Positions 1 to 64,000 of a stretch of 64,000 bases of DNA are shown here, in pieces. The notes under the pieces were generated by a model. It ran no database searches. It had not been told where the DNA came from and was given only the letters and a program-made list of their open reading frames with translations. A program made the translations under genes and the position numbers. Location of the stretch: contig JADLDK010000028.1 in assembly GCA_020846715.1 (NCBI GenBank), forward strand, positions 60,059 to 124,058. Reading direction: 5' to 3'. Source of the stretch: Armatimonadota bacterium (lineage in GTDB: Bacteria > Armatimonadota > UBA5829 > DSUL01). Positions within the stretch are counted from its first letter, which is position 1; every line of letters starts with the position of its first letter.

Positions 1-2
1 TG

Positions 3-92
3 GAGGGGCGTCTGTCACCGGATGACACGCCCAAAGCGCGCAGCATCCTGAAGCAACTGGTGGAGAAAGATCATGGCGGCCAGGACAACTAA
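3..92 (+). CDS. C-terminal fragment of an unidentified gene
   Basis: An open frame enters from the left edge and ends at TAA 90-92, giving a 29-residue charged tail that finishes LKQLVEKDHGGQDN. It overlaps the start of smpB by 20 bases, so the two genes are probably co-transcribed. Too little is present to name a family. Overlap with a real gene and the charged, helix-like composition are the only support. Confidence 0.4.
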   Translation, partial: EGRLSPDDTPKARSILKQLVEKDHGGQDN

Positions 93-543
93 GGCAGCGG
101 CCCGGACGGGCACACCCTCAATTGAAAACCGCAAAGCGCGTCACGAGTATTTCATTGACGACTCTTTTGAGGCGGGTATCGCGCTGGCGGGCTCGGAGGT
201 CAAATCACTCCGGCAGGGCAACGCCAGCCTGCAGGACAGCTATTGTCAGATCCGAAACGGCGAAATCTGGCTGGAAAACATGTACATCCAGCCTTACCGG
301 GAAGCGAACCGTTGGAACGTTGAAGAGAGACGACCTCGCAAGTTGCTCGTGCGCAAAGGGGACATCCTGCGCTGGCAGCAAAAATCGCAGGAGAAGGGCA
401 TCGCTCTCATCCCACTCAAACTGTACTTTACGCGCGGATGGGCTAAAGTTCAGATTGGAGTGGCGCGAGGTAAAAAGCAGTACGACAAACGCGACGCTAT
501 CAAGGAGCGCGATATTCAGCGCGACGTGAGATGGGGAGAGTAG
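73..543 (+). CDS. smpB: SsrA-binding protein SmpB
   Basis: SmpB binds tmRNA and brings it to stalled ribosomes for trans-translation in the cytoplasm. The 156-residue product has the family layout: a short basic N-terminus, ENRKARHEYFIDDSFEAGIALAGSEVKSLR, the WLENMYIQPY segment, and a basic C-terminal tail (RGKKQYDKRDAIKERD) that in known SmpB folds into a helix and mimics codon-anticodon pairing. The length is typical. The start ATG lies inside the end of the preceding frame. No tmRNA gene was recognised in this window. Confidence 0.97.
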   Translation: MAARTTKAAARTGTPSIENRKARHEYFIDDSFEAGIALAGSEVKSLRQGNASLQDSYCQIRNGEIWLENMYIQPYREANRWNVEERRPRKLLVRKGDILRWQQKSQEKGIALIPLKLYFTRGWAKVQIGVARGKKQYDKRDAIKERDIQRDVRWGE

Positions 544-691
544 CCAGGCAGGCGGCCTTGAGCATGCAAGAAAAGCCTGTAAGACGCCCTAATGTCGCAC
601 CTGGAGGGCGCGAGGATGTGAGGGCACGCGCATTAGTGGAATACTCTTGTAGCCCGCATTGCTCTGAGAATCCGCGGGCGCTGGATAGTCT

Positions 692-1624
692 ATGAATCAT
701 GCACTGGTTACCGGCGGAGCCGGATTTCTGGGATCACATCTGGGGGATTTGCTGCTGGAGCGCGGATGGCGCGTGACGGTGATGGACAATCTCATCACTG
801 GCGACACTCGCAACATCGCACACAATGTTGACAATCCCAACTTTCGATTTATCCACTACGACGTCACGAACTATCTGTTCGTACCGGACAAACTGGATGC
901 GGTGTTCCACTTTGCCTCTCCAGCCAGCCCGATAGACTATCTCCAGCTTCCAATCCAAACGCTCAAAGTAGGCTCATTGGGAACACACAAAGCGCTCGGG
1001 CTGGCGAAAGCTCATGGCGCGCGTTTTCTGCTGGCCTCAACGTCAGAGGTCTATGGTGACCCTCTGGTACACCCGCAGACAGAGGACTACTGGGGCAATG
1101 TTAACCCGGTCGGCCCGCGCGGCGTTTACGATGAGGCCAAGCGCTTCGCCGAAGCCATGACCATGGCGTACCACAGGTTTCACGGCGTAGATACCAAGAT
1201 CGTGCGAATCTTCAACACTTACGGCCCGCGCATGCGCCTCAATGACGGGCGCGTCGTGCCAGCTTTTGTCGGGCAGGCGCTGCGTGGCGAGGAGTTGACT
1301 GTTTTCGGGGACGGCTCTCAGACCCGCAGCTTCTGCTACGTCAGCGACCTGATCGAAGGCATTTACCGCCTGGCAATGAGCGAAGAAAACAACCCGACCA
1401 ACATTGGCAACCCCTCTGAGATGACAGTGCTGGATTTCGCCAAAGCCATCAGGAAAGCGACCGGTTCCAATAGCAATATCATTTTTCAAGAGCTGCCAGT
1501 GGATGACCCCAAAGTGCGCCAGCCCGACATCTCCAAGGCGCGCCGGCTACTGGACTGGGAGCCGGAGATACCGCTGGAAGAAGGCATCCGGCGGACTATC
1601 GACTACTTCAGGGACAAGGTCTGA
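692..1624 (+). CDS. UDP-glucuronate decarboxylase-like NAD-dependent sugar epimerase/dehydratase
   Basis: A 310-residue extended SDR protein. TGGAGFLG at residues 7-14 is the NAD-binding glycine motif, followed by [12 protein letters not shown]. The catalytic region holds STSEVYGDP (Ser117/118), Y146 and K150 in GVYDEAK, then [10 protein letters not shown] and a sugar-contact segment [15 protein letters not shown]. These motifs match UDP-xylose synthase, which makes UDP-xylose from UDP-glucuronate, better than the galE or rmlB groups. It would supply nucleotide sugar for surface polysaccharide. It stands alone between smpB and a Fur-type gene, so context adds little. A related UDP-sugar epimerase activity cannot be excluded. 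Confidence 0.85.
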
Positions 1625-1747
1625 AGCGCCCGCCTTCGCCGCGCTCGGAAAGCAGGCTGCGGACTTCCGAGCTCCGAAAACCTTCAGCTCCACGTGTCAC
1701 GATACACAGGAGTCAGATGAGGCAGTGGCCGAGTCCCGGGAAAAGAA

Positions 1748-1762
1748 TGATAATAGTTACTA
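1748..1762 (+). promoter_or_regulatory. Candidate Fur/PerR-type operator
   Basis: The 15-mer TGATAATAGTTACTA is an imperfect 7-1-7 inverted repeat (outer T/A and TAA/TTA positions match). This is the geometry of Fur and PerR boxes. It sits 31 bases before the start of a Fur/PerR-family gene, where autoregulation is common. Only four of seven arm positions pair, so this is suggestive only. Confidence 0.35.
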
Positions 1763-1793
1763 CACTCGTAGAGGAAATCGCCGCAGCACCGAC

Positions 1794-2198
1794 ATGGAAC
1801 ACGATCAAGGGCTTCAGATAACACAACAGCGTCAGGCCGTACTCAGGACGGTTCAGCAGGCGTGCGGGCACATAGATGCTGGAGAGGTCTATCAGCGCGT
1901 TCGCCGCCTCCTTCCCAGGATCAGCCTGGGCACTGTGTACCGGGCCCTTGGGGCGCTGCGGGACGCGGGTCTGATCTATGAGATCGTGAACAGCAGCGGG
2001 CCGGCGCTCTACGACGGCAACCTCAACGCACACCAGCACATTATCTGCCGGTCCTGCGGCAAAGTGGAAGACATGGATGTGGAGCTTCCAGTTACGCTGT
2101 TGGAGCGCTCTGCATCGGCCAGTGGTTTTTCCTCTATTGAGCAGAGCCGGATAGACTTCCACGGCATCTGTCAGGAGTGCGCATCCGCGCGAAACTGA
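1794..2198 (+). CDS. Fur/PerR-family metal-dependent transcriptional regulator
   Basis: A 134-residue cytoplasmic repressor. A winged helix (SLGTVYRALGALRDAGLIYEI) is followed by a metal-binding dimer domain. The PerR-like regulatory metal ligands appear to be present: H26, D74, H80 and H82 in AHQH, and D93 nearby. The structural zinc site is intact with C85xxC88 and C126xxC129. The frame stays open far upstream, inside the preceding gene, but ATG 1794 gives normal family length and lies just after a candidate operator. The ligand set favours an iron/manganese or peroxide sensor over Zur. Which metal it senses cannot be fixed from sequence. Confidence 0.9.
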   Translation: MEHDQGLQITQQRQAVLRTVQQACGHIDAGEVYQRVRRLLPRISLGTVYRALGALRDAGLIYEIVNSSGPALYDGNLNAHQHIICRSCGKVEDMDVELPVTLLERSASASGFSSIEQSRIDFHGICQECASARN

Positions 2199-2265
2199 GG
2201 TAGCGGGAAAGGCGCGCAGCACAAGCGCAGAACGCCGCACTGGCGCCTCCCCTCTTTGACAAAGG

Positions 2266-2883
2266 CTACAACCCTGGATCCGGATCCGGCGCAGCCCCCG
2301 GAGGTGGCATTGGGCCACCGGGAGGCGGAGTTCCGGGCTGACCAGGTCCAGGACGTCCCGGGCCCTGCAACGATCGCAATGGGCGCCGGGTCCTCTCACG
2401 CAGCAGTTCCGTCAGCTTTGCGTTTTGCTCAGGCGTGAGCTGAGCGCGCGCCTGCACCCAAAAGTCGATACCGATCTCTGCGACCTTTAGCCTGATACTG
2501 TTGATGCGCGCAACGAGGTCTTTTGCCGCAGCGGCGTCAGGTGTGCTCGAAAGCATCGCATCCGCCAGTTGTTTATGAAGCGGCGGGATCTGCTCCAGAA
2601 GCGGACGCGTGGACCCCAGCTTGGAGTTCGCCAGCTTGCGAATGGTCTCTTTTTGCTGGTCGGTCAGATCAAGCTGCTGCCCGAGCCGCATCAAGTCACC
2701 TGGCGGCGCAACAAGCGTCTCCGTATTAATGCCGTCACGGACCGGAGGACGCACGCGGTCTGCGGGCCTTTCAGGTCGCGGGGAAGCAGCTGGACGCTCT
2801 GCAGCTTTAGTTGACAACCCGGAAACAGCCAGCACTACAGCTACTCCCAGTGACAAAGCTGTCAGTCTCACTGTTGTATTCAT
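2266..2883 (-). CDS. Spy/CpxP-like secreted LTxxQ-motif protein
   Basis: A 205-residue exported protein. A signal peptide (MNTTVRLTALSLGVAVVLAVSG) leads into a helical core with two LTxxQ motifs, LTDQQKETI and LTPEQNAKL, which are the hallmark of Spy/CpxP periplasmic chaperone and stress proteins. The tail is unusually rich in Pro and Gly. ATG 2883 was chosen because GAGGAG lies just upstream and it starts the signal peptide; the open frame runs 19 codons further. It follows the sigma/anti-sigma/TPR genes on the same strand and may belong to that envelope-stress operon. Confidence 0.75.
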   Translation of the reverse strand: MNTTVRLTALSLGVAVVLAVSGLSTKAAERPAASPRPERPADRVRPPVRDGINTETLVAPPGDLMRLGQQLDLTDQQKETIRKLANSKLGSTRPLLEQIPPLHKQLADAMLSSTPDAAAAKDLVARINSIRLKVAEIGIDFWVQARAQLTPEQNAKLTELLRERTRRPLRSLQGPGRPGPGQPGTPPPGGPMPPPGAAPDPDPGL

Positions 2884-2958
2884 GTGTTTTGTTCTCCTCA
2901 GAACTGTCCGTATCGCTCTGATGCGCGACGGACACTGCAAGCGCTGGACAAACGGCGG

Positions 2959-4038
2959 TCAGCCACCGGCTCGCAAGCGCGCCAGCGCCTGCTGCGCCTC
3001 TTCATAGCCCGGCCTGATTTCCAGCGCACGCCGGTAAAGCCGCTCTGCAGCGCGCCTGTCTCCGATCTTTTCGTAGACTTCTCCCTGCCGCATCGCCAGA
3101 CTCGGCCAGCGCTCGCCGCCAAGGTCTGACGCCCGGCTGAAGGCTTTGAGAGCCTTTTCATACTCCGACTGGCCCTGATAAACACAGCCGATAAAGTAAG
3201 AAGGTGTGGCTCGGTCAGGCGCAAGAGCTGCAGCCTGCTCAAACTGAAACAGGGCTTCCTGGTTATCTGAAACGCTCATCAGCGCGCGGCCGTACTCCAG
3301 CCGCAACCCATAGGCAGCCGGGTCCAGCGCGATGGCAGCTTTCAACTGGGCAACGCGCTCACGCTTCTTGCCGATCTTGTCATAGGCTCTGGCCAGAGAA
3401 AGCCGCAGAGCAACGGAATCCGGTCTTTTCGTCACCTGGTCCTGCAGCAGCTCAACGGCTTTGTCAGCGCGTCCACTCTTGAGCAAGTCCTGTGCCTGCC
3501 TCGAGACCCGCAACTCTTCTTCGGAGGGCATATTGCGCCCGTGTCCGAGTGAGTGGACAATAACACGCTCCAGGTCCGGCATCTGGTACAAAGCAACCTG
3601 GCCTTCTACCAGAGTTGTCACAGCACCCTTGGAATCCGTGTTGAATGCGAACAGCCACAAGCCGTCAGGCGAGGTGTAAGCCGCGCCCTGACGAGCGCCG
3701 ATATCATCCTGAACCAGTGGAACCCACTTGAGAGCCTGCATTTGCGGCGTGTAATGCTCGCGCAAGCTCCGCGCCAGAGCTTCGCGGTCTATGGGCGGCC
3801 TGGATCGACGGGTTGAAGACGGCGCATAGCGGCGGACGACTACGCTTCTTATGCCCTCCAGGCCGGTGTGGCGCTCGGACATTCGCTCCAGCATAGCGCC
3901 CTGCAAACGAAACTCATGCACCTGCGTCAGGCCGGGCGGCGGCGCAATTGCAGGTGGGACGCTTCCGGCAGAAGATGTGGCCTCAGCGAAAGCGCTGGCA
4001 GCGCTGAAAACAACAACGAGAAGCCAGCGCAATCTCAC
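2959..4038 (-). CDS. Secreted TPR-repeat protein in a sigma/anti-sigma operon
   Basis: A 359-residue protein with an N-terminal signal peptide (MRLRWLLVVVFSAASAFAEA). A middle domain of about residues 40-170 (LVQDDIGARQGAAYTSPDGLWLFAFNTD) resembles the sigma-E regulatory MucB/RseB-like lipoprotein sensors. It is followed by four to five TPR units from about residue 180 to the end. The GTG start overlaps the stop of the anti-sigma gene (GTGA), so the two are translationally coupled. Such a protein could sense envelope damage and act on the anti-sigma factor. That role is inferred from position and weak similarity only. Confidence 0.7.
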   Translation of the reverse strand: MRLRWLLVVVFSAASAFAEATSSAGSVPPAIAPPPGLTQVHEFRLQGAMLERMSERHTGLEGIRSVVVRRYAPSSTRRSRPPIDREALARSLREHYTPQMQALKWVPLVQDDIGARQGAAYTSPDGLWLFAFNTDSKGAVTTLVEGQVALYQMPDLERVIVHSLGHGRNMPSEEELRVSRQAQDLLKSGRADKAVELLQDQVTKRPDSVALRLSLARAYDKIGKKRERVAQLKAAIALDPAAYGLRLEYGRALMSVSDNQEALFQFEQAAALAPDRATPSYFIGCVYQGQSEYEKALKAFSRASDLGGERWPSLAMRQGEVYEKIGDRRAAERLYRRALEIRPGYEEAQQALARLRAGG

Positions 4039-4823
4039 AGCCAGTCCTCCGACCTGATATCCGTGAGCGAACTCACCGGATCGTCCATTTCAGCAGCAGC
4101 CAGCAGAGGCTGCATACCGGTTGAGACGGTCTCTGCAATATCTCTGGTTGTGCTGGCAGGTTCAGAAACCGTGTCATGCGCAAACGCGGGATCTGGCTCA
4201 GAGTAGGCGGTGGAGCCGGCCGGATGTCTGGCTACGCGCCAGTTGTGTCGCAAAGCTGCCGGAGAACCCGGGCTGCGAGCGACACGTCTGTTGGCGCGCG
4301 CTTTGACTGCGACATCCGGAGACACAGCGGGCGCAAGAGCGGGGTTGTCCTGCGCGGAAGCGGAATTGTCTTCTGCTCCACTGGCTACACGGTTCTGGTT
4401 ATGAGGCAAAGAGGGCGCCAGCCCGGACGGGGCACTGACAGCAGACCGGGATGACGAAGGTGGCGTCTGTCCACTGTCCGCCATATTGACAGGCCGGCTG
4501 TGCAGCAAGCTCAGCACTACGCCCGCCACAAGCGCAACACCTCCAACACCGGCCACAACAGGCTTCCAGAGTCTCCACACTGGTGAAGGCTGTGAACGGG
4601 CGGATTCGTTTTCGAGCTGATAACGCAGGCGCTCCCAGCCTCCGGCACGAGGTTCCTGCCGCTCCAGACAGCCAAGGGCCTCAACAGCGCTCTGCAGGCT
4701 CTGATGGCACGTCCGGCATGAAGCGCATGCTTCAAGGTGCTCTTCGACTTGCCGACGCTGACGGCTGTCGAGTTGGGAGTCAATATAGAGCGAGATATGT
4801 TTTCGGACCAGACGGCAGGTCAC
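4035..4823 (-). CDS. Membrane-anchored zinc-finger anti-sigma factor
   Basis: A 262-residue protein whose N-terminus carries the anti-sigma zinc-binding signature H29-x3-C33-x2-C36 (EEHLEACASC). One membrane segment follows at about residues 88-107, then a long Ser/Ala/Pro-rich low-complexity outer domain. It would hold the sigma factor encoded just upstream at the inner membrane. The GTG start lies within the sigma gene (44-base overlap) behind a good GGAGG site. The periplasmic part has no recognisable fold, so the release signal is unknown. Confidence 0.85.
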   Translation of the reverse strand: MTCRLVRKHISLYIDSQLDSRQRRQVEEHLEACASCRTCHQSLQSAVEALGCLERQEPRAGGWERLRYQLENESARSQPSPVWRLWKPVVAGVGGVALVAGVVLSLLHSRPVNMADSGQTPPSSSRSAVSAPSGLAPSLPHNQNRVASGAEDNSASAQDNPALAPAVSPDVAVKARANRRVARSPGSPAALRHNWRVARHPAGSTAYSEPDPAFAHDTVSEPASTTRDIAETVSTGMQPLLAAAEMDDPVSSLTDIRSEDWL

Positions 4824-5430
4824 CGTGGGAATCCTCCGACAGATAGGGTGTCAAGGCCTTTCGAAATGCCTCACGCGCCCTGTGTAAGCGAACATTTAGC
4901 GAATTGACGGAGCAGCCGACTATGGCGGCAATCTCCTCATACGACCGATCTTCCAGATGCCGCAACACAATCAATACCCGATAGTGCGGCGCCACCTTTG
5001 ACAGAGCAGCCTGCACAGCCTCCTGTGAGAGTTTTCTGCCAAGCTCCTGCTCTGGATGACCTTCAGACGAATCCTTCACGGGCTCCCAGCTTCCGTCTTC
5101 GCCCATCTGTTCAATGGAAGCGGCCGGCTTTCTACGGCGAATTTCATCAAGACAGACATTGGTAGCAATACGATACAGCCACGTCGAAAAACGCGCCTCT
5201 CCTTTGAAGCCCTTCAGTGATCGATGCGCCTTTAGAAACACTTCCTGCCTGACATCTTCCGCATCTTCCGCGTTACCCAGCATGCGCAGCACCAGGTTGT
5301 AAACGCCGGACCCGTATTCGTCGTAAAGCAGTCCGTAAGCGTCCAGGTCCCCTGCGCGGGCGCGCTCTATTAGCTGTTTTTCGTCAGACTGCGACTTCGA
5401 TGCAGGCAGGCTCTTTGCGTTCTGGTGCAA
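4780..5430 (-). CDS. ECF RNA polymerase sigma factor
   Basis: A 216-residue ECF sigma factor. Region 2 is clear (DAYGLLYDEYGSGVYNLVLRMLGNAEDAEDVRQEVFLKAHRSL with ARFSTWLYRIATNVCLDEIRRRK), and region 4 has a helix-turn-helix (LRHLEDRSYEEIAAIVGCSVNSLNVRLHRAREAFRKAL). The start is a TTG behind GAGGG. It heads a same-strand set of anti-sigma, TPR and LTxxQ proteins, the usual layout of an envelope-stress regulon. In such systems the sigma factor commonly activates its own operon. The C-terminal tail of about 20 residues is longer than usual. Confidence 0.93.
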   Translation of the reverse strand: MHQNAKSLPASKSQSDEKQLIERARAGDLDAYGLLYDEYGSGVYNLVLRMLGNAEDAEDVRQEVFLKAHRSLKGFKGEARFSTWLYRIATNVCLDEIRRRKPAASIEQMGEDGSWEPVKDSSEGHPEQELGRKLSQEAVQAALSKVAPHYRVLIVLRHLEDRSYEEIAAIVGCSVNSLNVRLHRAREAFRKALTPYLSEDSHGDLPSGPKTYLALY

Positions 5431-5534
5431 GAGTCATTTCCCTCACGATTTTCCCCTGTGGATTTGACGCGTACATGCGCGAATCCTTAACACTGCTATC
5501 TTGCCGGGATTGCGCAAGAGTCCCTGAAACGCAA

Positions 5535-5563
5535 GCAGGCGAGCGGGAGTCCCGCTCGCCTGC
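5535..5563 (-). terminator. Perfect 13-bp hairpin, likely terminator
   Basis: GCAGGCGAGCGGG and its exact complement enclose a 3-base AGT loop. It lies 32 bases past the stop of the LuxR-type gene and upstream of the sigma-factor operon, so it probably insulates the two. There is no clear T-run on the minus side, so termination could be Rho-assisted. Confidence 0.5.
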
Positions 5564-5595
5564 GCAAAATGCCGTATCGTCAGTAGGTCTCCGGG

Positions 5596-5952
5596 CTAGT
5601 GCGTCATCACGTTAGAGATCAAGCCCAGAGTCGCCGCGCGGCGAACCGCCTGAATCCGGTTATTCACCTGCAGCTTCTCGTAAATTCTGGCGAGATGAAA
5701 ATCAACAGTCCGTTTGGAACAGAAGAGCTCAGAGGCCACTTCCTTGTTGGACTTGCCTTCCACCACGAGACCAAGCACTTCCGATTCGCGCTTAGTCAGT
5801 TGAATATCGCGTCCCACCCCCAGTAACGGGGACGCATTGGCCAAAGCTTCGCGTGCCATTCCCTTCACCTTCTCCTCCGAGAGAAGAGGCCGGTTGCGAT
5901 GGAGCCAGAGGTCCCCTGCAGGCTGTCCCGATCCTGCCGGGACGCGCCACAT
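5596..5952 (-). CDS. LuxR/FixJ-type HTH DNA-binding protein, apparently lacking its receiver domain
   Basis: A 118-residue protein whose C-terminal half is a GerE/LuxR helix-turn-helix (LTKRESEVLGLVVEGKSNKEVASELFCSKRTVDFHLARIYEKLQV). The N-terminal part (about residues 10-45, GDLWLHRNRPLLSEEKVKGM) resembles the linker after the receiver domain of NarL/FixJ response regulators. In the same frame a stop codon lies about 15 codons before the ATG, and I saw no receiver sequence further up in any frame. It is therefore either a stand-alone HTH protein or the remnant of a truncated response regulator. Confidence 0.65.
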   Translation of the reverse strand: MWRVPAGSGQPAGDLWLHRNRPLLSEEKVKGMAREALANASPLLGVGRDIQLTKRESEVLGLVVEGKSNKEVASELFCSKRTVDFHLARIYEKLQVNNRIQAVRRAATLGLISNVMTH

Positions 5953-6294
5953 CGCGGATGCAGCAGCTTTGACGTGGAAATCGAAGCATCACACACACAT
6001 GTGCTGCGTATGCGAAGCGAGGATAGCCGCCTGGGCGCTGCGACAGCCTCTATCTGTCAGAGCCTACCCCACCCGCCGGCTTGAGCCTGTTTCTACGCTG
6101 GATCGGATATGACTCTCACGGAGATTCTTTGGTGCTAGCAATTATAACAGCTTCGAGCGCTCTGACGCAAGGTTTGCAGGGAAACTTTGGCGATTTCTGC
6201 TGGAAGAGCCTGGCTGTTGCGACTGGGTCTTAGAACTGCGCCCACAAGACCCGCCGGTGATCGTCAGAAGTCACGCGCTCAGCACAGCCAGGCG
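5953..6294. other. Intergenic leader region
   Basis: These 342 bases between the LuxR-type gene and the ABC permease contain no convincing reading frame. A minus-strand promoter candidate at 6141-6170 would give the LuxR-type transcript a leader of about 180 nt. No tRNA or recognised RNA motif was seen. Confidence 0.4.
6141..6170 (-). promoter_or_regulatory. Candidate sigma70-type promoter for the LuxR-type gene
   Basis: On the minus strand TTGCGT and a perfect TATAAT are separated by 18 bases. The -10 box is consensus and the -35 box is weak. It points at the orphan HTH gene 180 bases downstream. Confidence 0.45.
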
Positions 6295-7128
6295 TTATAG
6301 GCCCACAGCCGTATAGCGCTTCAGTCCGACGCGCCACAGAATCTGACCCAGCATCGCAGTCACAGCAATCCAGCAGAGCTGGTAGGCCAGCCCAACAGCA
6401 ACTGAAGCCTGGGGAACTCTCCCCAGGAAGATGTTCACCGGAAACCAGAGCACGTACGAAAACGGCAACATGTGGGCGATCTGACTGATGACCTTCGGAA
6501 GCATCTGTAAAGGCGCCATCTGCCCTGCCAGAAAACCGCCAATCATATAATAGAACTCAAACAGCCCGCCCACTTCCACCAGGAAGAACGCCGACTGCCC
6601 GAGACACCAGCTAATCTGGTAGCTGAGAACATGCGCCAGCGCAAGGCTGACCCAGAACGTCCACCCGATATGGAAATCTTCCCACGCGAGATGACTCCTC
6701 AGCACCAGCAGAGCCAGTCCGAAAAACGGCACAAACATCAGCGAGCGCACCAGCCGCCACGAGACGTTGCTGGCAAAGTTGAACCAGTAGTAGGAGAACG
6801 GACGCGTCAGATAGATTGACAATTTGCCGTCTTTGATGTCGTGCGCAATCTCCCAGGGATGTGCCTGAGCCAGGTTCGCGCACACGCTCATGCACAGATA
6901 GTAGGCGACAAGCTCCGTGCGTGTGAACCCGTTGAGGACCTGCCGATTCCCGAACGCTGCCAGCCACATCAACGGAAGTGTGATGGTGGGCACAGTATCC
7001 GTGAGAATCCAGACGATTCCCTGAGCGCGGTAAGCGAAGGAGTCCTGTAGATGCAGGTTGAACACCGCCCACCACTTTCGCCACCGGGGCGGACGGGCAG
7101 GCGCCAGCGCAACCGTCTGAGTCACCAT
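6295..7128 (-). CDS. ABC-2 type exporter permease (second subunit)
   Basis: A 277-residue inner-membrane protein with about six hydrophobic segments. It begins with a cytoplasmic stretch and the amphipathic FNLHLQDSFAYRAQGIVWIL region typical of DUF990/ABC-2 permeases. It overlaps the ATPase stop codon, so it is translated from the same transcript. Together with the permease at 8185-8985 it forms a heterodimeric exporter. The substrate is unknown; relatives have been proposed to export multidrug, daunorubicin-like compounds or polymers. Confidence 0.85.
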   Translation of the reverse strand: MVTQTVALAPARPPRWRKWWAVFNLHLQDSFAYRAQGIVWILTDTVPTITLPLMWLAAFGNRQVLNGFTRTELVAYYLCMSVCANLAQAHPWEIAHDIKDGKLSIYLTRPFSYYWFNFASNVSWRLVRSLMFVPFFGLALLVLRSHLAWEDFHIGWTFWVSLALAHVLSYQISWCLGQSAFFLVEVGGLFEFYYMIGGFLAGQMAPLQMLPKVISQIAHMLPFSYVLWFPVNIFLGRVPQASVAVGLAYQLCWIAVTAMLGQILWRVGLKRYTAVGL

Positions 7129-8138
7129 CAGACCGCCTCTTCCTGCGCGACGGTGGGCGCGGTCTCTTTGCGTTGGAAGATATCGCGAATGACGTCCTCA
7201 ACATCCGGATCTGTAATCTCAATGTCAACAACCGGAAGCCGTGCGAGCATCTCGGCCGCCACTTTCGGCGCAAGTTCTCTTGGAATCTCCACGGCTGCGG
7301 ACAACGCTTCGCGCTGTGTCAGCTTTCCAAAGCAGCTGATTTCCGAATCTTCCACCGGCACACTGAAGGTCAGCCGGAGCTGCTTGGTGTGCGTGAACTG
7401 CGTTACCAGCCGCGACAAAGCATCGTCAAAAATAACCCGTCCGTGGTCTATGATTACGACGCGCTCACACAGCGCGCGCACGTCGTCCATATAGTGGCTG
7501 GTGAGAATGAAGGTCGCCCCTTCCTGCCGGTTTGTCAAAGCGATGAACTCCCGGATACGCTTCTGCGACACGACATCCAGCCCGATCGTAGGCTCATCCA
7601 GAAAAACCACTCGCGGCCGGTGGAGCAGCGCGGCGACGAGCTCGCACTTCATGCGCTCACCCAGAGACAACTTTCGCACCTGCGTGGAGAGAAGATGATC
7701 AATCTCAAGCATTTTCGTCATCTCGCGCACGCGCTTCTGATAATCAGACTGCGGAATCTCGTAAAGCTCTTTGAGGAGCAGGAAAGACTCCTCTGCTGGA
7801 AGGTCCCACCAGAGCTGATTCTTCTGTCCCATCACCAGAGAAAACTGCTTCTGAAACTCCGGACGCCGCTCCCAGGGACGGTAGCCGAGGACTTCCGCCC
7901 TGCCGGAGGTGGGATGCAGGATTCCGGAGAGCATCTTCAGCGTAGTGGTCTTTCCAGCGCCATTGGGCCCGAGAAAGCCCACCAACTCACCGCCGTCCAC
8001 AGACACGTTGATGCGATCTGCGGCCAGGACTTCCTTGTTCCGACGGACAAACAGGCTCTTGACAGCGCCGAGCATGCCTGGCTCCCGCTGGTGGGAGACG
8101 TAAACTTTGGTTAGATCTTCAGCCAGAATAGCCGGCAC
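7128..8138 (-). CDS. ABC exporter ATP-binding protein
   Basis: A 336-residue ATPase energising the ABC-2 exporter. It shows Walker A GPNGAGKTT, a Q-loop region (VMGQKNQLWWDLPAEES), signature LSLGERMKCEL, Walker B VVFLDEPTIGLD and the switch His in TSHYMDD. The C-terminal extension (DUF4162-like, about 80 residues) is common in DrrA/NatA-type ATPases. I chose the GTG at 8138, which follows GAGAGGAAAT; the ATG at 8243 would add 35 Cys-rich residues read from the upstream permease gene. It sits between the two permease genes. Confidence 0.92.
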   Translation of the reverse strand: MPAILAEDLTKVYVSHQREPGMLGAVKSLFVRRNKEVLAADRINVSVDGGELVGFLGPNGAGKTTTLKMLSGILHPTSGRAEVLGYRPWERRPEFQKQFSLVMGQKNQLWWDLPAEESFLLLKELYEIPQSDYQKRVREMTKMLEIDHLLSTQVRKLSLGERMKCELVAALLHRPRVVFLDEPTIGLDVVSQKRIREFIALTNRQEGATFILTSHYMDDVRALCERVVIIDHGRVIFDDALSRLVTQFTHTKQLRLTFSVPVEDSEISCFGKLTQREALSAAVEIPRELAPKVAAEMLARLPVVDIEITDPDVEDVIRDIFQRKETAPTVAQEEAV

Positions 8139-8184
8139 GGTCAGATTTCCTCTCGTGAGCAGACCACATCTCCAGCGGCCGCAT

Positions 8185-8985
8185 TTACCCGCCGGCGCTT
8201 GAGTAGTTGCGCACGGCAAACAGCCACAGCCAGCGGCTGGCAATCATCAGGCCCACCGCAAACGCCAGCGCAAGCGGCAGCATCCATACCTGCATCGTCT
8301 GCGCGATGCCTCGCGCCGGCACTGTGGCTATGAACGCCATTGGAATGAAAAACGTGAGAATGTTCTTGAGAACCGTACCTCCAAAGATATCCACCGGGTA
8401 TCGAGCCATCATGCTCACGCTCCAGAACGCAGCATCCAGATTGCGAATACGCACCAACCAGAACGACAGAGTCATGATAAGGCTGTCGATACCGAGCAAG
8501 ATACACAGACTGCACGCCAAGAGGACAACGTAGATAGCAAGTGAGACGGCTGTAACGCTGATGCCCGACACGGAGACTCCATACGCTATCACGAAAACAG
8601 ACAGCAGCGCGCGCGAAAACTCGGCAAGATTGATTGTGCGGGCGGAGGCGAGAAACTGGCTGTCCACCGGTTTGGTGAGCGTCAGATCAAACGTCCCCTT
8701 CTGGATATAATCCGGCAGCATAGACAGATTGGGTGTGAACAGCGCGTTCATCAGCCCCCACGTGAGTGAGAAACTGCCCGCCAGGACAAGCGCCTGTCCC
8801 TTCGTCCACCCGGCTACCGCGTTAGTCTGGCTGTAGACAATTTCGATGAAGAAAATGTAGTACAGAAGCCATGCGCCAGTTGTAAAAGCGTTGGCAAAGA
8901 AGTTGCCGCGAAACTCCATCTCCCGCACAATACAGTTGCGGAAGAACACAAGGTAAAGCCTGAGATAGCGTCGAGCAGTAACCAT
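8185..8985 (-). CDS. ABC-2 type exporter permease (first subunit)
   Basis: A 266-residue membrane protein with about six transmembrane helices and the N-terminal REMEFRGNFFANAFTTGAWLLYYIFF segment of DUF990-family ABC-2 permeases. The PDYIQKGTFDLTLTKPVDSQF stretch matches the conserved region DIxxGxLDxxLTKPV of this family, and the partner permease has the equivalent IKDGKLSIYLTRPFSYY. It is the first gene of the three-gene exporter operon and is divergent from the DUF4446 gene. Confidence 0.85.
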   Translation of the reverse strand: MVTARRYLRLYLVFFRNCIVREMEFRGNFFANAFTTGAWLLYYIFFIEIVYSQTNAVAGWTKGQALVLAGSFSLTWGLMNALFTPNLSMLPDYIQKGTFDLTLTKPVDSQFLASARTINLAEFSRALLSVFVIAYGVSVSGISVTAVSLAIYVVLLACSLCILLGIDSLIMTLSFWLVRIRNLDAAFWSVSMMARYPVDIFGGTVLKNILTFFIPMAFIATVPARGIAQTMQVWMLPLALAFAVGLMIASRWLWLFAVRNYSSAGG

Positions 8986-9139
8986 AAGAGGGCATGACTG
9001 TATAACCGAAAGCGCTCTCGACGGCAGCCCGCGGCGTTCACAGAGCAGGAAAAACAGGCGTTTTCGCTGAAAGGCTTAAGGAGCGGCAGCGCGCCAAAAG
9101 TCTGGCTGGCCCCGACGCCGCGCGCAGAGCAACTATTCA

Positions 9140-9679
9140 ATGAACTTCGTTAGTCATCTGACTCAGACCATTCAAGACCATCCGGATGCGGTAATCACCA
9201 CAGCGCTGTACTCACTGCTCGCTCTGATGGTGGTAGTCATCTATCTCATAGCGTCTGTCATCTCTCTCAAGAGGAGATACAGCTTTTTGCTGCGCAACGA
9301 ACAGACGCAGGATCTGGGCAACGTGTTCTCTGAGCACAAGCAGCTTCTCGACAGGCTGACAAATGAGCAGAGGCAGACTGAAGGGCGTGTGACGCGCATC
9401 GAGGGGCGGCTGGACAGTACGCTTCAGAAGGTCGGCGTTGTGCGGTTTGATGCTCTTGACGATGTAGGAGGCGAACTGAGCTTTGCCGTAGCCCTGCTGG
9501 ATGCGATGGGCAACGGCGTTGTGCTTTCCAGCCTGTACAGCCGCACAGACTGCCGCACTTACGCCAAGGCTGTGATCGAGGGGAGGTCGGCGCAGTTGCT
9601 TTCCGATGAGGAGCAGGCAGCGTTGACTCAGGCGCAGAGCAGTCCGCTCCCTCTTGCCACAAGGGAGCCGGTGGGCTGA
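9140..9679 (+). CDS. DUF4446 membrane protein
   Basis: A 179-residue protein with one N-terminal transmembrane helix (about residues 23-43), a coiled-coil stretch (about 50-95) and the DUF4446 core GVVRFDALDDVGGELSFAVALLDAMGNGVVLSSLYSRTDCRTYAKAV. The domain is common in Firmicutes and relatives near chromosome-segregation genes, but its function is not established. Here it lies just upstream of an ECF sigma gene, 46 bases apart on the same strand. Confidence 0.8.
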   Translation: MNFVSHLTQTIQDHPDAVITTALYSLLALMVVVIYLIASVISLKRRYSFLLRNEQTQDLGNVFSEHKQLLDRLTNEQRQTEGRVTRIEGRLDSTLQKVGVVRFDALDDVGGELSFAVALLDAMGNGVVLSSLYSRTDCRTYAKAVIEGRSAQLLSDEEQAALTQAQSSPLPLATREPVG

Positions 9680-9725
9680 CTCTCAGCCACGTCTTGAAAC
9701 AGGGGCTGCCTGAAGAGAGGCTGCC

Positions 9726-10310
9726 ATGAACGAGCACGAAGCGCGTTTGATTGAGCGCTGCAAGTTGCGTGACGCAGCGGCCTATAACGAGCTCTACAGC
9801 CTTTACGAGCGCAAGATGTACAACTTTGCGCTGCGTATGAGCGGCAATCCGGATGATGCGGAAGACATCGTTCAGGAGACGTTCATCCGGGTGTTCAACG
9901 CAATTCAGAACTTTCGGGGCGAGGCGAACTTCTCGACGTGGGTTTTCAGAATCGCTAACAATGTTTTTCTGGATATGCGGAAAAAAGCCAAGGCGCATCC
10001 GCAGACATCCCTGCAGGACGCATTGGAACTGGAAGAGTCCGAGGTAACGCGCCAGATTGAAGACCCGTCGCCGCAGCCTCAGGATGTGGCGCAGCAGGCG
10101 GAGTTGAACCGGATCATGCAGAGGGCTATCAACTCTCTGCCGGACTACCAGAAGACGATGGTCATTCTCTATCACACGCAGAACAAATCGTATGAAGAGA
10201 TCGCCGAAATAATGAATCTACCCATAGGGACGGTTAAGAGCCGGCTCAACCGGGCGAGGATTGCACTCAAATCTAAATTGCAGCCCATCCGGGAACTTTT
10301 CGAACAATAG
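9726..10310 (+). CDS. ECF RNA polymerase sigma factor
   Basis: A 194-residue sigma factor with region 2 (YSLYERKMYNFALRMSGNPDDAEDIVQETFIRVFNAIQNFRGEANFSTWVFRIANNVFLDMRKKAK) and region 4 HTH (YHTQNKSYEEIAEIMNLPIGTVKSRLNRARIALKSKL). It closely follows the RpoE/SigW-like pattern. Its likely partner is the zinc-finger anti-sigma encoded 127 bases downstream. It is a different ECF from the one at 4780-5430: the linkers between regions 2 and 4 are unrelated. Confidence 0.95.
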   Translation: MNEHEARLIERCKLRDAAAYNELYSLYERKMYNFALRMSGNPDDAEDIVQETFIRVFNAIQNFRGEANFSTWVFRIANNVFLDMRKKAKAHPQTSLQDALELEESEVTRQIEDPSPQPQDVAQQAELNRIMQRAINSLPDYQKTMVILYHTQNKSYEEIAEIMNLPIGTVKSRLNRARIALKSKLQPIRELFEQ

Positions 10311-10437
10311 CGTAGTCACCTAATGGATAAAGACGACGAGACCAGGCGGCGGAAGAGCTATGTCCCTTTGCCGACCTGCGCAGTTTGGGCATGGCTGGCC
10401 GTGATGGCATGCTCAGATAAGGTTTAGACTTCGCAAG

Positions 10438-11400
10438 ATGAAATGTGAGACAGCCAGAGAACATTTTTCGGAACTGGTTGAGGGCTCAATCGACCAGACT
10501 TTGAAGTTTGCGATCGAGTCACACCTCGGCGCGTGTCCTGGTTGTACTCAGGAGTTCGAGAGTTTCGGACAGACTTGGAGCGTCCTGGAGGCTCTGCCCT
10601 CGTTCGAGCCGCCTCCTTATCTTCGGCATCGCGTGATGGATGCGGTATTCACGCAACCGGAACAGACCCGGGCCTCCCGGTCTATCTGGGACCGGCTCCG
10701 CGAGGGCTTCTTTGCTCCGTCCACTATGGGACGCAGACTGGCGTGGAGTGGCGCGGCGCTTGCTGCAGCTCTGGTTGTTGGCGCTGGCGCGCTGACGATG
10801 CACATTCCCGGAGGTACGGTCGCGACGGGAGTGGTGCCCATTCCCGGACAGGTAAGCCGGGTTGGGCTTGCCGCAGTTGACGTCACTCCGCAGTGGCAGG
10901 GCAACGACTGGGCGCTGGCAATCTCCGGGCCATCTGAGTTGATCGGCGTGCGGGTGTTCCCCGCGGAAGAAGGCTGGAATCCGGCGTCTCTCGCTTCTTC
11001 TTCGCCGGTGAGTGAGTTGCGGCTGGCGACGGGCATGGATTTCCGCAACAGCACGGTTTTGAAGCCACACCTGTCGCCTGTGGAGAGCGGCGTGAGTGTA
11101 GCGGTCCTGCAGTTTCATTCCGGTGGGATGAGCCGCCACATTGCAGTGTTTCTGCCCGAGCGTCCTCGCAGTATTGCCCAGGCTGTGGCTCAAGGTGTAA
11201 GCGTTCGTCCGCTGGAGGAAGCGCTGCTGCAGATTTCGCGAGACTATCAGGTGGCAATCGTGGCTGATACGGGGTTCTCTGCGACGGTGACTGTGCGGGG
11301 AGGCGCCAGCGCAGAGAAAACGCTGGAGAGTATTGCGCAGCAGGCTCGGATGGAGTATCAGAGCCTGGGAGGCGGCGCATTCCGCCTTACCAAGATTTAG
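10438..11400 (+). CDS. Anti-sigma factor with an STN-like C-terminal domain
   Basis: A 320-residue protein. The N-terminus has the zinc-binding H29-x3-C33-x2-C36 signature (SHLGACPGC) and conserved CETAREHFSELVEGSID. One transmembrane helix lies at about residues 101-120. The outer part ends at about residues 256-318 with VRPLEEALLQISRDYQVAIVADTGFSATVTVRG...KTLESIAQQARMEYQ. That pattern resembles the secretin/TonB short N-terminal (STN) domain. In Fec-type systems an STN-like domain belongs to the outer-membrane receptor, so its presence on the anti-sigma factor itself is unusual. The anti-sigma role is well supported; the STN call is moderate. Confidence 0.85.
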   Translation: MKCETAREHFSELVEGSIDQTLKFAIESHLGACPGCTQEFESFGQTWSVLEALPSFEPPPYLRHRVMDAVFTQPEQTRASRSIWDRLREGFFAPSTMGRRLAWSGAALAAALVVGAGALTMHIPGGTVATGVVPIPGQVSRVGLAAVDVTPQWQGNDWALAISGPSELIGVRVFPAEEGWNPASLASSSPVSELRLATGMDFRNSTVLKPHLSPVESGVSVAVLQFHSGGMSRHIAVFLPERPRSIAQAVAQGVSVRPLEEALLQISRDYQVAIVADTGFSATVTVRGGASAEKTLESIAQQARMEYQSLGGGAFRLTKI

Positions 11401-11429
11401 GCGAACAAACAAAGAGTGCAGAGTATGGC

Positions 11430-11474
11430 ACGGCTGGTCCAGCGCTCAGGCGCAGGGCCGGCCGTTTTTGTTTG
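11430..11474 (+). terminator. Rho-independent terminator after the sigma/anti-sigma pair
   Basis: An 11-bp stem (ACGGCTGGTCC paired with GGGCCGGCCGT, two G-T wobbles) with a 14-base loop is followed by TTTTTGTTTG. It starts 30 bases past the anti-sigma stop codon. Confidence 0.75.
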
Positions 11475-11594
11475 TGATAAAAGCTGCAGCGTAAGCGGGG
11501 AGAGTAGAGAGACTGGGACAGGCTTCTGACTCTGGGAACTGCTGAGTGGGTTGTGTCATCATCCGCGCGGGCAGGAGCATGCCATAATAAAGGG

Positions 11595-12629
11595 ATGGAA
11601 CTCATCGGCCAGACAACCGGGGAGCTTGAGCAAATTGTCCGTGAGATGGGACACCCGGCCTACCGTGGACGGCAGCTAGCTGAGTGGATATATAAGCGCG
11701 CAGCGCGCTCTACTGAGGAGATGATCAATCTTCCAGAAGCTTTGCGCGCCCAGATACGCGAGCGCTTTACGCACCCGTTGACAAACGCAGTGGAAGCTCT
11801 GAGATCGGATGACGGAGCCGTCAAATATCTGGTGGAGCTCTGCGACGGGAACCGCGTCGAAAGCGTTTATCTCCCGTACGAAGACAGAACGTCCGTCTGC
11901 ATCTCGACAGAAGTCGGCTGTGCGATGAACTGTGCGTTCTGCGCGACAGGCATAGGCGGTCTCACACGCAACCTCTCAGCCGGTGAGATGGTGGATCAGG
12001 TGCTGCTGGCGCAGGCGGATCAGAAGCAGCGCATTTCGCACGTGGTGTATATGGGCATGGGCGAACCACTGGCCAACTACACGCAGACGGTCAAGAGCCT
12101 GCGCCTTCTGACTGGCGAGCTCGGTATTTCCGCGCGCCACCTCACCCTCAGCACTGTTGGACTCGCTCCGGCGATCCGCCAGCTTGCCGATGAAGGGTTG
12201 CCAATAACTCTGGCGGTTTCTATCCACGCTCCGGACGACGCGCTGCGGGCACAGATCATGCCCATTGCCCGGACGCACTCTATGGATGAGCTGCTGGATG
12301 CGTGCCGCTACTGGATTGAGAAGACGCACAGGAAGATCACCTTTGAGTACCTGCTGCTGGAAAACGTCAACGACTCTCCTGAGCAGGCGCGCGATCTTGC
12401 CAGGCGCCTGAAATCTCTTCTGGCGAATGTCAACATCATTCCCTACAACTTTGTCGAAGGGCGTGGAGACTTCCACCGCCCGAAGCGCCAGCGCATTGAT
12501 GCCTTCAAGCGGGAACTGGAGCAGCAGCAAATAAACGTAACTGAACGTATGCGCCGAGGCAACACAATCAATGCTGCCTGTGGTCAGCTAAGACACGAGT
12601 CTGAGAAAGGACGTAAGATTTCGGCGTGA
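11595..12629 (+). CDS. rlmN: Dual-specificity 23S rRNA/tRNA adenine C2-methyltransferase RlmN
   Basis: A 344-residue radical-SAM enzyme that methylates A2503 of 23S rRNA and A37 of some tRNAs. The cluster-binding motif C109-x3-C113-x2-C116 (CAMNCAFCATG) is intact, as are MGMGEPLANY, LSTVGLAPAIRQLA, LAVSIHAPDD and the C-terminal RRGNTINAACGQL. The last motif carries the second catalytic Cys (about residue 329) that forms the methyl-carrier intermediate. ATG 11595 gives the standard N-terminus; the frame is open 14 codons earlier. It lies downstream of a terminator, so it has its own promoter. Confidence 0.97.
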   Translation: MELIGQTTGELEQIVREMGHPAYRGRQLAEWIYKRAARSTEEMINLPEALRAQIRERFTHPLTNAVEALRSDDGAVKYLVELCDGNRVESVYLPYEDRTSVCISTEVGCAMNCAFCATGIGGLTRNLSAGEMVDQVLLAQADQKQRISHVVYMGMGEPLANYTQTVKSLRLLTGELGISARHLTLSTVGLAPAIRQLADEGLPITLAVSIHAPDDALRAQIMPIARTHSMDELLDACRYWIEKTHRKITFEYLLLENVNDSPEQARDLARRLKSLLANVNIIPYNFVEGRGDFHRPKRQRIDAFKRELEQQQINVTERMRRGNTINAACGQLRHESEKGRKISA

Positions 12630-12653
12630 GAAAGCCCTGCCACCCAGAGATGA

Positions 12654-13895
12654 ATGCCGGCGGACAAACAGGCTCCGCTCAAGATACGTACACTGCGGAA
12701 TAATACAAGCAAGATGATTGACAGTGCCCAGATAAAAACCAAACGCCAACCCAGTGCAGGATTTATTCCGCAGGAAGAAACGCTGCTGTTTCACTTGAAG
12801 CGCGGAATGGATGCGTGGCAGGCGCAGGTTGGCCGGCAGGGCGTCGAGATGACGGAGACGCTGCGGGAGCTTGTCTGGGAACTTGTTTCTCTGTGCGGTG
12901 AAGCGGTGGAAGAGGGTTGTGAGCGTCCTCCGCGCGACGCATACCGCCTGTCAGCCGACATCGGCCGGCGCATTACCGGGAAAATGCAGCAGCGAGAAGC
13001 TGTCGAAATCTTTCGCGATCAGCTCCTGCGCTGCATCCTCAACGAGTTGTCCGAGTACGAAGCCACCATCCCATGCGTCCAGACCTTCTTTTTTGCCGTC
13101 GGAGACGCGATCTGGGAAAGCTACGCGGAACAGTTGCGCCGAAACCTGAGGCAGGAGAAACGCCAGCGCCTGAGCGAGCAGCTAAAAGTAGCCAAACGTA
13201 TCCAACAGCACCTGCTGCCCAAGACCATTCCAGTCATTCCCGGTTTTGACTTCGCGGGCCGTCTGCGTCCGGCGGAAGAGGTCGGCGGTGACTACTGGAG
13301 CATCAAGTACTACGAGCAGGACGGCGTGGTTACGATGAAGCTGGCGGACATCACCGGGCACGGTCTGGCGGCGGGCACGCTTGTCGCCGCAGTAAAGTTT
13401 ATCTCCGGGGGGTTCTACCGCGGGGCTACCAGTCCTGCGGACGTTATGGAGCGCACAAACCGCGTGCTCTTCAAAGAGACTCCAAGCGATATTCTGGTAA
13501 CGATGATTTACGGCTGGCTCTACCCAAAGACACGGCGGCTTCGGCTGGTCAACGCGGGTCATTTTCCGGTTTTCATTGCCAGAGAAGCCGGATTCACCGA
13601 TATACCGCCAACCGGGAGCCTGCTGGGGCTGCACGAGACCGAGTACGGGGAAATCGAGGAGACGCTAAATCCGGGAGACATCCTTGTCTTCAGCTCTGAC
13701 GGCATCATCGAGTCCGGCCTGGACAGGCCCTTTGGCGCAGACAGGCTGAAAGAAGTGGTGTGGGCAAATCGAGCGCTGAGCGCCGGACAGATTGCGGATT
13801 CGGTGATTGACGCAGTGCTCAGCTACGCGAGCTCTCCAACAGACGACCTTTCAGTAGTGGTTATCAAAGGCGTCGAAGATAAGGTCAACGTCTGA
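12654..13895 (+). CDS. PP2C-type SpoIIE/RsbU-family serine phosphatase
   Basis: A 413-residue protein. The first 150 residues or so form a helical domain of unknown type. A coiled-coil linker follows (RRNLRQEKRQRLSEQLKVAKRIQQHLLP), then a SpoIIE phosphatase domain with FDFAGRLRPAEEVGGDYW, KLADITGHGLAAGTLVAA, LRLVNAGHFPVFI, LVFSSDGIIES and SPTDDLSVVVI. Together they contain the metal-binding Asp residues. Such proteins usually dephosphorylate an anti-anti-sigma factor in a partner-switching cascade. No kinase or STAS protein is nearby. The start may instead be the ATG at 12714. Confidence 0.88.
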   Translation: MPADKQAPLKIRTLRNNTSKMIDSAQIKTKRQPSAGFIPQEETLLFHLKRGMDAWQAQVGRQGVEMTETLRELVWELVSLCGEAVEEGCERPPRDAYRLSADIGRRITGKMQQREAVEIFRDQLLRCILNELSEYEATIPCVQTFFFAVGDAIWESYAEQLRRNLRQEKRQRLSEQLKVAKRIQQHLLPKTIPVIPGFDFAGRLRPAEEVGGDYWSIKYYEQDGVVTMKLADITGHGLAAGTLVAAVKFISGGFYRGATSPADVMERTNRVLFKETPSDILVTMIYGWLYPKTRRLRLVNAGHFPVFIAREAGFTDIPPTGSLLGLHETEYGEIEETLNPGDILVFSSDGIIESGLDRPFGADRLKEVVWANRALSAGQIADSVIDAVLSYASSPTDDLSVVVIKGVEDKVNV

Positions 13896-13902
13896 GATCA
13901 CC

Positions 13903-14583
13903 TCACACGACGGCTGATATCTCTTTCTTCAAGTCTTCGAATATCTCCGTGACAGACCTGCTGGCGTCAATAGTGACAAAATCATACTCCTTCGCCATTC
14001 GATCCAGTTCGTGAGAGATTCTGGACTGGTACGTCCGAAAGCTGTCGTAAAGATTGTCGGCGATACCCATGTCCATCCCTGACTCCCAGAAATCGAAGCC
14101 GCCGCCAGAGATAACGCGCGGGACCAGGTCGTCCACGCCAATCCGCAGGTACAACACAAGATCGGGCACTAACGCAAAGCCGTACACCCGCCTCAGCCAC
14201 TCCGGGTCTGCGCCGCGCACTATGTCGCGCGCGAAGATCGAATACATGTACCTGTCCGATAGAACGTAGAACCCGGCTCGTAGCGCCGGAATGATCTGAT
14301 TCTCCAGCCGATCCGCGAAGTCTGTCGCATAGAACAGGCTCATGGTAGTCTTGTTGAGAGTGTGCCCGGACCTCCCCTGCTCCAGACCCTTCTGCGTGAG
14401 TTGAGACCGGCGAAAGCCCGTATTGGACACACCATGTCCTTCGCTCTCCAGCCATGCGGAGAGCAGGCCAATCTGTGTAGATCGGCCGACGCCATCGGGC
14501 CCCTCAACGACAAACAGCTTGCCCGGCATGTCGGGTATCTTCCGGTACGGAAGCCCCACACCGTAGAATCTTGAAGACGTCAT
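13903..14583 (-). CDS. Thymidylate kinase-like protein with an Arg-substituted P-loop
   Basis: A 226-residue TMPK-family protein. The P-loop reads GPDGVGRST, with R34 where the family has the phosphate-binding Lys. The DRY motif (VLSDRYMYSIFAR), the LFYATDFADRLE segment and a FWESGMDMG stretch all match its upstream neighbour. The two coding frames overlap by four bases (ATGA), so they are co-translated. The Lys-to-Arg change usually weakens or abolishes phosphotransfer, so this copy could be a regulatory or partner subunit of a heterodimer, or a kinase with altered specificity. The rest of the fold is intact with no sign of decay. Confidence 0.85.
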   Translation of the reverse strand: MTSSRFYGVGLPYRKIPDMPGKLFVVEGPDGVGRSTQIGLLSAWLESEGHGVSNTGFRRSQLTQKGLEQGRSGHTLNKTTMSLFYATDFADRLENQIIPALRAGFYVLSDRYMYSIFARDIVRGADPEWLRRVYGFALVPDLVLYLRIGVDDLVPRVISGGGFDFWESGMDMGIADNLYDSFRTYQSRISHELDRMAKEYDFVTIDASRSVTEIFEDLKKEISAVV

Positions 14584-15320
14584 ACTGTCTGAGCCTCCAA
14601 CCAGTCCCGCCGCAGACCGTGATAACTCACCAGCATCTCATCCACAACGCAGCGCATCTGTGTCTGCTGCTCTTCAATAGGCCGGCTTCCGTCCATAACG
14701 GTGAATCCGAACTCTGAGGTCATCTGATCATATTCACTGAGGATGCGTTGTTGAAACAGCTTGAAGCTCTCGACCTCATCATTGGAAAGACCCAGATCCA
14801 TGCCAGCTTCGTAATACTTCAGCTTGGGACGCCCCACCAGAATTCGCTCAATAGAGACGCTGAGAGGAACCCGGAAGTAGAAGGAAAGATCCGGGCGCGG
14901 GGCAAACGAGTAAAGGTCACGCACCCACTGACGGTCGACTCCGCGAGCCGCATCGCGGGCAAACGCGGTAAACGCATAGCGATCGGCCAGGACGATCACG
15001 CCTGCCTTCAGCAGAGGCGCAATGTGGTTGACCAGCCGATCCGCGAAGTCTGTAGCGTGAATAAGACTGAAGGTAGCAGGAGTGAGCAGCCTCTTCTTCT
15101 TTCCCAGTGACGTTGTGCTCTTTACCATGGGGGATGAGTTCCACTCGCTGAGCGAGACTGTGTAGCCCCTGGATAGAAGATATTTGTGAAGCAGCAAAAG
15201 CTGCGTGCTCTTACCCGATCCGTCAATACCTTCGACGATAATCAGCCGGCCGGGATAGCTATGACTGTCCATACTCATCCTGTCGGAGAAATTCCGCAGC
15301 TTCGTTAGCGGTGTTTTCAA
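14580..15320 (-). CDS. tmk: Thymidylate kinase (dTMP kinase) paralogue with intact P-loop
   Basis: A 246-residue TMPK-family kinase expected to phosphorylate dTMP to dTDP. The P-loop EGIDGSGKST is canonical (K37), and VLADRYAFTAFARD gives the DR(Y) motif. It shares LIHATDFADRL, DLSFYFRVP and YEAGMDLGLS with the downstream gene, so the two arose by duplication or as an ancient pair. Both are longer than typical bacterial Tmk (about 205-215 residues), with N-terminal leaders. An alternative start is the ATG about 14 codons in. It is the first gene of a two-gene operon. Confidence 0.88.
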   Translation of the reverse strand: MKTPLTKLRNFSDRMSMDSHSYPGRLIIVEGIDGSGKSTQLLLLHKYLLSRGYTVSLSEWNSSPMVKSTTSLGKKKRLLTPATFSLIHATDFADRLVNHIAPLLKAGVIVLADRYAFTAFARDAARGVDRQWVRDLYSFAPRPDLSFYFRVPLSVSIERILVGRPKLKYYEAGMDLGLSNDEVESFKLFQQRILSEYDQMTSEFGFTVMDGSRPIEEQQTQMRCVVDEMLVSYHGLRRDWLEAQTV

Positions 15321-15411
15321 GTGTTGTGGGACCGGCGGCTATGATCACTCGCCGGAACCCGTGGGGAACAGCAGACATGCGGATGCAACAGCTTATCCCA
15401 AGGAGCCAGTC

Positions 15412-16137
15412 TTGAGTCTAACCGGAAAAACAGCCATTGTCACCGGAGCCGGAAGAGGCATAGGCGCCGCCACCGCCATAGCTCTGGCCGGCAGAAATGT
15501 TGCCGTTTCTCTGCTCGCCCGAACGCCCAATGAAATTACGGACGTTGTAAAAACAATCACCGCTGGCGGTGGCCAGGCACAGCCCGTCCGCTGTGATGTT
15601 ACCCTGGAACAGCAGGTCCAAAAAGCCTTTGACCAGCACGAAGAGAAGTATGGGCGCACGGACATAGTCATCAACAATGCGGGCGCTCTGATTTTGAAAT
15701 CCATTACGGCAACTTCACTTGAGGAGTGGGAAGATGTTCTGCGCGTCAATCTGACAGGGGCATTTCTCGTAGCCAGAGAGGCGCTTCGACGGATGGGCGG
15801 GCGCGGAGGGACGCTGATCAACGTTGGTTCGATGGCAGGGCGGCGCGGCTATGCGGAGCAAAGCGCCTACTGCGCGTCCAAGCATGGGTTGGCCGGACTG
15901 ACCAAGGTGCTGGCCATCGAGGGTCAACCCAAAGGCGTGAGGGTGCATCTGGTTTCTCCCGGCGGAGTGATGACGGATCTATCAAAGGAGCTGCGCGCGT
16001 CGCGCAACGCAAATGCGGATGAATGGATGAGTCCTGCGGAAGTGGCTGATGCCATCGTGTTCTGCGCTATGCAGACAGGTGTCGCCGTGTCGGACGAAGT
16101 GGCGCTTCGGCGTTTTCAGTCCGAGCCCTGGAGATGA
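15412..16137 (+). CDS. Short-chain dehydrogenase/reductase
   Basis: A 241-residue classical SDR. TGAGRGIG binds the cofactor near the N-terminus, NNAG stabilises the core, and the catalytic residues are Ser in NVGSMAG and Tyr/Lys in YCASK. VSPGGVMTDL follows as in most family members. The LLART segment after beta-2 suggests NADP preference, which is inference. I chose the TTG at 15412 because AAGGAG lies six bases upstream; a GTG at 15361 is the outer limit. The substrate is unknown; 3-oxoacyl-ACP reductase-like and glucose dehydrogenase-like activities are both possible. Confidence 0.88.
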   Translation: MSLTGKTAIVTGAGRGIGAATAIALAGRNVAVSLLARTPNEITDVVKTITAGGGQAQPVRCDVTLEQQVQKAFDQHEEKYGRTDIVINNAGALILKSITATSLEEWEDVLRVNLTGAFLVAREALRRMGGRGGTLINVGSMAGRRGYAEQSAYCASKHGLAGLTKVLAIEGQPKGVRVHLVSPGGVMTDLSKELRASRNANADEWMSPAEVADAIVFCAMQTGVAVSDEVALRRFQSEPWR

Positions 16138-16207
16138 GCTTCTACGCTTTTCTTAAGGGGAAGACCTGATTTTTCGGGAGCTTGAGCCTCGGCGCCCTTT
16201 GCGGCGT

Positions 16208-16236
16208 TTGAGTCAGGCTTGCGAAGCCTGTATAAT
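16208..16236 (+). promoter_or_regulatory. Sigma70-type promoter whose 17-bp spacer is a palindrome
   Basis: TTGAGT and a consensus TATAAT are separated by exactly 17 bases. Those 17 bases (16214-16230, CAGGCTTGCGAAGCCTG) form a perfect 7-3-7 inverted repeat. A repressor bound there would occlude RNA polymerase. The start point would be near 16243, giving a leader of about 66 nt for the rhomboid-TPR gene. No T-run follows, so a terminator reading is less likely. Confidence 0.65.
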
Positions 16237-16308
16237 AAAGACGCCAGACCGTGTCGAGACACGCAATGGTTCGAGACTCATCACTGTGGAGGAGGATGGA
16301 GAAGCTAC

Positions 16309-17499
16309 GTGGCTCTGCGAAATCCGCTGGCTACAAAGAACTTTCCAGTTGCGACCTACAGCCTTATAGCCTTCAACGTACTGCTGTGGTGGGGGTTGCT
16401 CGGGAGCAATATGCAGGACGAGATTTTTCCTGCGTACGCTCTGACGCCCCGGGATCCCGGGCTGTTGCAGATGTTCACGTCCATGTTTCTGCATCAGGGA
16501 TTCGGCCATCTCGCGGGAAACATGTTCTTCCTGTGGCTGTTTGGACGCAGGATCGAACTCGCGCTCGGGTCTGTTGAGTTTCTGATCTTCTACATTGGAA
16601 GCGGCTTTGCCGCCTCCATTATGCACCTCGCCATTGTCTTCGCCTTCCTGCCACCAGACGCTAAAACGCAGCATGTCGTCGGCGCTTCCGGCGCGATCGC
16701 CGGCATTCTCGGTGTCTATGCCATCCGCTATTACCGGGACTCTTTCAACCTGGGCGGCGTGCGGGTACCGGCATCCGTACTTCTGCTGGGCTGGCTTATG
16801 ATGCAGATGGTGCTCGGGATTTTGAGCCTTTACGTCCCGGAGATCAACCTGGGCATTGTGAAGCCACAGCTTGCCAGTATTGGTTACTGGGCGCACCTGG
16901 GCGGTTTCATCTTCGGAATGGGCTTTGCGCAAATGAGCCAGCTTGGACTGGAGGCGCGCAAAGAGTATCTGTTGTCCGATGCGCAGGAAGGCATGCGCCG
17001 CGGCACGCTGATGGATGTGGCGCGAGACTATGAAGAGTTGCTCGAGTGCGACCCGGAAGACCCGTTTGCCTACGCCGAACTTGGGCGCACGTGGTCTCTG
17101 CTGGGCGATCCGGAACAGGCTATCCCGTATTACGAGAAGGCTATCCGGCTGTACCTGACTGAGGACCGGACTGACCTGGCTGTGGAGCGCTTTCGGGAAA
17201 TGCGCGCGAGTTGGCCCGAGGCCATCCTGAGTCTCAAGCTACATTTTCGGATGGGGTGCAAGCTGGAAGAGATCGGTGAGTACGAAGAGGCTGTCACCGT
17301 TCTGGAACAGTTGTCCCACGCTGAAGCGCGCTCTGCGGAAGGGGAGATGGCGGCGCTGCGAGTGGGAGAGATCTATTTGTCCCGTCTACACCGCACGGAC
17401 GCTGCGATATCCGCCTTCAGGCGCTTTCTCCGCCTTTACCCCGACAGCCAATGGGCGCACTTTGCGGAGCAGTCACTCAACAAAGCCGGAGCTGAGTGA
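16309..17499 (+). CDS. Rhomboid-family intramembrane serine protease with C-terminal TPR domain
   Basis: A 396-residue membrane protein. Six or seven helices carry the rhomboid catalytic dyad Ser127 in GASGAIAG and His196 in YWAHLGGF. The HxxxN motif in FGHLAGNMFFL supplies the oxyanion Asn71. After residue 210 the protein turns soluble, with about four TPR-like repeats (YEELLECDPEDPFAYAELGRTWSLLGDPEQAIPYYEKAI onward). Rhomboids cut single-pass membrane proteins within the bilayer. The TPR tail probably recruits substrates or partners on the cytoplasmic side. The GTG start at 16309 gives the normal rhomboid N-terminus; the frame extends 30 codons further up. Confidence 0.9.
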   Translation: MALRNPLATKNFPVATYSLIAFNVLLWWGLLGSNMQDEIFPAYALTPRDPGLLQMFTSMFLHQGFGHLAGNMFFLWLFGRRIELALGSVEFLIFYIGSGFAASIMHLAIVFAFLPPDAKTQHVVGASGAIAGILGVYAIRYYRDSFNLGGVRVPASVLLLGWLMMQMVLGILSLYVPEINLGIVKPQLASIGYWAHLGGFIFGMGFAQMSQLGLEARKEYLLSDAQEGMRRGTLMDVARDYEELLECDPEDPFAYAELGRTWSLLGDPEQAIPYYEKAIRLYLTEDRTDLAVERFREMRASWPEAILSLKLHFRMGCKLEEIGEYEEAVTVLEQLSHAEARSAEGEMAALRVGEIYLSRLHRTDAAISAFRRFLRLYPDSQWAHFAEQSLNKAGAE

Positions 17500-17650
17500 G
17501 GCTGCGAGGCGCGCTGCTGGCAGGTTCCTCCTGACCATCTTTCGCGTAGAACGCTCATCAGACGCCAGCGCCTCTTTTCTGTAGCAGTGCGCCTGACTTC
17601 CATGCGGACTCGCAGGAGATTTTTCAGCGCAGGACTAAGCGGCTGACACG

Positions 17651-18457
17651 ATGTCAACAGAAGTCTCTCAGCACAGTGTTCTTCAACAGGTTCAGGACAC
17701 TCTGGACGCGTGTGGCGGCAGATGGTCAATAGCCGCAACTAATCTCTCTACCGGCGAAGAGGTGGCCGTCAGGGCAGATGAGACCTACTCCGCCGCCAGT
17801 GTGATTAAGACCTTTTTGTTGGGAGCGTTGCTGGGTGCGCGGGATGAGCGCCGGCTGGAGCTTTCGGACAAGGCGCGTCTGATGCCAGAAGACGTTGTGG
17901 GTGGCTCTGGAATTCTCTGTGAGCTGGAACCCGGGCACGAGTTCACCCTGCTGGAATTAGCCACGCTCATGATCGTGCTGAGCGACAACACTGCCACAAA
18001 TATGGTGATTGAAGCCGTGAGCCTGCCCTACATCGAGAGCTTCCTCGAGAGCAGCGGATTTTCACACACGAAGCTGCAGCGTAAGCTCTTCGATATGGAA
18101 GCCCGGGCGGCAGGAAGAGACAATCTGATTACGGCGCGTGAATCCGCGCTCATTTTTCAGAAGATCAAAGCGCACACGCTCACGCCCCTGTCGCCAGACT
18201 CATGCGAGTTAGCGCTCAATATTCTCCGGCGTCAGCAGCACAAGAACAAACTGCCGCACCTGCTGCCAAAGGACGCCATCGTCGCCAACAAACCCGGTTG
18301 GCTGGATGACGCCAGCCACGACGCGGGACTGGTGGAGTGCCCGAGTGGCTGCGTTTTCAGCCTGGCTATTCTTACGGCAGACTGGAACGATTCGGTCCAG
18401 GTGGAAAGCGCTATCGCTCACGCTTCCAGGGCGATTTACGACTACTTCGCGAGCTGA
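17651..18457 (+). CDS. Class A beta-lactamase-like serine hydrolase
   Basis: A 268-residue protein of the beta-lactamase2/PBP-like fold with S50-x-x-K53 (SVIK), S111-D-N113 and K214-P-G216 in place of the KTG triad. The Pro in the third motif and the lack of a signal peptide argue against a secreted resistance enzyme. A cytoplasmic esterase or amidase is more likely. An omega-loop Glu equivalent to Glu166 is not obvious; EARAAGRDN around 150-158 is the right region. The 3' end overlaps the convergent FAD oxidoreductase gene by 16 bases. Confidence 0.8.
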   Translation: MSTEVSQHSVLQQVQDTLDACGGRWSIAATNLSTGEEVAVRADETYSAASVIKTFLLGALLGARDERRLELSDKARLMPEDVVGGSGILCELEPGHEFTLLELATLMIVLSDNTATNMVIEAVSLPYIESFLESSGFSHTKLQRKLFDMEARAAGRDNLITARESALIFQKIKAHTLTPLSPDSCELALNILRRQQHKNKLPHLLPKDAIVANKPGWLDDASHDAGLVECPSGCVFSLAILTADWNDSVQVESAIAHASRAIYDYFAS

Positions 18458-19800
18458 CTCGTACCGGCGGACTCGACAGCCCTGCGGCGCACGCCGCCGG
18501 TCTGAATATGTTCGAGCACTTCAGCAGCCGCCTTTTCTCCCAGATCAACTGCAAAGTTCGTGCCCCTGTCCCACGGGTAAACGTGGCTCATACTGGCCCA
18601 GAACAACCCCGCAAGAGGAGTGGAGATGGCCGGGATAGACTGCGAGTGGTTGACTGGAACGATTGGCTGGGCGTATCTTTCCCGGTGCATCCATGCGCCA
18701 AGCAACCAGTCACGATGAAACGCGGGATTTACAGCAGCCAGAGCTGGCAGGAACCGCTCCAGAATCTCTTCGAGAGTCAGAGTGAAGTACTCGTGGTCGG
18801 CAGCGACATAGTCGCCGCAGTAGATCAGGCGCTGGCCGCCGTAATGGTCCGGACTGATGAAGTTGGTGTGCTCTACAACAGCGAGAAAGGGAAACTGACG
18901 CTTGGGAACATTCACCCAGTAGGCTCCGCCGGTAAGCGGACGGTCCAGGGCCAGCGTCACCACCACAGCCCCCAGAGACTGCAGTTGCCTTATCCCGGAG
19001 AGGTAGGCAGTCGGAAGATCCGGAGTCATCCGGCTAAACAACCCTGGAGACGTAGTTGACACCACAGCATCCACAGCATGTGAGTCTGTTCCGGCCCTTA
19101 CCAGCCAGCCGCCATCCGGGCCAGGCCGCAGCTCATCCACCAGCGTCCCCGGGAGCATTCGGGCTCCTTTTTCTTCTGCCGCACCAGCCAGAGCGTCCAC
19201 AAAGGCCTGAAAACCACCGGTGAAGTAACCGAGCCTGGGCGTACGCGCTTTGAATCGCGCCCACAACCAGGCCATGTTGACGTCCTCGTAGCTCTCGCCG
19301 AACTTCCCTTCCAGCAGCGGCTGAAGCAGGGCGTCAGTGGCGCGCGGACCAAACACGCGTCGGCTCCACCGCATAGCGGTAGTCTGCTCCAGAGCGCGCC
19401 AGTTGTTCACAGAGAACTTGAGGTACGCCAGAACGGCTCCAAAGCGCACCCGGTCAACAAGTGGCATTCCCGGGTACTTCAGTACGGCCGAGGGAGAATC
19501 CAGCGGGTACGTTTTTCCATGCCACCACTGCGTCGTCAATGGGCGGCGAAAAAAGAGGTGATCCGAAAAGCCAATCTCCTCCACCAGCCTTCGAATTTCT
19601 TTGTCCGATTCAAAAAGGTGGTGATAGAAGCGCTCGAGCGGCCAGTCCCACGACTTCTGCGTGAACCCGGAGGCCAGCCCTCCCAGAACAGGCGCCGCTT
19701 CGAAGACTGTCACGCTGTGTCCTTTTGACGCGAGGCGGTACGCACAGCTTAGCCCAGCAATTCCTCCGCCGATGACAGCAATTCGCGCGGGAGCGCTCAA
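18442..19800 (-). CDS. FAD-dependent amine oxidase/protoporphyrinogen oxidase-like protein
   Basis: A 452-residue flavoprotein. IAVIGGGIAGLSCAYRLASKGHSVTVFEA binds the FAD dinucleotide at the N-terminus, and a second FAD-contact segment lies near the C-terminus (LFWASMSHVYPWDRGTNFAVDLG). The QKSWDWPLERFYHHLFESD and YPLDSP segments are typical of the UDP-galactopyranose mutase/PPO-like group that sits in lipid-sugar clusters. Four-base overlap (ATGA) couples it to the UPF0104 membrane protein upstream, and a GT2 gene is divergently placed. A role in modifying a lipid-linked sugar or isoprenoid is inference. Confidence 0.82.
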   Translation of the reverse strand: MSAPARIAVIGGGIAGLSCAYRLASKGHSVTVFEAAPVLGGLASGFTQKSWDWPLERFYHHLFESDKEIRRLVEEIGFSDHLFFRRPLTTQWWHGKTYPLDSPSAVLKYPGMPLVDRVRFGAVLAYLKFSVNNWRALEQTTAMRWSRRVFGPRATDALLQPLLEGKFGESYEDVNMAWLWARFKARTPRLGYFTGGFQAFVDALAGAAEEKGARMLPGTLVDELRPGPDGGWLVRAGTDSHAVDAVVSTTSPGLFSRMTPDLPTAYLSGIRQLQSLGAVVVTLALDRPLTGGAYWVNVPKRQFPFLAVVEHTNFISPDHYGGQRLIYCGDYVAADHEYFTLTLEEILERFLPALAAVNPAFHRDWLLGAWMHRERYAQPIVPVNHSQSIPAISTPLAGLFWASMSHVYPWDRGTNFAVDLGEKAAAEVLEHIQTGGVRRRAVESAGTSQLAK

Positions 19801-20831
19801 GAGGAAACCTCCAACAACTCACCGGATGAAGCCTCTTCAGAGTCGTCCTCTTCACTGAAGGCTGCATCCGGAAAGGAGCGCGTCAGCACAACCGCCGCTA
19901 CCCACCCAGCCAGCGTAATCGGCAGCCACAGGACAACGTGCAGCACCAAAGTGAAACCAGCAGCCAGCGCATGCGCAACCCCAAAAGTCTGTAACAACGC
20001 AATCCCTGGCGCGTCGAACGTCCCCACATATCCCGGCGTGGACGGCAGCGTCGTGGCAAAGTTGGTGACAGCGACCATCAGCATCATCTGAACGAAGCTG
20101 ACATGCAAGTCTGAGAAAGCCTGCGAAATAAGAAAATAGGTGCTGGCTTCACACAGCCATGCCCCAAGAGACAATCCCAGGGCTGCGGCAATCGCGCCCG
20201 GACTCTGCAAAGACTGCAGCCCGGCCACAAACCGTTTTACCACCCCACGCACGCGCTCACGAAGCTTATCCGATAACAGAGTTTCGCACGCAATGTGATA
20301 GAGGCGGGTTAGAAAAGCTGGCTTTGCCGCTATGAGCACGAACGCAGCAAGCGCCATCACGCAGACCGCCCCGATTGCCGCTGCCATGCCCGTCCGATTT
20401 CCAAAAGTCGTCACAAGGGTCACAGTTGAGAAGAGAAAGACTATCATCACCAGAGCGTCAAACACCCGCTCCAGCACGATTGTCGCCAGCGTGGCTGATA
20501 CAGGCACACCCTCCCGGCGGCGCAGCGCATAGGCGCGCATAAACTCACCGGCTCTGGCGGGAAAAACATTGTTACCCATATATCCGAGCAGGAGAAGTCC
20601 GAAGATGACACCGACGCCGGGGCGAGTCAGGGGCCGCAGGAGAATCCGCCAGCGCCATGCCCGCAGCAGCATACCGCTGAAATAGACTGCCAGCGCCGGC
20701 GCGAGCCATACGTAGCGAGCTGTGGAGAGCGCCTCGCTCACCTGTCGCCACTGAAGCCCTCGGGCGGCTATATAGAGCATGGCCGCGCTGAGGAAAACGC
20801 CAATCCAGAGCTTTAGATGTTTTGCGGGCAT
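19797..20831 (-). CDS. UPF0104/LPG synthase-TM-like integral membrane protein (flippase-like)
   Basis: A 344-residue protein with eight or so membrane helices. It has the UPF0104 signatures LLRAWRWRILLRP, LLLGYMGNNVFPARAGEFMRAY and TLPSTPGYVGTFDAPGIALLQ. The family includes the membrane domain of lysylphosphatidylglycerol synthase and AglD-like proteins, and is often called a lipid flippase or transferase. The C-terminus is an acidic tail. It is the first gene of a two-gene operon with the FAD oxidoreductase. A divergent DPM1-like glycosyltransferase suggests a shared lipid-linked glycan pathway. Confidence 0.85.
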   Translation of the reverse strand: MPAKHLKLWIGVFLSAAMLYIAARGLQWRQVSEALSTARYVWLAPALAVYFSGMLLRAWRWRILLRPLTRPGVGVIFGLLLLGYMGNNVFPARAGEFMRAYALRRREGVPVSATLATIVLERVFDALVMIVFLFSTVTLVTTFGNRTGMAAAIGAVCVMALAAFVLIAAKPAFLTRLYHIACETLLSDKLRERVRGVVKRFVAGLQSLQSPGAIAAALGLSLGAWLCEASTYFLISQAFSDLHVSFVQMMLMVAVTNFATTLPSTPGYVGTFDAPGIALLQTFGVAHALAAGFTLVLHVVLWLPITLAGWVAAVVLTRSFPDAAFSEEDDSEEASSGELLEVSS

Positions 20832-20901
20832 GATTGACAGAGAGGATCGGACAGCGCCTGCCAGCAGCTTTCGGGCGCAGCTTGCCTGCGGTCAGGTTAG
20901 A

Positions 20902-20921
20902 TCAGAGACAACGATCTCTGA
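20902..20921. promoter_or_regulatory. 7-6-7 inverted repeat in a divergent promoter region
   Basis: TCAGAGA and TCTCTGA flank a 6-base centre. The repeat lies between the divergent flippase and GT2 genes, 71 bases upstream of the former. It could be an operator serving both sides. No T-run follows on either strand. A TATGAT box at about 20994 is a weak -10 candidate for the GT2 gene. Confidence 0.4.
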
Positions 20922-21110
20922 CAGCAGATCTCACTCTCACCTTCCCCAGTATGTTGCTCGAATCTACGCATTTCCGCACCGGCAGATTTCAGCTATGATA
21001 GCGGGAGAGTTGCTTTGAGCGCGCGTCTCAATCACAGGAAAGGGTCCGATATCCTCCGCACCTGACGAACAGAGCGCTCACGATCGCCGCAGCGCCTGAG
21101 GGAAAGATGA

Positions 21111-21887
21111 ATGCGACCTGGAGCTTTTACACCGGAGTCTAGACTGACAGAACTCTCGTACTTTTTCCCAGCCCACAACGAAGAGGCGAACATTGAGGCC
21201 ATGGTTCGTGCGGCTCTTCTTATCCTTCCCTCAGTCGCCGATGTTTTTGAGGTAATAGTCGTCAACGACGGCAGTAGCGATCGAACGCTGGAAATCGCCC
21301 AGAAGCTCTCTGAACAGCATCCGAATGTGCGCGTAGTCAATCACCCGGTCAATCGCGGCTACGGCGCTGCCCTGAAAAGCGGTTTTGAAGCTGCAAAGTA
21401 TGAATGGACTTTCTTCACTGATGGCGACCAGCAGTTTGACCTTTCCGAGCTAAACCACCTGCTGCAAGCCCTCGGCCCGGGTACGGACGCCGTAGTCGGC
21501 TACCGTCTGAAACGGCGTGATCCGCGCCACCGGGCGCTTAACGCTTATCTGTACAAGACGCTCATCCGTATTTTGTTCGGGTTAAAGATCCGGGATATTG
21601 ACTGCGCGTTCAAACTCATTCGCACTTCCGCAATCAAGTCCGTGCCTTTGAAGAGCGACGGCGCGTTGATCAGTGCAGAGCTCCTGATCCGTCTGAAGAA
21701 ACGGGGCGCTGTCATACGCGAAGTTGGCGTCAACCACTACCCACGCGTCGCCGGTGAACAATCCGGAGCGAATCTGAAAGTCATTATGCGCATGTTTCGA
21801 GAGCTCTTTGCGCTGGCCGGTGAACTCAAGCGGGAAGAGGCCACGTCAGCGCAGGATTCCTCAACTACCAGCGCCTCAGACCACTAG
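21111..21887 (+). CDS. Family 2 glycosyltransferase, dolichol-phosphate mannose synthase-like
   Basis: A 258-residue soluble GT-A enzyme. It shows FFPAHNEEANIEAMV, the nucleotide-binding VVNDGSSDRT, NRGYGAALKSGF, and a DxD-type FFTDGDQQFDL, followed by DIDCAFKLIR and QSGANLKVI. This is the DPM1/DPG synthase pattern, which moves a sugar from a nucleotide donor to polyprenyl phosphate at the inner membrane. There are no C-terminal membrane helices. Its neighbours are a flippase-like protein and an FAD oxidoreductase on the other strand. The start has GAGGG upstream. Confidence 0.92.
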   Translation: MRPGAFTPESRLTELSYFFPAHNEEANIEAMVRAALLILPSVADVFEVIVVNDGSSDRTLEIAQKLSEQHPNVRVVNHPVNRGYGAALKSGFEAAKYEWTFFTDGDQQFDLSELNHLLQALGPGTDAVVGYRLKRRDPRHRALNAYLYKTLIRILFGLKIRDIDCAFKLIRTSAIKSVPLKSDGALISAELLIRLKKRGAVIREVGVNHYPRVAGEQSGANLKVIMRMFRELFALAGELKREEATSAQDSSTTSASDH

Positions 21888-23155
21888 GCGCTGATTCCAA
21901 GAGCTTTGAGCACAATGTCTTCCGATTTCGCCGTGATCATCTGATAGCCGTAGAGTTTGTAGGCTTCCTCCACCTCATAGCCGCCCTCTGGAAACGCTCT
22001 GGCATCGGGGAGATATCCGATGTTGCCGTTCGTGTAAGCTGTAACCATCACGGGAGCCGGCCGGCTGTTTTCCTTGATGTGGCTGGCGTATGTGGAGAAA
22101 GCTTCCGCCCCAATCCAGACGATTTCGAAGACGGATTGCTGCGGACTCATCAGACGGACTCCCCCAATCTCCATTTCGATTTCCCTGCGCCGCGCATCCC
22201 GTGAGTTTTCAAGAACGGCGTTGGACCAGGCGGCATCCAGCTTATCCATCCACTGCCACTCGGATTTGGGACGGCTCTGAATACGCGCCAGAAGCGCCTG
22301 AAGCTCGGCTTCACTCGGAGGCATCTCCACGGGGAGAGCCACTGTCTCACGCCAGTTCTCGAAAGCCCCTTCAACCGGACGGGCTTTGGCAAGAGCGGCA
22401 TGCACGGCATCAGTTGCTTTTGCAGCCACTACATCTACGGTCTCATAGGTGTCGCGCGTGAACGGATTCACGTCTCCCGAGCACCCCTGCAGAAACAGTG
22501 CGGGCGCGTTGAACTCCGCTTCCAGAGAACGCGCGGCGCGGCCAGGCCAGTCCCCTGTTATCAGACGGTTGTCCGCACCCATGCACACCCCGTGGCAGCC
22601 ATAGTTGAAGATGGTCGCCATCACTTCCCCGTCAGGGCGCTTCAGTTGAGCGGCGACAAGCTCTGGCTCGGTGTGACCGTCCGGATTCAGCTCGTGCAGC
22701 AGGCCACGAGGGGAAGGTTTACGGCGGTTGACTCCAAGGCCGGACGAAGCGGCGCCGACGGAAAGCAGGCACTCCTGCCGGCTCTGACCAGCCTCCAGGA
22801 TACACTGCGAGATCGATTCAATGAGAAAGTCCTGATACTCTGGTGATGGAGTCCCGCAAAGACGGAGATACTGAACTGCCGGGCCGCCGTGCGTATGAGT
22901 GCAACTGAGGATCATATCCTCGGGGCGATAACCGGCGCTTGCGACGCTTTCCCGGATGCGCTGGACCTGATCGTCCTCCAGACTGAGAATTTCGATAGAG
23001 CAGATCGCCACCTGACGCCCGTCCTGCTCCAGGGATACACAGCGCACCCAGATGTCATCGTGCACACCCTGCATCGGCTGTTCGCGAAAACCATACCCGG
23101 ACATCTCCACTGTCCGATCCGGTGTAATCTTGCGCTTTGCCACTCCAGCTTTCAC
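21884..23155 (-). CDS. Neutral/alkaline ceramidase-like hydrolase (N-terminal domain family)
   Basis: A 423-residue protein without a signal peptide. GVAKRKITP, MSGYGFREQPMQGVHDDIWVRCV and SCTHTHGGP, with the later NYGCHGVCMGADNRLITGDWPG and LFLQGCSGDVNP, match the zinc-binding core of the neutral ceramidase family. The two His-rich motifs provide metal ligands. It lacks the C-terminal Ig-like domain of true ceramidases, so the natural substrate may be another amide. The GTG start at 23155 places it seven bases after the symporter stop; ATG 23200 would overlap that gene. It shares an operon with a Na+/solute symporter, which could import the substrate or product. Confidence 0.82.
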   Translation of the reverse strand: MKAGVAKRKITPDRTVEMSGYGFREQPMQGVHDDIWVRCVSLEQDGRQVAICSIEILSLEDDQVQRIRESVASAGYRPEDMILSCTHTHGGPAVQYLRLCGTPSPEYQDFLIESISQCILEAGQSRQECLLSVGAASSGLGVNRRKPSPRGLLHELNPDGHTEPELVAAQLKRPDGEVMATIFNYGCHGVCMGADNRLITGDWPGRAARSLEAEFNAPALFLQGCSGDVNPFTRDTYETVDVVAAKATDAVHAALAKARPVEGAFENWRETVALPVEMPPSEAELQALLARIQSRPKSEWQWMDKLDAAWSNAVLENSRDARRREIEMEIGGVRLMSPQQSVFEIVWIGAEAFSTYASHIKENSRPAPVMVTAYTNGNIGYLPDARAFPEGGYEVEEAYKLYGYQMITAKSEDIVLKALGISA

Positions 23156-23162
23156 CGCTGTC

Positions 23163-24872
23163 TCACTTTCCAATCTGTCCCAGACCAACCAGTATGCCAA
23201 GGACCGCCAGGCATACCAGCGCGGTCACAATGAATCCGCCCCAGTGGACGAGCTTTGGATGCTTCGTCTCCCAGGGATGCGCCTGTGTCTCACCTGCGTA
23301 TATCACGGGAACGCCAGCCTCTGTCAAACGGCCTTCCTGCCCCACCGGCGTTGTTATCAGCAGATAGAAGCGGTCCAGCTTTGAGGCAGGCTCCGGGCGC
23401 GTGAGCACGCTCACAATAACAAACACAGCAATGCCAACCGGCAGATAGCGCAGCGCCAGCGCCGGAAGGTTCTTTGGCCCGGCGAACTGCCCAAGCCACA
23501 GGGGCGCATCAGCCATGTGAGAGGCGACCAGCTTTCCCGCCGGTCCCAGAGTTGCCCACAACACCAGCATCACGACAAAAGCCGCCCACGCTCCCGGAAC
23601 GTTGGCGCGCTTCCAGACAGTGCCCCCCCAGATCAGAACACCCGTGAGTGTGGTGACTCCCCAGAACAGCGTGACTGCCTGAGCCACGCTTCCGAGAGAA
23701 CTCGCTACCAGAACACCCGCCGCCACCACTACCAGCCCCGCAAAGCGCCCGACCAGCAAGACCTGCCTGTCCGACGCATGGGGGCGCAGGAGAGTTCTGT
23801 ACAGATTATGAGAAGCAAGCGCGGAAGCGGCCACCATAAACGCGCTCAGACTCGACATTTGCGCAGCGAGAACGGCGGCTATCATCAGTCCCGTAAATCC
23901 CTCCGGCAGCAGGCGCGCAATCGCCCATCCGAACGCGTTCTCCCGGTGCTGCTGAACGAGACCTCCGACTGCGGGATCCTGGGCGACTATGGCAGCCACG
24001 ATCAGGCCGGTGAACACCCAGCCCATCGCGCAGAAGCGTTTGATCATGTTGCCGTAGGTGTAGCCTACGCGCCCCTCAAACTCGGATTTGCCCGTTGCGA
24101 AGACTTCCATAGCGCTCGGCTGAGCGACAATGCCGAGCAGATTCATAACAAAGCCGGCGGCAATCCAGGCGGGCGTCAACTCCTCCAGAGCCGTGAGGCG
24201 GAACATGTGCTCGGGAAGGGCGTGGTGAAGCCCAGAAAACCCGCCTATCTGGTGCAGTCCGAACGGGACCAACAGAAGCGACATCACGACAATCAACAGG
24301 CCTTGAACAGATTCCGTGACGACCGTGGCGATGAGTCCGCCCGCGAATCCGTAAGCGACAAACACCAGCGTCATCACCAGGATTGCGCCCATCTGACTGA
24401 CGCGGCCGCCCGACACTGCCTCTGCGATGGTTGCCGTACCTTTCAACATAGCCGCGATTGTGACCACGAAGGTCATCACCCCCATACACGCATACAGCAC
24501 AGCGAGACCATGGCTGTAGCGCGCGCGAAAGAAGTCGGCCGTGGTAAGAAAGCGGGATCGGCGGAAAAAGGGCGCCATAATCCAGAAGAACGGGGTAACC
24601 AGCAGATAGACGTACGTGTACCATACACCCGAGAGTCCGTGCTGGAAGGATGCGCCTGTGACGTTGACCGGATCGTCCGCGTGCGTACCGGTTCCCAGCG
24701 CGTGCATCATCATGAAGAACTTATTGAAGCGACGACCACCCGCGAAGTAGTCTCCCGCGCTACGAACCTTGACAGCCTGATAGATACCCAGAAAGGCGAT
24801 GGCTGCAAGATAGAGCACAATGACGGCTATGTCTACAGTGGCGATTCGATAGGTCACGGCAATGCTGAGCAA
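23163..24872 (-). CDS. Sodium:solute symporter (SSS family)
   Basis: A 569-residue inner-membrane protein with about 13-14 hydrophobic segments. SAGDYFAGGRRFNKFFMMMHALGTGTHADDPVNVTGASFQHGLSGVWYTY is the SSS N-terminal signature with the first Na+/substrate region, and AEAVSGGRVSQMGAILVMTLVFVAYGFAGGLIATVVTESVQGLLIV the next. Family members carry sugars, amino acids, proline or pantothenate with Na+. The start is a TTG, with a GTG five codons later as an alternative. It is the first gene of an operon with the ceramidase-like hydrolase and is divergent from the osmoprotectant ABC genes. The substrate is not predictable. Confidence 0.9.
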   Translation of the reverse strand: MLSIAVTYRIATVDIAVIVLYLAAIAFLGIYQAVKVRSAGDYFAGGRRFNKFFMMMHALGTGTHADDPVNVTGASFQHGLSGVWYTYVYLLVTPFFWIMAPFFRRSRFLTTADFFRARYSHGLAVLYACMGVMTFVVTIAAMLKGTATIAEAVSGGRVSQMGAILVMTLVFVAYGFAGGLIATVVTESVQGLLIVVMSLLLVPFGLHQIGGFSGLHHALPEHMFRLTALEELTPAWIAAGFVMNLLGIVAQPSAMEVFATGKSEFEGRVGYTYGNMIKRFCAMGWVFTGLIVAAIVAQDPAVGGLVQQHRENAFGWAIARLLPEGFTGLMIAAVLAAQMSSLSAFMVAASALASHNLYRTLLRPHASDRQVLLVGRFAGLVVVAAGVLVASSLGSVAQAVTLFWGVTTLTGVLIWGGTVWKRANVPGAWAAFVVMLVLWATLGPAGKLVASHMADAPLWLGQFAGPKNLPALALRYLPVGIAVFVIVSVLTRPEPASKLDRFYLLITTPVGQEGRLTEAGVPVIYAGETQAHPWETKHPKLVHWGGFIVTALVCLAVLGILVGLGQIGK

Positions 24873-24959
24873 TTCTGCACAGCGCAGCGCTGCTCCTCTG
24901 TGAACCGTGAGGAGCCAGGTGCCTCTGAAAAGAAGACTCAGAGACAGGAGGATGAGCTT

Positions 24960-25703
24960 TTGGCCGCTATCATAGAACTCAGAGGAGCATCAAAGACTTT
25001 CGACGATACACCAGCGCTGCACCCAACGGATCTGACCTTTGAGCGGAGCAGGACAACGGCGCTGATTGGGCCGAGCGGGTGCGGAAAATCCACGCTGTTG
25101 CGGCTGATTGTGGGCCTTCTCAGTCCGAGCGCCGGTGATGTTCTGTTCGAGGGAGAACGGCTGTCAGATGACAACTTGCTCCAGATACGCCGCAGGATGG
25201 GATATGTGATCCAGGACGGAGGACTCTTCCCACACCTCAGCGCGCGCCAGAATGTAATGCTGATGCCCAACCATCTTCACCTCGACAGCGCGGAAATGAA
25301 GCAGCGCTTAGGTGAGCTTTGCGAACTGACGCATCTCCCAGAAGATGCGCTGGAGCGATATCCGGTGGAGCTATCAGGAGGGCAACGGCAGAGGGTGAGC
25401 CTGATGAGGGCGCTCATGCTGAAGCCTGACGTTCTGCTTCTGGATGAACCGCTCGCAGCGCTCGATCCACTCGTGCGCACCTCGCTTCAGACACAACTGA
25501 AAGAGATTTTTCAGCGTCTGCGTCAAACTGTGATTATGGTCACTCACGACATGGCGGAGGCTGCGTATCTAGCAGACACTATCGTGTTACTCGACAGCGG
25601 GCGCATTGTTCAGAGCGGATCGTTCCAGGACTTGCGCGAGCGTCCGGCGGCGCCATTCGTCTCCGAGTTCATTAGCGCTCAGAGAGCTCTGGTGCAGATT
25701 TGA
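24960..25703 (+). CDS. Osmoprotectant/glycine betaine-type ABC transporter ATPase
   Basis: A 247-residue ATPase of the OpuCA/ProV type. Walker A GPSGCGKST, Q-loop VIQDGGLFPHL, signature LSGGQRQRVS, Walker B VLLLDEPLAALDP and H-loop VTHDM are all intact. No CBS domains follow. The frame runs open to 23517, but that stretch is the antisense of the symporter. TTG 24960, eight bases after AGGAGG, gives the true start. Its stop overlaps the TTG start of the permease gene, so translation is coupled. The set resembles OpuC, YehZYXW and related quaternary amine importers. Confidence 0.9.
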   Translation: MAAIIELRGASKTFDDTPALHPTDLTFERSRTTALIGPSGCGKSTLLRLIVGLLSPSAGDVLFEGERLSDDNLLQIRRRMGYVIQDGGLFPHLSARQNVMLMPNHLHLDSAEMKQRLGELCELTHLPEDALERYPVELSGGQRQRVSLMRALMLKPDVLLLDEPLAALDPLVRTSLQTQLKEIFQRLRQTVIMVTHDMAEAAYLADTIVLLDSGRIVQSGSFQDLRERPAAPFVSEFISAQRALVQI

Positions 25704-27178
25704 TTCGCCTGCTCCTTCTCACAGCTCTCTTGGTTCTGAGTTGCGAGTTGCACGCGGCTCAGACGGTGGTAGTAGGATCGAAGAAGTTCACAGAGTCCTA
25801 CGTGCTCGCGGAGATCGCAAAGCGGAAGCTGACGCAGTCCGGCTTTGATGTCGTCCACAAACAGGGAATGGGTGGCACGATCATTCTCTGGCAGGCGATC
25901 AAAGGCGGTGACATAGACTTCTACCCCGAGTACACCGGCACTATCGTTGAAGAGATTCTGAAATCTCGCGCCAAGCTCACATCTGCGGACATGCGGCGCG
26001 AGCTGCGACGCTTCAAAATCGGCATGACTGAGGAGCTGGGCTTCAACAACACGTATGCGCTGGTTATGCGGCGCGAGCAGGCGAAGAAGCTGGGGATAGA
26101 GTCTATCAGCGATTTGCGCAAGCATCCGGATCTGCAGGTAGGTCTGACTCATGAGTTCCTGAACCGCCAGGACGGCTGGGGGCCTCTCAGCCGACGCTAC
26201 AACCTGCACATGGCCAACGTGCGCGGCGTGGAGCACACTATCGGCTACAGCGCTCTGGCGAATGGTTCTCTGGATGTCAAGGACGCGTACTCTACAGACG
26301 CAAAAATCGCCGAATACAACCTGATCGTTCTGAAGGACGATCTGGGCTTTTTCCCCCAGTATAAGGCTGTCTTTCTCTACCGCCTGAGCGCGCCGGAAAA
26401 GGCGATCCAGACGGTTGAATCCCTGAGCGGAACAATCAGCGAGGAGAAGATGATTCAGCTCAATGCGGAGGCTGAGCGCACGAAAAACTACGCGAGGGCG
26501 GCAGGGCTTTATTTCGCGGGCGACCACACCGGCAACGTGGCCGATCTTCAACCTTCCGTTGCTTCACAAATAGGACACTGGACGCTACAGCATCTCAGGC
26601 TGGTGGGTATCTCGCTGATTCTTGCCGTTATTGCAGGAATACCGCTAGGGATTGCCGCAAGCCGCCCCGGCCCTCTCAGCCAGACCATTCTGGGCGTAAC
26701 GGGAGTCGTTCAGACCATTCCGTCTCTGGCGTTGCTCGCCGTGCTGGTGCCGCTTATGGGCATAAAGCCACAGACGGCTATCCTGGCTCTCTTCCTGTAC
26801 AGCCTGCTGCCGATTGTGCGAAACACTGCGTCCGGCCTTCAGGACATCCCCACGCCGCTGCGTGAGTCCGCCTCAGCCCTCGGCCTCGAACCGCTCGCAT
26901 GTCTGAGAAAAGTTCTGCTGCCGATGGCTTCTCGCAGTATCCTGGCTGGTATTAAGACGAGCGCTGTCATCAATGTGGGCACGGCGACGCTGGCAGCGTT
27001 GATCGGAGCGGGTGGCCTGGGCACACCTATCATCAGCGGGTTGGATCTGGCTGATGCCGGTCTTATTATGCAGGGCGCCCTGCCAGCAGCCGCTCTGGCG
27101 CTGATTGTTCAGTGGGCGTTTGACTTTTGCGACCGCTATCTGATCCCGAAGGGATTGCGACTTCAGCGGGCGATCTAA
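25700..27178 (+). CDS. Fused substrate-binding protein and permease of an OpuC-type osmoprotectant ABC transporter
   Basis: A 492-residue fusion. A signal peptide (LLLLTALLVLSCELHAA) leads into a type II periplasmic binding domain, about residues 22-265, with VVVGSKKFTESYVLAEI, GGDIDFYPEYTGT and GSLDVKDAYSTDAKI. After a short linker a five-helix permease domain follows (about 285-480) with the EAA loop (PTPLRESASALGLEPLACLRKVLLPMA). Most relatives keep the two parts as separate OpuCC and OpuCB/CD proteins, although such fusions are known in several phyla. The start is a TTG that overlaps the ATPase stop by three bases. Choline or betaine-like ligands are likely. Confidence 0.92.
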   Translation: MIRLLLLTALLVLSCELHAAQTVVVGSKKFTESYVLAEIAKRKLTQSGFDVVHKQGMGGTIILWQAIKGGDIDFYPEYTGTIVEEILKSRAKLTSADMRRELRRFKIGMTEELGFNNTYALVMRREQAKKLGIESISDLRKHPDLQVGLTHEFLNRQDGWGPLSRRYNLHMANVRGVEHTIGYSALANGSLDVKDAYSTDAKIAEYNLIVLKDDLGFFPQYKAVFLYRLSAPEKAIQTVESLSGTISEEKMIQLNAEAERTKNYARAAGLYFAGDHTGNVADLQPSVASQIGHWTLQHLRLVGISLILAVIAGIPLGIAASRPGPLSQTILGVTGVVQTIPSLALLAVLVPLMGIKPQTAILALFLYSLLPIVRNTASGLQDIPTPLRESASALGLEPLACLRKVLLPMASRSILAGIKTSAVINVGTATLAALIGAGGLGTPIISGLDLADAGLIMQGALPAAALALIVQWAFDFCDRYLIPKGLRLQRAI

Positions 27179-27223
27179 CCCGTGAGGCAGGCAATAGAAC
27201 ACATCCCGTAAGAAGGAGCGATT

Positions 27224-28462
27224 GTGGCGGCGGCTGAACATCTTACACGAGAGCAGAAACAAACCTCTGACATGAGTCTGGATGTAAAAAAAGCTCGCAA
27301 AGAGACTCCGGGAACGCGCAACGTCGCGCACTTCAACAACGCGGGCGCCTCACTCATGCCCTTGCCGGTGACAGACGCTGTAAAGGCCTATCTTCAGCTT
27401 GAATCTGACATCGGCGGCTACGAAGCTGCGGCAAAGAGCGCTGAGCAGATCGGCGCAGTGTATCAGTCGGTAGCGCGTCTCCTCAATGCCAATCCGGCGG
27501 AGATCGCTCTGATGGAAAGCGCAACGCGCGCCTGGGATATGGCCTTTTACGCCCTTGACTTCAAGCCAGGCGAGCGCATTCTCACCGCGTCAAACGAGTA
27601 TGCAAGCAACTTTATCGCTTTCCTTCAGGCACGGAAGCGCTATGGTGTGGACATCGGCATCGTTGAGAATGACGAGCACGGACAGATATCGCTGGAGGCT
27701 CTGCGGGAAGCGATGGATGAGCGTGTGAAGCTGGTGGCGCTGACACACGTGGCGACTAACGACGGCCTTGTGCAGCCGGCAGAAGAGGTCGGGAAAATTG
27801 TGAAAGAGGCGGGCGCCCTTTATCTGCTGGACGCCTGCCAGTCCGCCGGACAACTCTGTCTGGATGTGCGGAAGATCCAGTGCGACTTTCTCTCAGCGAC
27901 GGGACGGAAGTACCTGCGCGGGCCGCGGGGCACAGGATTTCTCTACGTGAAGCGTGAGATGATCGAAAAGCTGGAGCCTCCGCTGCTGGACCTGCAGGCC
28001 GCCAACTGGGTCTCACCGGACAGCTACGAGATCAGGGGCGACGCCCGCCGCTTCGAAGCCTTCGAGTCCAGCCTCGCCTGCCGGATGGGGCTGGGCGCGG
28101 CTGTGGATTATGCGCTGGGATGGGGAATGGAAGCGATCCAGGAGCGCATAGCAGAGCTGGCCACCGCCCTGCGAAGCGAACTGAGCAAGATTCCGGGGAT
28201 TACCGTCCACGACCGGGGCGAGCGCAAAGGCGGGATTGTCACATTCGCCTCAGACAGGATTTCTCCCTCCGAGATTCAGGATAAGCTGCGCAGCCTGTCT
28301 ATCAACGTCGCTGTAACGCAAGCCCGCCACACGCGGCTGGATATGGAAGCGCGCAGGCTGGACGGACTTGTGAGGGCCTCTGTTCACTACTTCAACACCG
28401 AAGATGAGATCGCCCGGCTTGGGCTCGAGCTGGCCCGCATTCAGACCGCAGCGGCGCTTTAG
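27224..28462 (+). CDS. egtE: Class V aminotransferase-fold PLP enzyme, probable ergothioneine C-S lyase EgtE
   Basis: A 412-residue PLP enzyme of the cysteine desulfurase/kynureninase group. LLDACQSAGQ carries the ring-nitrogen Asp203, and SATGRKYLRGPRGTGFLYV carries the Schiff-base K229. The GTG start follows AAGGAG. Its 3' end meets egtD four bases away on the opposite strand, and egtB follows, so a role as the C-S lyase that frees ergothioneine from hercynylcysteine sulfoxide is the best guess. Without that context it would be called an isopenicillin-N-epimerase-like aminotransferase. Function is inferred from neighbourhood. Confidence 0.78.
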   Translation: MAAAEHLTREQKQTSDMSLDVKKARKETPGTRNVAHFNNAGASLMPLPVTDAVKAYLQLESDIGGYEAAAKSAEQIGAVYQSVARLLNANPAEIALMESATRAWDMAFYALDFKPGERILTASNEYASNFIAFLQARKRYGVDIGIVENDEHGQISLEALREAMDERVKLVALTHVATNDGLVQPAEEVGKIVKEAGALYLLDACQSAGQLCLDVRKIQCDFLSATGRKYLRGPRGTGFLYVKREMIEKLEPPLLDLQAANWVSPDSYEIRGDARRFEAFESSLACRMGLGAAVDYALGWGMEAIQERIAELATALRSELSKIPGITVHDRGERKGGIVTFASDRISPSEIQDKLRSLSINVAVTQARHTRLDMEARRLDGLVRASVHYFNTEDEIARLGLELARIQTAAAL

Positions 28463-28465
28463 CTT

Positions 28466-29449
28466 TCAGGACGCCAAGCGCATCTGGAAATACTGCACAC
28501 TGAAGTATTTCTTTTCATCCATCCAGATTTTCAGCCTCTCAAAACCCGCTGCGGCCGCAAGGTCTGCGAACTCCTCCGGAGTGTACTTGTGCGAGTTCTC
28601 CGTGTGGATGGTCTCGCCACGCTCAAAGCGCACGATGCAGTCCGCTATGTGTGCGCGCTGCTCAACAGCGCTTTCAAGGTACATCTCAATACGCCCGCGG
28701 CGCTGATTGTACAGAGCGACATGCTCCCATTTCGCCAGATCAAAGTCAGCGTCCAGCTCACTGTTGATGTGCCTGAGAATGTTCAGATTGAACTCAGCTG
28801 TCACGCCCGCAGAATCATTGTACGCGCGACTGAGCACTGCGGGGTCTTTCTTGAGGTCCACGCCAATAAGAAGAGAGCCATCCTCTCCGCAGACCTGTGC
28901 AATCCTGCGTAGAAAACCGAGCGCCTCCTCCTTCTCAAAATTGCCAATAGTGGAGCCAGGGAAATAGACACATCTACCACGAGGCTGCTTCTGGCTGCGC
29001 GGAAGTGCAAAGCTCTGCGTGTAGTCCGCACAGACGGGAAGCACTTCGATATGAGGATAAGCCTGCGCCAGGCGCTGTGCTGAGAGCTTCAGGTGCTCTT
29101 CGGAGATGTCAATGGGCACATAGCCAGCCGGTTGAACCATTGCATCCAGCAGAATCCGTGTCTTCAGACTGCTGCCACTGCCGTACTCCACCAGCAGACA
29201 CTCCTTACCGAGCAATGTGGCCATTTCTCCAGAAAAGCGCCGCATTATGCTCATTTCAGTGCGTGTCGGGTAGTACTCTTCCAGCTCGCAGATGCGGTCG
29301 AACAGCTGCGATCCGCGTTTGTCGTAGAAGAACTTGCACGGAAGAGTCTTTGGGCGATGACCCAGCCCCTGCAAGACTTCTTCCTGAAAAGATTTTGAGG
29401 AAGTCCGCTGTTCAAGGGGCTTCAGCGGAGCCGTTGCTGTCCCGCTCAC
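28466..29449 (-). CDS. egtD: L-histidine N-alpha-methyltransferase EgtD
   Basis: A 327-residue SAM-dependent enzyme that trimethylates histidine to hercynine in the cytoplasm. It shows LPCKFFYDKRGSQLFDRICELEEYYPTRTE, LVEYGSGSSLKTRILLD (SAM site), PIDISEEHL, YFPGSTIGNFEK, GVDLKKD and YNDSAGVTAEFNLNIL; together these are diagnostic of EgtD. The GTG start at 29449 overlaps the egtB stop (GTGA) and gives the normal length. The ATG at 29665 would add 72 residues read from egtB. It is the second gene of egtBD. Confidence 0.95.
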   Translation of the reverse strand: MSGTATAPLKPLEQRTSSKSFQEEVLQGLGHRPKTLPCKFFYDKRGSQLFDRICELEEYYPTRTEMSIMRRFSGEMATLLGKECLLVEYGSGSSLKTRILLDAMVQPAGYVPIDISEEHLKLSAQRLAQAYPHIEVLPVCADYTQSFALPRSQKQPRGRCVYFPGSTIGNFEKEEALGFLRRIAQVCGEDGSLLIGVDLKKDPAVLSRAYNDSAGVTAEFNLNILRHINSELDADFDLAKWEHVALYNQRRGRIEMYLESAVEQRAHIADCIVRFERGETIHTENSHKYTPEEFADLAAAAGFERLKIWMDEKKYFSVQYFQMRLAS

Positions 29450-30729
29450 AGGTCTTGCGCCAGCCTGATGCCCATGAACTGCCACTGGTTCTGCGGGCGG
29501 AAGAAGTTGCGGTAGGTGCTGCGAATGTGAGAGCCGGACGTAGCGCACGAGCCGCCGCGCAACACCATCTGCCCGCTCATGAACTTTCCGTTGTACTCGC
29601 CAATCGCCCCTGGCGGTGGCTTGTACCCGTGGTAAGGCAGATAGCCGCTGCGCGTCCACTCCCACACATCTCCGTACATCTGCTCGGGGTAGTCCTTGTC
29701 CGCTTCCTGAGGCGGCTCCGGGTGGAGCAGTCCAGACTCAACGAAGTTACCTTCAATTTCCAGCACTGCCGCCGCTGTCTCCCACTGCGCTTCACTGGGA
29801 AGGCTGGCGCCAGCCCACGCCGCGTAAGCATCCGCCTCGTAGTAGCTCACGTGGCACACCGGTTCACTGTGGCGCACTGGCTGCATGCCGTGAAGGGTGA
29901 ACACCTGCCACTCCCCGTCCACCTTTTCCCAGTACAGCGGCGCTTCCCAGTTCTCCTGCTGTACCAGACTCCATCCGTCAGACAGCCACAATTCTGGACG
30001 GTGGTAGCCACTGTCCTCGATGAACTCGAGAAACTCGCCACAGCTCACCAGGCGGCTGGCCAGCGCAAAAGGTTCCAGAAACTCCCTGTGACGGGGACCT
30101 TCATTGTCGAAAATGAACTCCTGTCCGTCATTGCCGATCTCGACAATGCCGCCCGGATAGTGAATCCACTGCAGGGGCTGTGTCTGCGTTTCAGGAGTAT
30201 TCTGAGCAGGGCGATACACCGGCTTCAACGGGTTTTGCGCCAGGACGTGCTTGATATCTGTGAGCAGAAGCTCCTGATGTTGCTGTTCGTGATTGAGTCC
30301 CAACATCAGCACCGGCTTTATCGTTGCCGCAGTCTCTTCGCCTGCGCTATGGATGAGGCGGTCCATTCCTTCGTCAACGTGGCGGCGGTATTCAAACACC
30401 TCTTTCACAGAAGGGCGAGAGAGCAACCCCCGGCGTGGACGCGCGTGCATTTTGCCGACAGCGTTATAGTAAGAATTGAAAAGGAAGGTGTAAAGCGGGT
30501 TGATCGGTTTGTAGTCCGCTTGTAGCCTGCTGAGCAGAAAGGTCTCGAAAAACCAGCTAGTGTGAGCCAGATGCCACTTTGTCGGGCTCACATCTGTCAT
30601 AGACTGCACTACGAAATCTTCAGGAATCAGCGTGGCGCATAAATCTTCGGTAAAGCGCCTCACATCCTGGTAGCTTTGCCACAGTGCGGTGCGGTCAATG
30701 GTCTCCAATGAAGCTTCTGTTGATACCAT
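29446..30729 (-). CDS. egtB: Ergothioneine sulfoxide synthase EgtB
   Basis: A 427-residue mononuclear non-haem iron enzyme that joins a thiol donor to hercynine with O2. The N-terminal DinB-like domain provides the iron His ligands: one in KWHLAHTSWFFETFLL, the others H147 and H151 in NHEQQHQELLLTDIKH. The C-terminal half is an FGE-sulfatase domain (VSYYEADAYAAWAGASLPSEAQWE, WEWTRSGYLPYHGY, VLRGGSCATSGSHIRSTYRNFF). GGAGG lies just before the ATG. No egtA or egtC is near, so this enzyme may use cysteine directly, as characterised for some EgtB and for fungal Egt1. That preference is inference. Confidence 0.95.
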   Translation of the reverse strand: MVSTEASLETIDRTALWQSYQDVRRFTEDLCATLIPEDFVVQSMTDVSPTKWHLAHTSWFFETFLLSRLQADYKPINPLYTFLFNSYYNAVGKMHARPRRGLLSRPSVKEVFEYRRHVDEGMDRLIHSAGEETAATIKPVLMLGLNHEQQHQELLLTDIKHVLAQNPLKPVYRPAQNTPETQTQPLQWIHYPGGIVEIGNDGQEFIFDNEGPRHREFLEPFALASRLVSCGEFLEFIEDSGYHRPELWLSDGWSLVQQENWEAPLYWEKVDGEWQVFTLHGMQPVRHSEPVCHVSYYEADAYAAWAGASLPSEAQWETAAAVLEIEGNFVESGLLHPEPPQEADKDYPEQMYGDVWEWTRSGYLPYHGYKPPPGAIGEYNGKFMSGQMVLRGGSCATSGSHIRSTYRNFFRPQNQWQFMGIRLAQDL

Positions 30730-30885
30730 AAAGTCCTCCAGCCTCTGGAATTTACCGTTGTCAGCTTCAACTCTAAACGGTTTCCAAGAGTTCCGCGGAT
30801 GGCTGAAGAAGCAAGACTATACCCTTTGCGCTTGACCTGAAGCGCAGAGCGCGCTAATCTTTAGCGCAAAGGAGCGGTCAATTCT

Positions 30886-31068
30886 ATGGACGAACGGCAC
30901 AAAGAACGCGAGCGCCTTGCAGCGAGTCTCACAGTGGCCTGGTCAAATGTTTCTGAGGACCAGGGCGCACTGGCAAAGCAGGTGGTATTTGCCACTTACC
31001 GGGACTTTCTAGAGCGGCTGAAGAGGCTGGATGAGGGTCTGGAAGATTTGGACGAAAGAGTGGTCTGA
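30886..31068 (+). CDS. Small hypothetical protein
   Basis: A 60-residue, highly charged frame (DERHKERERLAAS...FLERLKRLDEGLEDLDERVV) predicted to be helical, with an ATG about 12 bases after AAAGGAG. It lies between egtB and the membrane protein gene with no overlap on either strand. I recognise no family. Support is the ribosome site and absence of competing genes. Confidence 0.5.
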   Translation: MDERHKERERLAASLTVAWSNVSEDQGALAKQVVFATYRDFLERLKRLDEGLEDLDERVV

Positions 31069-31107
31069 CGCCAGGTGTGAACTGGCGATTCGCACGGCAG
31101 GTCTGGC

Positions 31108-31509
31108 TCAGCGCTGGCGAGAGCGCATCGCAAGCGCCAGAAGCGCGCCTGCGCCAATCAGAATTTGACTGAGATACTCGTCACTGCGCCCATGCGGCAG
31201 CAGATGATTGTGCGTTGGGAAAAGTGACCCGTACTCTTCGCGCACTCCGAGCGCTGCGGGGAGGTGCTCAATGTCCGGGCTCAGGCCACCGAGCGCGCCG
31301 GCCATCTCAGAAGAGTTGACACCAAACTTACGCGAAATCCATGTGAGGACGATGGGAGTCAGAAGAGCATCCGCCCACAGCGGCGCTTCTCTGTGGGGAA
31401 ACATGTCGCCAAGCGCATGGGAAGCTGCTCCCGCGACGAAGGCGCGTGGTTTAGCGCGAAAAAACGAGCCTACCAGCGCACCCAGACAAGCGTGTGCCGA
31501 ACCTGTCAT
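31108..31509 (-). CDS. Small conserved membrane-associated protein with His/Asp motifs
   Basis: A 133-residue protein with two or three short hydrophobic segments. SAHACLGALVGSF, ASHALGDMFPHREAPLWADALLTPI and LSPDIEHLP look like the metal-coordinating His/Asp motifs of YdjM/phospholipase C-like membrane hydrolases. It begins six bases after the lytic transglycosylase stop, so the two form an operon. The hydrolase link is from motif resemblance only and could be wrong. Confidence 0.6.
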   Translation of the reverse strand: MTGSAHACLGALVGSFFRAKPRAFVAGAASHALGDMFPHREAPLWADALLTPIVLTWISRKFGVNSSEMAGALGGLSPDIEHLPAALGVREEYGSLFPTHNHLLPHGRSDEYLSQILIGAGALLALAMRSRQR

Positions 31510-31515
31510 CAGGCC

Positions 31516-32520
31516 TCAGCGCTGTCCACAAAGCTGCTTGTAATAGCTGGAGACTTTCGCGATGTAGTTCTGTGTCTCACGAAACGGCGGGATGCCGCCG
31601 TACTTCTTCACCGCGCCTGATCCTGCGTTGTAAGCGGCCAGAGCCAGCCGCAAATGTCCCCAGTTGAGGTCCTTCCACTCTTTGTTTCCGGAATACTTGT
31701 CCAGGCCGGAGCGAATCAGGCGAATGGAAGCGTCCAGATTCTGCCCCGGATCGTAGGGATCCGTGACACCCATCCCCCGCGCCGTTCCGGGCATCAACTG
31801 CCCCAGCCCCATTGCGCCTTTACGCGATGTCGCGTTCGGGTTGAAGCCGGATTCCGCCAGTACAACGGCCATCGCCAGGCGCGGATCCACATCGCACTCG
31901 GCGCTTGTGTTGAGAAGTACAGTAGTGATATCGCGCACGTCAGACTCAGACAAACGCGGATTGATGCCCTTGATGTAGCGGGCGAAATCGTCGAAATACT
32001 TGAAAGCGATGGCACGTGATACGGGAGTGCCGCCACGCGAAGCCAGCCTGGAGCGTCCTGCGCCGGAAGATTGCCTGGACACAGACGGCGCAGGAGCCTG
32101 AGCTTTGGCCGCGGCGCGCGCAACGTCACTGCCAAACGCCCACGCAATGAGAGTAAGCTGACTTTTCCCCGAAGGCGTCTCACCAAGCCGGGCCAACACC
32201 CGAATGTTCGCGCCGAGCGGTGGCATAGACGTTGTGCCAAAGTTGACAATGTGCGACTGCCCGTCACCAATGATGACCGCGCCCAGCTCCGCCCCAGATC
32301 CGATTGTTCCAGTAAGCGAGCCAGCAATGTCGGATACGCCGGAGCCGCCTTGTGCTGGCGCAGCGCTGAGGCTGTTGCTGGGAATTGAGGAGGTGGCCTG
32401 CAAAGACCGGGCCGTGGCCAGGTATTCCGCACCCGAGAGCATACCAGCGGCATGCGCCGAAGCTGTCAAAAAGATAAGAAAGGCTACGGGAAGGGCGAAA
32501 ACTGCGAGAATTAGTCTCAT
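31516..32520 (-). CDS. Secreted lytic transglycosylase (SLT domain)
   Basis: A 334-residue exported protein. The signal peptide is MRLILAVFALPVAFLIFLTASAHAAG. The middle (about residues 65-130) is a low-complexity region around a small beta domain. The SLT domain fills the C-terminus: catalytic Glu in AVVLAESGFNPNATS, then GAMGLGQLMPGTARGMGV, LALAAYNAGSGAV and TQNYIAKVSSYY. It cleaves peptidoglycan between MurNAc and GlcNAc to form 1,6-anhydro ends. ATG 32520 starts the signal peptide; the frame stays open 36 codons further. The downstream partner is a small membrane protein. Confidence 0.9.
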   Translation of the reverse strand: MRLILAVFALPVAFLIFLTASAHAAGMLSGAEYLATARSLQATSSIPSNSLSAAPAQGGSGVSDIAGSLTGTIGSGAELGAVIIGDGQSHIVNFGTTSMPPLGANIRVLARLGETPSGKSQLTLIAWAFGSDVARAAAKAQAPAPSVSRQSSGAGRSRLASRGGTPVSRAIAFKYFDDFARYIKGINPRLSESDVRDITTVLLNTSAECDVDPRLAMAVVLAESGFNPNATSRKGAMGLGQLMPGTARGMGVTDPYDPGQNLDASIRLIRSGLDKYSGNKEWKDLNWGHLRLALAAYNAGSGAVKKYGGIPPFRETQNYIAKVSSYYKQLCGQR

Positions 32521-32773
32521 AAAGTCACATATCCAAGGCGCGCCCTTGCGCCACAACTCCGGCCGGGAGGTTCGCTGGGCAGGCGGAGATATCCTGCCCC
32601 AACCCCTCTCTTCGGCACATGTGTGCAAAATCTGGAGCGACCCCGGAGCGTACGACGACGCTCCTGTCCCAGAAGTTCACAGAAGCCGTTTTCGCTGACG
32701 CGTGAGAACCTGACTGGAATACGCAACGCTCAGAACGGCCGAGCAACTGGAAGTAGGGGACAAGGGGAAACAC

Positions 32774-32862
32774 CGGAGAGGCCGGGATTCGAACCCGGGG
32801 TACGGTATGACCCGTACAACGGTTTAGCAAACCGCCGCTATCGACCACTCAGCCACCTCTCC
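32774..32862 (-). tRNA. tRNA-Ser (anticodon GCT)
   Basis: The 89-nt minus-strand sequence folds as a class II tRNA. The acceptor is GGAGAGG/CCTCTCC, the anticodon loop TTGCTAA gives GCT, and a long variable arm is formed by GTACGG/CCGTAC. GGTTCGAATCC is the T-loop. CCA is not encoded. Confidence 0.97.
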
Positions 32863-32956
32863 GCACATCATCCGGCCTCTGTGGCCTGCCGGACTTATAA
32901 TGTATACCGCAAGGCGCGGGAAATATCAAGAGCCATTTTGAAGACCTGCAAATCCG

Positions 32957-32986
32957 TTGACACCAAACGGGCAGATTTGATATAGT
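32957..32986 (+). promoter_or_regulatory. Sigma70-type promoter for the four-tRNA cluster
   Basis: A perfect TTGACA and TATAGT are separated by 18 bases, 94 bases upstream of tRNA-Val. The next 750 bases carry four same-strand tRNA genes, so a strong constitutive promoter is expected here. Confidence 0.65.
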
Positions 32987-33079
32987 TTCCGATGGATAAT
33001 TGAGGGCGCCGGTGAGCATTTCGACTCGTGCAGCAGCGGATGAGGCGCGTTGACAGATCGGTTGCTGGCCCATCTCCGG

Positions 33080-33152
33080 GGGCGAATAGCTCAGATGGTA
33101 GAGCGCTTCCTTTACACGGAAGAAGTCACGGGTTCAAGTCCTGTTTCGCCCA
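33080..33152 (+). tRNA. tRNA-Val (anticodon TAC)
   Basis: A 73-nt cloverleaf with acceptor GGGCGAA/TTCGCCC, D-arm AGCTCAGATGGTAGAGC, anticodon loop TTTACAC and T-arm ACGGGTTCAAGTCCTGT. It is the first of four tRNAs on the plus strand. A 225-base gap to tRNA-Asp holds no gene I can support. Confidence 0.97.
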
Positions 33153-33377
33153 TTTCCAAACCCACTTGCGCCGCGCCGTGGTAAATAGCTGTCACCGGGG
33201 CGACGCATGTGCTATAACGCTCAGGCGGTTGCGGCGAGCTCCGGGTTGCGGAGGGCTGCGGCCTTTTTGTTGGCGGGAGCGCAAGAGATTGCGGTAGGCC
33301 GGCCGACAATAGTGTATATTGCACCTGCAAGGTATACTGCTAGGTGCAGATTTGTCGTCCTGGCAAGCAGTCAGCAT

Positions 33378-33451
<74 letters not shown>

Positions 33452-33471
33452 TTTCCTGGAGAGCCAGAGAC

Positions 33472-33495
33472 GCTTGAGCGCTTGAGCGCTTCAGC
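33472..33495. repeat. Three tandem copies of an 8-bp unit
   Basis: GCTTGAGC, GCTTGAGC and GCTTCAGC lie head to tail between tRNA-Asp and tRNA-Phe. It may form a small processing hairpin in the tRNA precursor, or be slippage noise. Confidence 0.6.
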
Positions 33496-33529
33496 GCAAG
33501 AGGGTTTGAAGACTGGCGCGAGTGAGCGT

Positions 33530-33602
33530 GCCGAGATAGCTCAGATGGTAGAGCAGTGGACTGAAAATCCACGTGTCCGCAGTTCGATTCTGCGTCTCGG
33601 CA
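33530..33602 (+). tRNA. tRNA-Phe (anticodon GAA)
   Basis: A 73-nt cloverleaf with acceptor GCCGAGA/TCTCGGC, anticodon loop CTGAAAA between GTGGA/TCCAC, and T-arm GCAGTTCGATTCTGC. CCA is not encoded. Confidence 0.97.
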
Positions 33603-33670
33603 CCTTGCCTTATCTACAACGGCCGTCAGTTGTGTACCGGCCTGTCTCGTAGCTCCACACTTTAAGTCAA

Positions 33671-33743
33671 GCCGACGTAGCTCAGTTGGTAGAGCAGCGC
33701 ATTCGTAATGCGCGGGTCACAGGTTCGAGTCCTGCCGTCGGCT
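33671..33743 (+). tRNA. tRNA-Thr (anticodon CGT)
   Basis: A 73-nt cloverleaf with acceptor GCCGACG/CGTCGGC, anticodon loop TTCGTAA between GCGCA/TGCGC, and T-arm CAGGTTCGAGTCCTG. It is the last of the tRNA cluster and lies 87 bases before the dioxygenase start. Confidence 0.97.
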
Positions 33744-33829
33744 TCCCCTTCCAAATTCGCCAATCCCTGAAACAACAGCGGATGACGCAAGGAAAGCTTG
33801 TGTGTCATAGTTGTCTACCGGGGGACTTT

Positions 33830-34624
33830 ATGAGAGTCGACGTTACACAGAAAGATATAGATTCTTACCAGGAGAACGGTTTCATCGTGTGGGACGGTTT
33901 TCTGGACCAGGATGAACTGGAAGTCTGGCGGGCTGCGGTGGATGAGGCCGTAGAAGGCCGAAAGACAAGCCGCTTACCCGGAGAAAGGTGGCAGGGGGAG
34001 GCTGAGGGCTATTACGGGAAGGTCTTCAAGCAGCGCATCAATCTCTGGATGGACAACCCCAGGATGAAGGAGCTGATGCTGGATGAGCGCATCGGAAAGA
34101 TGGCAGCAGATCTGGCGGGAGTTGAGGGCATGCGCGTCTGGCACGACCAGGCGCTGATCAAGGGTCCGTGGGCCAACCCGACCGCGTGGCATCTGGACAC
34201 ACCTTACTGGTCGTTCTCTTCCAGAGACGCTATTTCTATCTGGATAGCCCTGGATGACGCAACGCTTGAAAACGGCTGCCTCTTTTTCATTCCCGGCAGC
34301 CACAGGATCACTCGCTTTGACAATGTGGGCATTGGAGAGGAAATAGGCGCACTGTTCCAGGTCTATCCAGAGCTTGCGGGGATGAAGGCGGTAGCCGCGC
34401 CGATGAAAGCAGGATCGTGCTCATTTCACAATGGGCTGACGGCGCACGGGGCGCATGCGAACATGACTCCAGGGCTGAGGCGGGCGATGACCTGTGCCTT
34501 TATGCCTGATGGCTCCACCTTCAATGGCCAGAGCAACGTTCTGCCGGAGCGAATTCTCGAAAAGATCAAAGTCGGCGACCTGCTTAACGATCCGGAGCAA
34601 AATCCGCTGGTGTTCAGCCGCTAG
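33830..34624 (+). CDS. Phytanoyl-CoA dioxygenase (PhyH) family protein
   Basis: A 264-residue Fe(II)/2-oxoglutarate-dependent oxygenase. The iron triad is H-x-D in TAWHLDTPYW and a distal His in FHNGLTAHGAHAN. The Arg after it (PGLRRAM) would hold 2-oxoglutarate. A typical GCLFFIPGSH segment lies between. ATG 33830 has a G-rich stretch upstream; the frame is open back into tRNA-Thr, which cannot be coding. The substrate is unknown; family members hydroxylate phytanoyl-CoA, ectoine and natural products. It converges with the 2-hydroxyacid dehydrogenase gene. Confidence 0.9.
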   Translation: MRVDVTQKDIDSYQENGFIVWDGFLDQDELEVWRAAVDEAVEGRKTSRLPGERWQGEAEGYYGKVFKQRINLWMDNPRMKELMLDERIGKMAADLAGVEGMRVWHDQALIKGPWANPTAWHLDTPYWSFSSRDAISIWIALDDATLENGCLFFIPGSHRITRFDNVGIGEEIGALFQVYPELAGMKAVAAPMKAGSCSFHNGLTAHGAHANMTPGLRRAMTCAFMPDGSTFNGQSNVLPERILEKIKVGDLLNDPEQNPLVFSR

Positions 34625-34638
34625 AAGTTCACTGCAGA

Positions 34639-35643
34639 TCAGGCGAGATGCTCGGCCTGCGTCCGCGTGAGTTCCCAGCGAAGCGGCTCTCCGTTCAGGT
34701 AGCGCGTAAGCTCCTCCACCATATACCGCCCCATTCTGCGGCACTCGCCGTCCTGGCTGCCGGCGATGTGTGGTGTCACAACGACATTCGGAAGATCAAA
34801 CAGCGGAGATTCCGGCGGCGGTGGTTCCGGCCAGGTCACATCAAGCACGGCCTGCAGATCCGGGCGCTGCGTCAGGACTTCCACCAACTCACTTTCCCGC
34901 ACGACAGCTCCCCGCGATGTGTTGATGAAGGCCGCTCCGGGTTTCATGATCTCAAAGTGCTCCTTGCCAATCATGCCAAGAGTATCCTCAAGTAGCGGAG
35001 TGTGAAGTGAGACCACGTCCGCCCGGGCAAAGAGCTCGCCAAGCGCGCACAACTCAACACCAAGCGCCCGGGCCTCTCCTTCAGTGACGAAGGGATCGTA
35101 CGCTATCACCTGGACATCCATCTCCTTTAGAAGGTGGCAGACACGCCGTCCGATCATACCCAGAGAGACAATGCCAACGGTGCTGAGGTAGGCGCCGGGA
35201 ACCGGAGGGTCAGGCTCATAGCCCCGGCGATCGCGCACGTTTCGGGCGCGGCTCCACCCGTGCTTCAAACAGAAGATAATCTGGGAGAGTGTGTATTCAG
35301 CGACTGGTTTGGCGTTGGCAGCCCACGCGCTGATAACCCTCACGCCTCGAGCCCACGACGCCTCAGTCACGAAGCCCCTGACTGACCCCGCACCGTAGAA
35401 CACTGTCTGCAGCTGCGGAGCAGCCTCAAGAAAGGCCTCATCCATCATGGGCATGCCCCAGCCGGAAAGGATTATGTCAACGTCCGAGAGCAGACTCTGC
35501 TGCGCTTTGAGACTACGCTTACTCAGATGCCCCACAATATCCACAAGACCCTGAATATCCTCTCGCTCTTGCGGACCGTAGATTGCCCCGAAGGAGTGCT
35601 CATCCAGTAGATAGAGTGCGCGGAGGCGTTTGGTAGCACTCAT
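34639..35643 (-). CDS. D-isomer-specific 2-hydroxyacid dehydrogenase
   Basis: A 334-residue NAD-dependent enzyme. TVGIVSLGMIGRRVCHLLKEMDVQVIAYDPF is the Rossmann motif. The catalytic Arg is in FINTSRGAVVRE and the His in VVTPHIAGSQDGE. VVSLHTPLLEDTLGMIG is also typical. It resembles the hydroxypyruvate/phosphoglycerate dehydrogenase branch but lacks an ACT domain. GGAG precedes the ATG. It could reduce a 2-keto acid or oxidise a sugar acid. The neighbouring genes do not narrow the substrate. Confidence 0.9.
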   Translation of the reverse strand: MSATKRLRALYLLDEHSFGAIYGPQEREDIQGLVDIVGHLSKRSLKAQQSLLSDVDIILSGWGMPMMDEAFLEAAPQLQTVFYGAGSVRGFVTEASWARGVRVISAWAANAKPVAEYTLSQIIFCLKHGWSRARNVRDRRGYEPDPPVPGAYLSTVGIVSLGMIGRRVCHLLKEMDVQVIAYDPFVTEGEARALGVELCALGELFARADVVSLHTPLLEDTLGMIGKEHFEIMKPGAAFINTSRGAVVRESELVEVLTQRPDLQAVLDVTWPEPPPPESPLFDLPNVVVTPHIAGSQDGECRRMGRYMVEELTRYLNGEPLRWELTRTQAEHLA

Positions 35644-35840
35644 CTAAAGCTCCGGAAGGTCACAGAATCGAGTAGTTGTGTCTCCTCGCCTGCAAGTGAC
35701 CTTGCGTTCGAATAATGTGATGCGGGAAGAACAGCAGACAGGTCTGTGGTCGAAAAGTGGCACTTTGGGATCTGGGTTGCAGGCATTGGAAGTATCCTCG
35801 CAGGATAATAGCAGAAACTGCGGGCCCGTGCCGAAGCGGG

Positions 35841-36626
35841 CTACTGCCGGGTGTAGGTGTGCACGCTCTCGGCCGAAGTTGGCAGATAGTTTACTCCAAA
35901 CCAGCAGACCAGCAGCACAACAAAGCCAAACCCGAGCACAGACAAATGAAGCGCCGGTCTGAAGGCGTGTCTTATGCGAACGTGTAGATAGATCAGGTAG
36001 GCGCACCAGGTCAAGAGCGCCCAGGTTTCCTTCGGGTCCCACGCCCAGTAGTGCCCCCAGGCCTGCTTCGCCCACAGCGCCCCAAAGAGCAGCCCACACG
36101 TGAGAAGCGGAAATCCCACTGCGACAAGCGCGTGGGGGAGCCGGGTGTCTGAAGCCGTGAGAGGCGCGCCGGACCAGACCGATCTCGCCAATAGCCACAG
36201 CCCAATTCCGCTTGAAAGCCCAAGCGCGGAGTAGGACAGCATGTACACGACCACGTGTGGCACAAACCAGGGACTCTGCAGGGCCGGCATCAGCGTCTTG
36301 TCCATATACTCGGGATGCAGAAGGTTGATCAGCGCAAAGAGCGCGCCAAGTAAACAGGCGGGTATCCCGAGCGCCTGCGTGCGAAAGCGCCAGCCAACTA
36401 CGAGGCCGATCGCAGGCGTGAGCACAGCATACCACCAGCGCGTCTCGCCGAGAGTGCGAAGAGGTGGACGCGCGAGTTCGATCCAGAGCAGACCGATCAG
36501 GATTGCGCCGCAGAGCACGCCAAGCGTCATCAGGATATCGCCAGGAAGTCTGCGACGGGGGAATGCAGCATAGGCGACAGCAGCCGCCAGCCATGCGAGA
36601 GCTGCGCAGACTCCGAGCGCGCTCAA
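35841..36626 (-). CDS. ccsA: Cytochrome c biogenesis protein CcsA (System II haem-handling protein)
   Basis: A 261-residue membrane protein with about eight helices. The haem-binding tryptophan-rich WWD signature WGHYWAWDPKETWALLTW is intact, with His residues in flanking loops (PHVVVYMLSYSALG, HVRIRHAFRPALHLSVLG). With ResB it exports haem and ligates it to CxxCH motifs outside the membrane. The TTG start overlaps the resB stop (TTGA) behind AGGAG. It is the last gene of the nrfHA-resB-ccsA set, so its first clients are probably NrfH and NrfA. Confidence 0.93.
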   Translation of the reverse strand: MSALGVCAALAWLAAAVAYAAFPRRRLPGDILMTLGVLCGAILIGLLWIELARPPLRTLGETRWWYAVLTPAIGLVVGWRFRTQALGIPACLLGALFALINLLHPEYMDKTLMPALQSPWFVPHVVVYMLSYSALGLSSGIGLWLLARSVWSGAPLTASDTRLPHALVAVGFPLLTCGLLFGALWAKQAWGHYWAWDPKETWALLTWCAYLIYLHVRIRHAFRPALHLSVLGFGFVVLLVCWFGVNYLPTSAESVHTYTRQ

Positions 36627-37891
36627 AGTGCGCGCTCCTGCACTCCGGCAGCTGACGCGGCAACTGCTTTCTCCGGTGGAACGACTCCGTTCCAGATCAT
36701 CAGCAGAGCTCCTCCCAGCATCAGAAAAACACCCGTGTACACGACTGGAAGCCCCCGGTCTTTCACGATCTCCAGGATGCTGTAGGCCGAATCTGCGCCC
36801 GCCTGCTCGTCATAAGAAAGTTGATAGAGCCGGTACGCCCCGACGGAGATTGGCTCATTCACCTCCACCCGCGCCTCACGCAACCGGCCACCTTCTTTCA
36901 AAGTGATGAGAGACTGGAAGCTGCGCGGGCGTGGAGGCGTCATAACCAGCGCCCGGGTGTTGCCTAGAGCCACAAGGTCTCCCGGTGTGACGCTTGAGCC
37001 ACAGGATACCCAGCCGCGGTTCAGCTCGCCTTTCTTAGAGAGTACTTCGACGTAGGCTGCGGGCGCGGCGGATTTCATGGCGACTGGATGCCATACTCCG
37101 CCGACGTTAGCGGCCTGCGGAAAGAACTTCAGAACCTTGATGCTCTCCGCGTCCGACGTAACTTGCGTCCCTGCCTTGACAAAGCCGGCCAGAGGTTGCA
37201 GACGGTATCCCTCGCTGGCGGTTTTGTCCATTGTGGCGATGGCAAGGGTGGGCGGAAACGTTTTCAGCTCAAAGCTGCGCAGGCGCACAGAAAATGGGAG
37301 GCGAACACGGCCGCCATCCATCTGCTCGGCGGAGGAGGTGTCCTGAGATTGCACTGCCATTATCCGGAGTCGCTGGAGGCCGAGGGAGCTCCATGCGCCG
37401 CCCAGAATCGCAATCAGCAGACCCAGATGGCTGAGCGTGAAACAGAAATTTCGCCAGTTGAGCGGCCAGATTCGCTTTGAGGTCACTGTGGCCAGACATG
37501 CACTCAGCCAACTCATTGGCAGAAGAAACAGCCACGAAGACCACAGCGACGCACCGAGCCTCTTTTCTATCTGTGACTGTGGTACGACCGCGCCCACCAG
37601 CGCAATCAGGGCAACCGCCGCAATGCTGGTGACGGCCATCTCTACTCCACCGAGCCACGCGACAAGGCGGCTTTTCGCACACAACCGGGCGCCAAGCGCA
37701 CAGGCCACAATCGCAACGCCGGCCGGCCACATCAACCAGACTCCAACAGCCCGCGCGCCAGCCGTGGCCTGTAGAAAACCTCCCAGCAGCGCCGAGGTGA
37801 CCAGGACAAGAGTTGCCTGCCGATAGCCCAGTTCACCCGCCCAGAAGCCCGCGCTCTCAGCCAGTTTTTCACGTGGGGAGGCAGCGCTCAC
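36623..37891 (-). CDS. resB: Cytochrome c biogenesis protein ResB/Ccs1
   Basis: A 422-residue protein. Three N-terminal helices are followed by WSSWLFLLPMSWLSACLATVTSKRIWPLNWRNFCFTLSHLGLLIAILGG, which carries the conserved ResB His. A large outer domain ends in a final helix (GLPVVYTGVFLMLGGALLMIW). The start is GTG. It sits 88 bases after nrfA and overlaps ccsA, so the operon encodes both the multihaem reductase and its haem-attachment machinery. The outer domain is shorter than in plastid Ccs1. Confidence 0.88.
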   Translation of the reverse strand: MSAASPREKLAESAGFWAGELGYRQATLVLVTSALLGGFLQATAGARAVGVWLMWPAGVAIVACALGARLCAKSRLVAWLGGVEMAVTSIAAVALIALVGAVVPQSQIEKRLGASLWSSWLFLLPMSWLSACLATVTSKRIWPLNWRNFCFTLSHLGLLIAILGGAWSSLGLQRLRIMAVQSQDTSSAEQMDGGRVRLPFSVRLRSFELKTFPPTLAIATMDKTASEGYRLQPLAGFVKAGTQVTSDAESIKVLKFFPQAANVGGVWHPVAMKSAAPAAYVEVLSKKGELNRGWVSCGSSVTPGDLVALGNTRALVMTPPRPRSFQSLITLKEGGRLREARVEVNEPISVGAYRLYQLSYDEQAGADSAYSILEIVKDRGLPVVYTGVFLMLGGALLMIWNGVVPPEKAVAASAAGVQERAL

Positions 37892-37979
37892 TTCGAGGAC
37901 TCCCGCGCGCTTAAAGACAGCGCCCGTTCCCGGCGGCTGTTCAGGCGGCCCTTGGATCCCAGCAGATGCAGGAGGGTCT

Positions 37980-39443
37980 CTATCGCTTCGTTATCTTCTT
38001 GAGCGCCGCTTCAGCCTTCGCCGGGCTGGCGTCAGCTTTCTTGCCGCCGGAGCTCTGCTGCGCGTTCTGCGCGTCCACAAACGGCTTGATATAAGACTGC
38101 GCCTTCTCCTTCGTGGAGATGTCCGGCACTTTGACAAAGTCCAGACCTCCACGGCGGGCGCGCACCTGCGCTATCATCAGACGTCCCTGCTGGGCGAGAT
38201 CAACAGAGCGGCCGAGAACGCGCGCACACTCCTGAGGGGCGTGGAATCCCATGCCGTTGTTGGCAGCTACATAGTCCCAGGACATTTGCGCCCACATGAC
38301 TTTCTCCCGCGCCGGCTCCAGCTCCTGATCTGTTGCGCCACGGTTCATCGCATCCCGAATTTCCAGATGCAGCGCCGTGATAGCGTCCTCAGCTCTGTCC
38401 AGCATCTCTCGATTCTTGTCCTGAATGCCTGTGACCCGGCTGCGCACCTCATCTTCACTCCATCGGTGGCACACCTGGCAGGAGTTGGCGACATTGTATA
38501 GGGGACTGCGGACCTGATGATCCGTAAACTTAATGCCACCCTCTGACTTGTAGGGCATGTGGCAGTCGGCGCAGGCGACGTTGCGGAAGGCATGAATGCC
38601 CTGCTGGTAAACCTCGTAGTCGGGATGCTGCATCTTGATCATCTTTGCGCCGCTGATCGCATGCACCCAGTCGCGGAAGCCGACCTTCTGGTAGTACTTC
38701 TGGAAGTCCTCCGCCTTCAGCCCCTCGTCCCACGGAAAGACCAGATAGTTCGTTTTCTTGTCTTTGAAATAGTACTCAACGTGACACTGTGCACAGACCA
38801 GAGTGCGCATCTCCTGATGTGTGGATTTGTTCACGTCCTTGCCATGACGGCGGAAAGCCTCAATCAACGCGGGACGCGAAATCTGCAGCGCCATCGTTTT
38901 TGGATTGTGGCAGTCCGCGCACCCAATCGTGTTTGTGATCTCGTGCTTCAGGTCTTTGAAGTGCTGCGCATAGAACTTTCCCGGTCCTATCTGGCTCATG
39001 AGGCGCGGGACGTCAGGACTCTTGCAGGTCCAGCACGTACCCGGAGTCTTGTCGTTGATGCGTTTGGTGCCGTTGACGTCTTCCAAAGAGTGGAAGTGCC
39101 CGCGTGGCGCATTGTAGTCTTTGGCAAAGGGATAGCCCGCCCACATTACCACCAGCCGCGGATCGCGCTCGAGATAATCGCGATGCCCGGAGCCACCGTA
39201 GGCTGTATTCTCCTGAATCTGCTTCGTGCTCTCCCAGGAGTTGTACTCACGCGGGAAGTTGACGCCCCATTTACTGTTGTCCGCCTCCCACTCTTTAATG
39301 GGCTGCTGCATCTGGATCAGAGCCGCGCCCCGCTGCTCGCGACGCTCCAGGATACTGGAAGCCAGAAGACCCAGCGCGACTACGCCGAGCGCAACTCCGC
39401 CGAAAATGAACCATCCGATTCTATTTGCTCTTTTTTCGTCCAT
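37980..39443 (-). CDS. nrfA: Ammonia-forming cytochrome c552 nitrite reductase NrfA
   Basis: A 487-residue pentahaem enzyme that reduces nitrite to ammonium outside the membrane. The catalytic haem motif is C137WTCK141. Four CxxCH sites follow at 175, 217, 291 and 322. Active-site Arg114 (NAPRGH), Tyr224 (VEYYF) and His273 (KMQHPDYE) fit known NrfA. An uncleaved N-terminal helix (about 11-30) may act as anchor rather than a cleaved signal. GAGGAA precedes the ATG. It forms a complex with NrfH, encoded 121 bases upstream. The C-terminus has an extra Lys/Ala-rich tail of about 40 residues. Confidence 0.97.
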   Translation of the reverse strand: MDEKRANRIGWFIFGGVALGVVALGLLASSILERREQRGAALIQMQQPIKEWEADNSKWGVNFPREYNSWESTKQIQENTAYGGSGHRDYLERDPRLVVMWAGYPFAKDYNAPRGHFHSLEDVNGTKRINDKTPGTCWTCKSPDVPRLMSQIGPGKFYAQHFKDLKHEITNTIGCADCHNPKTMALQISRPALIEAFRRHGKDVNKSTHQEMRTLVCAQCHVEYYFKDKKTNYLVFPWDEGLKAEDFQKYYQKVGFRDWVHAISGAKMIKMQHPDYEVYQQGIHAFRNVACADCHMPYKSEGGIKFTDHQVRSPLYNVANSCQVCHRWSEDEVRSRVTGIQDKNREMLDRAEDAITALHLEIRDAMNRGATDQELEPAREKVMWAQMSWDYVAANNGMGFHAPQECARVLGRSVDLAQQGRLMIAQVRARRGGLDFVKVPDISTKEKAQSYIKPFVDAQNAQQSSGGKKADASPAKAEAALKKITKR

Positions 39444-39564
39444 ATCCGTTCCTCAACTCATTGCACCAGACGCTCGTCAGGCGTCCCACAGCTTTTCCAC
39501 GCGCTCAAGAAAGCAATCTCATCGCCAGCTACTTTCCGCTGAGGCCTCCAGCCGCCAGTTTCCT

Positions 39565-40155
39565 TCACTTGAACGAGTCTGATTCCTGATTCTTCGCCTT
39601 CTCACCTTTCAGCCAGGGAACCACTGGGTCCAGAGGCGGCACGGCGGCGTTAGGCGTGCTGGACAGAGAGTGCACCCTGCCGTGAGGCACCTCTCGATGG
39701 CAGTCTGTGCACGATCTGTCCCAGTCCGTATGCACCGGCGCTCTGGCACGCTCGATCGTCGCGCGATGACAGCGAATGCAGTTTTCCTGGATCACGTGCT
39801 CGGACTCGGGAATCGCCTTAATGACCTGCTTCTCCATGCCCAGCGTGAACAGCACTGAATGGCGTGTGCCGTCCTTGGCTTTGAAATAGTACTTTCTGAG
39901 AGTGCTGTCGTGCGGAACGTGACAGTCGTTGCAGTTGGCGACACGAGCGTGGCTGGAGTGCTTCCATGAGGCGTACTCCGGAACCATGATGTGGCAGTTG
40001 ATGCACGCTTCGGGGTCATCAGACAAATAAGACGCCGCCCGCGAGATGTGGGCGACATAGAGAACCATCCCGACGAAGGCGCCCAGTACGGCAAAGACTG
40101 CGTAACGCAACCGCCTCGGAATTTTGCGACAGACGTCTTTTGGGCTGGCAATCAT
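39565..40155 (-). CDS. nrfH: Tetrahaem quinol dehydrogenase NrfH
   Basis: A 196-residue NapC/NirT-type protein that takes electrons from menaquinol to NrfA. One N-terminal membrane helix (about 18-35) is followed by four CxxCH sites at 51, 75, 126 and 149. The N-terminal haem region CINCHIMVPEYASWKHSSH is typical of NrfH, including the Met that can ligate haem 1. No clear ribosome site is visible before ATG 40155. The 15-bp palindrome at 40319-40333 lies upstream and is shared with the nirK operon. The gene heads nrfHA-resB-ccsA. Confidence 0.95.
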   Translation of the reverse strand: MIASPKDVCRKIPRRLRYAVFAVLGAFVGMVLYVAHISRAASYLSDDPEACINCHIMVPEYASWKHSSHARVANCNDCHVPHDSTLRKYYFKAKDGTRHSVLFTLGMEKQVIKAIPESEHVIQENCIRCHRATIERARAPVHTDWDRSCTDCHREVPHGRVHSLSSTPNAAVPPLDPVVPWLKGEKAKNQESDSFK

Positions 40156-40318
40156 TACTGTGTAGCCGCGGGACTCGCTCTTCCCGCCGGTTCAAGCGCG
40201 TCTGAGGGCTGGATCGCGCTGGGCCACGCACACCCGCGCCAACAGCTTGCGACGCACGACTCACAGGAGATTTCACCTTTTCAAGCGGCTGTTCCTTGTC
40301 GAGACCTGGCCGCGCCGA

Positions 40319-40333
40319 TAGTACTTTCGTACT
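40319..40333 (-). promoter_or_regulatory. Palindromic motif upstream of nrfHA, shared with the nirK operon
   Basis: On the coding strand AGTACGAAAGTACTA contains AGTAC-N4-GTACT, a perfect 5-4-5 inverted repeat, 164 bases before nrfH. The same 15-mer with one change lies upstream of the nirK operon (52908-52922). The 5-4-5 spacing equals that of CRP/FNR-family sites, but the half-site differs from FNR TTGAT. A 7-2-7 palindrome (40332-40347) overlaps its edge. Confidence 0.6.
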
Positions 40334-40446
40334 GGCGCGTGCGCCAGGCCCCTATCATGCGAGGCACAGCGTAGCTGAAGAGACGCCGCAGACGCATGCA
40401 GCAAAGAAGCTGAGGCCCACGGCCAGCACAGACAGCGTCCGGTAGC

Positions 40447-41394
40447 TTACTTCTTCCTGTCTTTGCCGGTGATTTTGCGCATCAGCCACATAACGGGGTC
40501 GTAGTAGCGATCCGCCAGACGTTCCTTGAGAGGGATAATCGCATTGTCCGTGATGTGGATACCTTCCGGACAGACTTCTGTGCAGCACTTCGTAATGTTG
40601 CAAAAGCCGATTCCGAAGTCTTCCTTTATCTGGGACACGCGGTCCGCGGTATCCAGAGGGTGCATCTCGAGACTCGCGAGCCGGATAAACCAGCGTGGGC
40701 CCGCAAAGGCGTCCTGACGGCGATGATCGCGCAGGACGTGGCAAACGTCCTGACAGAGGAAGCACTCAATGCACTTGCGGAATTCCTGGATGCGATCGAC
40801 GTCCTTTTGCATCATACGATAGTTGCCATCGGCATCGCGAGGTTTTGGTTTGAACGGCGGAATTCGCTTGTTCACTTCATAGTTGAACGAAACGTCCGTA
40901 ACCAGGTCCTTGATGATAGGGAACGTCTTCATCGGCTGGACGGTGATGGTCTCTTCGGGGTCGTAATCGCTCAGACGAGTCATACACGCCAGCTTTGGCC
41001 TTCCGTTTATCTCCATCGAGCACGATCCGCACTTGCCCGCTTTGCAGTTCCAGCGGCACGCCAGATCGTTAGCGTGAAGCGCTTGAATACGGTGGATGGC
41101 GTCGAGGACCACCATACCAGGACCGCATTCGACTTCATAATCTACAAAGTCGCCGCTGTCTTTATCACCTCGCCACACCTGAAACCGGCGCGAAGAAACT
41201 GCGGAGAGCGGTATTGCGGATGACGGGTCGGTGGTGGAGTTTTGATCTGGGGAGGCGGAATGTGTTTCCTGAGCTGGCGCCGGAGCAAGGTTATCGGGCC
41301 GAGTCTGCTCATTTGACCTTGGCGGTACCTTCCAATTCTTCCAGTGATGCGTAGGCGATAGCGGCCAGATCGGCCGGTGGGTCCGGCCGTACAT
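40447..41394 (-). CDS. sdhB: Succinate dehydrogenase/fumarate reductase iron-sulfur subunit
   Basis: A subunit of up to 315 residues carrying electrons from the flavin to quinone. The [2Fe-2S] ligands are in CRWNCKAGKCGSCSMEINGRPKLAC. The [4Fe-4S] and [3Fe-4S] ligands are in CIECFLCQDVC and CCTEVCPEGI. The start is uncertain: ATG 41394 overlaps sdhA by 86 bases, and between the sdhA stop and the first conserved strand (RRFQVWRGD) no ATG or TTG is in frame. A GTG within QVWRGD would clip the fold. A C-terminal extension (DRYYDPVMWLMRKITGKDRKK) matches the actinobacterial Sdh1 type. Confidence 0.93.
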   Translation of the reverse strand: MYGRTHRPIWPLSPTHHWKNWKVPPRSNEQTRPDNLAPAPAQETHSASPDQNSTTDPSSAIPLSAVSSRRFQVWRGDKDSGDFVDYEVECGPGMVVLDAIHRIQALHANDLACRWNCKAGKCGSCSMEINGRPKLACMTRLSDYDPEETITVQPMKTFPIIKDLVTDVSFNYEVNKRIPPFKPKPRDADGNYRMMQKDVDRIQEFRKCIECFLCQDVCHVLRDHRRQDAFAGPRWFIRLASLEMHPLDTADRVSQIKEDFGIGFCNITKCCTEVCPEGIHITDNAIIPLKERLADRYYDPVMWLMRKITGKDRKK

Positions 41395-43147
41395 CAGTGC
41401 GCACGTTCATGCCGCTCTCACCTTTTGAAATAATGACGTTGTGTTTGCCCCATTCCTCGCGTTCGCCCTGAAAATCATCCCGCGTGTGGCCGCCGCGACT
41501 CTCCTCGCGGATCAGCGCTGCCCGCGCCACGGCCTCCGCAGTCGTTAGCAATGACGTCAGATCCAGAGCCTGATGCCATCCGGGGTTGTACTGGCTGGCC
41601 CCGTGGGCTTTGACGAGGGCGGCTTCGCGCTTCAGATCTTCAAGCTGGCGAAGCGCTTCTTCCAGCTCCGCGCGTGTGCGAATGATGCCGACATTCGTCT
41701 GCATCATATCCTGCAGCTTCTCCTGCAAGACGTACGGATTTGGCCCGTCTTCGCGGTTCAGGACATCTGTCGCCTCGCGAATGACCTCCATAACCTGGTC
41801 GCTGTCCACCTCGGGAGCTTTCTCCAGAGTCTGAATGTAATCGCTCGCGCCCGCTCCGGCCAACTGTCCAAACACCAGCAAGTCCGACAGTGAGTTGCCA
41901 CCCAGGCGATTTGCGCCGTGCATTCCACCAGTGCACTCTCCGCACGCAAACAGCCCGTCAACTGTCTGGCTCATCTGAGTGTCGTCATCAACCCGGATGC
42001 CACCCATAAAGTAGTGCATCGTGGGTCCGACTTCCATTGGCTCTTTGGTGATGTCAATCTCCGCGAGCTCTTTGAACTGGTGATACATGGATGGGAGTTT
42101 GCGTTTGATGTCTTCCGCGCTTCTTCTGGAGGCAATATCCAGATAGACCCCGCCATGCGTAGATCCGCGGCCGGCTTTGACCTCCGTGTTGATTGCGCGG
42201 GCTACGACGTCCCGTGTCAGGAGCTCCGGTGGCCGCCGTGCGCCCGGATCGCCTTCCAGCCAGCGCGCTGCCTCCTGGACCGTATCCGCCGTCTCAGCGG
42301 CAAAGCGCTCGGGGATATAGTCGAACATGAATCGCTCGCCCTTGTTGTTGAGCAGAATCCCACCCTCGCCGCGTACGCCTTCCGTGACCAGAACTCCCCG
42401 TACGGAGGGCGGCCAGACCATACCTGTCGGATGAAACTGCGTGAACTCCATATGAATGAGCTCTGCGCCCGCTTCATAAGCCATCGCCGCTCCATCTCCG
42501 GAATACTCCCAGGAGTTGGAGGTGATGCGCCACGCGCGGCCGCCGCCGCCAGTCGCCAGAATTACGGCCTTGGCCTTGAACAGAACGAACCGCCCTGTCT
42601 CACGCCACAACCCGACTGCACCGGAAATGCGAGGCCCATCTTTGAGCAGATTAAGGACCTTGCACTCCATATAGATGTCGATAGGTTGGTGAACGCCAAA
42701 ATCCTGCAGTGTGCGAATGATTTCCAGACCTGTGCGATCGCCCACATGAGCGAGCCTCGGATAGCGATGTCCACCGAAGTTGCGCTGGGAGATCAGGCCG
42801 TCCGCGGTGCGGTCGAACACCGCCCCCCACTCTTCAAGCTCGCGGACGCGCTCCGGTGAGAGCTTCGCGTGCAACTCAGCCATGCGCCACTGATTCATGA
42901 ACTTGCCGCCGCGCATGGTGTCCCGAAAATGAATCTTCCAGTTGTCCCGGTTGTCTGTATTTCCGAGTGAGGCCGCCACGCCGCCTTCTGCCATCACCGT
43001 GTGAGCTTTGCCCAGCAGCGACTTGCAGACAAGACCTGTCTTCAGGCCCAGACGGGCGCACTCGATAGCTGCGCGCAGACCGGCGCCGCCTGCGCCAATG
43101 ACCAGCACGTCGTGCTCAAATGTCTGAATTTCCGATATGTCCGCCAA
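41309..43147 (-). CDS. sdhA: Succinate dehydrogenase/fumarate reductase flavoprotein subunit
   Basis: A 612-residue flavoprotein. GAGGAGLRAAIE binds the FAD ADP part. H49 in KAHTVMAEGG is the likely covalent flavin attachment. THGGVYLDIASRR, MHYFMGGIRVDDDTQMS and GANRLGGNSLSDLLVFGQLAG are family hallmarks with the substrate-binding His and Arg. The C-terminal helical domain (RAALIREESRGGHTRDDF) is normal. It is four bases from sdhC upstream and overlaps sdhB. The direction of the reaction cannot be told from sequence. Confidence 0.97.
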   Translation of the reverse strand: MADISEIQTFEHDVLVIGAGGAGLRAAIECARLGLKTGLVCKSLLGKAHTVMAEGGVAASLGNTDNRDNWKIHFRDTMRGGKFMNQWRMAELHAKLSPERVRELEEWGAVFDRTADGLISQRNFGGHRYPRLAHVGDRTGLEIIRTLQDFGVHQPIDIYMECKVLNLLKDGPRISGAVGLWRETGRFVLFKAKAVILATGGGGRAWRITSNSWEYSGDGAAMAYEAGAELIHMEFTQFHPTGMVWPPSVRGVLVTEGVRGEGGILLNNKGERFMFDYIPERFAAETADTVQEAARWLEGDPGARRPPELLTRDVVARAINTEVKAGRGSTHGGVYLDIASRRSAEDIKRKLPSMYHQFKELAEIDITKEPMEVGPTMHYFMGGIRVDDDTQMSQTVDGLFACGECTGGMHGANRLGGNSLSDLLVFGQLAGAGASDYIQTLEKAPEVDSDQVMEVIREATDVLNREDGPNPYVLQEKLQDMMQTNVGIIRTRAELEEALRQLEDLKREAALVKAHGASQYNPGWHQALDLTSLLTTAEAVARAALIREESRGGHTRDDFQGEREEWGKHNVIISKGESGMNVRTDVRPDPPADLAAIAYASLEELEGTAKVK

Positions 43148-43150
43148 GCG

Positions 43151-44011
43151 CTATCTCCCCCAGGTGTTGAAGTCCGGAATGTAGCCCAGAGACACCATCC
43201 GCACGTAAAAATCAGTGAACGCCACCCAGAACAGACTCATCCAGGCGTACTGCATGTGCCTTTCGTTGAACCCCGTAATCTTCGACCAGAGCGAATGCCG
43301 GGCCTCGCAGGATGAGCTGCAACTGAAGCAATCCAGCCTTCCGCCTACAAGGTGCCTCAGAGAGTGGCAGCCAAAGGTGTATCCTGACAGCAGCGCCGCG
43401 TTGATGATGAGGACAACTGTTCCTACCCCGATACCAAAGCGCCCATCTTTGAAAAATGCGCGCACAGCATCCGTCCACAGGACAACAACAAAGATCAAGG
43501 CGATGTACATCGCGTAGCGGTGGAGGTTCTGAAAAAGCAGAAACTTGGTTTCGCCCTTGTAAGGGTGCTGCGGAATCGGGCCCACAGCGCATCCCGGTGG
43601 CATCCCCGCAAACGATCGGTAATAGGCTTTGCGATAGTAGTAACAGGTGAACCTGAAAGCCCCCGGGAACGGGAGAATCAGGATGGAGGGCGAGATAGGA
43701 ATAAAAGCGGGCCACCACTGCGGCCAGCTCCCAAACCAGGCGTGGGCAACAGGCGCAGCCCCGGCGGCGTCAGGGTTCACCCACAACAGCGGCGAGTAAA
43801 ACGGCGACAGATACGGACTGACGTAGTAGTGGTTGCCCTGGAAGGCGGCCCAGGTTGCATAAATGATGAACAAGCTGAGGCCGATGAGAACGGCGAGAGG
43901 CTCAGTCGCCCAGTGGTCTTTTCGGGAAGTGGCCCGGAAGCCGTCCTTATGACCGCCAGGACGAGTACCGGCGGCTGGCGCATGATCAGCCGGATTTGTT
44001 GATACTGCCAC
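43151..44011 (-). CDS. sdhC: Succinate dehydrogenase membrane anchor (actinobacterial Sdh1-type)
   Basis: A 286-residue membrane protein with five or six helices. HWATEPLAVLIGLSLFIIYATWAAFQGNHYY, PFPGAFRFTCYYYRKAYYRSF, LHRYAMYIALIFVVVLWTDAVRAF and GCHSLRHLVGGRLDCFS match the large single-subunit anchor found beside actinobacterial-type SdhA/B, not the small SdhC/SdhD pair. Several His residues could hold haem. GTG follows AGGAGG. It is the first gene of sdhCAB, upstream of the nrf operon on the same strand. The match is from memory of the family and should be checked. Confidence 0.82.
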   Translation of the reverse strand: MAVSTNPADHAPAAGTRPGGHKDGFRATSRKDHWATEPLAVLIGLSLFIIYATWAAFQGNHYYVSPYLSPFYSPLLWVNPDAAGAAPVAHAWFGSWPQWWPAFIPISPSILILPFPGAFRFTCYYYRKAYYRSFAGMPPGCAVGPIPQHPYKGETKFLLFQNLHRYAMYIALIFVVVLWTDAVRAFFKDGRFGIGVGTVVLIINAALLSGYTFGCHSLRHLVGGRLDCFSCSSSCEARHSLWSKITGFNERHMQYAWMSLFWVAFTDFYVRMVSLGYIPDFNTWGR

Positions 44012-44093
44012 GGATTGATAGTCCTCCTAGCTTACTGCAGGCACGCGGCTTGCGCTTGAGAGCGCTGCCCATTCTACTATATGTTGCCGAGAC

Positions 44094-44579
44094 CTACAAG
44101 GGAGGCGAAGACGCAGGCCGCCCTTTCCAGTAGATAAGCTCATCCACATCGGGTACGACGTAGCCGGGAATTCTCCCCACGCTCATATAACCCAGAGACT
44201 CATAAAATCGCTGCGCAGAAGCGTTGAAGTCGCTGGTGAGGAGAAAAGCGTGCTCGGAGACTTGAAATATCTGGGACTCAGCAGCCGACATCAAAGCTCT
44301 GCCGACGCCTGAGCGGCGCCGGTCCGAACGGACGGCCAGGAGGCGGATATATCCGCCGCGTCCAAACGTGCCCTGCGTGACGAACCAGACGAGCCCGGCC
44401 TCTTCACCATCTACCAGCGCCGTCAGGAGCGTGCCACTTTGCAGCGCGCGGCCGATGTACTCATCCGGTGTGCCAAGGGCATTGCTGTAGCGCTGGAGAA
44501 ACTCGGCGTCCGCCACTATTCGGGCCAGCGCCTGAGCCTGCTGCGGGTTGGCTGGCAATACTTCGACGGCGCTCTTCAT
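44094..44579 (-). CDS. GNAT-family N-acetyltransferase
   Basis: A 161-residue acetyltransferase. The acetyl-CoA site is RSDRRRSGVGRALMSAAE (R/Q-x-x-G-x-G/A pattern), preceded by GYIRLLAV and followed by LLTSDFNASAQRFYESLGYMSVG. This is the common small-molecule or protein acetylation fold, with no residue that fixes the substrate. It overlaps the VOC gene by four bases (ATGA), so the pair is co-expressed. Confidence 0.88.
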   Translation of the reverse strand: MKSAVEVLPANPQQAQALARIVADAEFLQRYSNALGTPDEYIGRALQSGTLLTALVDGEEAGLVWFVTQGTFGRGGYIRLLAVRSDRRRSGVGRALMSAAESQIFQVSEHAFLLTSDFNASAQRFYESLGYMSVGRIPGYVVPDVDELIYWKGRPASSPPL

Positions 44580-44980
44580 CCCGTAATCTGCCGAGAACCG
44601 GACGTAAACTGGTGGAACTCAATCGGGTTGCCATCGGGGTCTTGTATCCAGAACTGCCACGCACCGTCAGCGCCCAGTACCGGCTCCGCACTGCTGCTGA
44701 CCACACCTCGGGACGCCAGCTCTCGATAGGCGCGTTGAATATCGTCCACTTCCAGGCAGAGATGGACTGTTCCGGCCGACTCTGTCTTCTGGTGGGGAGC
44801 AGCAGCTCCCGGAAACAGCTCGATAAACTGGTTCTGGGCAACCTTGATGTAAACGAGCCAGGGCTTACCGTCTTTTTCAAGCCGAAACTGCTCACTCAGA
44901 CCAAGAACGCTGAGATAGAAATTCAGCGCTTTGTCGATATCTGTCACGCGGATGGCGACGTGCGATAGGGCGCGTATCAT
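44576..44980 (-). CDS. VOC-superfamily (glyoxalase/dioxygenase-like) protein
   Basis: A 134-residue protein with two beta-alpha-beta-beta-beta modules. The first is LSHVAIRVTDIDKALNFYLSVLGL and the second GTVHLCLEVDDIQRAYRELASRGV, ending with WQFWIQDPDGNPIEFHQF. The metal ligands would be H7, H73 or a neighbour, and the Glu in IEFH. Members isomerise hemithioacetals, open catechol rings or sequester antibiotics. The adjacent GNAT gene would also fit drug modification, but this is speculative. Confidence 0.88.
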   Translation of the reverse strand: MIRALSHVAIRVTDIDKALNFYLSVLGLSEQFRLEKDGKPWLVYIKVAQNQFIELFPGAAAPHQKTESAGTVHLCLEVDDIQRAYRELASRGVVSSSAEPVLGADGAWQFWIQDPDGNPIEFHQFTSGSRQITG

Positions 44981-45019
44981 AGCAGGGTAAGCTTAGAACT
45001 CGCCCGCCAAAGTCCTGCT

Positions 45020-45697
45020 TCAGCCGGTGGCGAACTCCTCCGGGTGTGCCCGTATGTAGTCGGCCCGCATCTTTGTCAGAGAGTGCTGTTTCTCCAGTTT
45101 CAGAAACTCGGCGTCGTATTTGCCCAGATCAGAGTACTCATACGATCGAGAGAAAGCATCAGGCGTGCCAATCCGGCGGAAGCGCTCCCGCATCGGGGCT
45201 TCCTTTCGGGCCTGCACAATTGCTCTCTCCACGAGATCCGCATAATGGCGCGCGCCGATCAACTCAAAGTCCTCGACTACCTCGTTGTCCAACGCACCCT
45301 GCGTGTTCCAGAAGTACTGATTGAACCCACCGTTCTCCACCTCAGCCTGCAGATTGATGGTGGTGTAGATCATGCGCATCCCGCGCGGCAGTTTCCTGGC
45401 TGCTTCCTCTTCGGGTCCGGGAATCTGGCGCAAAAGGTACTCCACCTGCGTCGCCGCGCCGGACTCCAGCAGGTCGTCTGGCAGATCGTGAATCATCCCC
45501 ACGGTCAAAGGCTCGGGGCGAGGCAGATCGTCCGTGCCGTGAGACCTCTCTGGCGCCTGCTTTGCTGGTTGGGCGGCTTTCGGAGGAACGGCAGGCGCTG
45601 ACGGTTTGAGCCGGAGGTAGCCGATAGCCGCACAGGCAGCGACAACTGCCACGACGGCAAACGCTACCATTCGACTACTCTGTACCGGTGTCCTCAT
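45020..45697 (-). CDS. Membrane-anchored DUF4375-like protein
   Basis: A 225-residue protein. An N-terminal hydrophobic segment (MVAFAVVAVVAACAAIGYL) anchors a Pro/Ala-rich linker. The C-terminal domain contains AEVENGGFNQYFWNTQGALDNEVVEDFELIGARHYADLVERAI, the DUF4375/DMP19-like signature. That domain is widespread in immunity and stress-related proteins of unclear function. The ATG at 45697 or the Met at residue 10 could be the start. It is separated from the VOC gene by 39 bases. Confidence 0.72.
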   Translation of the reverse strand: MRTPVQSSRMVAFAVVAVVAACAAIGYLRLKPSAPAVPPKAAQPAKQAPERSHGTDDLPRPEPLTVGMIHDLPDDLLESGAATQVEYLLRQIPGPEEEAARKLPRGMRMIYTTINLQAEVENGGFNQYFWNTQGALDNEVVEDFELIGARHYADLVERAIVQARKEAPMRERFRRIGTPDAFSRSYEYSDLGKYDAEFLKLEKQHSLTKMRADYIRAHPEEFATG

Positions 45698-45951
45698 CTG
45701 CTCTTCAGTATATCAGCTACATGCGCGTCTTTCGCCGGCAGGTGTTCAGACCAGCAAGACAGTCACAGGTCCATCCGGCTTGCCCGGACACTCTCGCCTC
45801 TGTTTACAGTTTCCCATTTCCGGGCTGTCTTCTCACGTGCATGCTCGGCAGATCAGCGCACTGGCAACCGCGCGAGCGCTCGGAGCTGTCTCAAATACTC
45901 CGCTTGCGGGTACTCTGAGAGTAGCGGCGTTAGAGGGCCGGCATATCTCCC

Positions 45952-46920
45952 ATGCAAGAGCAGCTTCACAGTCCCGTAGAGAAAAACGAGGTCCAATCTC
46001 TTGACGGAGTTGATCTCAAAGGAGATCTGCGCCTCAAAGTTGACGGCAACAGCGTCTCCCTTACCAATCTCGACAAGATCTACTGGCCACAGGAGGGCAT
46101 CTCGAAGGGAGAATTGCTGAAATACTACTGGGATATCTCGGACGTCCTGCTGCCTCACCTCAGGGAGCGTCCACTCATTCTCAAGCGTCACCCTGACGGC
46201 ATTTCGGGACCCTGGTTCTTCCAGCACAATGTGGAATCCGCTCCATCCTATGTGCAGACTTTTGAGCGCCAAGACGGTGAGAAGACCATTCATCACGTCC
46301 TCGTCAACAACAAAGCGACTCTGCTCTACGTCGTGAATCTCGGGACGATCGCGCAGAACTGCTGGAGCTCTACGGTTGCTCACCCGGACAAACCGGACTG
46401 GATCGTCTTTGATCTGGACCCGGGCGAAGTGAAGTATGCGCAGGTGCTCAGAGTGGCGCTGGAGCTTCGTGAGACGCTGGCGCAGATCGGACTGAAGAGC
46501 TGGTGCAAGACTTCCGGATCGCGCGGAGCGCATGTGTATGTGCCGATCAACGCTGAATACTCCTACGACGCGACGCTGCAATTCGGCGAAGCAGTGTGTC
46601 AAAAACTCGCGCGTCAGCTTCCCGAGTTCGTGACGCTGGAGAGATCTATCCGGCAGCGGCCGCCAGACAGAATCTACCTCGACTACATGCAAAACTCCGA
46701 GGGCAAGAGTGTGGCATCCGCCTATTCGGTCCGGGCGAGAGCGCACGCCAGTGTTTCCACACCTTTGACGTGGGAGGAAGTGAGCGAGGGGCTCAGCGGC
46801 AATCTGAAACCCACGGATTTCACTATCCGCACAATGCCGCAGCGTCTAAAGAAGGTGGGCGATCTCTTCGAAGAAGTTATCAGTTTGAGGCAGTCTCTCC
46901 CAGATCTCTCAACCGTCTAG
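45952..46920 (+). CDS. Stand-alone LigD-type polymerase/primase domain protein
   Basis: A 322-residue archaeo-eukaryotic primase-like polymerase, the PolDom of LigD used in non-homologous end joining. SLTNLDKIYWPQEGISKGELLKYYW is the family opening. The metal Asp pair is D154/D156 in FDLDPGE, the nucleotide motif is SGSRGAHVYVPI, and the third Asp is in RIYLDYMQN. VNLGTIAQNCWSS supplies conserved contacts. No ligase, phosphoesterase or Ku gene is in the window. It may work with partners elsewhere, as separate polypeptides do in some bacteria. Confidence 0.92.
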   Translation: MQEQLHSPVEKNEVQSLDGVDLKGDLRLKVDGNSVSLTNLDKIYWPQEGISKGELLKYYWDISDVLLPHLRERPLILKRHPDGISGPWFFQHNVESAPSYVQTFERQDGEKTIHHVLVNNKATLLYVVNLGTIAQNCWSSTVAHPDKPDWIVFDLDPGEVKYAQVLRVALELRETLAQIGLKSWCKTSGSRGAHVYVPINAEYSYDATLQFGEAVCQKLARQLPEFVTLERSIRQRPPDRIYLDYMQNSEGKSVASAYSVRARAHASVSTPLTWEEVSEGLSGNLKPTDFTIRTMPQRLKKVGDLFEEVISLRQSLPDLSTV

Positions 46921-46934
46921 GAGACAACCCAAAG

Positions 46935-47945
46935 CTAGTTGGGGAAAATCTCAGCGACCACCATGCGGTGATCGGAGTTATCCGTCCTCACAGCGCGGAC
47001 GCGCACTGCGTGAAGAGCTTTGCTGATCCAGATCTGGTCAATGCGAATGACGGGGAAGCTGTTCAGAAAGGTATTGCCCCACCCGCGCCCGTGAGAACGA
47101 AAACTATCGCGCATCAACCCTTTGAATGGTGAAAAGGCGCCGTCATGCGCTGGGGAGTTGAAGTCACCACCGACGACTACAGGCGCCTGGCGCGGCAGTG
47201 CGCTCACATGACCCGCCAGCAGCTGGACCTGCTCCCGATGCCGCTCTCGAACATCGCGGAAGGAACTCCAGTAGTCACGTGTCCAGAAATCGTAGCGAAA
47301 TGGCGCGACAGACAGGTGCGTACTGACGACAAACAGCTCGCTGCTCTGCCAGCGAACTCTCGCAGCCGCGCTTCTCACCGCAAGCTCCACTGGAAGGCGC
47401 TGTTTTTCCAGCGGATAGCGCGAGATGATGGAGCTGTCCATCCCAGTGATGTAAGACGCGCTCCTTCCGAAGAGAGAGCGCGCAACGTGGGCGACTTTGT
47501 CTGCGCCAGGAGACTCCTGGAGCAGGACGATATCCGGGTGCAAGCGTCGTGTTTCCAGGGCAGCGGCCGCCGTACCGCCCGCGCAGTTTACAGACACAAT
47601 GCGCAGTGTGGTAGAGGGAGCCGTTCTCTGGGGCATGAGCGAACGCGCGAGACTCCACGGCTCCTCGGACACAAGCGGAAGATAGACGACACTCAACACA
47701 GTCATTATGACGAAGTACGCCGGCCGCTTGCGCATAAGGCTGATAGCCGAGAGCAGCCAGCTTAGCACTATCCACATCCAGCCAGGCCAGACTGTCAGGC
47801 CGGCCAGAGCGTCCGGCTGGTACATATAAACCTTCTGGCAACCACTCAGAATCACCACCGCTAGCAGGAACAGCACTGTCTTGGCGGTTGAGAGCCGTGG
47901 GCGGGTGGTTGAACTGCTGTCAGATTTGTCTGTTGCCTGAGCCAT
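46935..47945 (-). CDS. Membrane-anchored endonuclease/exonuclease/phosphatase-family protein
   Basis: A 336-residue protein. Three hydrophobic segments in the first 100 residues anchor an EEP domain with IVSVNCAGG, IVLLQES (metal Glu), VVVGGDFNSPAHDG, RIDQIWIS and the terminal SDHRMVVAE His pair. The fold cuts phosphodiesters in DNA, lipids or inositol phosphates. The catalytic part probably faces the periplasm, which argues against a DNA-repair role despite lying next to the LigD-type polymerase. The two genes converge, so they are not co-transcribed. Confidence 0.85.
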   Translation of the reverse strand: MAQATDKSDSSSTTRPRLSTAKTVLFLLAVVILSGCQKVYMYQPDALAGLTVWPGWMWIVLSWLLSAISLMRKRPAYFVIMTVLSVVYLPLVSEEPWSLARSLMPQRTAPSTTLRIVSVNCAGGTAAAALETRRLHPDIVLLQESPGADKVAHVARSLFGRSASYITGMDSSIISRYPLEKQRLPVELAVRSAAARVRWQSSELFVVSTHLSVAPFRYDFWTRDYWSSFRDVRERHREQVQLLAGHVSALPRQAPVVVGGDFNSPAHDGAFSPFKGLMRDSFRSHGRGWGNTFLNSFPVIRIDQIWISKALHAVRVRAVRTDNSDHRMVVAEIFPN

Positions 47946-48293
47946 TTGTGTTAGCCGCTACCCTTGTGCGCCGCCGCCGTGGAAACTCAAGCTCTGCACC
48001 TGACCGGACGCCTCTCGGAGCGGGGAAATGCAGCACGCCCGGCGCACAAGCGTTGAAAACAGATTCGACATCAGACAGTGCCGGACATTCCTGAACTGAG
48101 CGTCCGCGACTGACCAAAACTGGAACATCTCTCCAAATGATGTGCAAAGTTGCTTGCGAAACCGGTTGACCTGTGACACTTCCTGTGTTAGCCTGTAGAG
48201 TACACCTCTCGTAGATCTGGGACAACCCGGACGGCCGTGAGTTCGTTGCACACTCGCATACGACAGAACCACGGGAGAGGAAGGAGAAATAAG
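47946..48293. other. Intergenic region before a PEP-CTERM gene
   Basis: These 348 bases contain no supported gene. A plus-strand candidate promoter (TTGACC at 48166, 17-base spacer, TAGCCT at 48189) is weak at the -10 box. A strong ribosome site GAGAGGAAGGAG lies just before the ATG. The CTGTG sequence repeats around 48171-48187. Confidence 0.4.
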
Positions 48294-49760
48294 ATGAAGC
48301 GTAAATGTCGGTGGGCATTTGCCGTGGCGAGCGCGCTGCTGGTTCTCCCAGCCTCTGTTTTCGCCAACGTCTACCCCACCAATCTCACTCAAAGCTCAAG
48401 TAGCCTCAATACCTACTTCGCGCAAACGGTCAACCTGGGCTACCTTCTGAATCAGGCGGCGGACGCAGGCGTCACCGTTGATATTCTCAACTCCAGCAAT
48501 GCCGTAGTGAAGACCTTTGCCCTCGGCGCGCAAAGCCAGGGTGTCCAGACGCTGAGTTGGGATGGAACAGATTCATCCAACAACCCTGTTCCAGCGGGAG
48601 ACTACTCATTCCGCGTCACCACCAGCGCCCTCGGCTGTGGTGGATGGACACAGATCAGCAACGACGGCAACGTCAATCTGCAGTTCAACTCCCCGCGCGG
48701 TGTGTCAGTCAACAGAGACCCGACCAGCCCGTACTACGGCCGCATCTTCGTGGCCAACTCGGCGGCCGGAGCTCAGGGCGACGGCATCTTCGCGCGCAAC
48801 GCGGACGGATCAGACTCGGCTCTCGGTCAGGGCAACTCAGCGTTGACGGGCGGCTTCAGCTGGGGCGCCAGCACCTCTGCCAGCCCCTACTTCATAGAAG
48901 TGGGTTCGGACAACAAGCTCTACATCTCGGACGGGTCCGACCCGCACGGTGGCATCTACCGGACTGACATGAACATCAGCAACGGTGAGCAGGTACTGGA
49001 CGGAATTGGTGATAGCGCCAATCCGAGCGTGCACGGCTCTACAGCCAGCTCTGTCATCGTTTCTGGCTCAACAGCGGGCGGTGACCTCAAAGTGTTTGCG
49101 CTGGATGAGGACATGATTCCGCATCAGGGACTGTGGGAGTGGAACATCGGCGCGGGTCCTCTTCCGTCTGCAGTTGCTCCGACACTGCTTTCCAGCCCGC
49201 TCATCAGCTTCGTGGCTGGGACCACGGTTGACCTCGCCAGAGGCCCGGCGGGCAACTTCTATCTATCGCAAAATCGCTCAGCTGGTGCTGAAGCAGGACT
49301 GTTTGTCACCGACAACACAGGCGTCAACGTGCTGTGGGATTCACTCAACGCAACACGCACGCTGTTGGGAAATCCGAGCGCGCCAGACATGTTGACCAAA
49401 GTCCGCGCTATTGCGGTTTCCAGCGATGGCAACATGCTGGTAGCAGTTGTTGACAACTCGTCTTTCTGGACGATACCGCTGGTGGGAGGCGTACCTGATC
49501 TGTCCCTGGCAGCTCTGCAGTCAGTGGGCAGCGTCAACTTCGGGCGCGACATCTCAATGGACGCGGTGGGCAACGTCTACGTGTCTTCCAGTGGCAATGC
49601 GAAGGTGAAAATCTATTCACCGGGTGGCGCCAACTCATCATTCACGGAGTCTCTGGCTCCACTGGGCGCAATTCACGTAGTTCCTGAGCCGGGTTCGCTG
49701 CTCGCTCTCGGCGCAGGCGTCGTGTCGCTGGCAGGAATTCTTCGCCGCAAGCGCGCCTGA
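48294..49760 (+). CDS. Secreted PEP-CTERM protein with FlgD-Ig-like and beta-propeller-like regions
   Basis: A 488-residue exported protein. The signal peptide ends at VFAN. A FlgD-type Ig domain follows (about 30-110, VDILNSSNAVVKTFALGAQSQGVQTLSWDGTDSSNNPVPAGDYSFRV). A propeller-like body carries SVNRDPTSPYYGRIFVAN and repeated GNVYVSSSG/GNFYLSQ units. The C-terminus is VPEPGS, a hydrophobic helix and RRKRA, a complete PEP-CTERM sorting signal for exosortase. The open frame is longer but ATG 48294 starts the signal peptide. It is paralogous to the large protein at 61342 onward. Confidence 0.9.
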   Translation: MKRKCRWAFAVASALLVLPASVFANVYPTNLTQSSSSLNTYFAQTVNLGYLLNQAADAGVTVDILNSSNAVVKTFALGAQSQGVQTLSWDGTDSSNNPVPAGDYSFRVTTSALGCGGWTQISNDGNVNLQFNSPRGVSVNRDPTSPYYGRIFVANSAAGAQGDGIFARNADGSDSALGQGNSALTGGFSWGASTSASPYFIEVGSDNKLYISDGSDPHGGIYRTDMNISNGEQVLDGIGDSANPSVHGSTASSVIVSGSTAGGDLKVFALDEDMIPHQGLWEWNIGAGPLPSAVAPTLLSSPLISFVAGTTVDLARGPAGNFYLSQNRSAGAEAGLFVTDNTGVNVLWDSLNATRTLLGNPSAPDMLTKVRAIAVSSDGNMLVAVVDNSSFWTIPLVGGVPDLSLAALQSVGSVNFGRDISMDAVGNVYVSSSGNAKVKIYSPGGANSSFTESLAPLGAIHVVPEPGSLLALGAGVVSLAGILRRKRA

Positions 49761-49794
49761 TCAGCTTCGGTCTTAATCAAGGGAAGCTCAACAA

Positions 49795-49832
49795 CAGGGG
49801 CGGCTCGCTTTGAGCCGCCCCTGTTTCATTTT
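49795..49832 (+). terminator. Rho-independent terminator after the PEP-CTERM gene
   Basis: CAGGGGCGGCTC and GAGCCGCCCCTG form a perfect 12-bp stem with a 5-base loop, followed by TTTCATTTT. It starts 34 bases past the stop codon. Confidence 0.9.
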
Positions 49833-49898
49833 CTGTAAACGTAGAATGAGGCTAATATTGGCAGGTAACGACTGCGCTTCGAGCCTTAAGCCAGGCGT

Positions 49899-51185
49899 TC
49901 AGAAAAGCGCCGTTGCCTGCAGATAGAACCACTCGGAGCGCCCGGTTGCCCCGCCGGGCGAAGAAGACCCAGCCACCTGCTTGACAAAATCCCCCGGCCA
50001 GAAGATGGCGTAGCCGCCTTCAACACTCGCCGTCTTTGAAAGCGCTCTGCGGCCGTAGATGTCCAGCTCACGCCCCACATCTTTTCCCGCCGCACCAGTC
50101 GGGTCACGCAGCAGAACGCCAGAAGGGCCGACGTTTGGGCGCCCGGAGGCGCCGTACCAATAGTCTCGCGCATTCTGCAGACGGAAGCTGTGGATATCAG
50201 CGCCGAAGCTCCAACCGGGCGCTGGAGCATAGCGAAGGCCTGCCCGAAGATTGCGCATGTTGCGCCAGCCCTGGTTGTCCATAATGCCGTACTTATCGTG
50301 GTTAGTCGGATAGAGCTGATCGAAGGTGCGATACCTTCCAGTGCCGGTTGGGTCGCCACCGGAAGCCTCATTGGCCTCAATCATGGCCGTCCACTTCCGA
50401 TTCAGTTTATAGGACGCATCCGCATGCCATGCCCACGCGCGCACACTTCGCGCGCCGACATCGCCGAACTGATACGCCCCTTCCGCTCCTGTGTCCCAGC
50501 GCTCAAAAGCGCGCCTGAGCCGAACGCCGGGCGTATAAACGCGCACGTCCCCGGCTTTGCTGTCGCGCTTGTGAAGCAGGTAGCCATCCGTAGTGTTGCC
50601 CGGCTTTTGCACGGAGGCCGACCAGTACGCTCCCCACAGCCACGGCAGGCTCGGGCGCGGCAGCGCATCGCCCAACTGCGCGCCAAACAGATCGAGCCGT
50701 GAGGTGCGCAGATCGACGCTCACACGGGCGCCGTCAAAGGAGCGCCCAACATTGCTCCAGTTGAAGTTACCAACCAGGCGCTGATCTCCGTAGGTAAGTT
50801 CCTGACGTCCCATTCGGGCGGAAAGCTGAGAGGACATCTTCGGAACATCCACATAGAGTTGATGCACACGCAACCACGAATCCGTGCTCGAGCTCCCGGA
50901 GAGACGGGCTTTGTCATAGGAGAACTGAGGCTGGAAGAACACGGTTGCGTTGTCAGTCGTGTGTTTGATGTTCAGGCGGACGCGCGTGAACAGATCCGCC
51001 CTGTGATCGGCAAGCGGTGGAGAGAAATCTGCGTTTGAGCGGCTTTCCCAGCGTTCTCGCGCTTCGATAGATACGGTCGTTTTCGAGTCCGCAGACTTCA
51101 CAGAAACCTCCGCCACAGCCTGAGTGGCTGCGGCGAAGGCGGCAACTAGAGAAAGAACGATCCAACTCTCTGGAAATTTATACAT
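49899..51185 (-). CDS. Alginate-export-type outer membrane beta-barrel porin
   Basis: A 428-residue outer membrane protein. A signal peptide (about 1-26) is followed by alternating amphipathic strands with aromatic girdles. It ends in ...WFYLQATALF, with the terminal Phe used for barrel assembly. SARMGRQELTYGDQRLVGNFNWSNVGRSFDGARVSVD and LDLFGAQL match the Alginate_exp family. It begins nine bases after the nirK stop, so it is co-transcribed with nirK. In this setting it more likely passes nitrite or other small anions than alginate. That is inference, and no alginate genes are near. Confidence 0.87.
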   Translation of the reverse strand: MYKFPESWIVLSLVAAFAAATQAVAEVSVKSADSKTTVSIEARERWESRSNADFSPPLADHRADLFTRVRLNIKHTTDNATVFFQPQFSYDKARLSGSSSTDSWLRVHQLYVDVPKMSSQLSARMGRQELTYGDQRLVGNFNWSNVGRSFDGARVSVDLRTSRLDLFGAQLGDALPRPSLPWLWGAYWSASVQKPGNTTDGYLLHKRDSKAGDVRVYTPGVRLRRAFERWDTGAEGAYQFGDVGARSVRAWAWHADASYKLNRKWTAMIEANEASGGDPTGTGRYRTFDQLYPTNHDKYGIMDNQGWRNMRNLRAGLRYAPAPGWSFGADIHSFRLQNARDYWYGASGRPNVGPSGVLLRDPTGAAGKDVGRELDIYGRRALSKTASVEGGYAIFWPGDFVKQVAGSSSPGGATGRSEWFYLQATALF

Positions 51186-51193
51186 CAGGGTTC

Positions 51194-52264
51194 CTAGAAT
51201 CCGAACTTGTTGTAGATAAGGTGGTTTTCGCGCCCCGCAACTTTCAAAATCCCAACTGCGCCGATCTCAATCCGGTTGATAGCGTGATCCACCAGCGTGT
51301 AAGCGCCTGCCGTGCGAGCTGTCCACTCAACCATTGCGGCGCCACCCGGCGGGATGAGCGTTGTCTGAACATCTGCCTCCGGATTGATCATGGAGCCTTC
51401 AGGATAGACCTTGTCGAAGATGGCTCCGATCACATGGAAAGACGAAATCTTTGACGGACCACCATCACCCACATACAGACGGACCCTGTCGCCGACATTT
51501 GCAGTGAGCGCGTTGTCATCCATCAAGGCGCCTACTTTACCGTTGAAGACGATGTAGGTAGGCTGCTCAAGAGTGAGCTTGTCCTGTGAAAATGCCTGCA
51601 AGCCTTCCGCGCCAAAAGCGCCAACGGTGTAGAACTCACTCTGCATGACATAGTACTCCTTGTCAACAGGCGGCAGTCCTTCCTCCGGCTCGACGAGAAT
51701 CAAGCCGTACATCCCATTGGCGATATGCGTTGGCACGGGCGGCACAGCGCAGTGATAGACATACAGTCCAGGGTTGAGCAACCTGAACTGAGCTGCGGTA
51801 GTTTGCCCTGGCTGCACGATGGTGATTGCTGCTCCTCCGCCGGGTCCAGTAACGGCGTGCAGGTCTATGTTGTGCGGCATCGTGCTGTCGGCGCGGTTCG
51901 TGATGCGCAACTCCAGCATGTCACCCACGCGCGCCCGGATCATCGGACCCGGCACATGGCCATTGAACGTCCAGAAGCGGTACTGAGTCGGTTGATTGAC
52001 GCCCTCCATAAGCGTGCCGGTAATCTCCTCCGTGGTGAGATTGACTCGGACTATGGCCGGCTGGCGGCGCTTGATTGGGGGAGGAACATTGGGGGCGAAA
52101 GTCAGTTGAGCGTTTTCCGTAATGGAATAATTGTGATCCAGAAAGGCGTCACTGGCGGCAGAGGCAGTGTGCCTTGCACAACCTTGAAACAGCATGCTGC
52201 CCGTTACAGCGGCCACGACGACGGCCCCAGTCGTCCAGAGATATGCGCGGTTCGAAAATGTCAT
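51194..52264 (-). CDS. nirK: Copper-containing nitrite reductase NirK
   Basis: A 356-residue two-cupredoxin enzyme that reduces nitrite to NO. Type 1 copper ligands are H131, C172, H180 and M185. Type 2 ligands are H136, H171 and H327. Catalytic Asp134 and His277 are present. The 172-185 loop (CAVPPVPTHIANGM) has an unusual extra Pro stretch. The N-terminus (residues 9-30) ends VTGSMLFQGC, so C29 may be lipidated and tether the enzyme. ATG 52264 starts one base after the upstream gene's stop. The open frame extends 18 codons further. Confidence 0.96.
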   Translation of the reverse strand: MTFSNRAYLWTTGAVVVAAVTGSMLFQGCARHTASAASDAFLDHNYSITENAQLTFAPNVPPPIKRRQPAIVRVNLTTEEITGTLMEGVNQPTQYRFWTFNGHVPGPMIRARVGDMLELRITNRADSTMPHNIDLHAVTGPGGGAAITIVQPGQTTAAQFRLLNPGLYVYHCAVPPVPTHIANGMYGLILVEPEEGLPPVDKEYYVMQSEFYTVGAFGAEGLQAFSQDKLTLEQPTYIVFNGKVGALMDDNALTANVGDRVRLYVGDGGPSKISSFHVIGAIFDKVYPEGSMINPEADVQTTLIPPGGAAMVEWTARTAGAYTLVDHAINRIEIGAVGILKVAGRENHLIYNKFGF

Positions 52265-52265
52265 T

Positions 52266-52787
52266 TCAGACTCCTCTTTTTGATCCGGAAGACATCTCTG
52301 TCTGCCTAAGGTGAACAAAGGACTGGAATAGTCCCGAATCCTGTCGCTTCAGCGAGGTCATGAGGACCAGGCGATACTCGTTCCAGATTTGCCGGCTCTC
52401 AGGTGTATCACGAGAAGAATCTGCCAGTACAGCGGCCAGCCTTTTGAAGTCTTTCTGCTTCAGAATACTGCAGGCGCCGCAGCACGGCGGGCGCATCCAG
52501 ATGGTTTTTACACCCTTCACCCACAACCGCTTTTCCGCCAACGATGGAAAGCCCGATGCGAGCCGCAGGTCTGCGTCTGTCAAAGCAAGCGGTGACTTTA
52601 CTCCCTGGGGAACAACCTCAGCCTGTCCAAGCACTGAAGTCTGACTGGCGCTCTTCTGTGTGGACTTCTGTTGAAGGTGCTCAGTCGTCATTACACTTGC
52701 GCGGATTACGGCGGCAAAGGCCACCGCCACAACCGTGCAAATAACGGCAAACCGTCCTGCAGATGGCCAATCTCTGCGTGGAATCAT
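52266..52787 (-). CDS. Unknown exported protein with a CCxxC motif, first gene of the nirK operon
   Basis: A 173-residue protein with one N-terminal hydrophobic segment (about 12-30). A soluble part of no recognised family includes MRPPCCGACSILKQKDF (about 97-114), a Cys cluster that could bind copper or form a disulfide. Its stop lies one base before the nirK start. The position suggests a role in NirK maturation, copper delivery or electron transfer. I have no family match to confirm any of these. Confidence 0.7.
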   Translation of the reverse strand: MIPRRDWPSAGRFAVICTVVAVAFAAVIRASVMTTEHLQQKSTQKSASQTSVLGQAEVVPQGVKSPLALTDADLRLASGFPSLAEKRLWVKGVKTIWMRPPCCGACSILKQKDFKRLAAVLADSSRDTPESRQIWNEYRLVLMTSLKRQDSGLFQSFVHLRQTEMSSGSKRGV

Positions 52788-52865
52788 TCCTGTGTACCTC
52801 TTTGCGCTCCAAATAGATCCCGAAGCGCTCCAACAGCATTATGATAGAGAAAAAGCGAACTTTGC

Positions 52866-52884
52866 GATATTTTTTATAAATATC
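52866..52884. promoter_or_regulatory. AT-rich palindrome upstream of the nirK operon
   Basis: GATATTT and AAATATC flank TTTAT in a perfect 7-5-7 repeat. Its centre is about 44 bases upstream of the start point predicted from CATAAT at 52838, a normal place for an activator or repressor site. The AT-rich palindromic style recalls Rrf2/NsrR-type sites, but no consensus match is claimed. Confidence 0.5.
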
Positions 52885-52907
52885 CTGATTAAAGTACCCA
52901 AGGACAC

Positions 52908-52922
52908 TAGTACTTTCGTGCT
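52908..52922 (-). promoter_or_regulatory. Palindromic motif upstream of the nirK operon, shared with nrfHA
   Basis: On the coding strand AGCACGAAAGTACTA differs by one base from the 15-mer upstream of nrfH (40319-40333). It lies 121 bases before the first gene of the nirK operon. A further AAAGTAC at 52891-52897 forms an inverted pair with GTACTTT at 52910-52916, so the site may be double. Confidence 0.6.
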
Positions 52923-53129
52923 ATTGCGCTCGTGTCACCGATCTCAGGTCTCGTGCGAAGGCGGAAGCTGTGGTATCATGCTTTTCGGAACACTCGGAGC
53001 TGGTGACTGGCCATTTATCCGGCTCGTGGACTCTTGCGTCGCAGCCGAGACCCATCGCCGCTATCCCGTAGCCGCGCTTTTGCGCTTCCAAGCGCCAGCG
53101 CGCTGACACGACGTGAGGAAATCACAATC

Positions 53130-56100
53130 ATGAAGTTTACGGCACTCTTCCTATCCCTGGCGCTGTCAGGGCACCTGGCCGCGGCAACCGTGCCGGCTGT
53201 TGCGACCCCTCTGTTTGGCTTTGTAACAGTGACCGGAGACGACGGTGGAGATGACGCAGGGCCAGACCCACGTGTTGTCGGAGAGGCTCTCAAATATAGC
53301 GGCGCGACGGCAATCCGGGCCACTAAAGAGGAGGCCGCCTACTTCCCCCTGCTTGGACGCCTGGGCGCAGGGTACGCTCATCGAGGAACCAAAGCCTCCG
53401 ACATCCAGTACTTCAACAGCCTCGGCTACACCAATTTCATCTTTGAAAACGAGCCGGATGGCCGCAACGACCCAAACTGGGCGACGGACTACATGAATGC
53501 GTTGTCCGCTTTCTATCCCCTGATGAAAGGCGTCGGCTCCTCAAACAAGGTTATTGGAGGGAATCTCTTCACACAGAGCCTCAATCTGCTGTACGACCGC
53601 AACTTCAAGAACGTCAGCGACTACATCGGCTATCACAACTACTCCGACGACCCCGCGACTGGCATCAACATTGGCGAAGCAGGGTACGTTCACGGGGTCG
53701 CTGTCGCCAGGGGTGACGGCAACAAGAAGATTTTCTTTGGCGAGGGATGGGGTCCGAAACGTGAGATTGCCGGGCTTAAGCGACTCTTTCCAGACGCGGA
53801 GATATCGGCTGCAGAGATCTCAACGCTGCGCAATTTCGTCGTTAATGGGTACTGGAATCTGGTCACGCAGACTGGCAGCTACGACCCCAACTGGGTACTG
53901 GGCGCCCTGTTCTTCACCTCCAACGACAACTGGGGAGGACGCCACTGGGCGGACCGGGCGGTCCCGGAGTACGACGGCCAGGGCAATATCGTGTCCTACC
54001 GTGTGGATGGCTACAGCGTTGGGCTGGACATTTTTCCGCATTTCTACAATGGCGGGATTCTGGACATCTATGGCAACGCCAAAGACAACATCTGGGACAT
54101 TTTTCCGGGTGCGGGTCTGGCGGTTAACAATAGTGGATTTGAATACTACAACCTGCTCACTCCGGCTGTCGCATCGGACTGGACTGCCAACGTTGGAGGC
54201 GCGCCGGCAGCAAACTTCTCCATAGACGCCAGCGTCCGGCACGGTGGACAGCTTTCGCAAAGGCTGAACCTCACATCTACAGGCCAACTCTCTGTTTCAA
54301 CGGACACAGTGAAGGCTTCGGTGGCGCAAGGCCAGGTCATTACACTTACGGCCTGGGTGAAGACCTGGAACGTGGTCAAAGGAGGCGATCGGGGCGCGGC
54401 GATCAAGCTCGACTTTCTCAACAGCTCCGGCAATCTCATCGGGTTCGGGACATGGCCGGCTGGACTGGAGGGCACGAGGGACTGGACGAAGCTGACTGTT
54501 TCCGCCGCAGCGCCAAGTGGCGCGACAAAGGTTCGGGCGACATGCGCGCTCTATGGAACGTCCGGGAGAGCGTGGTTTGACGACGTGGAGGTATCGCTGG
54601 CGGGCGCCGGCGCGTCAACACTGCGCGGCTATGTGTTGGATTCCAACCGGCAGGCGCTTCCCGGAGCGACTGTGACAACGACCTCCGGAGGTTTCACTGG
54701 CGCCACAGACAACAACGGTTATTTTACAATCAGCGGCGTAGAGCCAGGCGTTTACGACGTAACGGCCTCAAAAGCCGGATATTCGGCGCAGACAGTAAAG
54801 GCTCAAGTTGCTCTGCCCGGGAAAAACCGGGTGCTGGGCTATCAGATTCCAGCGGCCAGCTCCAGCTTGCCGAGCGGAGTTACTGTTACAGATCCAGCCA
54901 TCGGAGGAACACTCAAGATTTCCTGGACGAATCCTGCAGGTCCGTTCGACTGCATTCGCATCTACAGATCCTCTGACCCGGCGCAGCTTGGATCACTTGC
55001 TTACGATAACGTACAGAGCAGCCCCCTGTGGGACACTGGACTCTCTGATGGTGTTAAGTACAGCTACACGGTCCGGGCGGTTAAGAACGGAATCGAGACT
55101 ACCAACAAAGATAGAACGTACGGAGTGCCCACAGGCGGTATTAACGTCCAGACCTACAGCAACTACGGCCCGGCCATCTTCAACCACTGGGCAGCGGACT
55201 ATGGCCAGACGTTCAAAGCCACGCAGACCGGTAGCATCTCCAGCGCCTCCTGTACTCCGGGATTTGGAGGCGGCGGCGGCACAAATCTAACCTTCTCGAT
55301 TCGCGCAGGAGGGCCAACAGGAACGCAGATCGGACCATCGCGCACCAAAGCAGGGTCGGGTGACAGTGAGTGCACCGTCACCTGGAATCCGGGTGAGATC
55401 CCTGTGGTGCAAGGGCAGACGTACTATCTGAGCGTCGTCGGCGCAGGGGGATTCGCCGCTTACAGAAGCGGCAACATCTACCCGAACGGGCAGATGTACA
55501 TGAACGGATCACCCATGTCCGATCAATCCAGCGATCTGTGGTCCACCATCACCATTGTGCAGCAAAGCGGTGTGAGGATATTCGACATCAAAGCCAAGCG
55601 CACCGGGCCAGGCTCTGTCACGGTAAGCTGGCAGACCAGCGCTCCGTCCACAGGGCAGGTGGAGTACGGGACTACAGAAAGCTACGGATCGCTCTCAGCA
55701 ACACACTCGACGCTCAGTGACAGTCACAGCATCACATTGAGCAATCTTTTGCCAGAGACTGAGTATCACTTCCGTACGCTTTCCAACCGGCCAAACTCAC
55801 CTGACAGCCTCAGCCTGGATTATACGTTCACCACAAGCGCGGCTATTCTGGTGACAGACGCCGCGGAAGCAAAGGCTTGCCCGGACGGCACGAGACTGAC
55901 AATGAACGGAGTTGTCTCAGCATCCTTTTCTGGATACTTCTATCTACAGGGGCCTTCATCGACGTGCGGAATCCGTGTGGAGCAACCTGAACACGGGCTA
56001 TCCACAGGTGCGGCTGTCAGTGTGACCGGCGCTCTGGCCACGAACGCAGATGGAGAACGCTTTATCCAGGCTTCGGACTCACAGACCGGCGGGATGGACA

Positions 56101-56468
56101 TAGTACTTCCACTTCACATCGGTAACCGGGCCATCGGAGGCGAAAATGCGCAGTATGATGCAGGAAGTGGCGCGGGGCAGCAGGGTGTCACCGGCGGAGT
56201 GGGCCTGAACAATATCGGGCTGCTCGTGACAACCTGGGGTACAGTTACGGGGTCCGGAAGCGGCTATTTCTACATCGACGACGGCTCAGGTCTAGAGGAC
56301 GCGTCTGGACTGCGGGGCTTGCGGGTGGTGACAAACGGCGCAAGCTCTCCAGCCACAGGGAAAATGGCGCGTGTTACCGGGCCAGTCTCCTGCTTTCGAA
56401 ACTCTGGAGGCGTGCAGAGACGGGTGCTCCTGCGGTCACCTGTAGATGTGACTCTCTTGAATCCTTAG
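53130..56468 (+). CDS. Large secreted multidomain glycoside hydrolase-like protein
   Basis: A 1,112-residue exported protein. A signal peptide ends near AAATVPA. The first 340 or so residues look like a TIM-barrel glycosidase of clan GH-A: FIFENEPDG carries the acid/base E108 and IFFGEGWGPKRE a candidate nucleophile E205. Next come a carbohydrate-binding-like module (about 345-520), a carboxypeptidase-regulatory-like domain (LRGYVLDSNRQALPGATVTT), an Fn3-like module, a lectin-like stretch, a second Fn3-like module (GSVTVSWQTSAPSTGQVEYG) and a C-terminal OB-like pair. There is no PEP-CTERM tail. It is divergent from the nirK operon. Confidence 0.75.
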   Translation: MKFTALFLSLALSGHLAAATVPAVATPLFGFVTVTGDDGGDDAGPDPRVVGEALKYSGATAIRATKEEAAYFPLLGRLGAGYAHRGTKASDIQYFNSLGYTNFIFENEPDGRNDPNWATDYMNALSAFYPLMKGVGSSNKVIGGNLFTQSLNLLYDRNFKNVSDYIGYHNYSDDPATGINIGEAGYVHGVAVARGDGNKKIFFGEGWGPKREIAGLKRLFPDAEISAAEISTLRNFVVNGYWNLVTQTGSYDPNWVLGALFFTSNDNWGGRHWADRAVPEYDGQGNIVSYRVDGYSVGLDIFPHFYNGGILDIYGNAKDNIWDIFPGAGLAVNNSGFEYYNLLTPAVASDWTANVGGAPAANFSIDASVRHGGQLSQRLNLTSTGQLSVSTDTVKASVAQGQVITLTAWVKTWNVVKGGDRGAAIKLDFLNSSGNLIGFGTWPAGLEGTRDWTKLTVSAAAPSGATKVRATCALYGTSGRAWFDDVEVSLAGAGASTLRGYVLDSNRQALPGATVTTTSGGFTGATDNNGYFTISGVEPGVYDVTASKAGYSAQTVKAQVALPGKNRVLGYQIPAASSSLPSGVTVTDPAIGGTLKISWTNPAGPFDCIRIYRSSDPAQLGSLAYDNVQSSPLWDTGLSDGVKYSYTVRAVKNGIETTNKDRTYGVPTGGINVQTYSNYGPAIFNHWAADYGQTFKATQTGSISSASCTPGFGGGGGTNLTFSIRAGGPTGTQIGPSRTKAGSGDSECTVTWNPGEIPVVQGQTYYLSVVGAGGFAAYRSGNIYPNGQMYMNGSPMSDQSSDLWSTITIVQQSGVRIFDIKAKRTGPGSVTVSWQTSAPSTGQVEYGTTESYGSLSATHSTLSDSHSITLSNLLPETEYHFRTLSNRPNSPDSLSLDYTFTTSAAILVTDAAEAKACPDGTRLTMNGVVSASFSGYFYLQGPSSTCGIRVEQPEHGLSTGAAVSVTGALATNADGERFIQASDSQTGGMDIVLPLHIGNRAIGGENAQYDAGSGAGQQGVTGGVGLNNIGLLVTTWGTVTGSGSGYFYIDDGSGLEDASGLRGLRVVTNGASSPATGKMARVTGPVSCFRNSGGVQRRVLLRSPVDVTLLNP

Positions 56469-56642
56469 CGCATGGCCTTTTGATAAGGCTGCTTGCTTGA
56501 CACAGAACATTCCTCAAAATGTCCACAAAAAGTCACACCTGACATCCGGCCGTGCAGTACAATAGTAATTGGTCCTCTTGATACTCATAAAGCGAGAGCA
56601 CAGGCCGAAGGCCAGCCCGCGGGACCAAAAGGAGAGAATGAA

Positions 56643-57404
56643 ATGAGAGTTTCCACACTCGCTGCCGTGGCTGCCATGGCGATCTGCGCCGCTGGCATCG
56701 CTCCGGCATCCGCCAACTTCAGTGACAACTTCGAGGGTGGCGTGAACGGGTCTGTCTGGACAAAGTGGACTGGTAGCAGCCAGGAAATCCTCCAGTCGAG
56801 CGACAGCCACAATCACACTTCTGGTGGTTCCAAGTCGGCCCTCGCCTGGCAGGCTGATCCCACCGCCTACAGCGCCTATGCCGATTTCGGAAGTACCGAC
56901 GGGTTTGTCCGCGCTGACGTGTGGGTGTTCGAGGATCTCAGCAATCCGGGAACCAATCCCGCCCAGCCCGTTACCAACATGCTCTGCCTCATCGGTGATA
57001 CCGGCGGCGCCGTCGGTTTTGGCGCTGACTATCTTCAGGTTGGCGTCGTACCGTTCTGGCCGGGTGGCAGCACCACCTATGGCTGGAGATCAAAGTGGGG
57101 TGACGCCAACCAGGGTGGTTCCCAGAGCGTAGGCATTTCGCGCAAGCAGGGCTGGACGCATCTGGCGATCGAGGCTGACGCGCTTGGCGCCGGCGGCCAG
57201 GTCCGCTTCTACATTGATGGCACACAGGTCGGTACAACACAGCGCAGCGCCAACAATCTGCGCTGGGTGCGCCTGGGCAACAACTCCAAGAGCTACGAGA
57301 ACTTCTGGTATGATGATGTGAACGTGGTTCCGGAGCCCGGATCGATCCTGGCGCTGGGCGCTGGCCTTATGGGCTTCGCAGGCGTCATTCGCCGCCGCAA
57401 GTAA
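56643..57404 (+). CDS. Secreted PEP-CTERM protein with LamG-like body
   Basis: A 253-residue exported protein. The signal peptide ends at APASANF. The body (NFEGGVNGSVWTKWTGSSQEILQSSD... WTHLAIEADALGAGGQVRFYIDGTQVGTTQRS...NFWYDDVNV) resembles a concanavalin-type jelly roll. The tail is VPEPGSILALGAGLMGFAGVIRRRK, which fits an exosortase sorting signal. ATG 56643 follows AAAAGGAGAG; the frame is open 50 codons further. It may bind sugars at the surface. It ends at a double terminator facing the DUF1080 gene. Confidence 0.88.
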   Translation: MRVSTLAAVAAMAICAAGIAPASANFSDNFEGGVNGSVWTKWTGSSQEILQSSDSHNHTSGGSKSALAWQADPTAYSAYADFGSTDGFVRADVWVFEDLSNPGTNPAQPVTNMLCLIGDTGGAVGFGADYLQVGVVPFWPGGSTTYGWRSKWGDANQGGSQSVGISRKQGWTHLAIEADALGAGGQVRFYIDGTQVGTTQRSANNLRWVRLGNNSKSYENFWYDDVNVVPEPGSILALGAGLMGFAGVIRRRK

Positions 57405-57414
57405 TCTTGCCTTT

Positions 57415-57433
57415 GCCGCTTCGAGCGGCTTTT
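57415..57433 (+). terminator. Rho-independent terminator 1 after the PEP-CTERM gene
   Basis: GCCGCT-TCG-AGCGGC is a short hairpin followed by TTTT, beginning 11 bases after the stop codon. Confidence 0.75.
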
Positions 57434-57444
57434 AGTTCTGAAAG

Positions 57445-57473
57445 AAGGCCGCGCCGCCATCAGGCGCGGCCTT
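57445..57473. terminator. Terminator 2, probably bidirectional
   Basis: AAGGCCGCGCC and GGCGCGGCCTT form a perfect 11-bp stem with a 7-base loop. It sits in the 73-base gap between convergent genes and ends five bases before the DUF1080 stop codon on the other strand. Confidence 0.75.
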
Positions 57474-57477
57474 TGCG

Positions 57478-58035
57478 TTACTGGAGGGTCCTGATGCGAA
57501 TGTTGCGGAACCAGACGTGGTCGCCTTCGTTGTGGTTCTGGATTCCGACGTAGCCCTTCAAAGCGCGGTCGCTTCGGTAATCACAGACGGCCTCTCCGTT
57601 TACGCTGACCGTGTACTGCGGGCCCATACACTGAATCTGCATTGTATTCCACTCACCAGCCGGTTTTGTGGCTATGTGCGTAGCAGGTGCAAAACTGTAC
57701 ACGGCGCCTGTTTGCGCCATTGGATCTTCCGCCGTGTCCATAATCTGAATCTCGTGTCCTTCGTTGACGGGATTCCACGGGTCGCCGCGCGGTTCGGGAA
57801 AACGAACAAAGACTCCGGAATTTGAATGCGGAGCCTCCATCTTGAAATCTACACAGAGTACAAAGTCCGAAAAATCCTCCGGAGTATACCAGAGCAGGCC
57901 CATCCCGCCTTCCGAGCGCAGAGACAGATCGGGTTCCTGAACGAACTCACCCGGCCCGATCATGGCCCACTGATCCAGATTCTTACCGTCAAATATCAGT
58001 CGAAAGCCTTCTTCGACCGGCGGCCAACTCGACAT
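57478..58035 (-). CDS. DUF1080 (3-keto-disaccharide hydrolase-like) protein
   Basis: A 185-residue jelly-roll protein. GFRLIFDGKNLDQWAMIG, DFSDFVLCVDFKMEAPHSNSGVFVRFP, GHEIQIMD and GEWNTMQIQCMGPQYTVSVNGEAVCDY...GYVGIQNH define the DUF1080 fold. Recent work links the family to hydrolysis of 3-ketoglycosides. No signal peptide is present, so it acts in the cytoplasm. GGAGG precedes the ATG. It is the last gene of an operon with the GH130 and beta-helix proteins. Confidence 0.9.
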   Translation of the reverse strand: MSSWPPVEEGFRLIFDGKNLDQWAMIGPGEFVQEPDLSLRSEGGMGLLWYTPEDFSDFVLCVDFKMEAPHSNSGVFVRFPEPRGDPWNPVNEGHEIQIMDTAEDPMAQTGAVYSFAPATHIATKPAGEWNTMQIQCMGPQYTVSVNGEAVCDYRSDRALKGYVGIQNHNEGDHVWFRNIRIRTLQ

Positions 58036-58135
58036 TGTTTACTCCTCCAAAATCTAGCGTTCCCCAGGGAACTGCAAAGTCAACTGCCACTGGAAACTAC
58101 GGCCGATTGCTTCGGTATGACGCGGTCCTGCGCGT

Positions 58136-59110
58136 CTAGAGAGGTCCGTCGGCCAGACACTTCTCGACCAGCGTTCGAATACTGGCGGTGGCTAGTCCGA
58201 TACACGTATCTGCGCATCCGTAGTAGATGTTGAGCGTATCTGGATCATCTCCAAACTGCAAAGCGGCAGTAGGGAAGACAACGTTATTCACCTGCCCCAC
58301 CTGCTCGTAGAGCTCCTGTGGCCACATCAGACAGTCCCGCATCTTACCGATAACGCGGGACGGATCGGCAAGGTCCAGCAGCATGCACCCGGCGCTGTAC
58401 TGAAAGCCGTTCATGCTTTCGCGGCATCCATGGTAGATGCAGAGCCAGCCCTGAGCCGTTTTCACCGGCGGGGCGCCTGGGCCGATCTTCGCGCTTTCCC
58501 AGTAGCGGGTGTTGCGCTCCAGCACCAGTTTCGTGCGTCCCCAGTGGATGAGATCAGGGGAGTACGAAATATAGATGTCGCCTGAATCGCCCACGTTCGG
58601 ACGTTCGAGGCGCGCATAAGCGCCGTTGATCTTCTCCGGAAACAGCACACAGTTGCGGTGGTCTGGCTGTGTGATAAAGCCAAGGTCTTCCAGACGGCTG
58701 AAATCGCGCGTGCGGCACAGGCGAATGCGCCCGCCAAGGCGACTGGCAACATTGTATGTGATGTAGTACCACCCCTCCAGCTTCGTAATGCGGGTATCGA
58801 AAATCCCTTCATGGGGCACGTACGGGTACTCATCTGGCGGAACCACAACATTCTGCGGGGACACTTCAAAGCGCACGCCATCCAGACTTCTGGCCCACAT
58901 AAACTTTGGAGTCCAGTCGCTCGTCCAGGTGTTGACCAGCATCATCACCGATCCATCATCCGCGACGACAGCGCCGGAATTGAAAACGCAGTTAGCGCGG
59001 TCCGGAATGTCGTCGACCGTGAGAATGGGGTTTGCGCCGTAGCGTGTAACGAATGTTTCCATGGTACTACTGGTGTTAGCCACCGCAACTTCCGTCGCCT
59101 GCCAGTGCAC
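58136..59110 (-). CDS. Glycoside hydrolase family 130 (mannoside phosphorylase-like) protein
   Basis: A 324-residue five-bladed propeller enzyme of GH130. NCVFNSGAVVADDGSVMMLVN, HEGIFDTRITK (with D105 as proton donor), PDHRNCVLFPEKINGAYARLERP, KIGPGAPPVKTAQGWLCIYHG and NNVVFPTAAL match the family. Members phosphorolyse or hydrolyse beta-mannosides. The GTG start follows CAGGAG; ATG 59062 is an alternative. There is no signal peptide. It sits 20 bases after the beta-helix gene. Confidence 0.92.
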   Translation of the reverse strand: MHWQATEVAVANTSSTMETFVTRYGANPILTVDDIPDRANCVFNSGAVVADDGSVMMLVNTWTSDWTPKFMWARSLDGVRFEVSPQNVVVPPDEYPYVPHEGIFDTRITKLEGWYYITYNVASRLGGRIRLCRTRDFSRLEDLGFITQPDHRNCVLFPEKINGAYARLERPNVGDSGDIYISYSPDLIHWGRTKLVLERNTRYWESAKIGPGAPPVKTAQGWLCIYHGCRESMNGFQYSAGCMLLDLADPSRVIGKMRDCLMWPQELYEQVGQVNNVVFPTAALQFGDDPDTLNIYYGCADTCIGLATASIRTLVEKCLADGPL

Positions 59111-59130
59111 GCGCGACTCCTGAGAAAAAC

Positions 59131-60909
59131 TCAGGGAGTAAGCTCCGAGCGGACCATTTCGACATCTTTTTCATACTCGGCGCCCTGCGATTTCTCAGGA
59201 ACTCTGTTGTTTTCCAGAGTGACGTGTTTGCTACTCTCGATGTAGATCGCTGAGTGGCCTGACACTCGCGTGGGCATTCGGCAGGCCTGTTCCACGCGAT
59301 TGCCCCGCAGTGTGATGCGGTCTGTGGACGTTACAAAAATGCCGGAGTTATCACAGCCACGAATGAGATTGTCCTCAAAGAGGATGTTCTGGTGCACGCC
59401 AGCCTGCTGCGGATAGTGAAAATCTTTTGTCAACGCATAACAGCTCAGCACACCCTCACCAAGCGGCCCGCCGTAGTTGCAGTTGTCGAAAGCGCATCTT
59501 CGCACTGTGATGTCCCGCGTCCCAATAGCTTCGAAGAAATAGACTGTCTCAGTCATCACCCACACTCCACCTGAAGTGACATCCTTGAACTGACAGTCTT
59601 CAATCAGCGCATTGCGTGTCTGGATCAGGAATCCCCTGGCCCGGTTGTTGCGCACATTCACGTTCTTAATGTGAACGCTGGGCGCAATGGATGAGTTGGC
59701 CAGAACGTCTCCAGGCTTCAGAGAGGCAGGGAGCTTGGCTTCAAACGAGATACGGTGCATGCCGCCCTCTTCGAGGGAGGAGGCGCGCACAACACGCGTA
59801 GTGTAGGGAATCAACACATCGCGGCGCGATATCTCGATTACGCTACCGGGGTCCGGAGGGGCTGGAAACTTGAGGTTGTGCTGGGCCAATACCGTATGGT
59901 CGTCAACAATCTGCTCAACCGACAGATAGAGTCCGCTCTTGATATTGACAGCGTCGTCCCCCATCCCGTCGAAGGTGCAGTTCTGAATGTGAACGAAGCC
60001 CTTCCCACCCGCAAAGTGCGTCGCGTCAGCGGTTGCGCTCATCAAACGGCCAGAGCCGGGACGCGGAAGAACGTTAAAGTTGTCCAGCGTGACGTTAGCC
60101 GACAGATTTGACACCAGCCCCATGCCTGGGCACGCATAAACATTGATATTTTGCGCCAACACTTCCGCACAGTGGTCGAAAACGAAAGCGTTGTAGCCAT
60201 ACACCTGATGGCGCAGCACTGCGTAGTGGCCGACTTTGATAGAAACGGGATCGGAAGTGAAAACCCGCAACACCTGGGGACTGATAAGCTCTGCTTTCTT
60301 ATCAGCCAGGTACACATCCAGCCCATGCCGGACATAGGTCTTCGTCTGCGGGTCCCAGTCCATGAACGCCTGCACCGGCTCCCCGCCCTTTACAGGATAG
60401 TCCGGACCAAACCGGACATCGAAGGTTCTGTCGCCCACAGCAATGACCTCACCGACAGAAAACGGTGGGCGCTCCCAGTCAATACAAAGGTTCTTGACTG
60501 TTATGCCTGAACAGTCCGCAAAGTAAAAGCACGAGTTCAGCCCTTCAAAGCGAAGCTCTGACCCGTTTCCTTCAATCGTCAGATTCCGAATACCCTTTGC
60601 GACAAACGGGAGGTGAACCGTGGGACCAGCCTCCGGATTCTCCACTCCTGGACCGTACGCAGTAGCCACGGAGGCTGTCCTTGCCCGATCGCTCGATCTA
60701 ATGTGATAGATCCCTTTTGGAAAGACGAGCCGAGGGCTGTCAACAGAACTGCATTTCTCCAGAGCTCGAGCTATGGCGGCGGCATCGGTTTCACCGGACG
60801 CTCGCTCTACCACAACGTCGGTAGCGTGACCGCATGCAGCCACCAGAGACAGCAGTATCGTGATAATGAGTGTCAATCCCGCAAAAGCAGAACCAGAAAA
60901 CGTGAACAT
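59131..60909 (-). CDS. Exported right-handed beta-helix protein (GH110/pectate-lyase-like)
   Basis: A 592-residue exported protein. The N-terminus is hydrophobic and ends LLSLVAACGHATD, so it could be a lipoprotein. From about residue 75 it has parallel beta-helix repeats. FYFADCSGITVKNLCIDWERPPFSVGEVIAV and HIQNCTFDGMGDDAVNIKSGLYL recall exo-alpha-galactosidases of GH110. GDDAVN also fits polysaccharide lyase and hydrolase active sites of this fold. ATG 60909 follows GGGAG; the frame opens 11 codons earlier. It is the first gene of the saccharide operon and probably cuts polymer outside for the two cytoplasmic enzymes. Confidence 0.83.
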   Translation of the reverse strand: MFTFSGSAFAGLTLIITILLSLVAACGHATDVVVERASGETDAAAIARALEKCSSVDSPRLVFPKGIYHIRSSDRARTASVATAYGPGVENPEAGPTVHLPFVAKGIRNLTIEGNGSELRFEGLNSCFYFADCSGITVKNLCIDWERPPFSVGEVIAVGDRTFDVRFGPDYPVKGGEPVQAFMDWDPQTKTYVRHGLDVYLADKKAELISPQVLRVFTSDPVSIKVGHYAVLRHQVYGYNAFVFDHCAEVLAQNINVYACPGMGLVSNLSANVTLDNFNVLPRPGSGRLMSATADATHFAGGKGFVHIQNCTFDGMGDDAVNIKSGLYLSVEQIVDDHTVLAQHNLKFPAPPDPGSVIEISRRDVLIPYTTRVVRASSLEEGGMHRISFEAKLPASLKPGDVLANSSIAPSVHIKNVNVRNNRARGFLIQTRNALIEDCQFKDVTSGGVWVMTETVYFFEAIGTRDITVRRCAFDNCNYGGPLGEGVLSCYALTKDFHYPQQAGVHQNILFEDNLIRGCDNSGIFVTSTDRITLRGNRVEQACRMPTRVSGHSAIYIESSKHVTLENNRVPEKSQGAEYEKDVEMVRSELTP

Positions 60910-61096
60910 ACGGTCTCCCTTATTGAAGGCAGCGGTGTTCACCTTCGCCCGAGACTATCAGCGCCGCGTCCGGGTGCTGAGCACAGGAGATAGTGTCTGG
61001 CGACTTTGGAGCAATATGAAACAATCTGGCCAGCCGGACTTGTGCGAAACGGGTTGCGCAGCGCAGATAGGGAAGAAAAACAGTCAAAGATACTGA

Positions 61097-61126
61097 TTGA
61101 CAAATAGACCCGCATACCCTTTTAAT
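61097..61126 (+). promoter_or_regulatory. Sigma70-type promoter
   Basis: A perfect TTGACA and TTTAAT (five of six) are separated by 18 bases. A transcript starting near 61133 would have a 209-nt leader before the TTG of the next gene. Confidence 0.55.
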
Positions 61127-61193
61127 TGTAGTGCTACATCCATCGGGCAGCGTAGTTGTGGCCATCTTCGCGCTCTGCAGTCTATTCCGGAGA

Positions 61194-61220
61194 GCCGGCG
61201 TGCATTCGCCGGCGTTTTTT
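61194..61220 (+). terminator. Intrinsic-terminator hairpin inside a leader
   Basis: GCCGGCG-TGCATT-CGCCGGC is a perfect 7-bp stem with a 6-base loop, followed by G and six T. It stands between the promoter candidate and the gene it would serve, 122 bases before the start codon. It could end a small RNA or act as an attenuator. Confidence 0.7.
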
Positions 61221-61341
61221 GGTTGGCAGCCCTCTGGCAGGTGACTCTGCTGTGGGTGACGTTTTGCAGGCTGTACGATGTCCTCCAGACAACTTCGCAC
61301 GCCAGTAGTGTGATGGATTCTGCCAGAAAAGGAGGCATACA

Positions 61342-64000
61342 TTGAAATCCAGACTGCGTTTGTTACGCCCAGCGCTGGGAGTAACGCTTGCGTGCGCAGC
61401 GTCGCTAGCACTGTGCGCAAAAACCGCGCAGGCTAACGTCTTCGCCAGCGACCTGCGGTGGAGCGCGCCAGCCGTCGACGCGACGCAACCCTCTCCGAGT
61501 GTCAGCCTGTCCTTCAGGCTCAACGAAGCTGCGGACGTCTGCCGGGTTGAGATCTGGCGGTCGGACACCAACGCGCTGGTGCGGACCGTCAATCTGGGCG
61601 CAAAGCCCGTTGGGCTCAACACCTACTCGTGGGATCTGAAGAACGACTCAAACGCTCTTGTTCCCACAAACGTAGAGTATCGCTTCAAAGTGTACGCCGA
61701 AGCCGCCGGGTACAGCTCGTGGACCCAAATATCAGACGACAACCTCAGCGGGGCTAAGTACTTCAGCGGGCGAAGTCTCGCGGTGAACAGAGACCCAAAC
61801 AGCCGCTACTTCGGGCACATCTATGTCCTTAACGTAACAGCGGGGACAACCGGCGGTCGCACCACACCCAAAGGCCTTTATGCTATCCACCCGGATTTTG
61901 CGGATGCCGTTGGTCAAGGTGACACCGCTATCCTTGGTAACGTCGCCTGGGCCGCTTCTGTGTCCAGTCCGTTTCGCATTAACGTAGGCGATGATGGGAA
62001 GCTTTACCTCTTTGACTTTGCGGATGCTCACAGTGGCGTCTGGGTGGCTCCTGGAGATCTCTCCGGGACGTGGCCCTCTATTCTAGACCCGTCAACGGGA
62101 GAGAACTCAACGAACGTCGGCTACCCATTCGATCCGGGCGTAGCATCCCCCCCTGCCGTACATGGCAGTGAGGGAAAAGGCTTTGTCTATGGTAAGGGTC
62201 TCAACCGCGTGCTTTACACGACCGACGAGGATCTCTACCCTGCCGGCGGACACAACGTCCACGGTAAGGGAAGTGTCTGGAAGTATCCGATAGGGCCGCT
62301 GGACCAGGAGTACAGACAGGTCCCGCAGGTTGTCTACGACGACAGCGCGCTGGACATGAACTTCAACCTCAACAGTGCCATTGCCCGTGATGCGGCCGGG
62401 AACATCTACCAAACTCAGAACCGCTTCGACGGCAACGAGAGCTGCTTGTGGAAGATTGACCCAACCGGAACTGTGGTCTGGAAATCTCTCAGTGTGTTTG
62501 GCAAACCTGACCCATTCCTGGGGAACTATGGCGGAGTAGCTGTCGATGACGCACGTGGTCGACTGGCCGCCGCCGGTTCCAGCATTTATGTGCTCGGGCT
62601 TTCTCTGGACCCCTCCACTCTGACCAAAGTCGGTGGTGGCGCGGTTGTGTGGGCGGCTGGCAACAACAGCTCGATTCGCTACAACAGCAATTTCACCACC
62701 GCTTTTGCTGCTCAGGCGGCTCCGGCTTCAGGCCAGCAGATCAACGACGTCGCGATTTCCAACACCAGCACTGCCACAGGCCCTCCGCCCACAGTGAATG
62801 GCTACGCAGTCGGAAATAACGGCGCAATCTGGAACTTCTCCGCGATGACAACTTGGTCGGCGGACACGTCTCCTATCACAACTAACTTGAATGGCGTAAC
62901 GACTATCCAGCGCACGCCGATCCAGGGCTGGGCGGTTGGTGACGGTGGCGCGATCCTGAGTAATCTCGGCGGGACGTGGAATATTGACCAGGCTGCAGGC
63001 GTAGTGACGAGTAACAATCTGAACAAGATCGGCGCGTGCGCCATCAGCTATGCCGCCACGCCGACCTATGACCTCTACGCCGTTGGTAACAGCGGAACGA
63101 TTCTGCAGCGCCTTGATGCCAGCAACCTGGATGCTCCAACCCAATGGACGCAGCAATCATCCGGCACAACACAGAATCTGAATGATATCAGCGTCATTTC
63201 TTTCGCCATTTCGACGGCGACAACGGCGGCTTATGCAGTCGGTGACGCGGGTACGATTCTAAAGACTACGGACGGCGGCGCGACGTGGACTGCACAGACA
63301 TCTCCGACGTCAAACAACTTGCGCGGAGTGTCGGCGCCCACGGCGCTGTTTGCGTTTGCCGTTGGCGACGGTGGTGTCATTATCAAGACCTCAGACGGTG
63401 GCGCGACCTGGACGTCTGTAACATCGCCGACAACCTCCAAGCTCACTGCGTGCTTCTTCCGGGACACGAAGACCGGCTGGATTGTTGGTGAGGGTGGCAA
63501 GCTGTACCGCACGACCAATGGCGGCGCTTCCTGGGTGCTGGCGACCGGAACCGGCACGGACAATCTGAATGCAGTTGTGGCCTTGCCGTTTGGCAATGGC
63601 ACTCCGCGCGATGTGGCATTTGACGCTGCTGGCAACCTCTATGAGATCAACAACGGCACAGAGCGTCTCCGTGTCTATTCTCCGCCAGACGGCCCGAACA
63701 ACTTTACAACAACAAGCTTTGGAAAGTTCGTTCCGACGAGTGGTGACGCGACGAAGCCGGCCACACCTGTGGTGACAGCGCCTGCGACCTCCTCCAGCTC
63801 CTCCACACTGGGAGCTACCTGGACAGGCACGGGCGTCAGCTATCAGTACGCCATCGGCGTTACCGCAGACCCTGAAGCCGACGACGAATCCAGCTACACG
63901 CTGGGATGGACGAACACCAACGCTACAAGCGCCAACCCAACGGGACTCCCGCTCAGCAACGGCGTGAAGTACTTCTTCTACGTCAGAGCAAAGAGCGCCA
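61342..64000 (+). CDS. Large secreted protein with FlgD-Ig, propeller, Ycf48-like and Fn3-like regions (runs off the window)
   Basis: An uninterrupted frame of 886 codons begins at a TTG nine bases after AAGGAGG and has no stop before the window ends. Its start is a signal peptide (KSRLRLLRPALGVTLACAAS...KTAQA). A FlgD-Ig-like domain follows (about 50-115). Next is a region paralogous to the PEP-CTERM protein at 48294: AVNRDPNSRYFGHIYVLN versus SVNRDPTSPYYGRIFVAN. Residues about 490-730 carry six Ycf48/BNR-like repeats (YAVGDAGTILKTTDGGATW, AVGDGGVIIKTSDGGATW, IVGEGGKLYRTTNGGASW). An Fn3-like module starts near 800. The C-terminus is missing. Confidence 0.88.
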   Translation, partial: MKSRLRLLRPALGVTLACAASLALCAKTAQANVFASDLRWSAPAVDATQPSPSVSLSFRLNEAADVCRVEIWRSDTNALVRTVNLGAKPVGLNTYSWDLKNDSNALVPTNVEYRFKVYAEAAGYSSWTQISDDNLSGAKYFSGRSLAVNRDPNSRYFGHIYVLNVTAGTTGGRTTPKGLYAIHPDFADAVGQGDTAILGNVAWAASVSSPFRINVGDDGKLYLFDFADAHSGVWVAPGDLSGTWPSILDPSTGENSTNVGYPFDPGVASPPAVHGSEGKGFVYGKGLNRVLYTTDEDLYPAGGHNVHGKGSVWKYPIGPLDQEYRQVPQVVYDDSALDMNFNLNSAIARDAAGNIYQTQNRFDGNESCLWKIDPTGTVVWKSLSVFGKPDPFLGNYGGVAVDDARGRLAAAGSSIYVLGLSLDPSTLTKVGGGAVVWAAGNNSSIRYNSNFTTAFAAQAAPASGQQINDVAISNTSTATGPPPTVNGYAVGNNGAIWNFSAMTTWSADTSPITTNLNGVTTIQRTPIQGWAVGDGGAILSNLGGTWNIDQAAGVVTSNNLNKIGACAISYAATPTYDLYAVGNSGTILQRLDASNLDAPTQWTQQSSGTTQNLNDISVISFAISTATTAAYAVGDAGTILKTTDGGATWTAQTSPTSNNLRGVSAPTALFAFAVGDGGVIIKTSDGGATWTSVTSPTTSKLTACFFRDTKTGWIVGEGGKLYRTTNGGASWVLATGTGTDNLNAVVALPFGNGTPRDVAFDAAGNLYEINNGTERLRVYSPPDGPNNFTTTSFGKFVPTSGDATKPATPVVTAPATSSSSSTLGATWTGTGVSYQYAIGVTADPEADDESSYTLGWTNTNATSANPTGLPLSNGVKYFFYVRAKSA

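What the first reader, a model, noticed from the sequence alone, without database searches (positions are those of the whole stretch)
40319..52922. The same palindromic 15-mer precedes both nitrite reductase operons
TAGTACTTTCGTACT (40319-40333) lies upstream of nrfHA and TAGTACTTTCGTGCT (52908-52922) upstream of the nirK operon, both in the same orientation relative to their genes. They match at 14 of 15 positions, and on the coding strand form AGTAC-N4-GTACT. I saw no third copy in the window, though I could not search exhaustively. The spacing is that of CRP/FNR-family sites but the half-site is not FNR's TTGAT. The simplest reading is one regulator, perhaps a nitrite, NO or oxygen sensor, acting on both ammonifying and NO-forming nitrite reduction.
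Basis: partly seen in the sequence, partly recalled or inferred. Interest (0 to 1): 0.75.

Follow-up and report, generated by a model that had tools for sequence, protein, structure and literature searches.

The report
Shared switch for nitrite reductase genes
In one bacterial genome nearly the same short DNA palindrome stands in front of the genes for two different nitrite-reducing enzymes and in front of the gene for a predicted nitric oxide-removing enzyme, and it is likely the docking site of one regulator that would switch all three together.

Summary
In detail: TAGTACTTTCGTACT and TAGTACTTTCGTGCT lie upstream of nrfHA and the nirK operon. As a bare pair they prove little. AGTAC-N4-GTACT with up to one mismatch is at chance level genome-wide (36 places, control 32). 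The window holds 524 near-identical 15-mer pairs, 12 palindromic. Site 1 is the apex of a strong RNA hairpin. The best 14-mer shared by the three promoters is this motif; 1 of 1000 simulations fits as well. In a same-family genome nrfH and qNOR carry exact TTGAY-N4-RTCAA boxes instead. That is the box predicted for the only CRP/FNR protein found in the window's genome. A common operator for nitrite and NO reduction is therefore likely (0.55). Its regulator is unidentified; a NarL/LuxR-type protein is my best guess. The site was not found at the related nrf, nirK or qNOR promoters examined.

The parts
40319..40333 (+). site 1, TAGTACTTTCGTACT, perfect AGTAC-N4-GTACT, centre about 171 bp from the nrfH start
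40301..40352 (-). strong RNA hairpin (about 21 paired positions, GAAA loop) whose apex is site 1; lies between the sdhB/frdB-like gene and nrfH; possible terminator or mRNA boundary, no T run behind it
   Evidence: -35.7 kcal/mol, z -5.65, 0 of 200 shuffles as stable; second strongest 60-nt fold in the window; for the sequence behind it
39565..40155 (-). nrfH, cytochrome c nitrite reductase small subunit
   Evidence: TIGR03153, 164 bits
37980..39443 (-). nrfA, ammonia-forming cytochrome c552 nitrite reductase
   Evidence: PF02335, 528 bits
36623..37891 (-). ResB-like protein downstream of nrfA
   Evidence: PF05140, 60.7 bits
40447..41394 (-). succinate dehydrogenase/fumarate reductase iron-sulphur subunit-like gene ending 291 bp before nrfH
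   Evidence: PF13085, PF13183
52908..52922 (+). site 2, TAGTACTTTCGTGCT, imperfect palindrome; centre about 128 bp from the first ORF of the nirK operon; also lies upstream of a divergent gene on the + strand
52893..52922 (+). cluster of three overlapping palindrome-like words at 8-bp steps (52893, 52901, 52909; 2, 1 and 1 mismatches)
52266..52787 (-). first ORF of the nirK operon, 173 aa, no Pfam or NCBIfam match
51194..52318 (-). nirK, copper nitrite reductase
   Evidence: TIGR02376, 332 bits (cut-off 296)
49899..51185 (-). alginate-export-type outer membrane porin, third gene of the nirK operon
   Evidence: PF13372, 158 bits

Best explanation
Three near-identical palindromes (YAGTACTTTNKTRCTR), upstream of nrfHA, of nirK and of the one quinol NO reductase gene found in the genome, are likely one operator through which a single unidentified regulator, predicted to be of the NarL/LuxR type, would co-control nitrite ammonification, NO formation and NO removal. 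Shown: the three sites, their positions and the identity of the genes by profile. Inferred: that a protein binds them, that it is one protein, and its family. The logic would be that NO made by NirK, or arising from nitrite in general, calls for qNOR, so the three genes are switched together. In same-family genome G001 the qNOR gene (74% identical protein) and a more distant nrfHA carry TTGAY-N4-RTCAA boxes, so the same functional set seems to have changed its box between the two lineages. Candidate regulators are the histidine kinase/response regulator pair on contig C42 and the LuxR-type gene about 2.8 kb downstream of qNOR on C9; neither is shown to act here.
For: Independent third site: AGTACTTTCGTRCT with up to 2 mismatches has 17 places in the 3.2-Mb genome, 15 besides the seeds. 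One of these 15 lies in the 233-bp gap before qNOR, by my arithmetic 15 x 233 / 3,204,436 = 0.001 for that one gene, several times more if other N-oxide genes had also counted as success. AGTACTTTNNTRCT occurs exactly at 4 places (0.2-0.3 expected): nrfH, nirK, qNOR and one about 348 bp before a xylose isomerase gene, none in a plausible gene. (Two of the four defined the pattern, and the NN was set after qNOR was seen.) The best 14-mer shared by the three promoters is this motif, 36 of 42 pairwise matches, reached by 1 of 1000 Markov simulations. qNOR has a second, weaker copy directly beside the first (CAGTACTTCCATACCA). In 262,875 held bases a matrix from the two seeds alone gives 5 positions at or above the qNOR score: the seeds, qNOR and the two places whose stretches were fetched because they match. 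G001 has exactly one TTGAY-N4-RTCAA box in each of two 20-kb stretches, and these stand upstream of nrfH and qNOR. NarL/LuxR type: the printed CrbR sites (e.g. CTAGACTTACGTCCAAT) share the NNNAC-N4-GTNNN layout, and all five best sites keep TTT in the spacer, which is in part the result of how they were searched.
Against: The bare palindrome is at chance level genome-wide, and AGTACTTTNNTRCT with up to one mismatch is too (10 observed, control 4, but 8.5-11.2 expected). For AGTACTTTCGTRCT with up to one mismatch 4 are seen, 2 of them seeds, 0.8-0.9 expected. Site 1 is the apex of an RNA hairpin whose outer stems need another reason. Not conserved: 0 of 14 related nrf loci have the palindrome (up to 1 mismatch) upstream, some with little upstream DNA (L026 has two, one inside nrfH and one further downstream); 0 of 80 nirK loci; 0 of 17 qNOR loci (two partial loci left out). 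TAGTACTTTCGTRCT with up to 1 mismatch: 7 hits in 60 relatives, not above the control. The five best sites include places before a xylose isomerase and a corrinoid protein gene, which fit no N-oxide regulon. With the site masked, nirK and nrfH promoters have no second copy. Among 8 regulator upstream regions the best motif scores are unremarkable (three at 4-5% of random windows). No regulator is linked.
Confidence: 0.55

Rival explanations
1. Coincidence: site 1 is the loop end of a transcription terminator or mRNA-boundary hairpin between the sdh-type operon and nrfHA, site 2 is an imperfect chance palindrome, and the qNOR match is luck.
For: Hairpin 40301-40352 on the - strand: -35.7 kcal/mol, z -5.65, 0 of 200 shuffles; site 2 shows nothing of the kind, z -0.45. 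It is the second strongest 60-nt fold in the window, in the company of hairpins at 5511, 49791 and 57441 that lie between genes. 524 near-identical 15-mer pairs in the window; genome-wide chance frequency of the palindrome; no conservation.
Against: It does not predict a match before qNOR (about 0.001), nor the three-promoter fit (1 of 1000). The hairpin has no run of T behind it. An operator can lie inside a hairpin.
Confidence: 0.3
2. The box is a CRP/FNR-family operator with a changed half-site, as in HcpR2 (GTAAC-N4-GTTAC) or NssR (TTAAC-N4-GTTAA), bound by a CRP/FNR protein of the N-oxide kind.
For: Length and N4 spacing are those of FNR-type boxes, and printed variants keep AC-N4-GT at the inner ends (passages of PMC1274295). 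G001 uses a true FNR/DNR-type box at nrfH and qNOR.
Against: One HTH_Crp_2 protein found in the genome. Its helix SPETLSR has Pro and Glu at the positions called 180 and 181 (alignment to CRP by eye, CRP helix recalled), which the paper ties to TTGAC-N4-GTCAA, not AGTAC. A second CRP/FNR gene could lie in the missing 6%.
Confidence: 0.12
3. Site 2 serves the divergent + strand gene beginning about 53,130, not nirK.
For: The site lies between the two divergent genes.
Against: The divergent gene is a large secreted-type protein with carboxypeptidase-regulatory and fibronectin domains with no tie to nrf or qNOR; the site is nearer to the nirK operon start.
Confidence: 0.05

Closest known systems
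CrbR/ErdR (LuxR-type response regulator) ACTU motif of acetate genes in Pseudomonas (PMC5715377; passages seen)
   Same: Imperfect inverted repeat with NNNAC-N4-GTNNN layout, e.g. CTAGACTTACGTCCAAT; needed for activation by a LuxR-type response regulator
   Different: Arms differ from AGTAC/GTACT; targets are acetate genes; other phylum
DNR / FNR / HcpR boxes (CRP/FNR family) of N-oxide regulons (PMC1274295; passages seen)
   Same: Same target genes (nirK, norB and others), 14-bp box with N4 spacer; TTGAC-N4-GTCAA type found at nrfH and qNOR in G001
   Different: Half-site AGTAC is none of the half-sites in the passages seen (TTGAT, TTGAC, TGTGA, GTAAC, TTGCG, TTAAC); the CRP/FNR protein found is predicted to read TTGAC/TTGAT
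NsrR (Rrf2) box gATGyAT-N5-ATrCATc and NorR GT-N7-AC (PMC1274295; passages seen)
   Same: NO-responsive control of NO reductase and nitrite reductase genes
   Different: Other words and spacings; the one Rrf2 protein found lies on another contig
NarXL (heptamer TACYNMT, recalled)
   Same: Candidate C42 pair has NarX-like kinase and NarL-like regulator matches, all below cut-off
   Different: No exact TACYNMT in either promoter by a literal-letter scan that did not expand Y and M, so this was not properly tested

Membership tests
CRP/FNR N-oxide operator (DNR/FNR/HcpR) | TTGAT/TTGAC half-sites with N4 | tested here: not met
   no TTGAT-N4-ATCAA within 2 mismatches at nrfH or nirK; none at qNOR of the window's genome; 0 exact TTGAY-N4-RTCAA in 262,875 held bases
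CRP/FNR N-oxide operator (DNR/FNR/HcpR) | a CRP/FNR protein whose helix fits the box | tested here: not met
   one protein found, Pro180/Glu181 type; missing 6% of the assembly not testable
NarL/LuxR-type (GerE) operator | inverted repeat of AC-N4-GT layout | tested here: met
   sequence of the sites against printed CrbR sites; a loose criterion that FNR-type TTGAC-N4-GTCAA also meets
NarL/LuxR-type (GerE) operator | GerE regulators present | tested here: met
   seven matches, one of which (C29) reads like a sigma factor (my reading)
NarL/LuxR-type (GerE) operator | binding of such a regulator to the site, or box at its own gene | tested here: inconclusive
   upstream scores of C9 and C42 reached by 4.7% and 3.7% of random windows; eight regions tested; binding itself not testable
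NsrR (Rrf2) operator | gATGyAT-N5-ATrCATc | tested here: not met
   a recalled NsrR-like form, AAGATG-N9-CATCTT, has no match within 4 mismatches at nrfH and only 4-mismatch ones at nirK; the printed form was not scanned
intrinsic terminator (site 1) | strong hairpin after a gene followed by a T run | tested here: inconclusive
   hairpin met, T run absent

The most novel reading that the evidence does not exclude
An undescribed operator, AGTAC-TTTN-GTRCT, and its unknown regulator have taken over the nitrite/NO regulon of this lineage from an FNR/DNR-type box, and have captured two nitrite reductase operons that look horizontally acquired (nrfHA and nirK) into the same switch as the resident NO reductase.
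Probability: 0.35. Interest if true: 0.6.

Novelty: new variant of a known kind. Interest (0 to 1): 0.45.

Why it matters
Ammonifying and NO-forming nitrite reduction compete for the same substrate, and one operator over both plus the NO reductase would tie the choice between keeping nitrogen as ammonium and losing it as gas to one signal. It would also be a case of an N-oxide regulon that keeps its target genes and changes its operator between genera of one family, with the new box named and ready for testing.

Tried and rejected
Rfam search of 32000-58000: tRNAs and sub-threshold matches, nothing at either site. Full-text search for six exact forms of the box: 0 papers; two further word searches gave 0 papers. 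A second copy of the site-1 hairpin in the genome: none beyond matches of at most 19 bp. nirK in relatives for footprinting: found in 1 of 61 relatives and 1 of 291 genomes of the phylum, always the window's own, so footprinting had to use distant nirK loci. Rrf2 as regulator: one gene, on another contig (read). NarL-type assignment by NCBIfam: C42 kinase and regulator match NarX/NarL, MctS/MctR and others, all below cut-off. RpuR paper as model: its site is a direct repeat by its section heading (PMC9100948, passages). Considered and left open: the places before a xylose isomerase gene (C54) and a corrinoid protein gene (C44).

Of the 15 non-seed places, by eye on ORF lists, six look intergenic (C44, C54, C7, C9, C23, C51) and nine lie in long frames.
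Full report
The observation. On the - strand, where both operons lie, they read AGTACGAAAGTACTA and AGCACGAAAGTACTA.

How much is the pair worth? Little by itself. The window contains 524 pairs of 15-mers with at most one mismatch, and in 12 of them both members are palindromic in the same sense. Two shuffled regions of the sizes of these two intergenic regions share such a pair in 6 of 2000 trials. AGTAC-N4-GTACT with up to one mismatch has 36 places in the genome, and the same letters read backwards 32. TAGTACTTTCGTRCT with up to one mismatch has 3 places in the window's genome and 7 in 60 relatives, not above the control.

Site 1 has another possible reason to be palindromic. It is the apex of a hairpin, 40301-40352 on the - strand, with a GAAA loop and further outer stems: -35.7 kcal/mol, z -5.65, 0 of 200 shuffles as stable. 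Site 2 has nothing like it (z -0.45). The hairpin follows the sdhB/frdB-like gene and precedes nrfH. It is the second strongest 60-nt fold of the window but has no T run. Six related nrfH upstream regions have best 60-nt folds of only -20.9 to -27.4.

The third site. AGTACTTTCGTRCT with up to two mismatches has 17 places in the genome, control 8. One of the 15 non-seed places, C9:1500-1513, AGTACTTTTTTACT, lies before an ORF of 763 aa whose first 463 residues match the NorB cytochrome c-like domain with 231 bits. A search with this protein finds one copy in the genome. The gap before this gene is 233 bp, so the expected number of such hits in it is 15 x 233 / 3,204,436, about 0.001. Written AGTACTTTNNTRCT the word has exactly 4 places: nrfH, nirK, qNOR and C54:17198, about 348 bp before a xylose isomerase gene. 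Markov models expect 0.2-0.3 exact and 8.5-11.2 with one mismatch, where 10 were seen. So the excess is in exact matches only, and the pattern was in part chosen after the fact. A fifth place with one mismatch lies before a corrinoid protein gene. In the three N-oxide promoters together the best shared 14-mer is this motif, with 36 of 42 pairwise matches; 1 of 1000 simulated triples did as well. qNOR has a weaker copy beside the first, and the nirK site overlaps two more palindrome-like words. With the main site masked, the nirK and nrfH regions have no second site by matrix score.

Relatives. nrfA is in 15 of 61 genomes, the window's included, qNOR in 17 of 61, nirK only in the window's own of 61 and of 291 genomes. 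None of 14 related nrf loci has the palindrome upstream (some with little upstream DNA), none of 17 qNOR loci within one mismatch (two partial loci left out), and none of 80 nirK loci from many phyla (600 bp before the match, less where the contig ends). Same-family genome G001 is instructive. It has exact TTGAC-N4-ATCAA before nrfH and exact TTGAC-N4-GTCAA before qNOR, the only TTGAY-N4-RTCAA words in 14 nrf loci (55,403 bases), in 19 qNOR loci (93,450 bases) and in two 20-kb stretches of G001. The window's genome has none in 262,875 held bases. In 80 nirK loci of other phyla there are 34 in 663,577 bases, so the word is not rare everywhere. The qNOR proteins are 74% identical. The NrfA of G001 is only 50% identical to the window's, less than the 67% of two genomes in another family, so nrfHA of the window was probably acquired from outside.

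The regulator. One protein with the CRP-type helix was found. Its helix reads SPETLSR. By the rule in PMC1274295 (passages) Ser or Pro at position 180 with Glu at 181 goes with TTGAC-N4-GTCAA; I placed these positions by eye. That is the G001 box, not AGTAC. One Rrf2 protein was found and seven GerE matches. Among the latter are a kinase/regulator pair on C42 and a LuxR-type gene with a weak receiver domain on C9, about 2.8 kb downstream of qNOR. Their upstream regions carry weak motif-like words that 3.7% and 4.7% of random windows also reach, which proves nothing. The layout NNNAC-N4-GTNNN recalls the CrbR sites printed in PMC5715377, hence my guess of a NarL/LuxR-type protein. It is a guess.

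Verdict. The pair is real; its two members alone would be a coincidence one meets by looking. The qNOR site, the three-promoter fit and the shared, different box in G001 raise a common N-oxide operator to a little better than even. The lack of conservation, the hairpin and the two unrelated targets keep it there.

Noticed in passing
51194-52318: nirK was found in only 1 of 291 genomes of the phylum (the window's own); its best matches are otherwise 79% or less and from mixed phyla. Probably acquired horizontally.
   Followed up: partly
37980-39443: NrfA is 67% identical to that of two genomes of another family but only 48-50% to the same-family genomes G003 and G001, which suggests xenologous replacement or gain.
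   Followed up: partly
5596-5952: Short protein of little more than a LuxR-type (GerE) helix-turn-helix, the best GerE match of the genome; similar short GerE proteins on contigs C37 and C26.
   Followed up: no
48237-49760 and 56493-57404: Two PEP-CTERM proteins, one with an FlgD Ig-like domain, one with a laminin-G-like domain, flank the nirK region.
   Followed up: no
49787-49875: Strong hairpin between two convergent genes, with a sub-threshold Rfam match (STnc250, 27.3 bits of 42); likely a terminator.
   Followed up: no
32774-33743: Cluster of five tRNA genes, four on the + strand and one on the - strand.
   Followed up: no
L006 (G000:C44) 1480-1533: Promoter of a methyltransferase corrinoid protein gene holds several AGTAC/GTACT words and an ACGAAAGT/ACTTTCGT inverted repeat.
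   Followed up: partly
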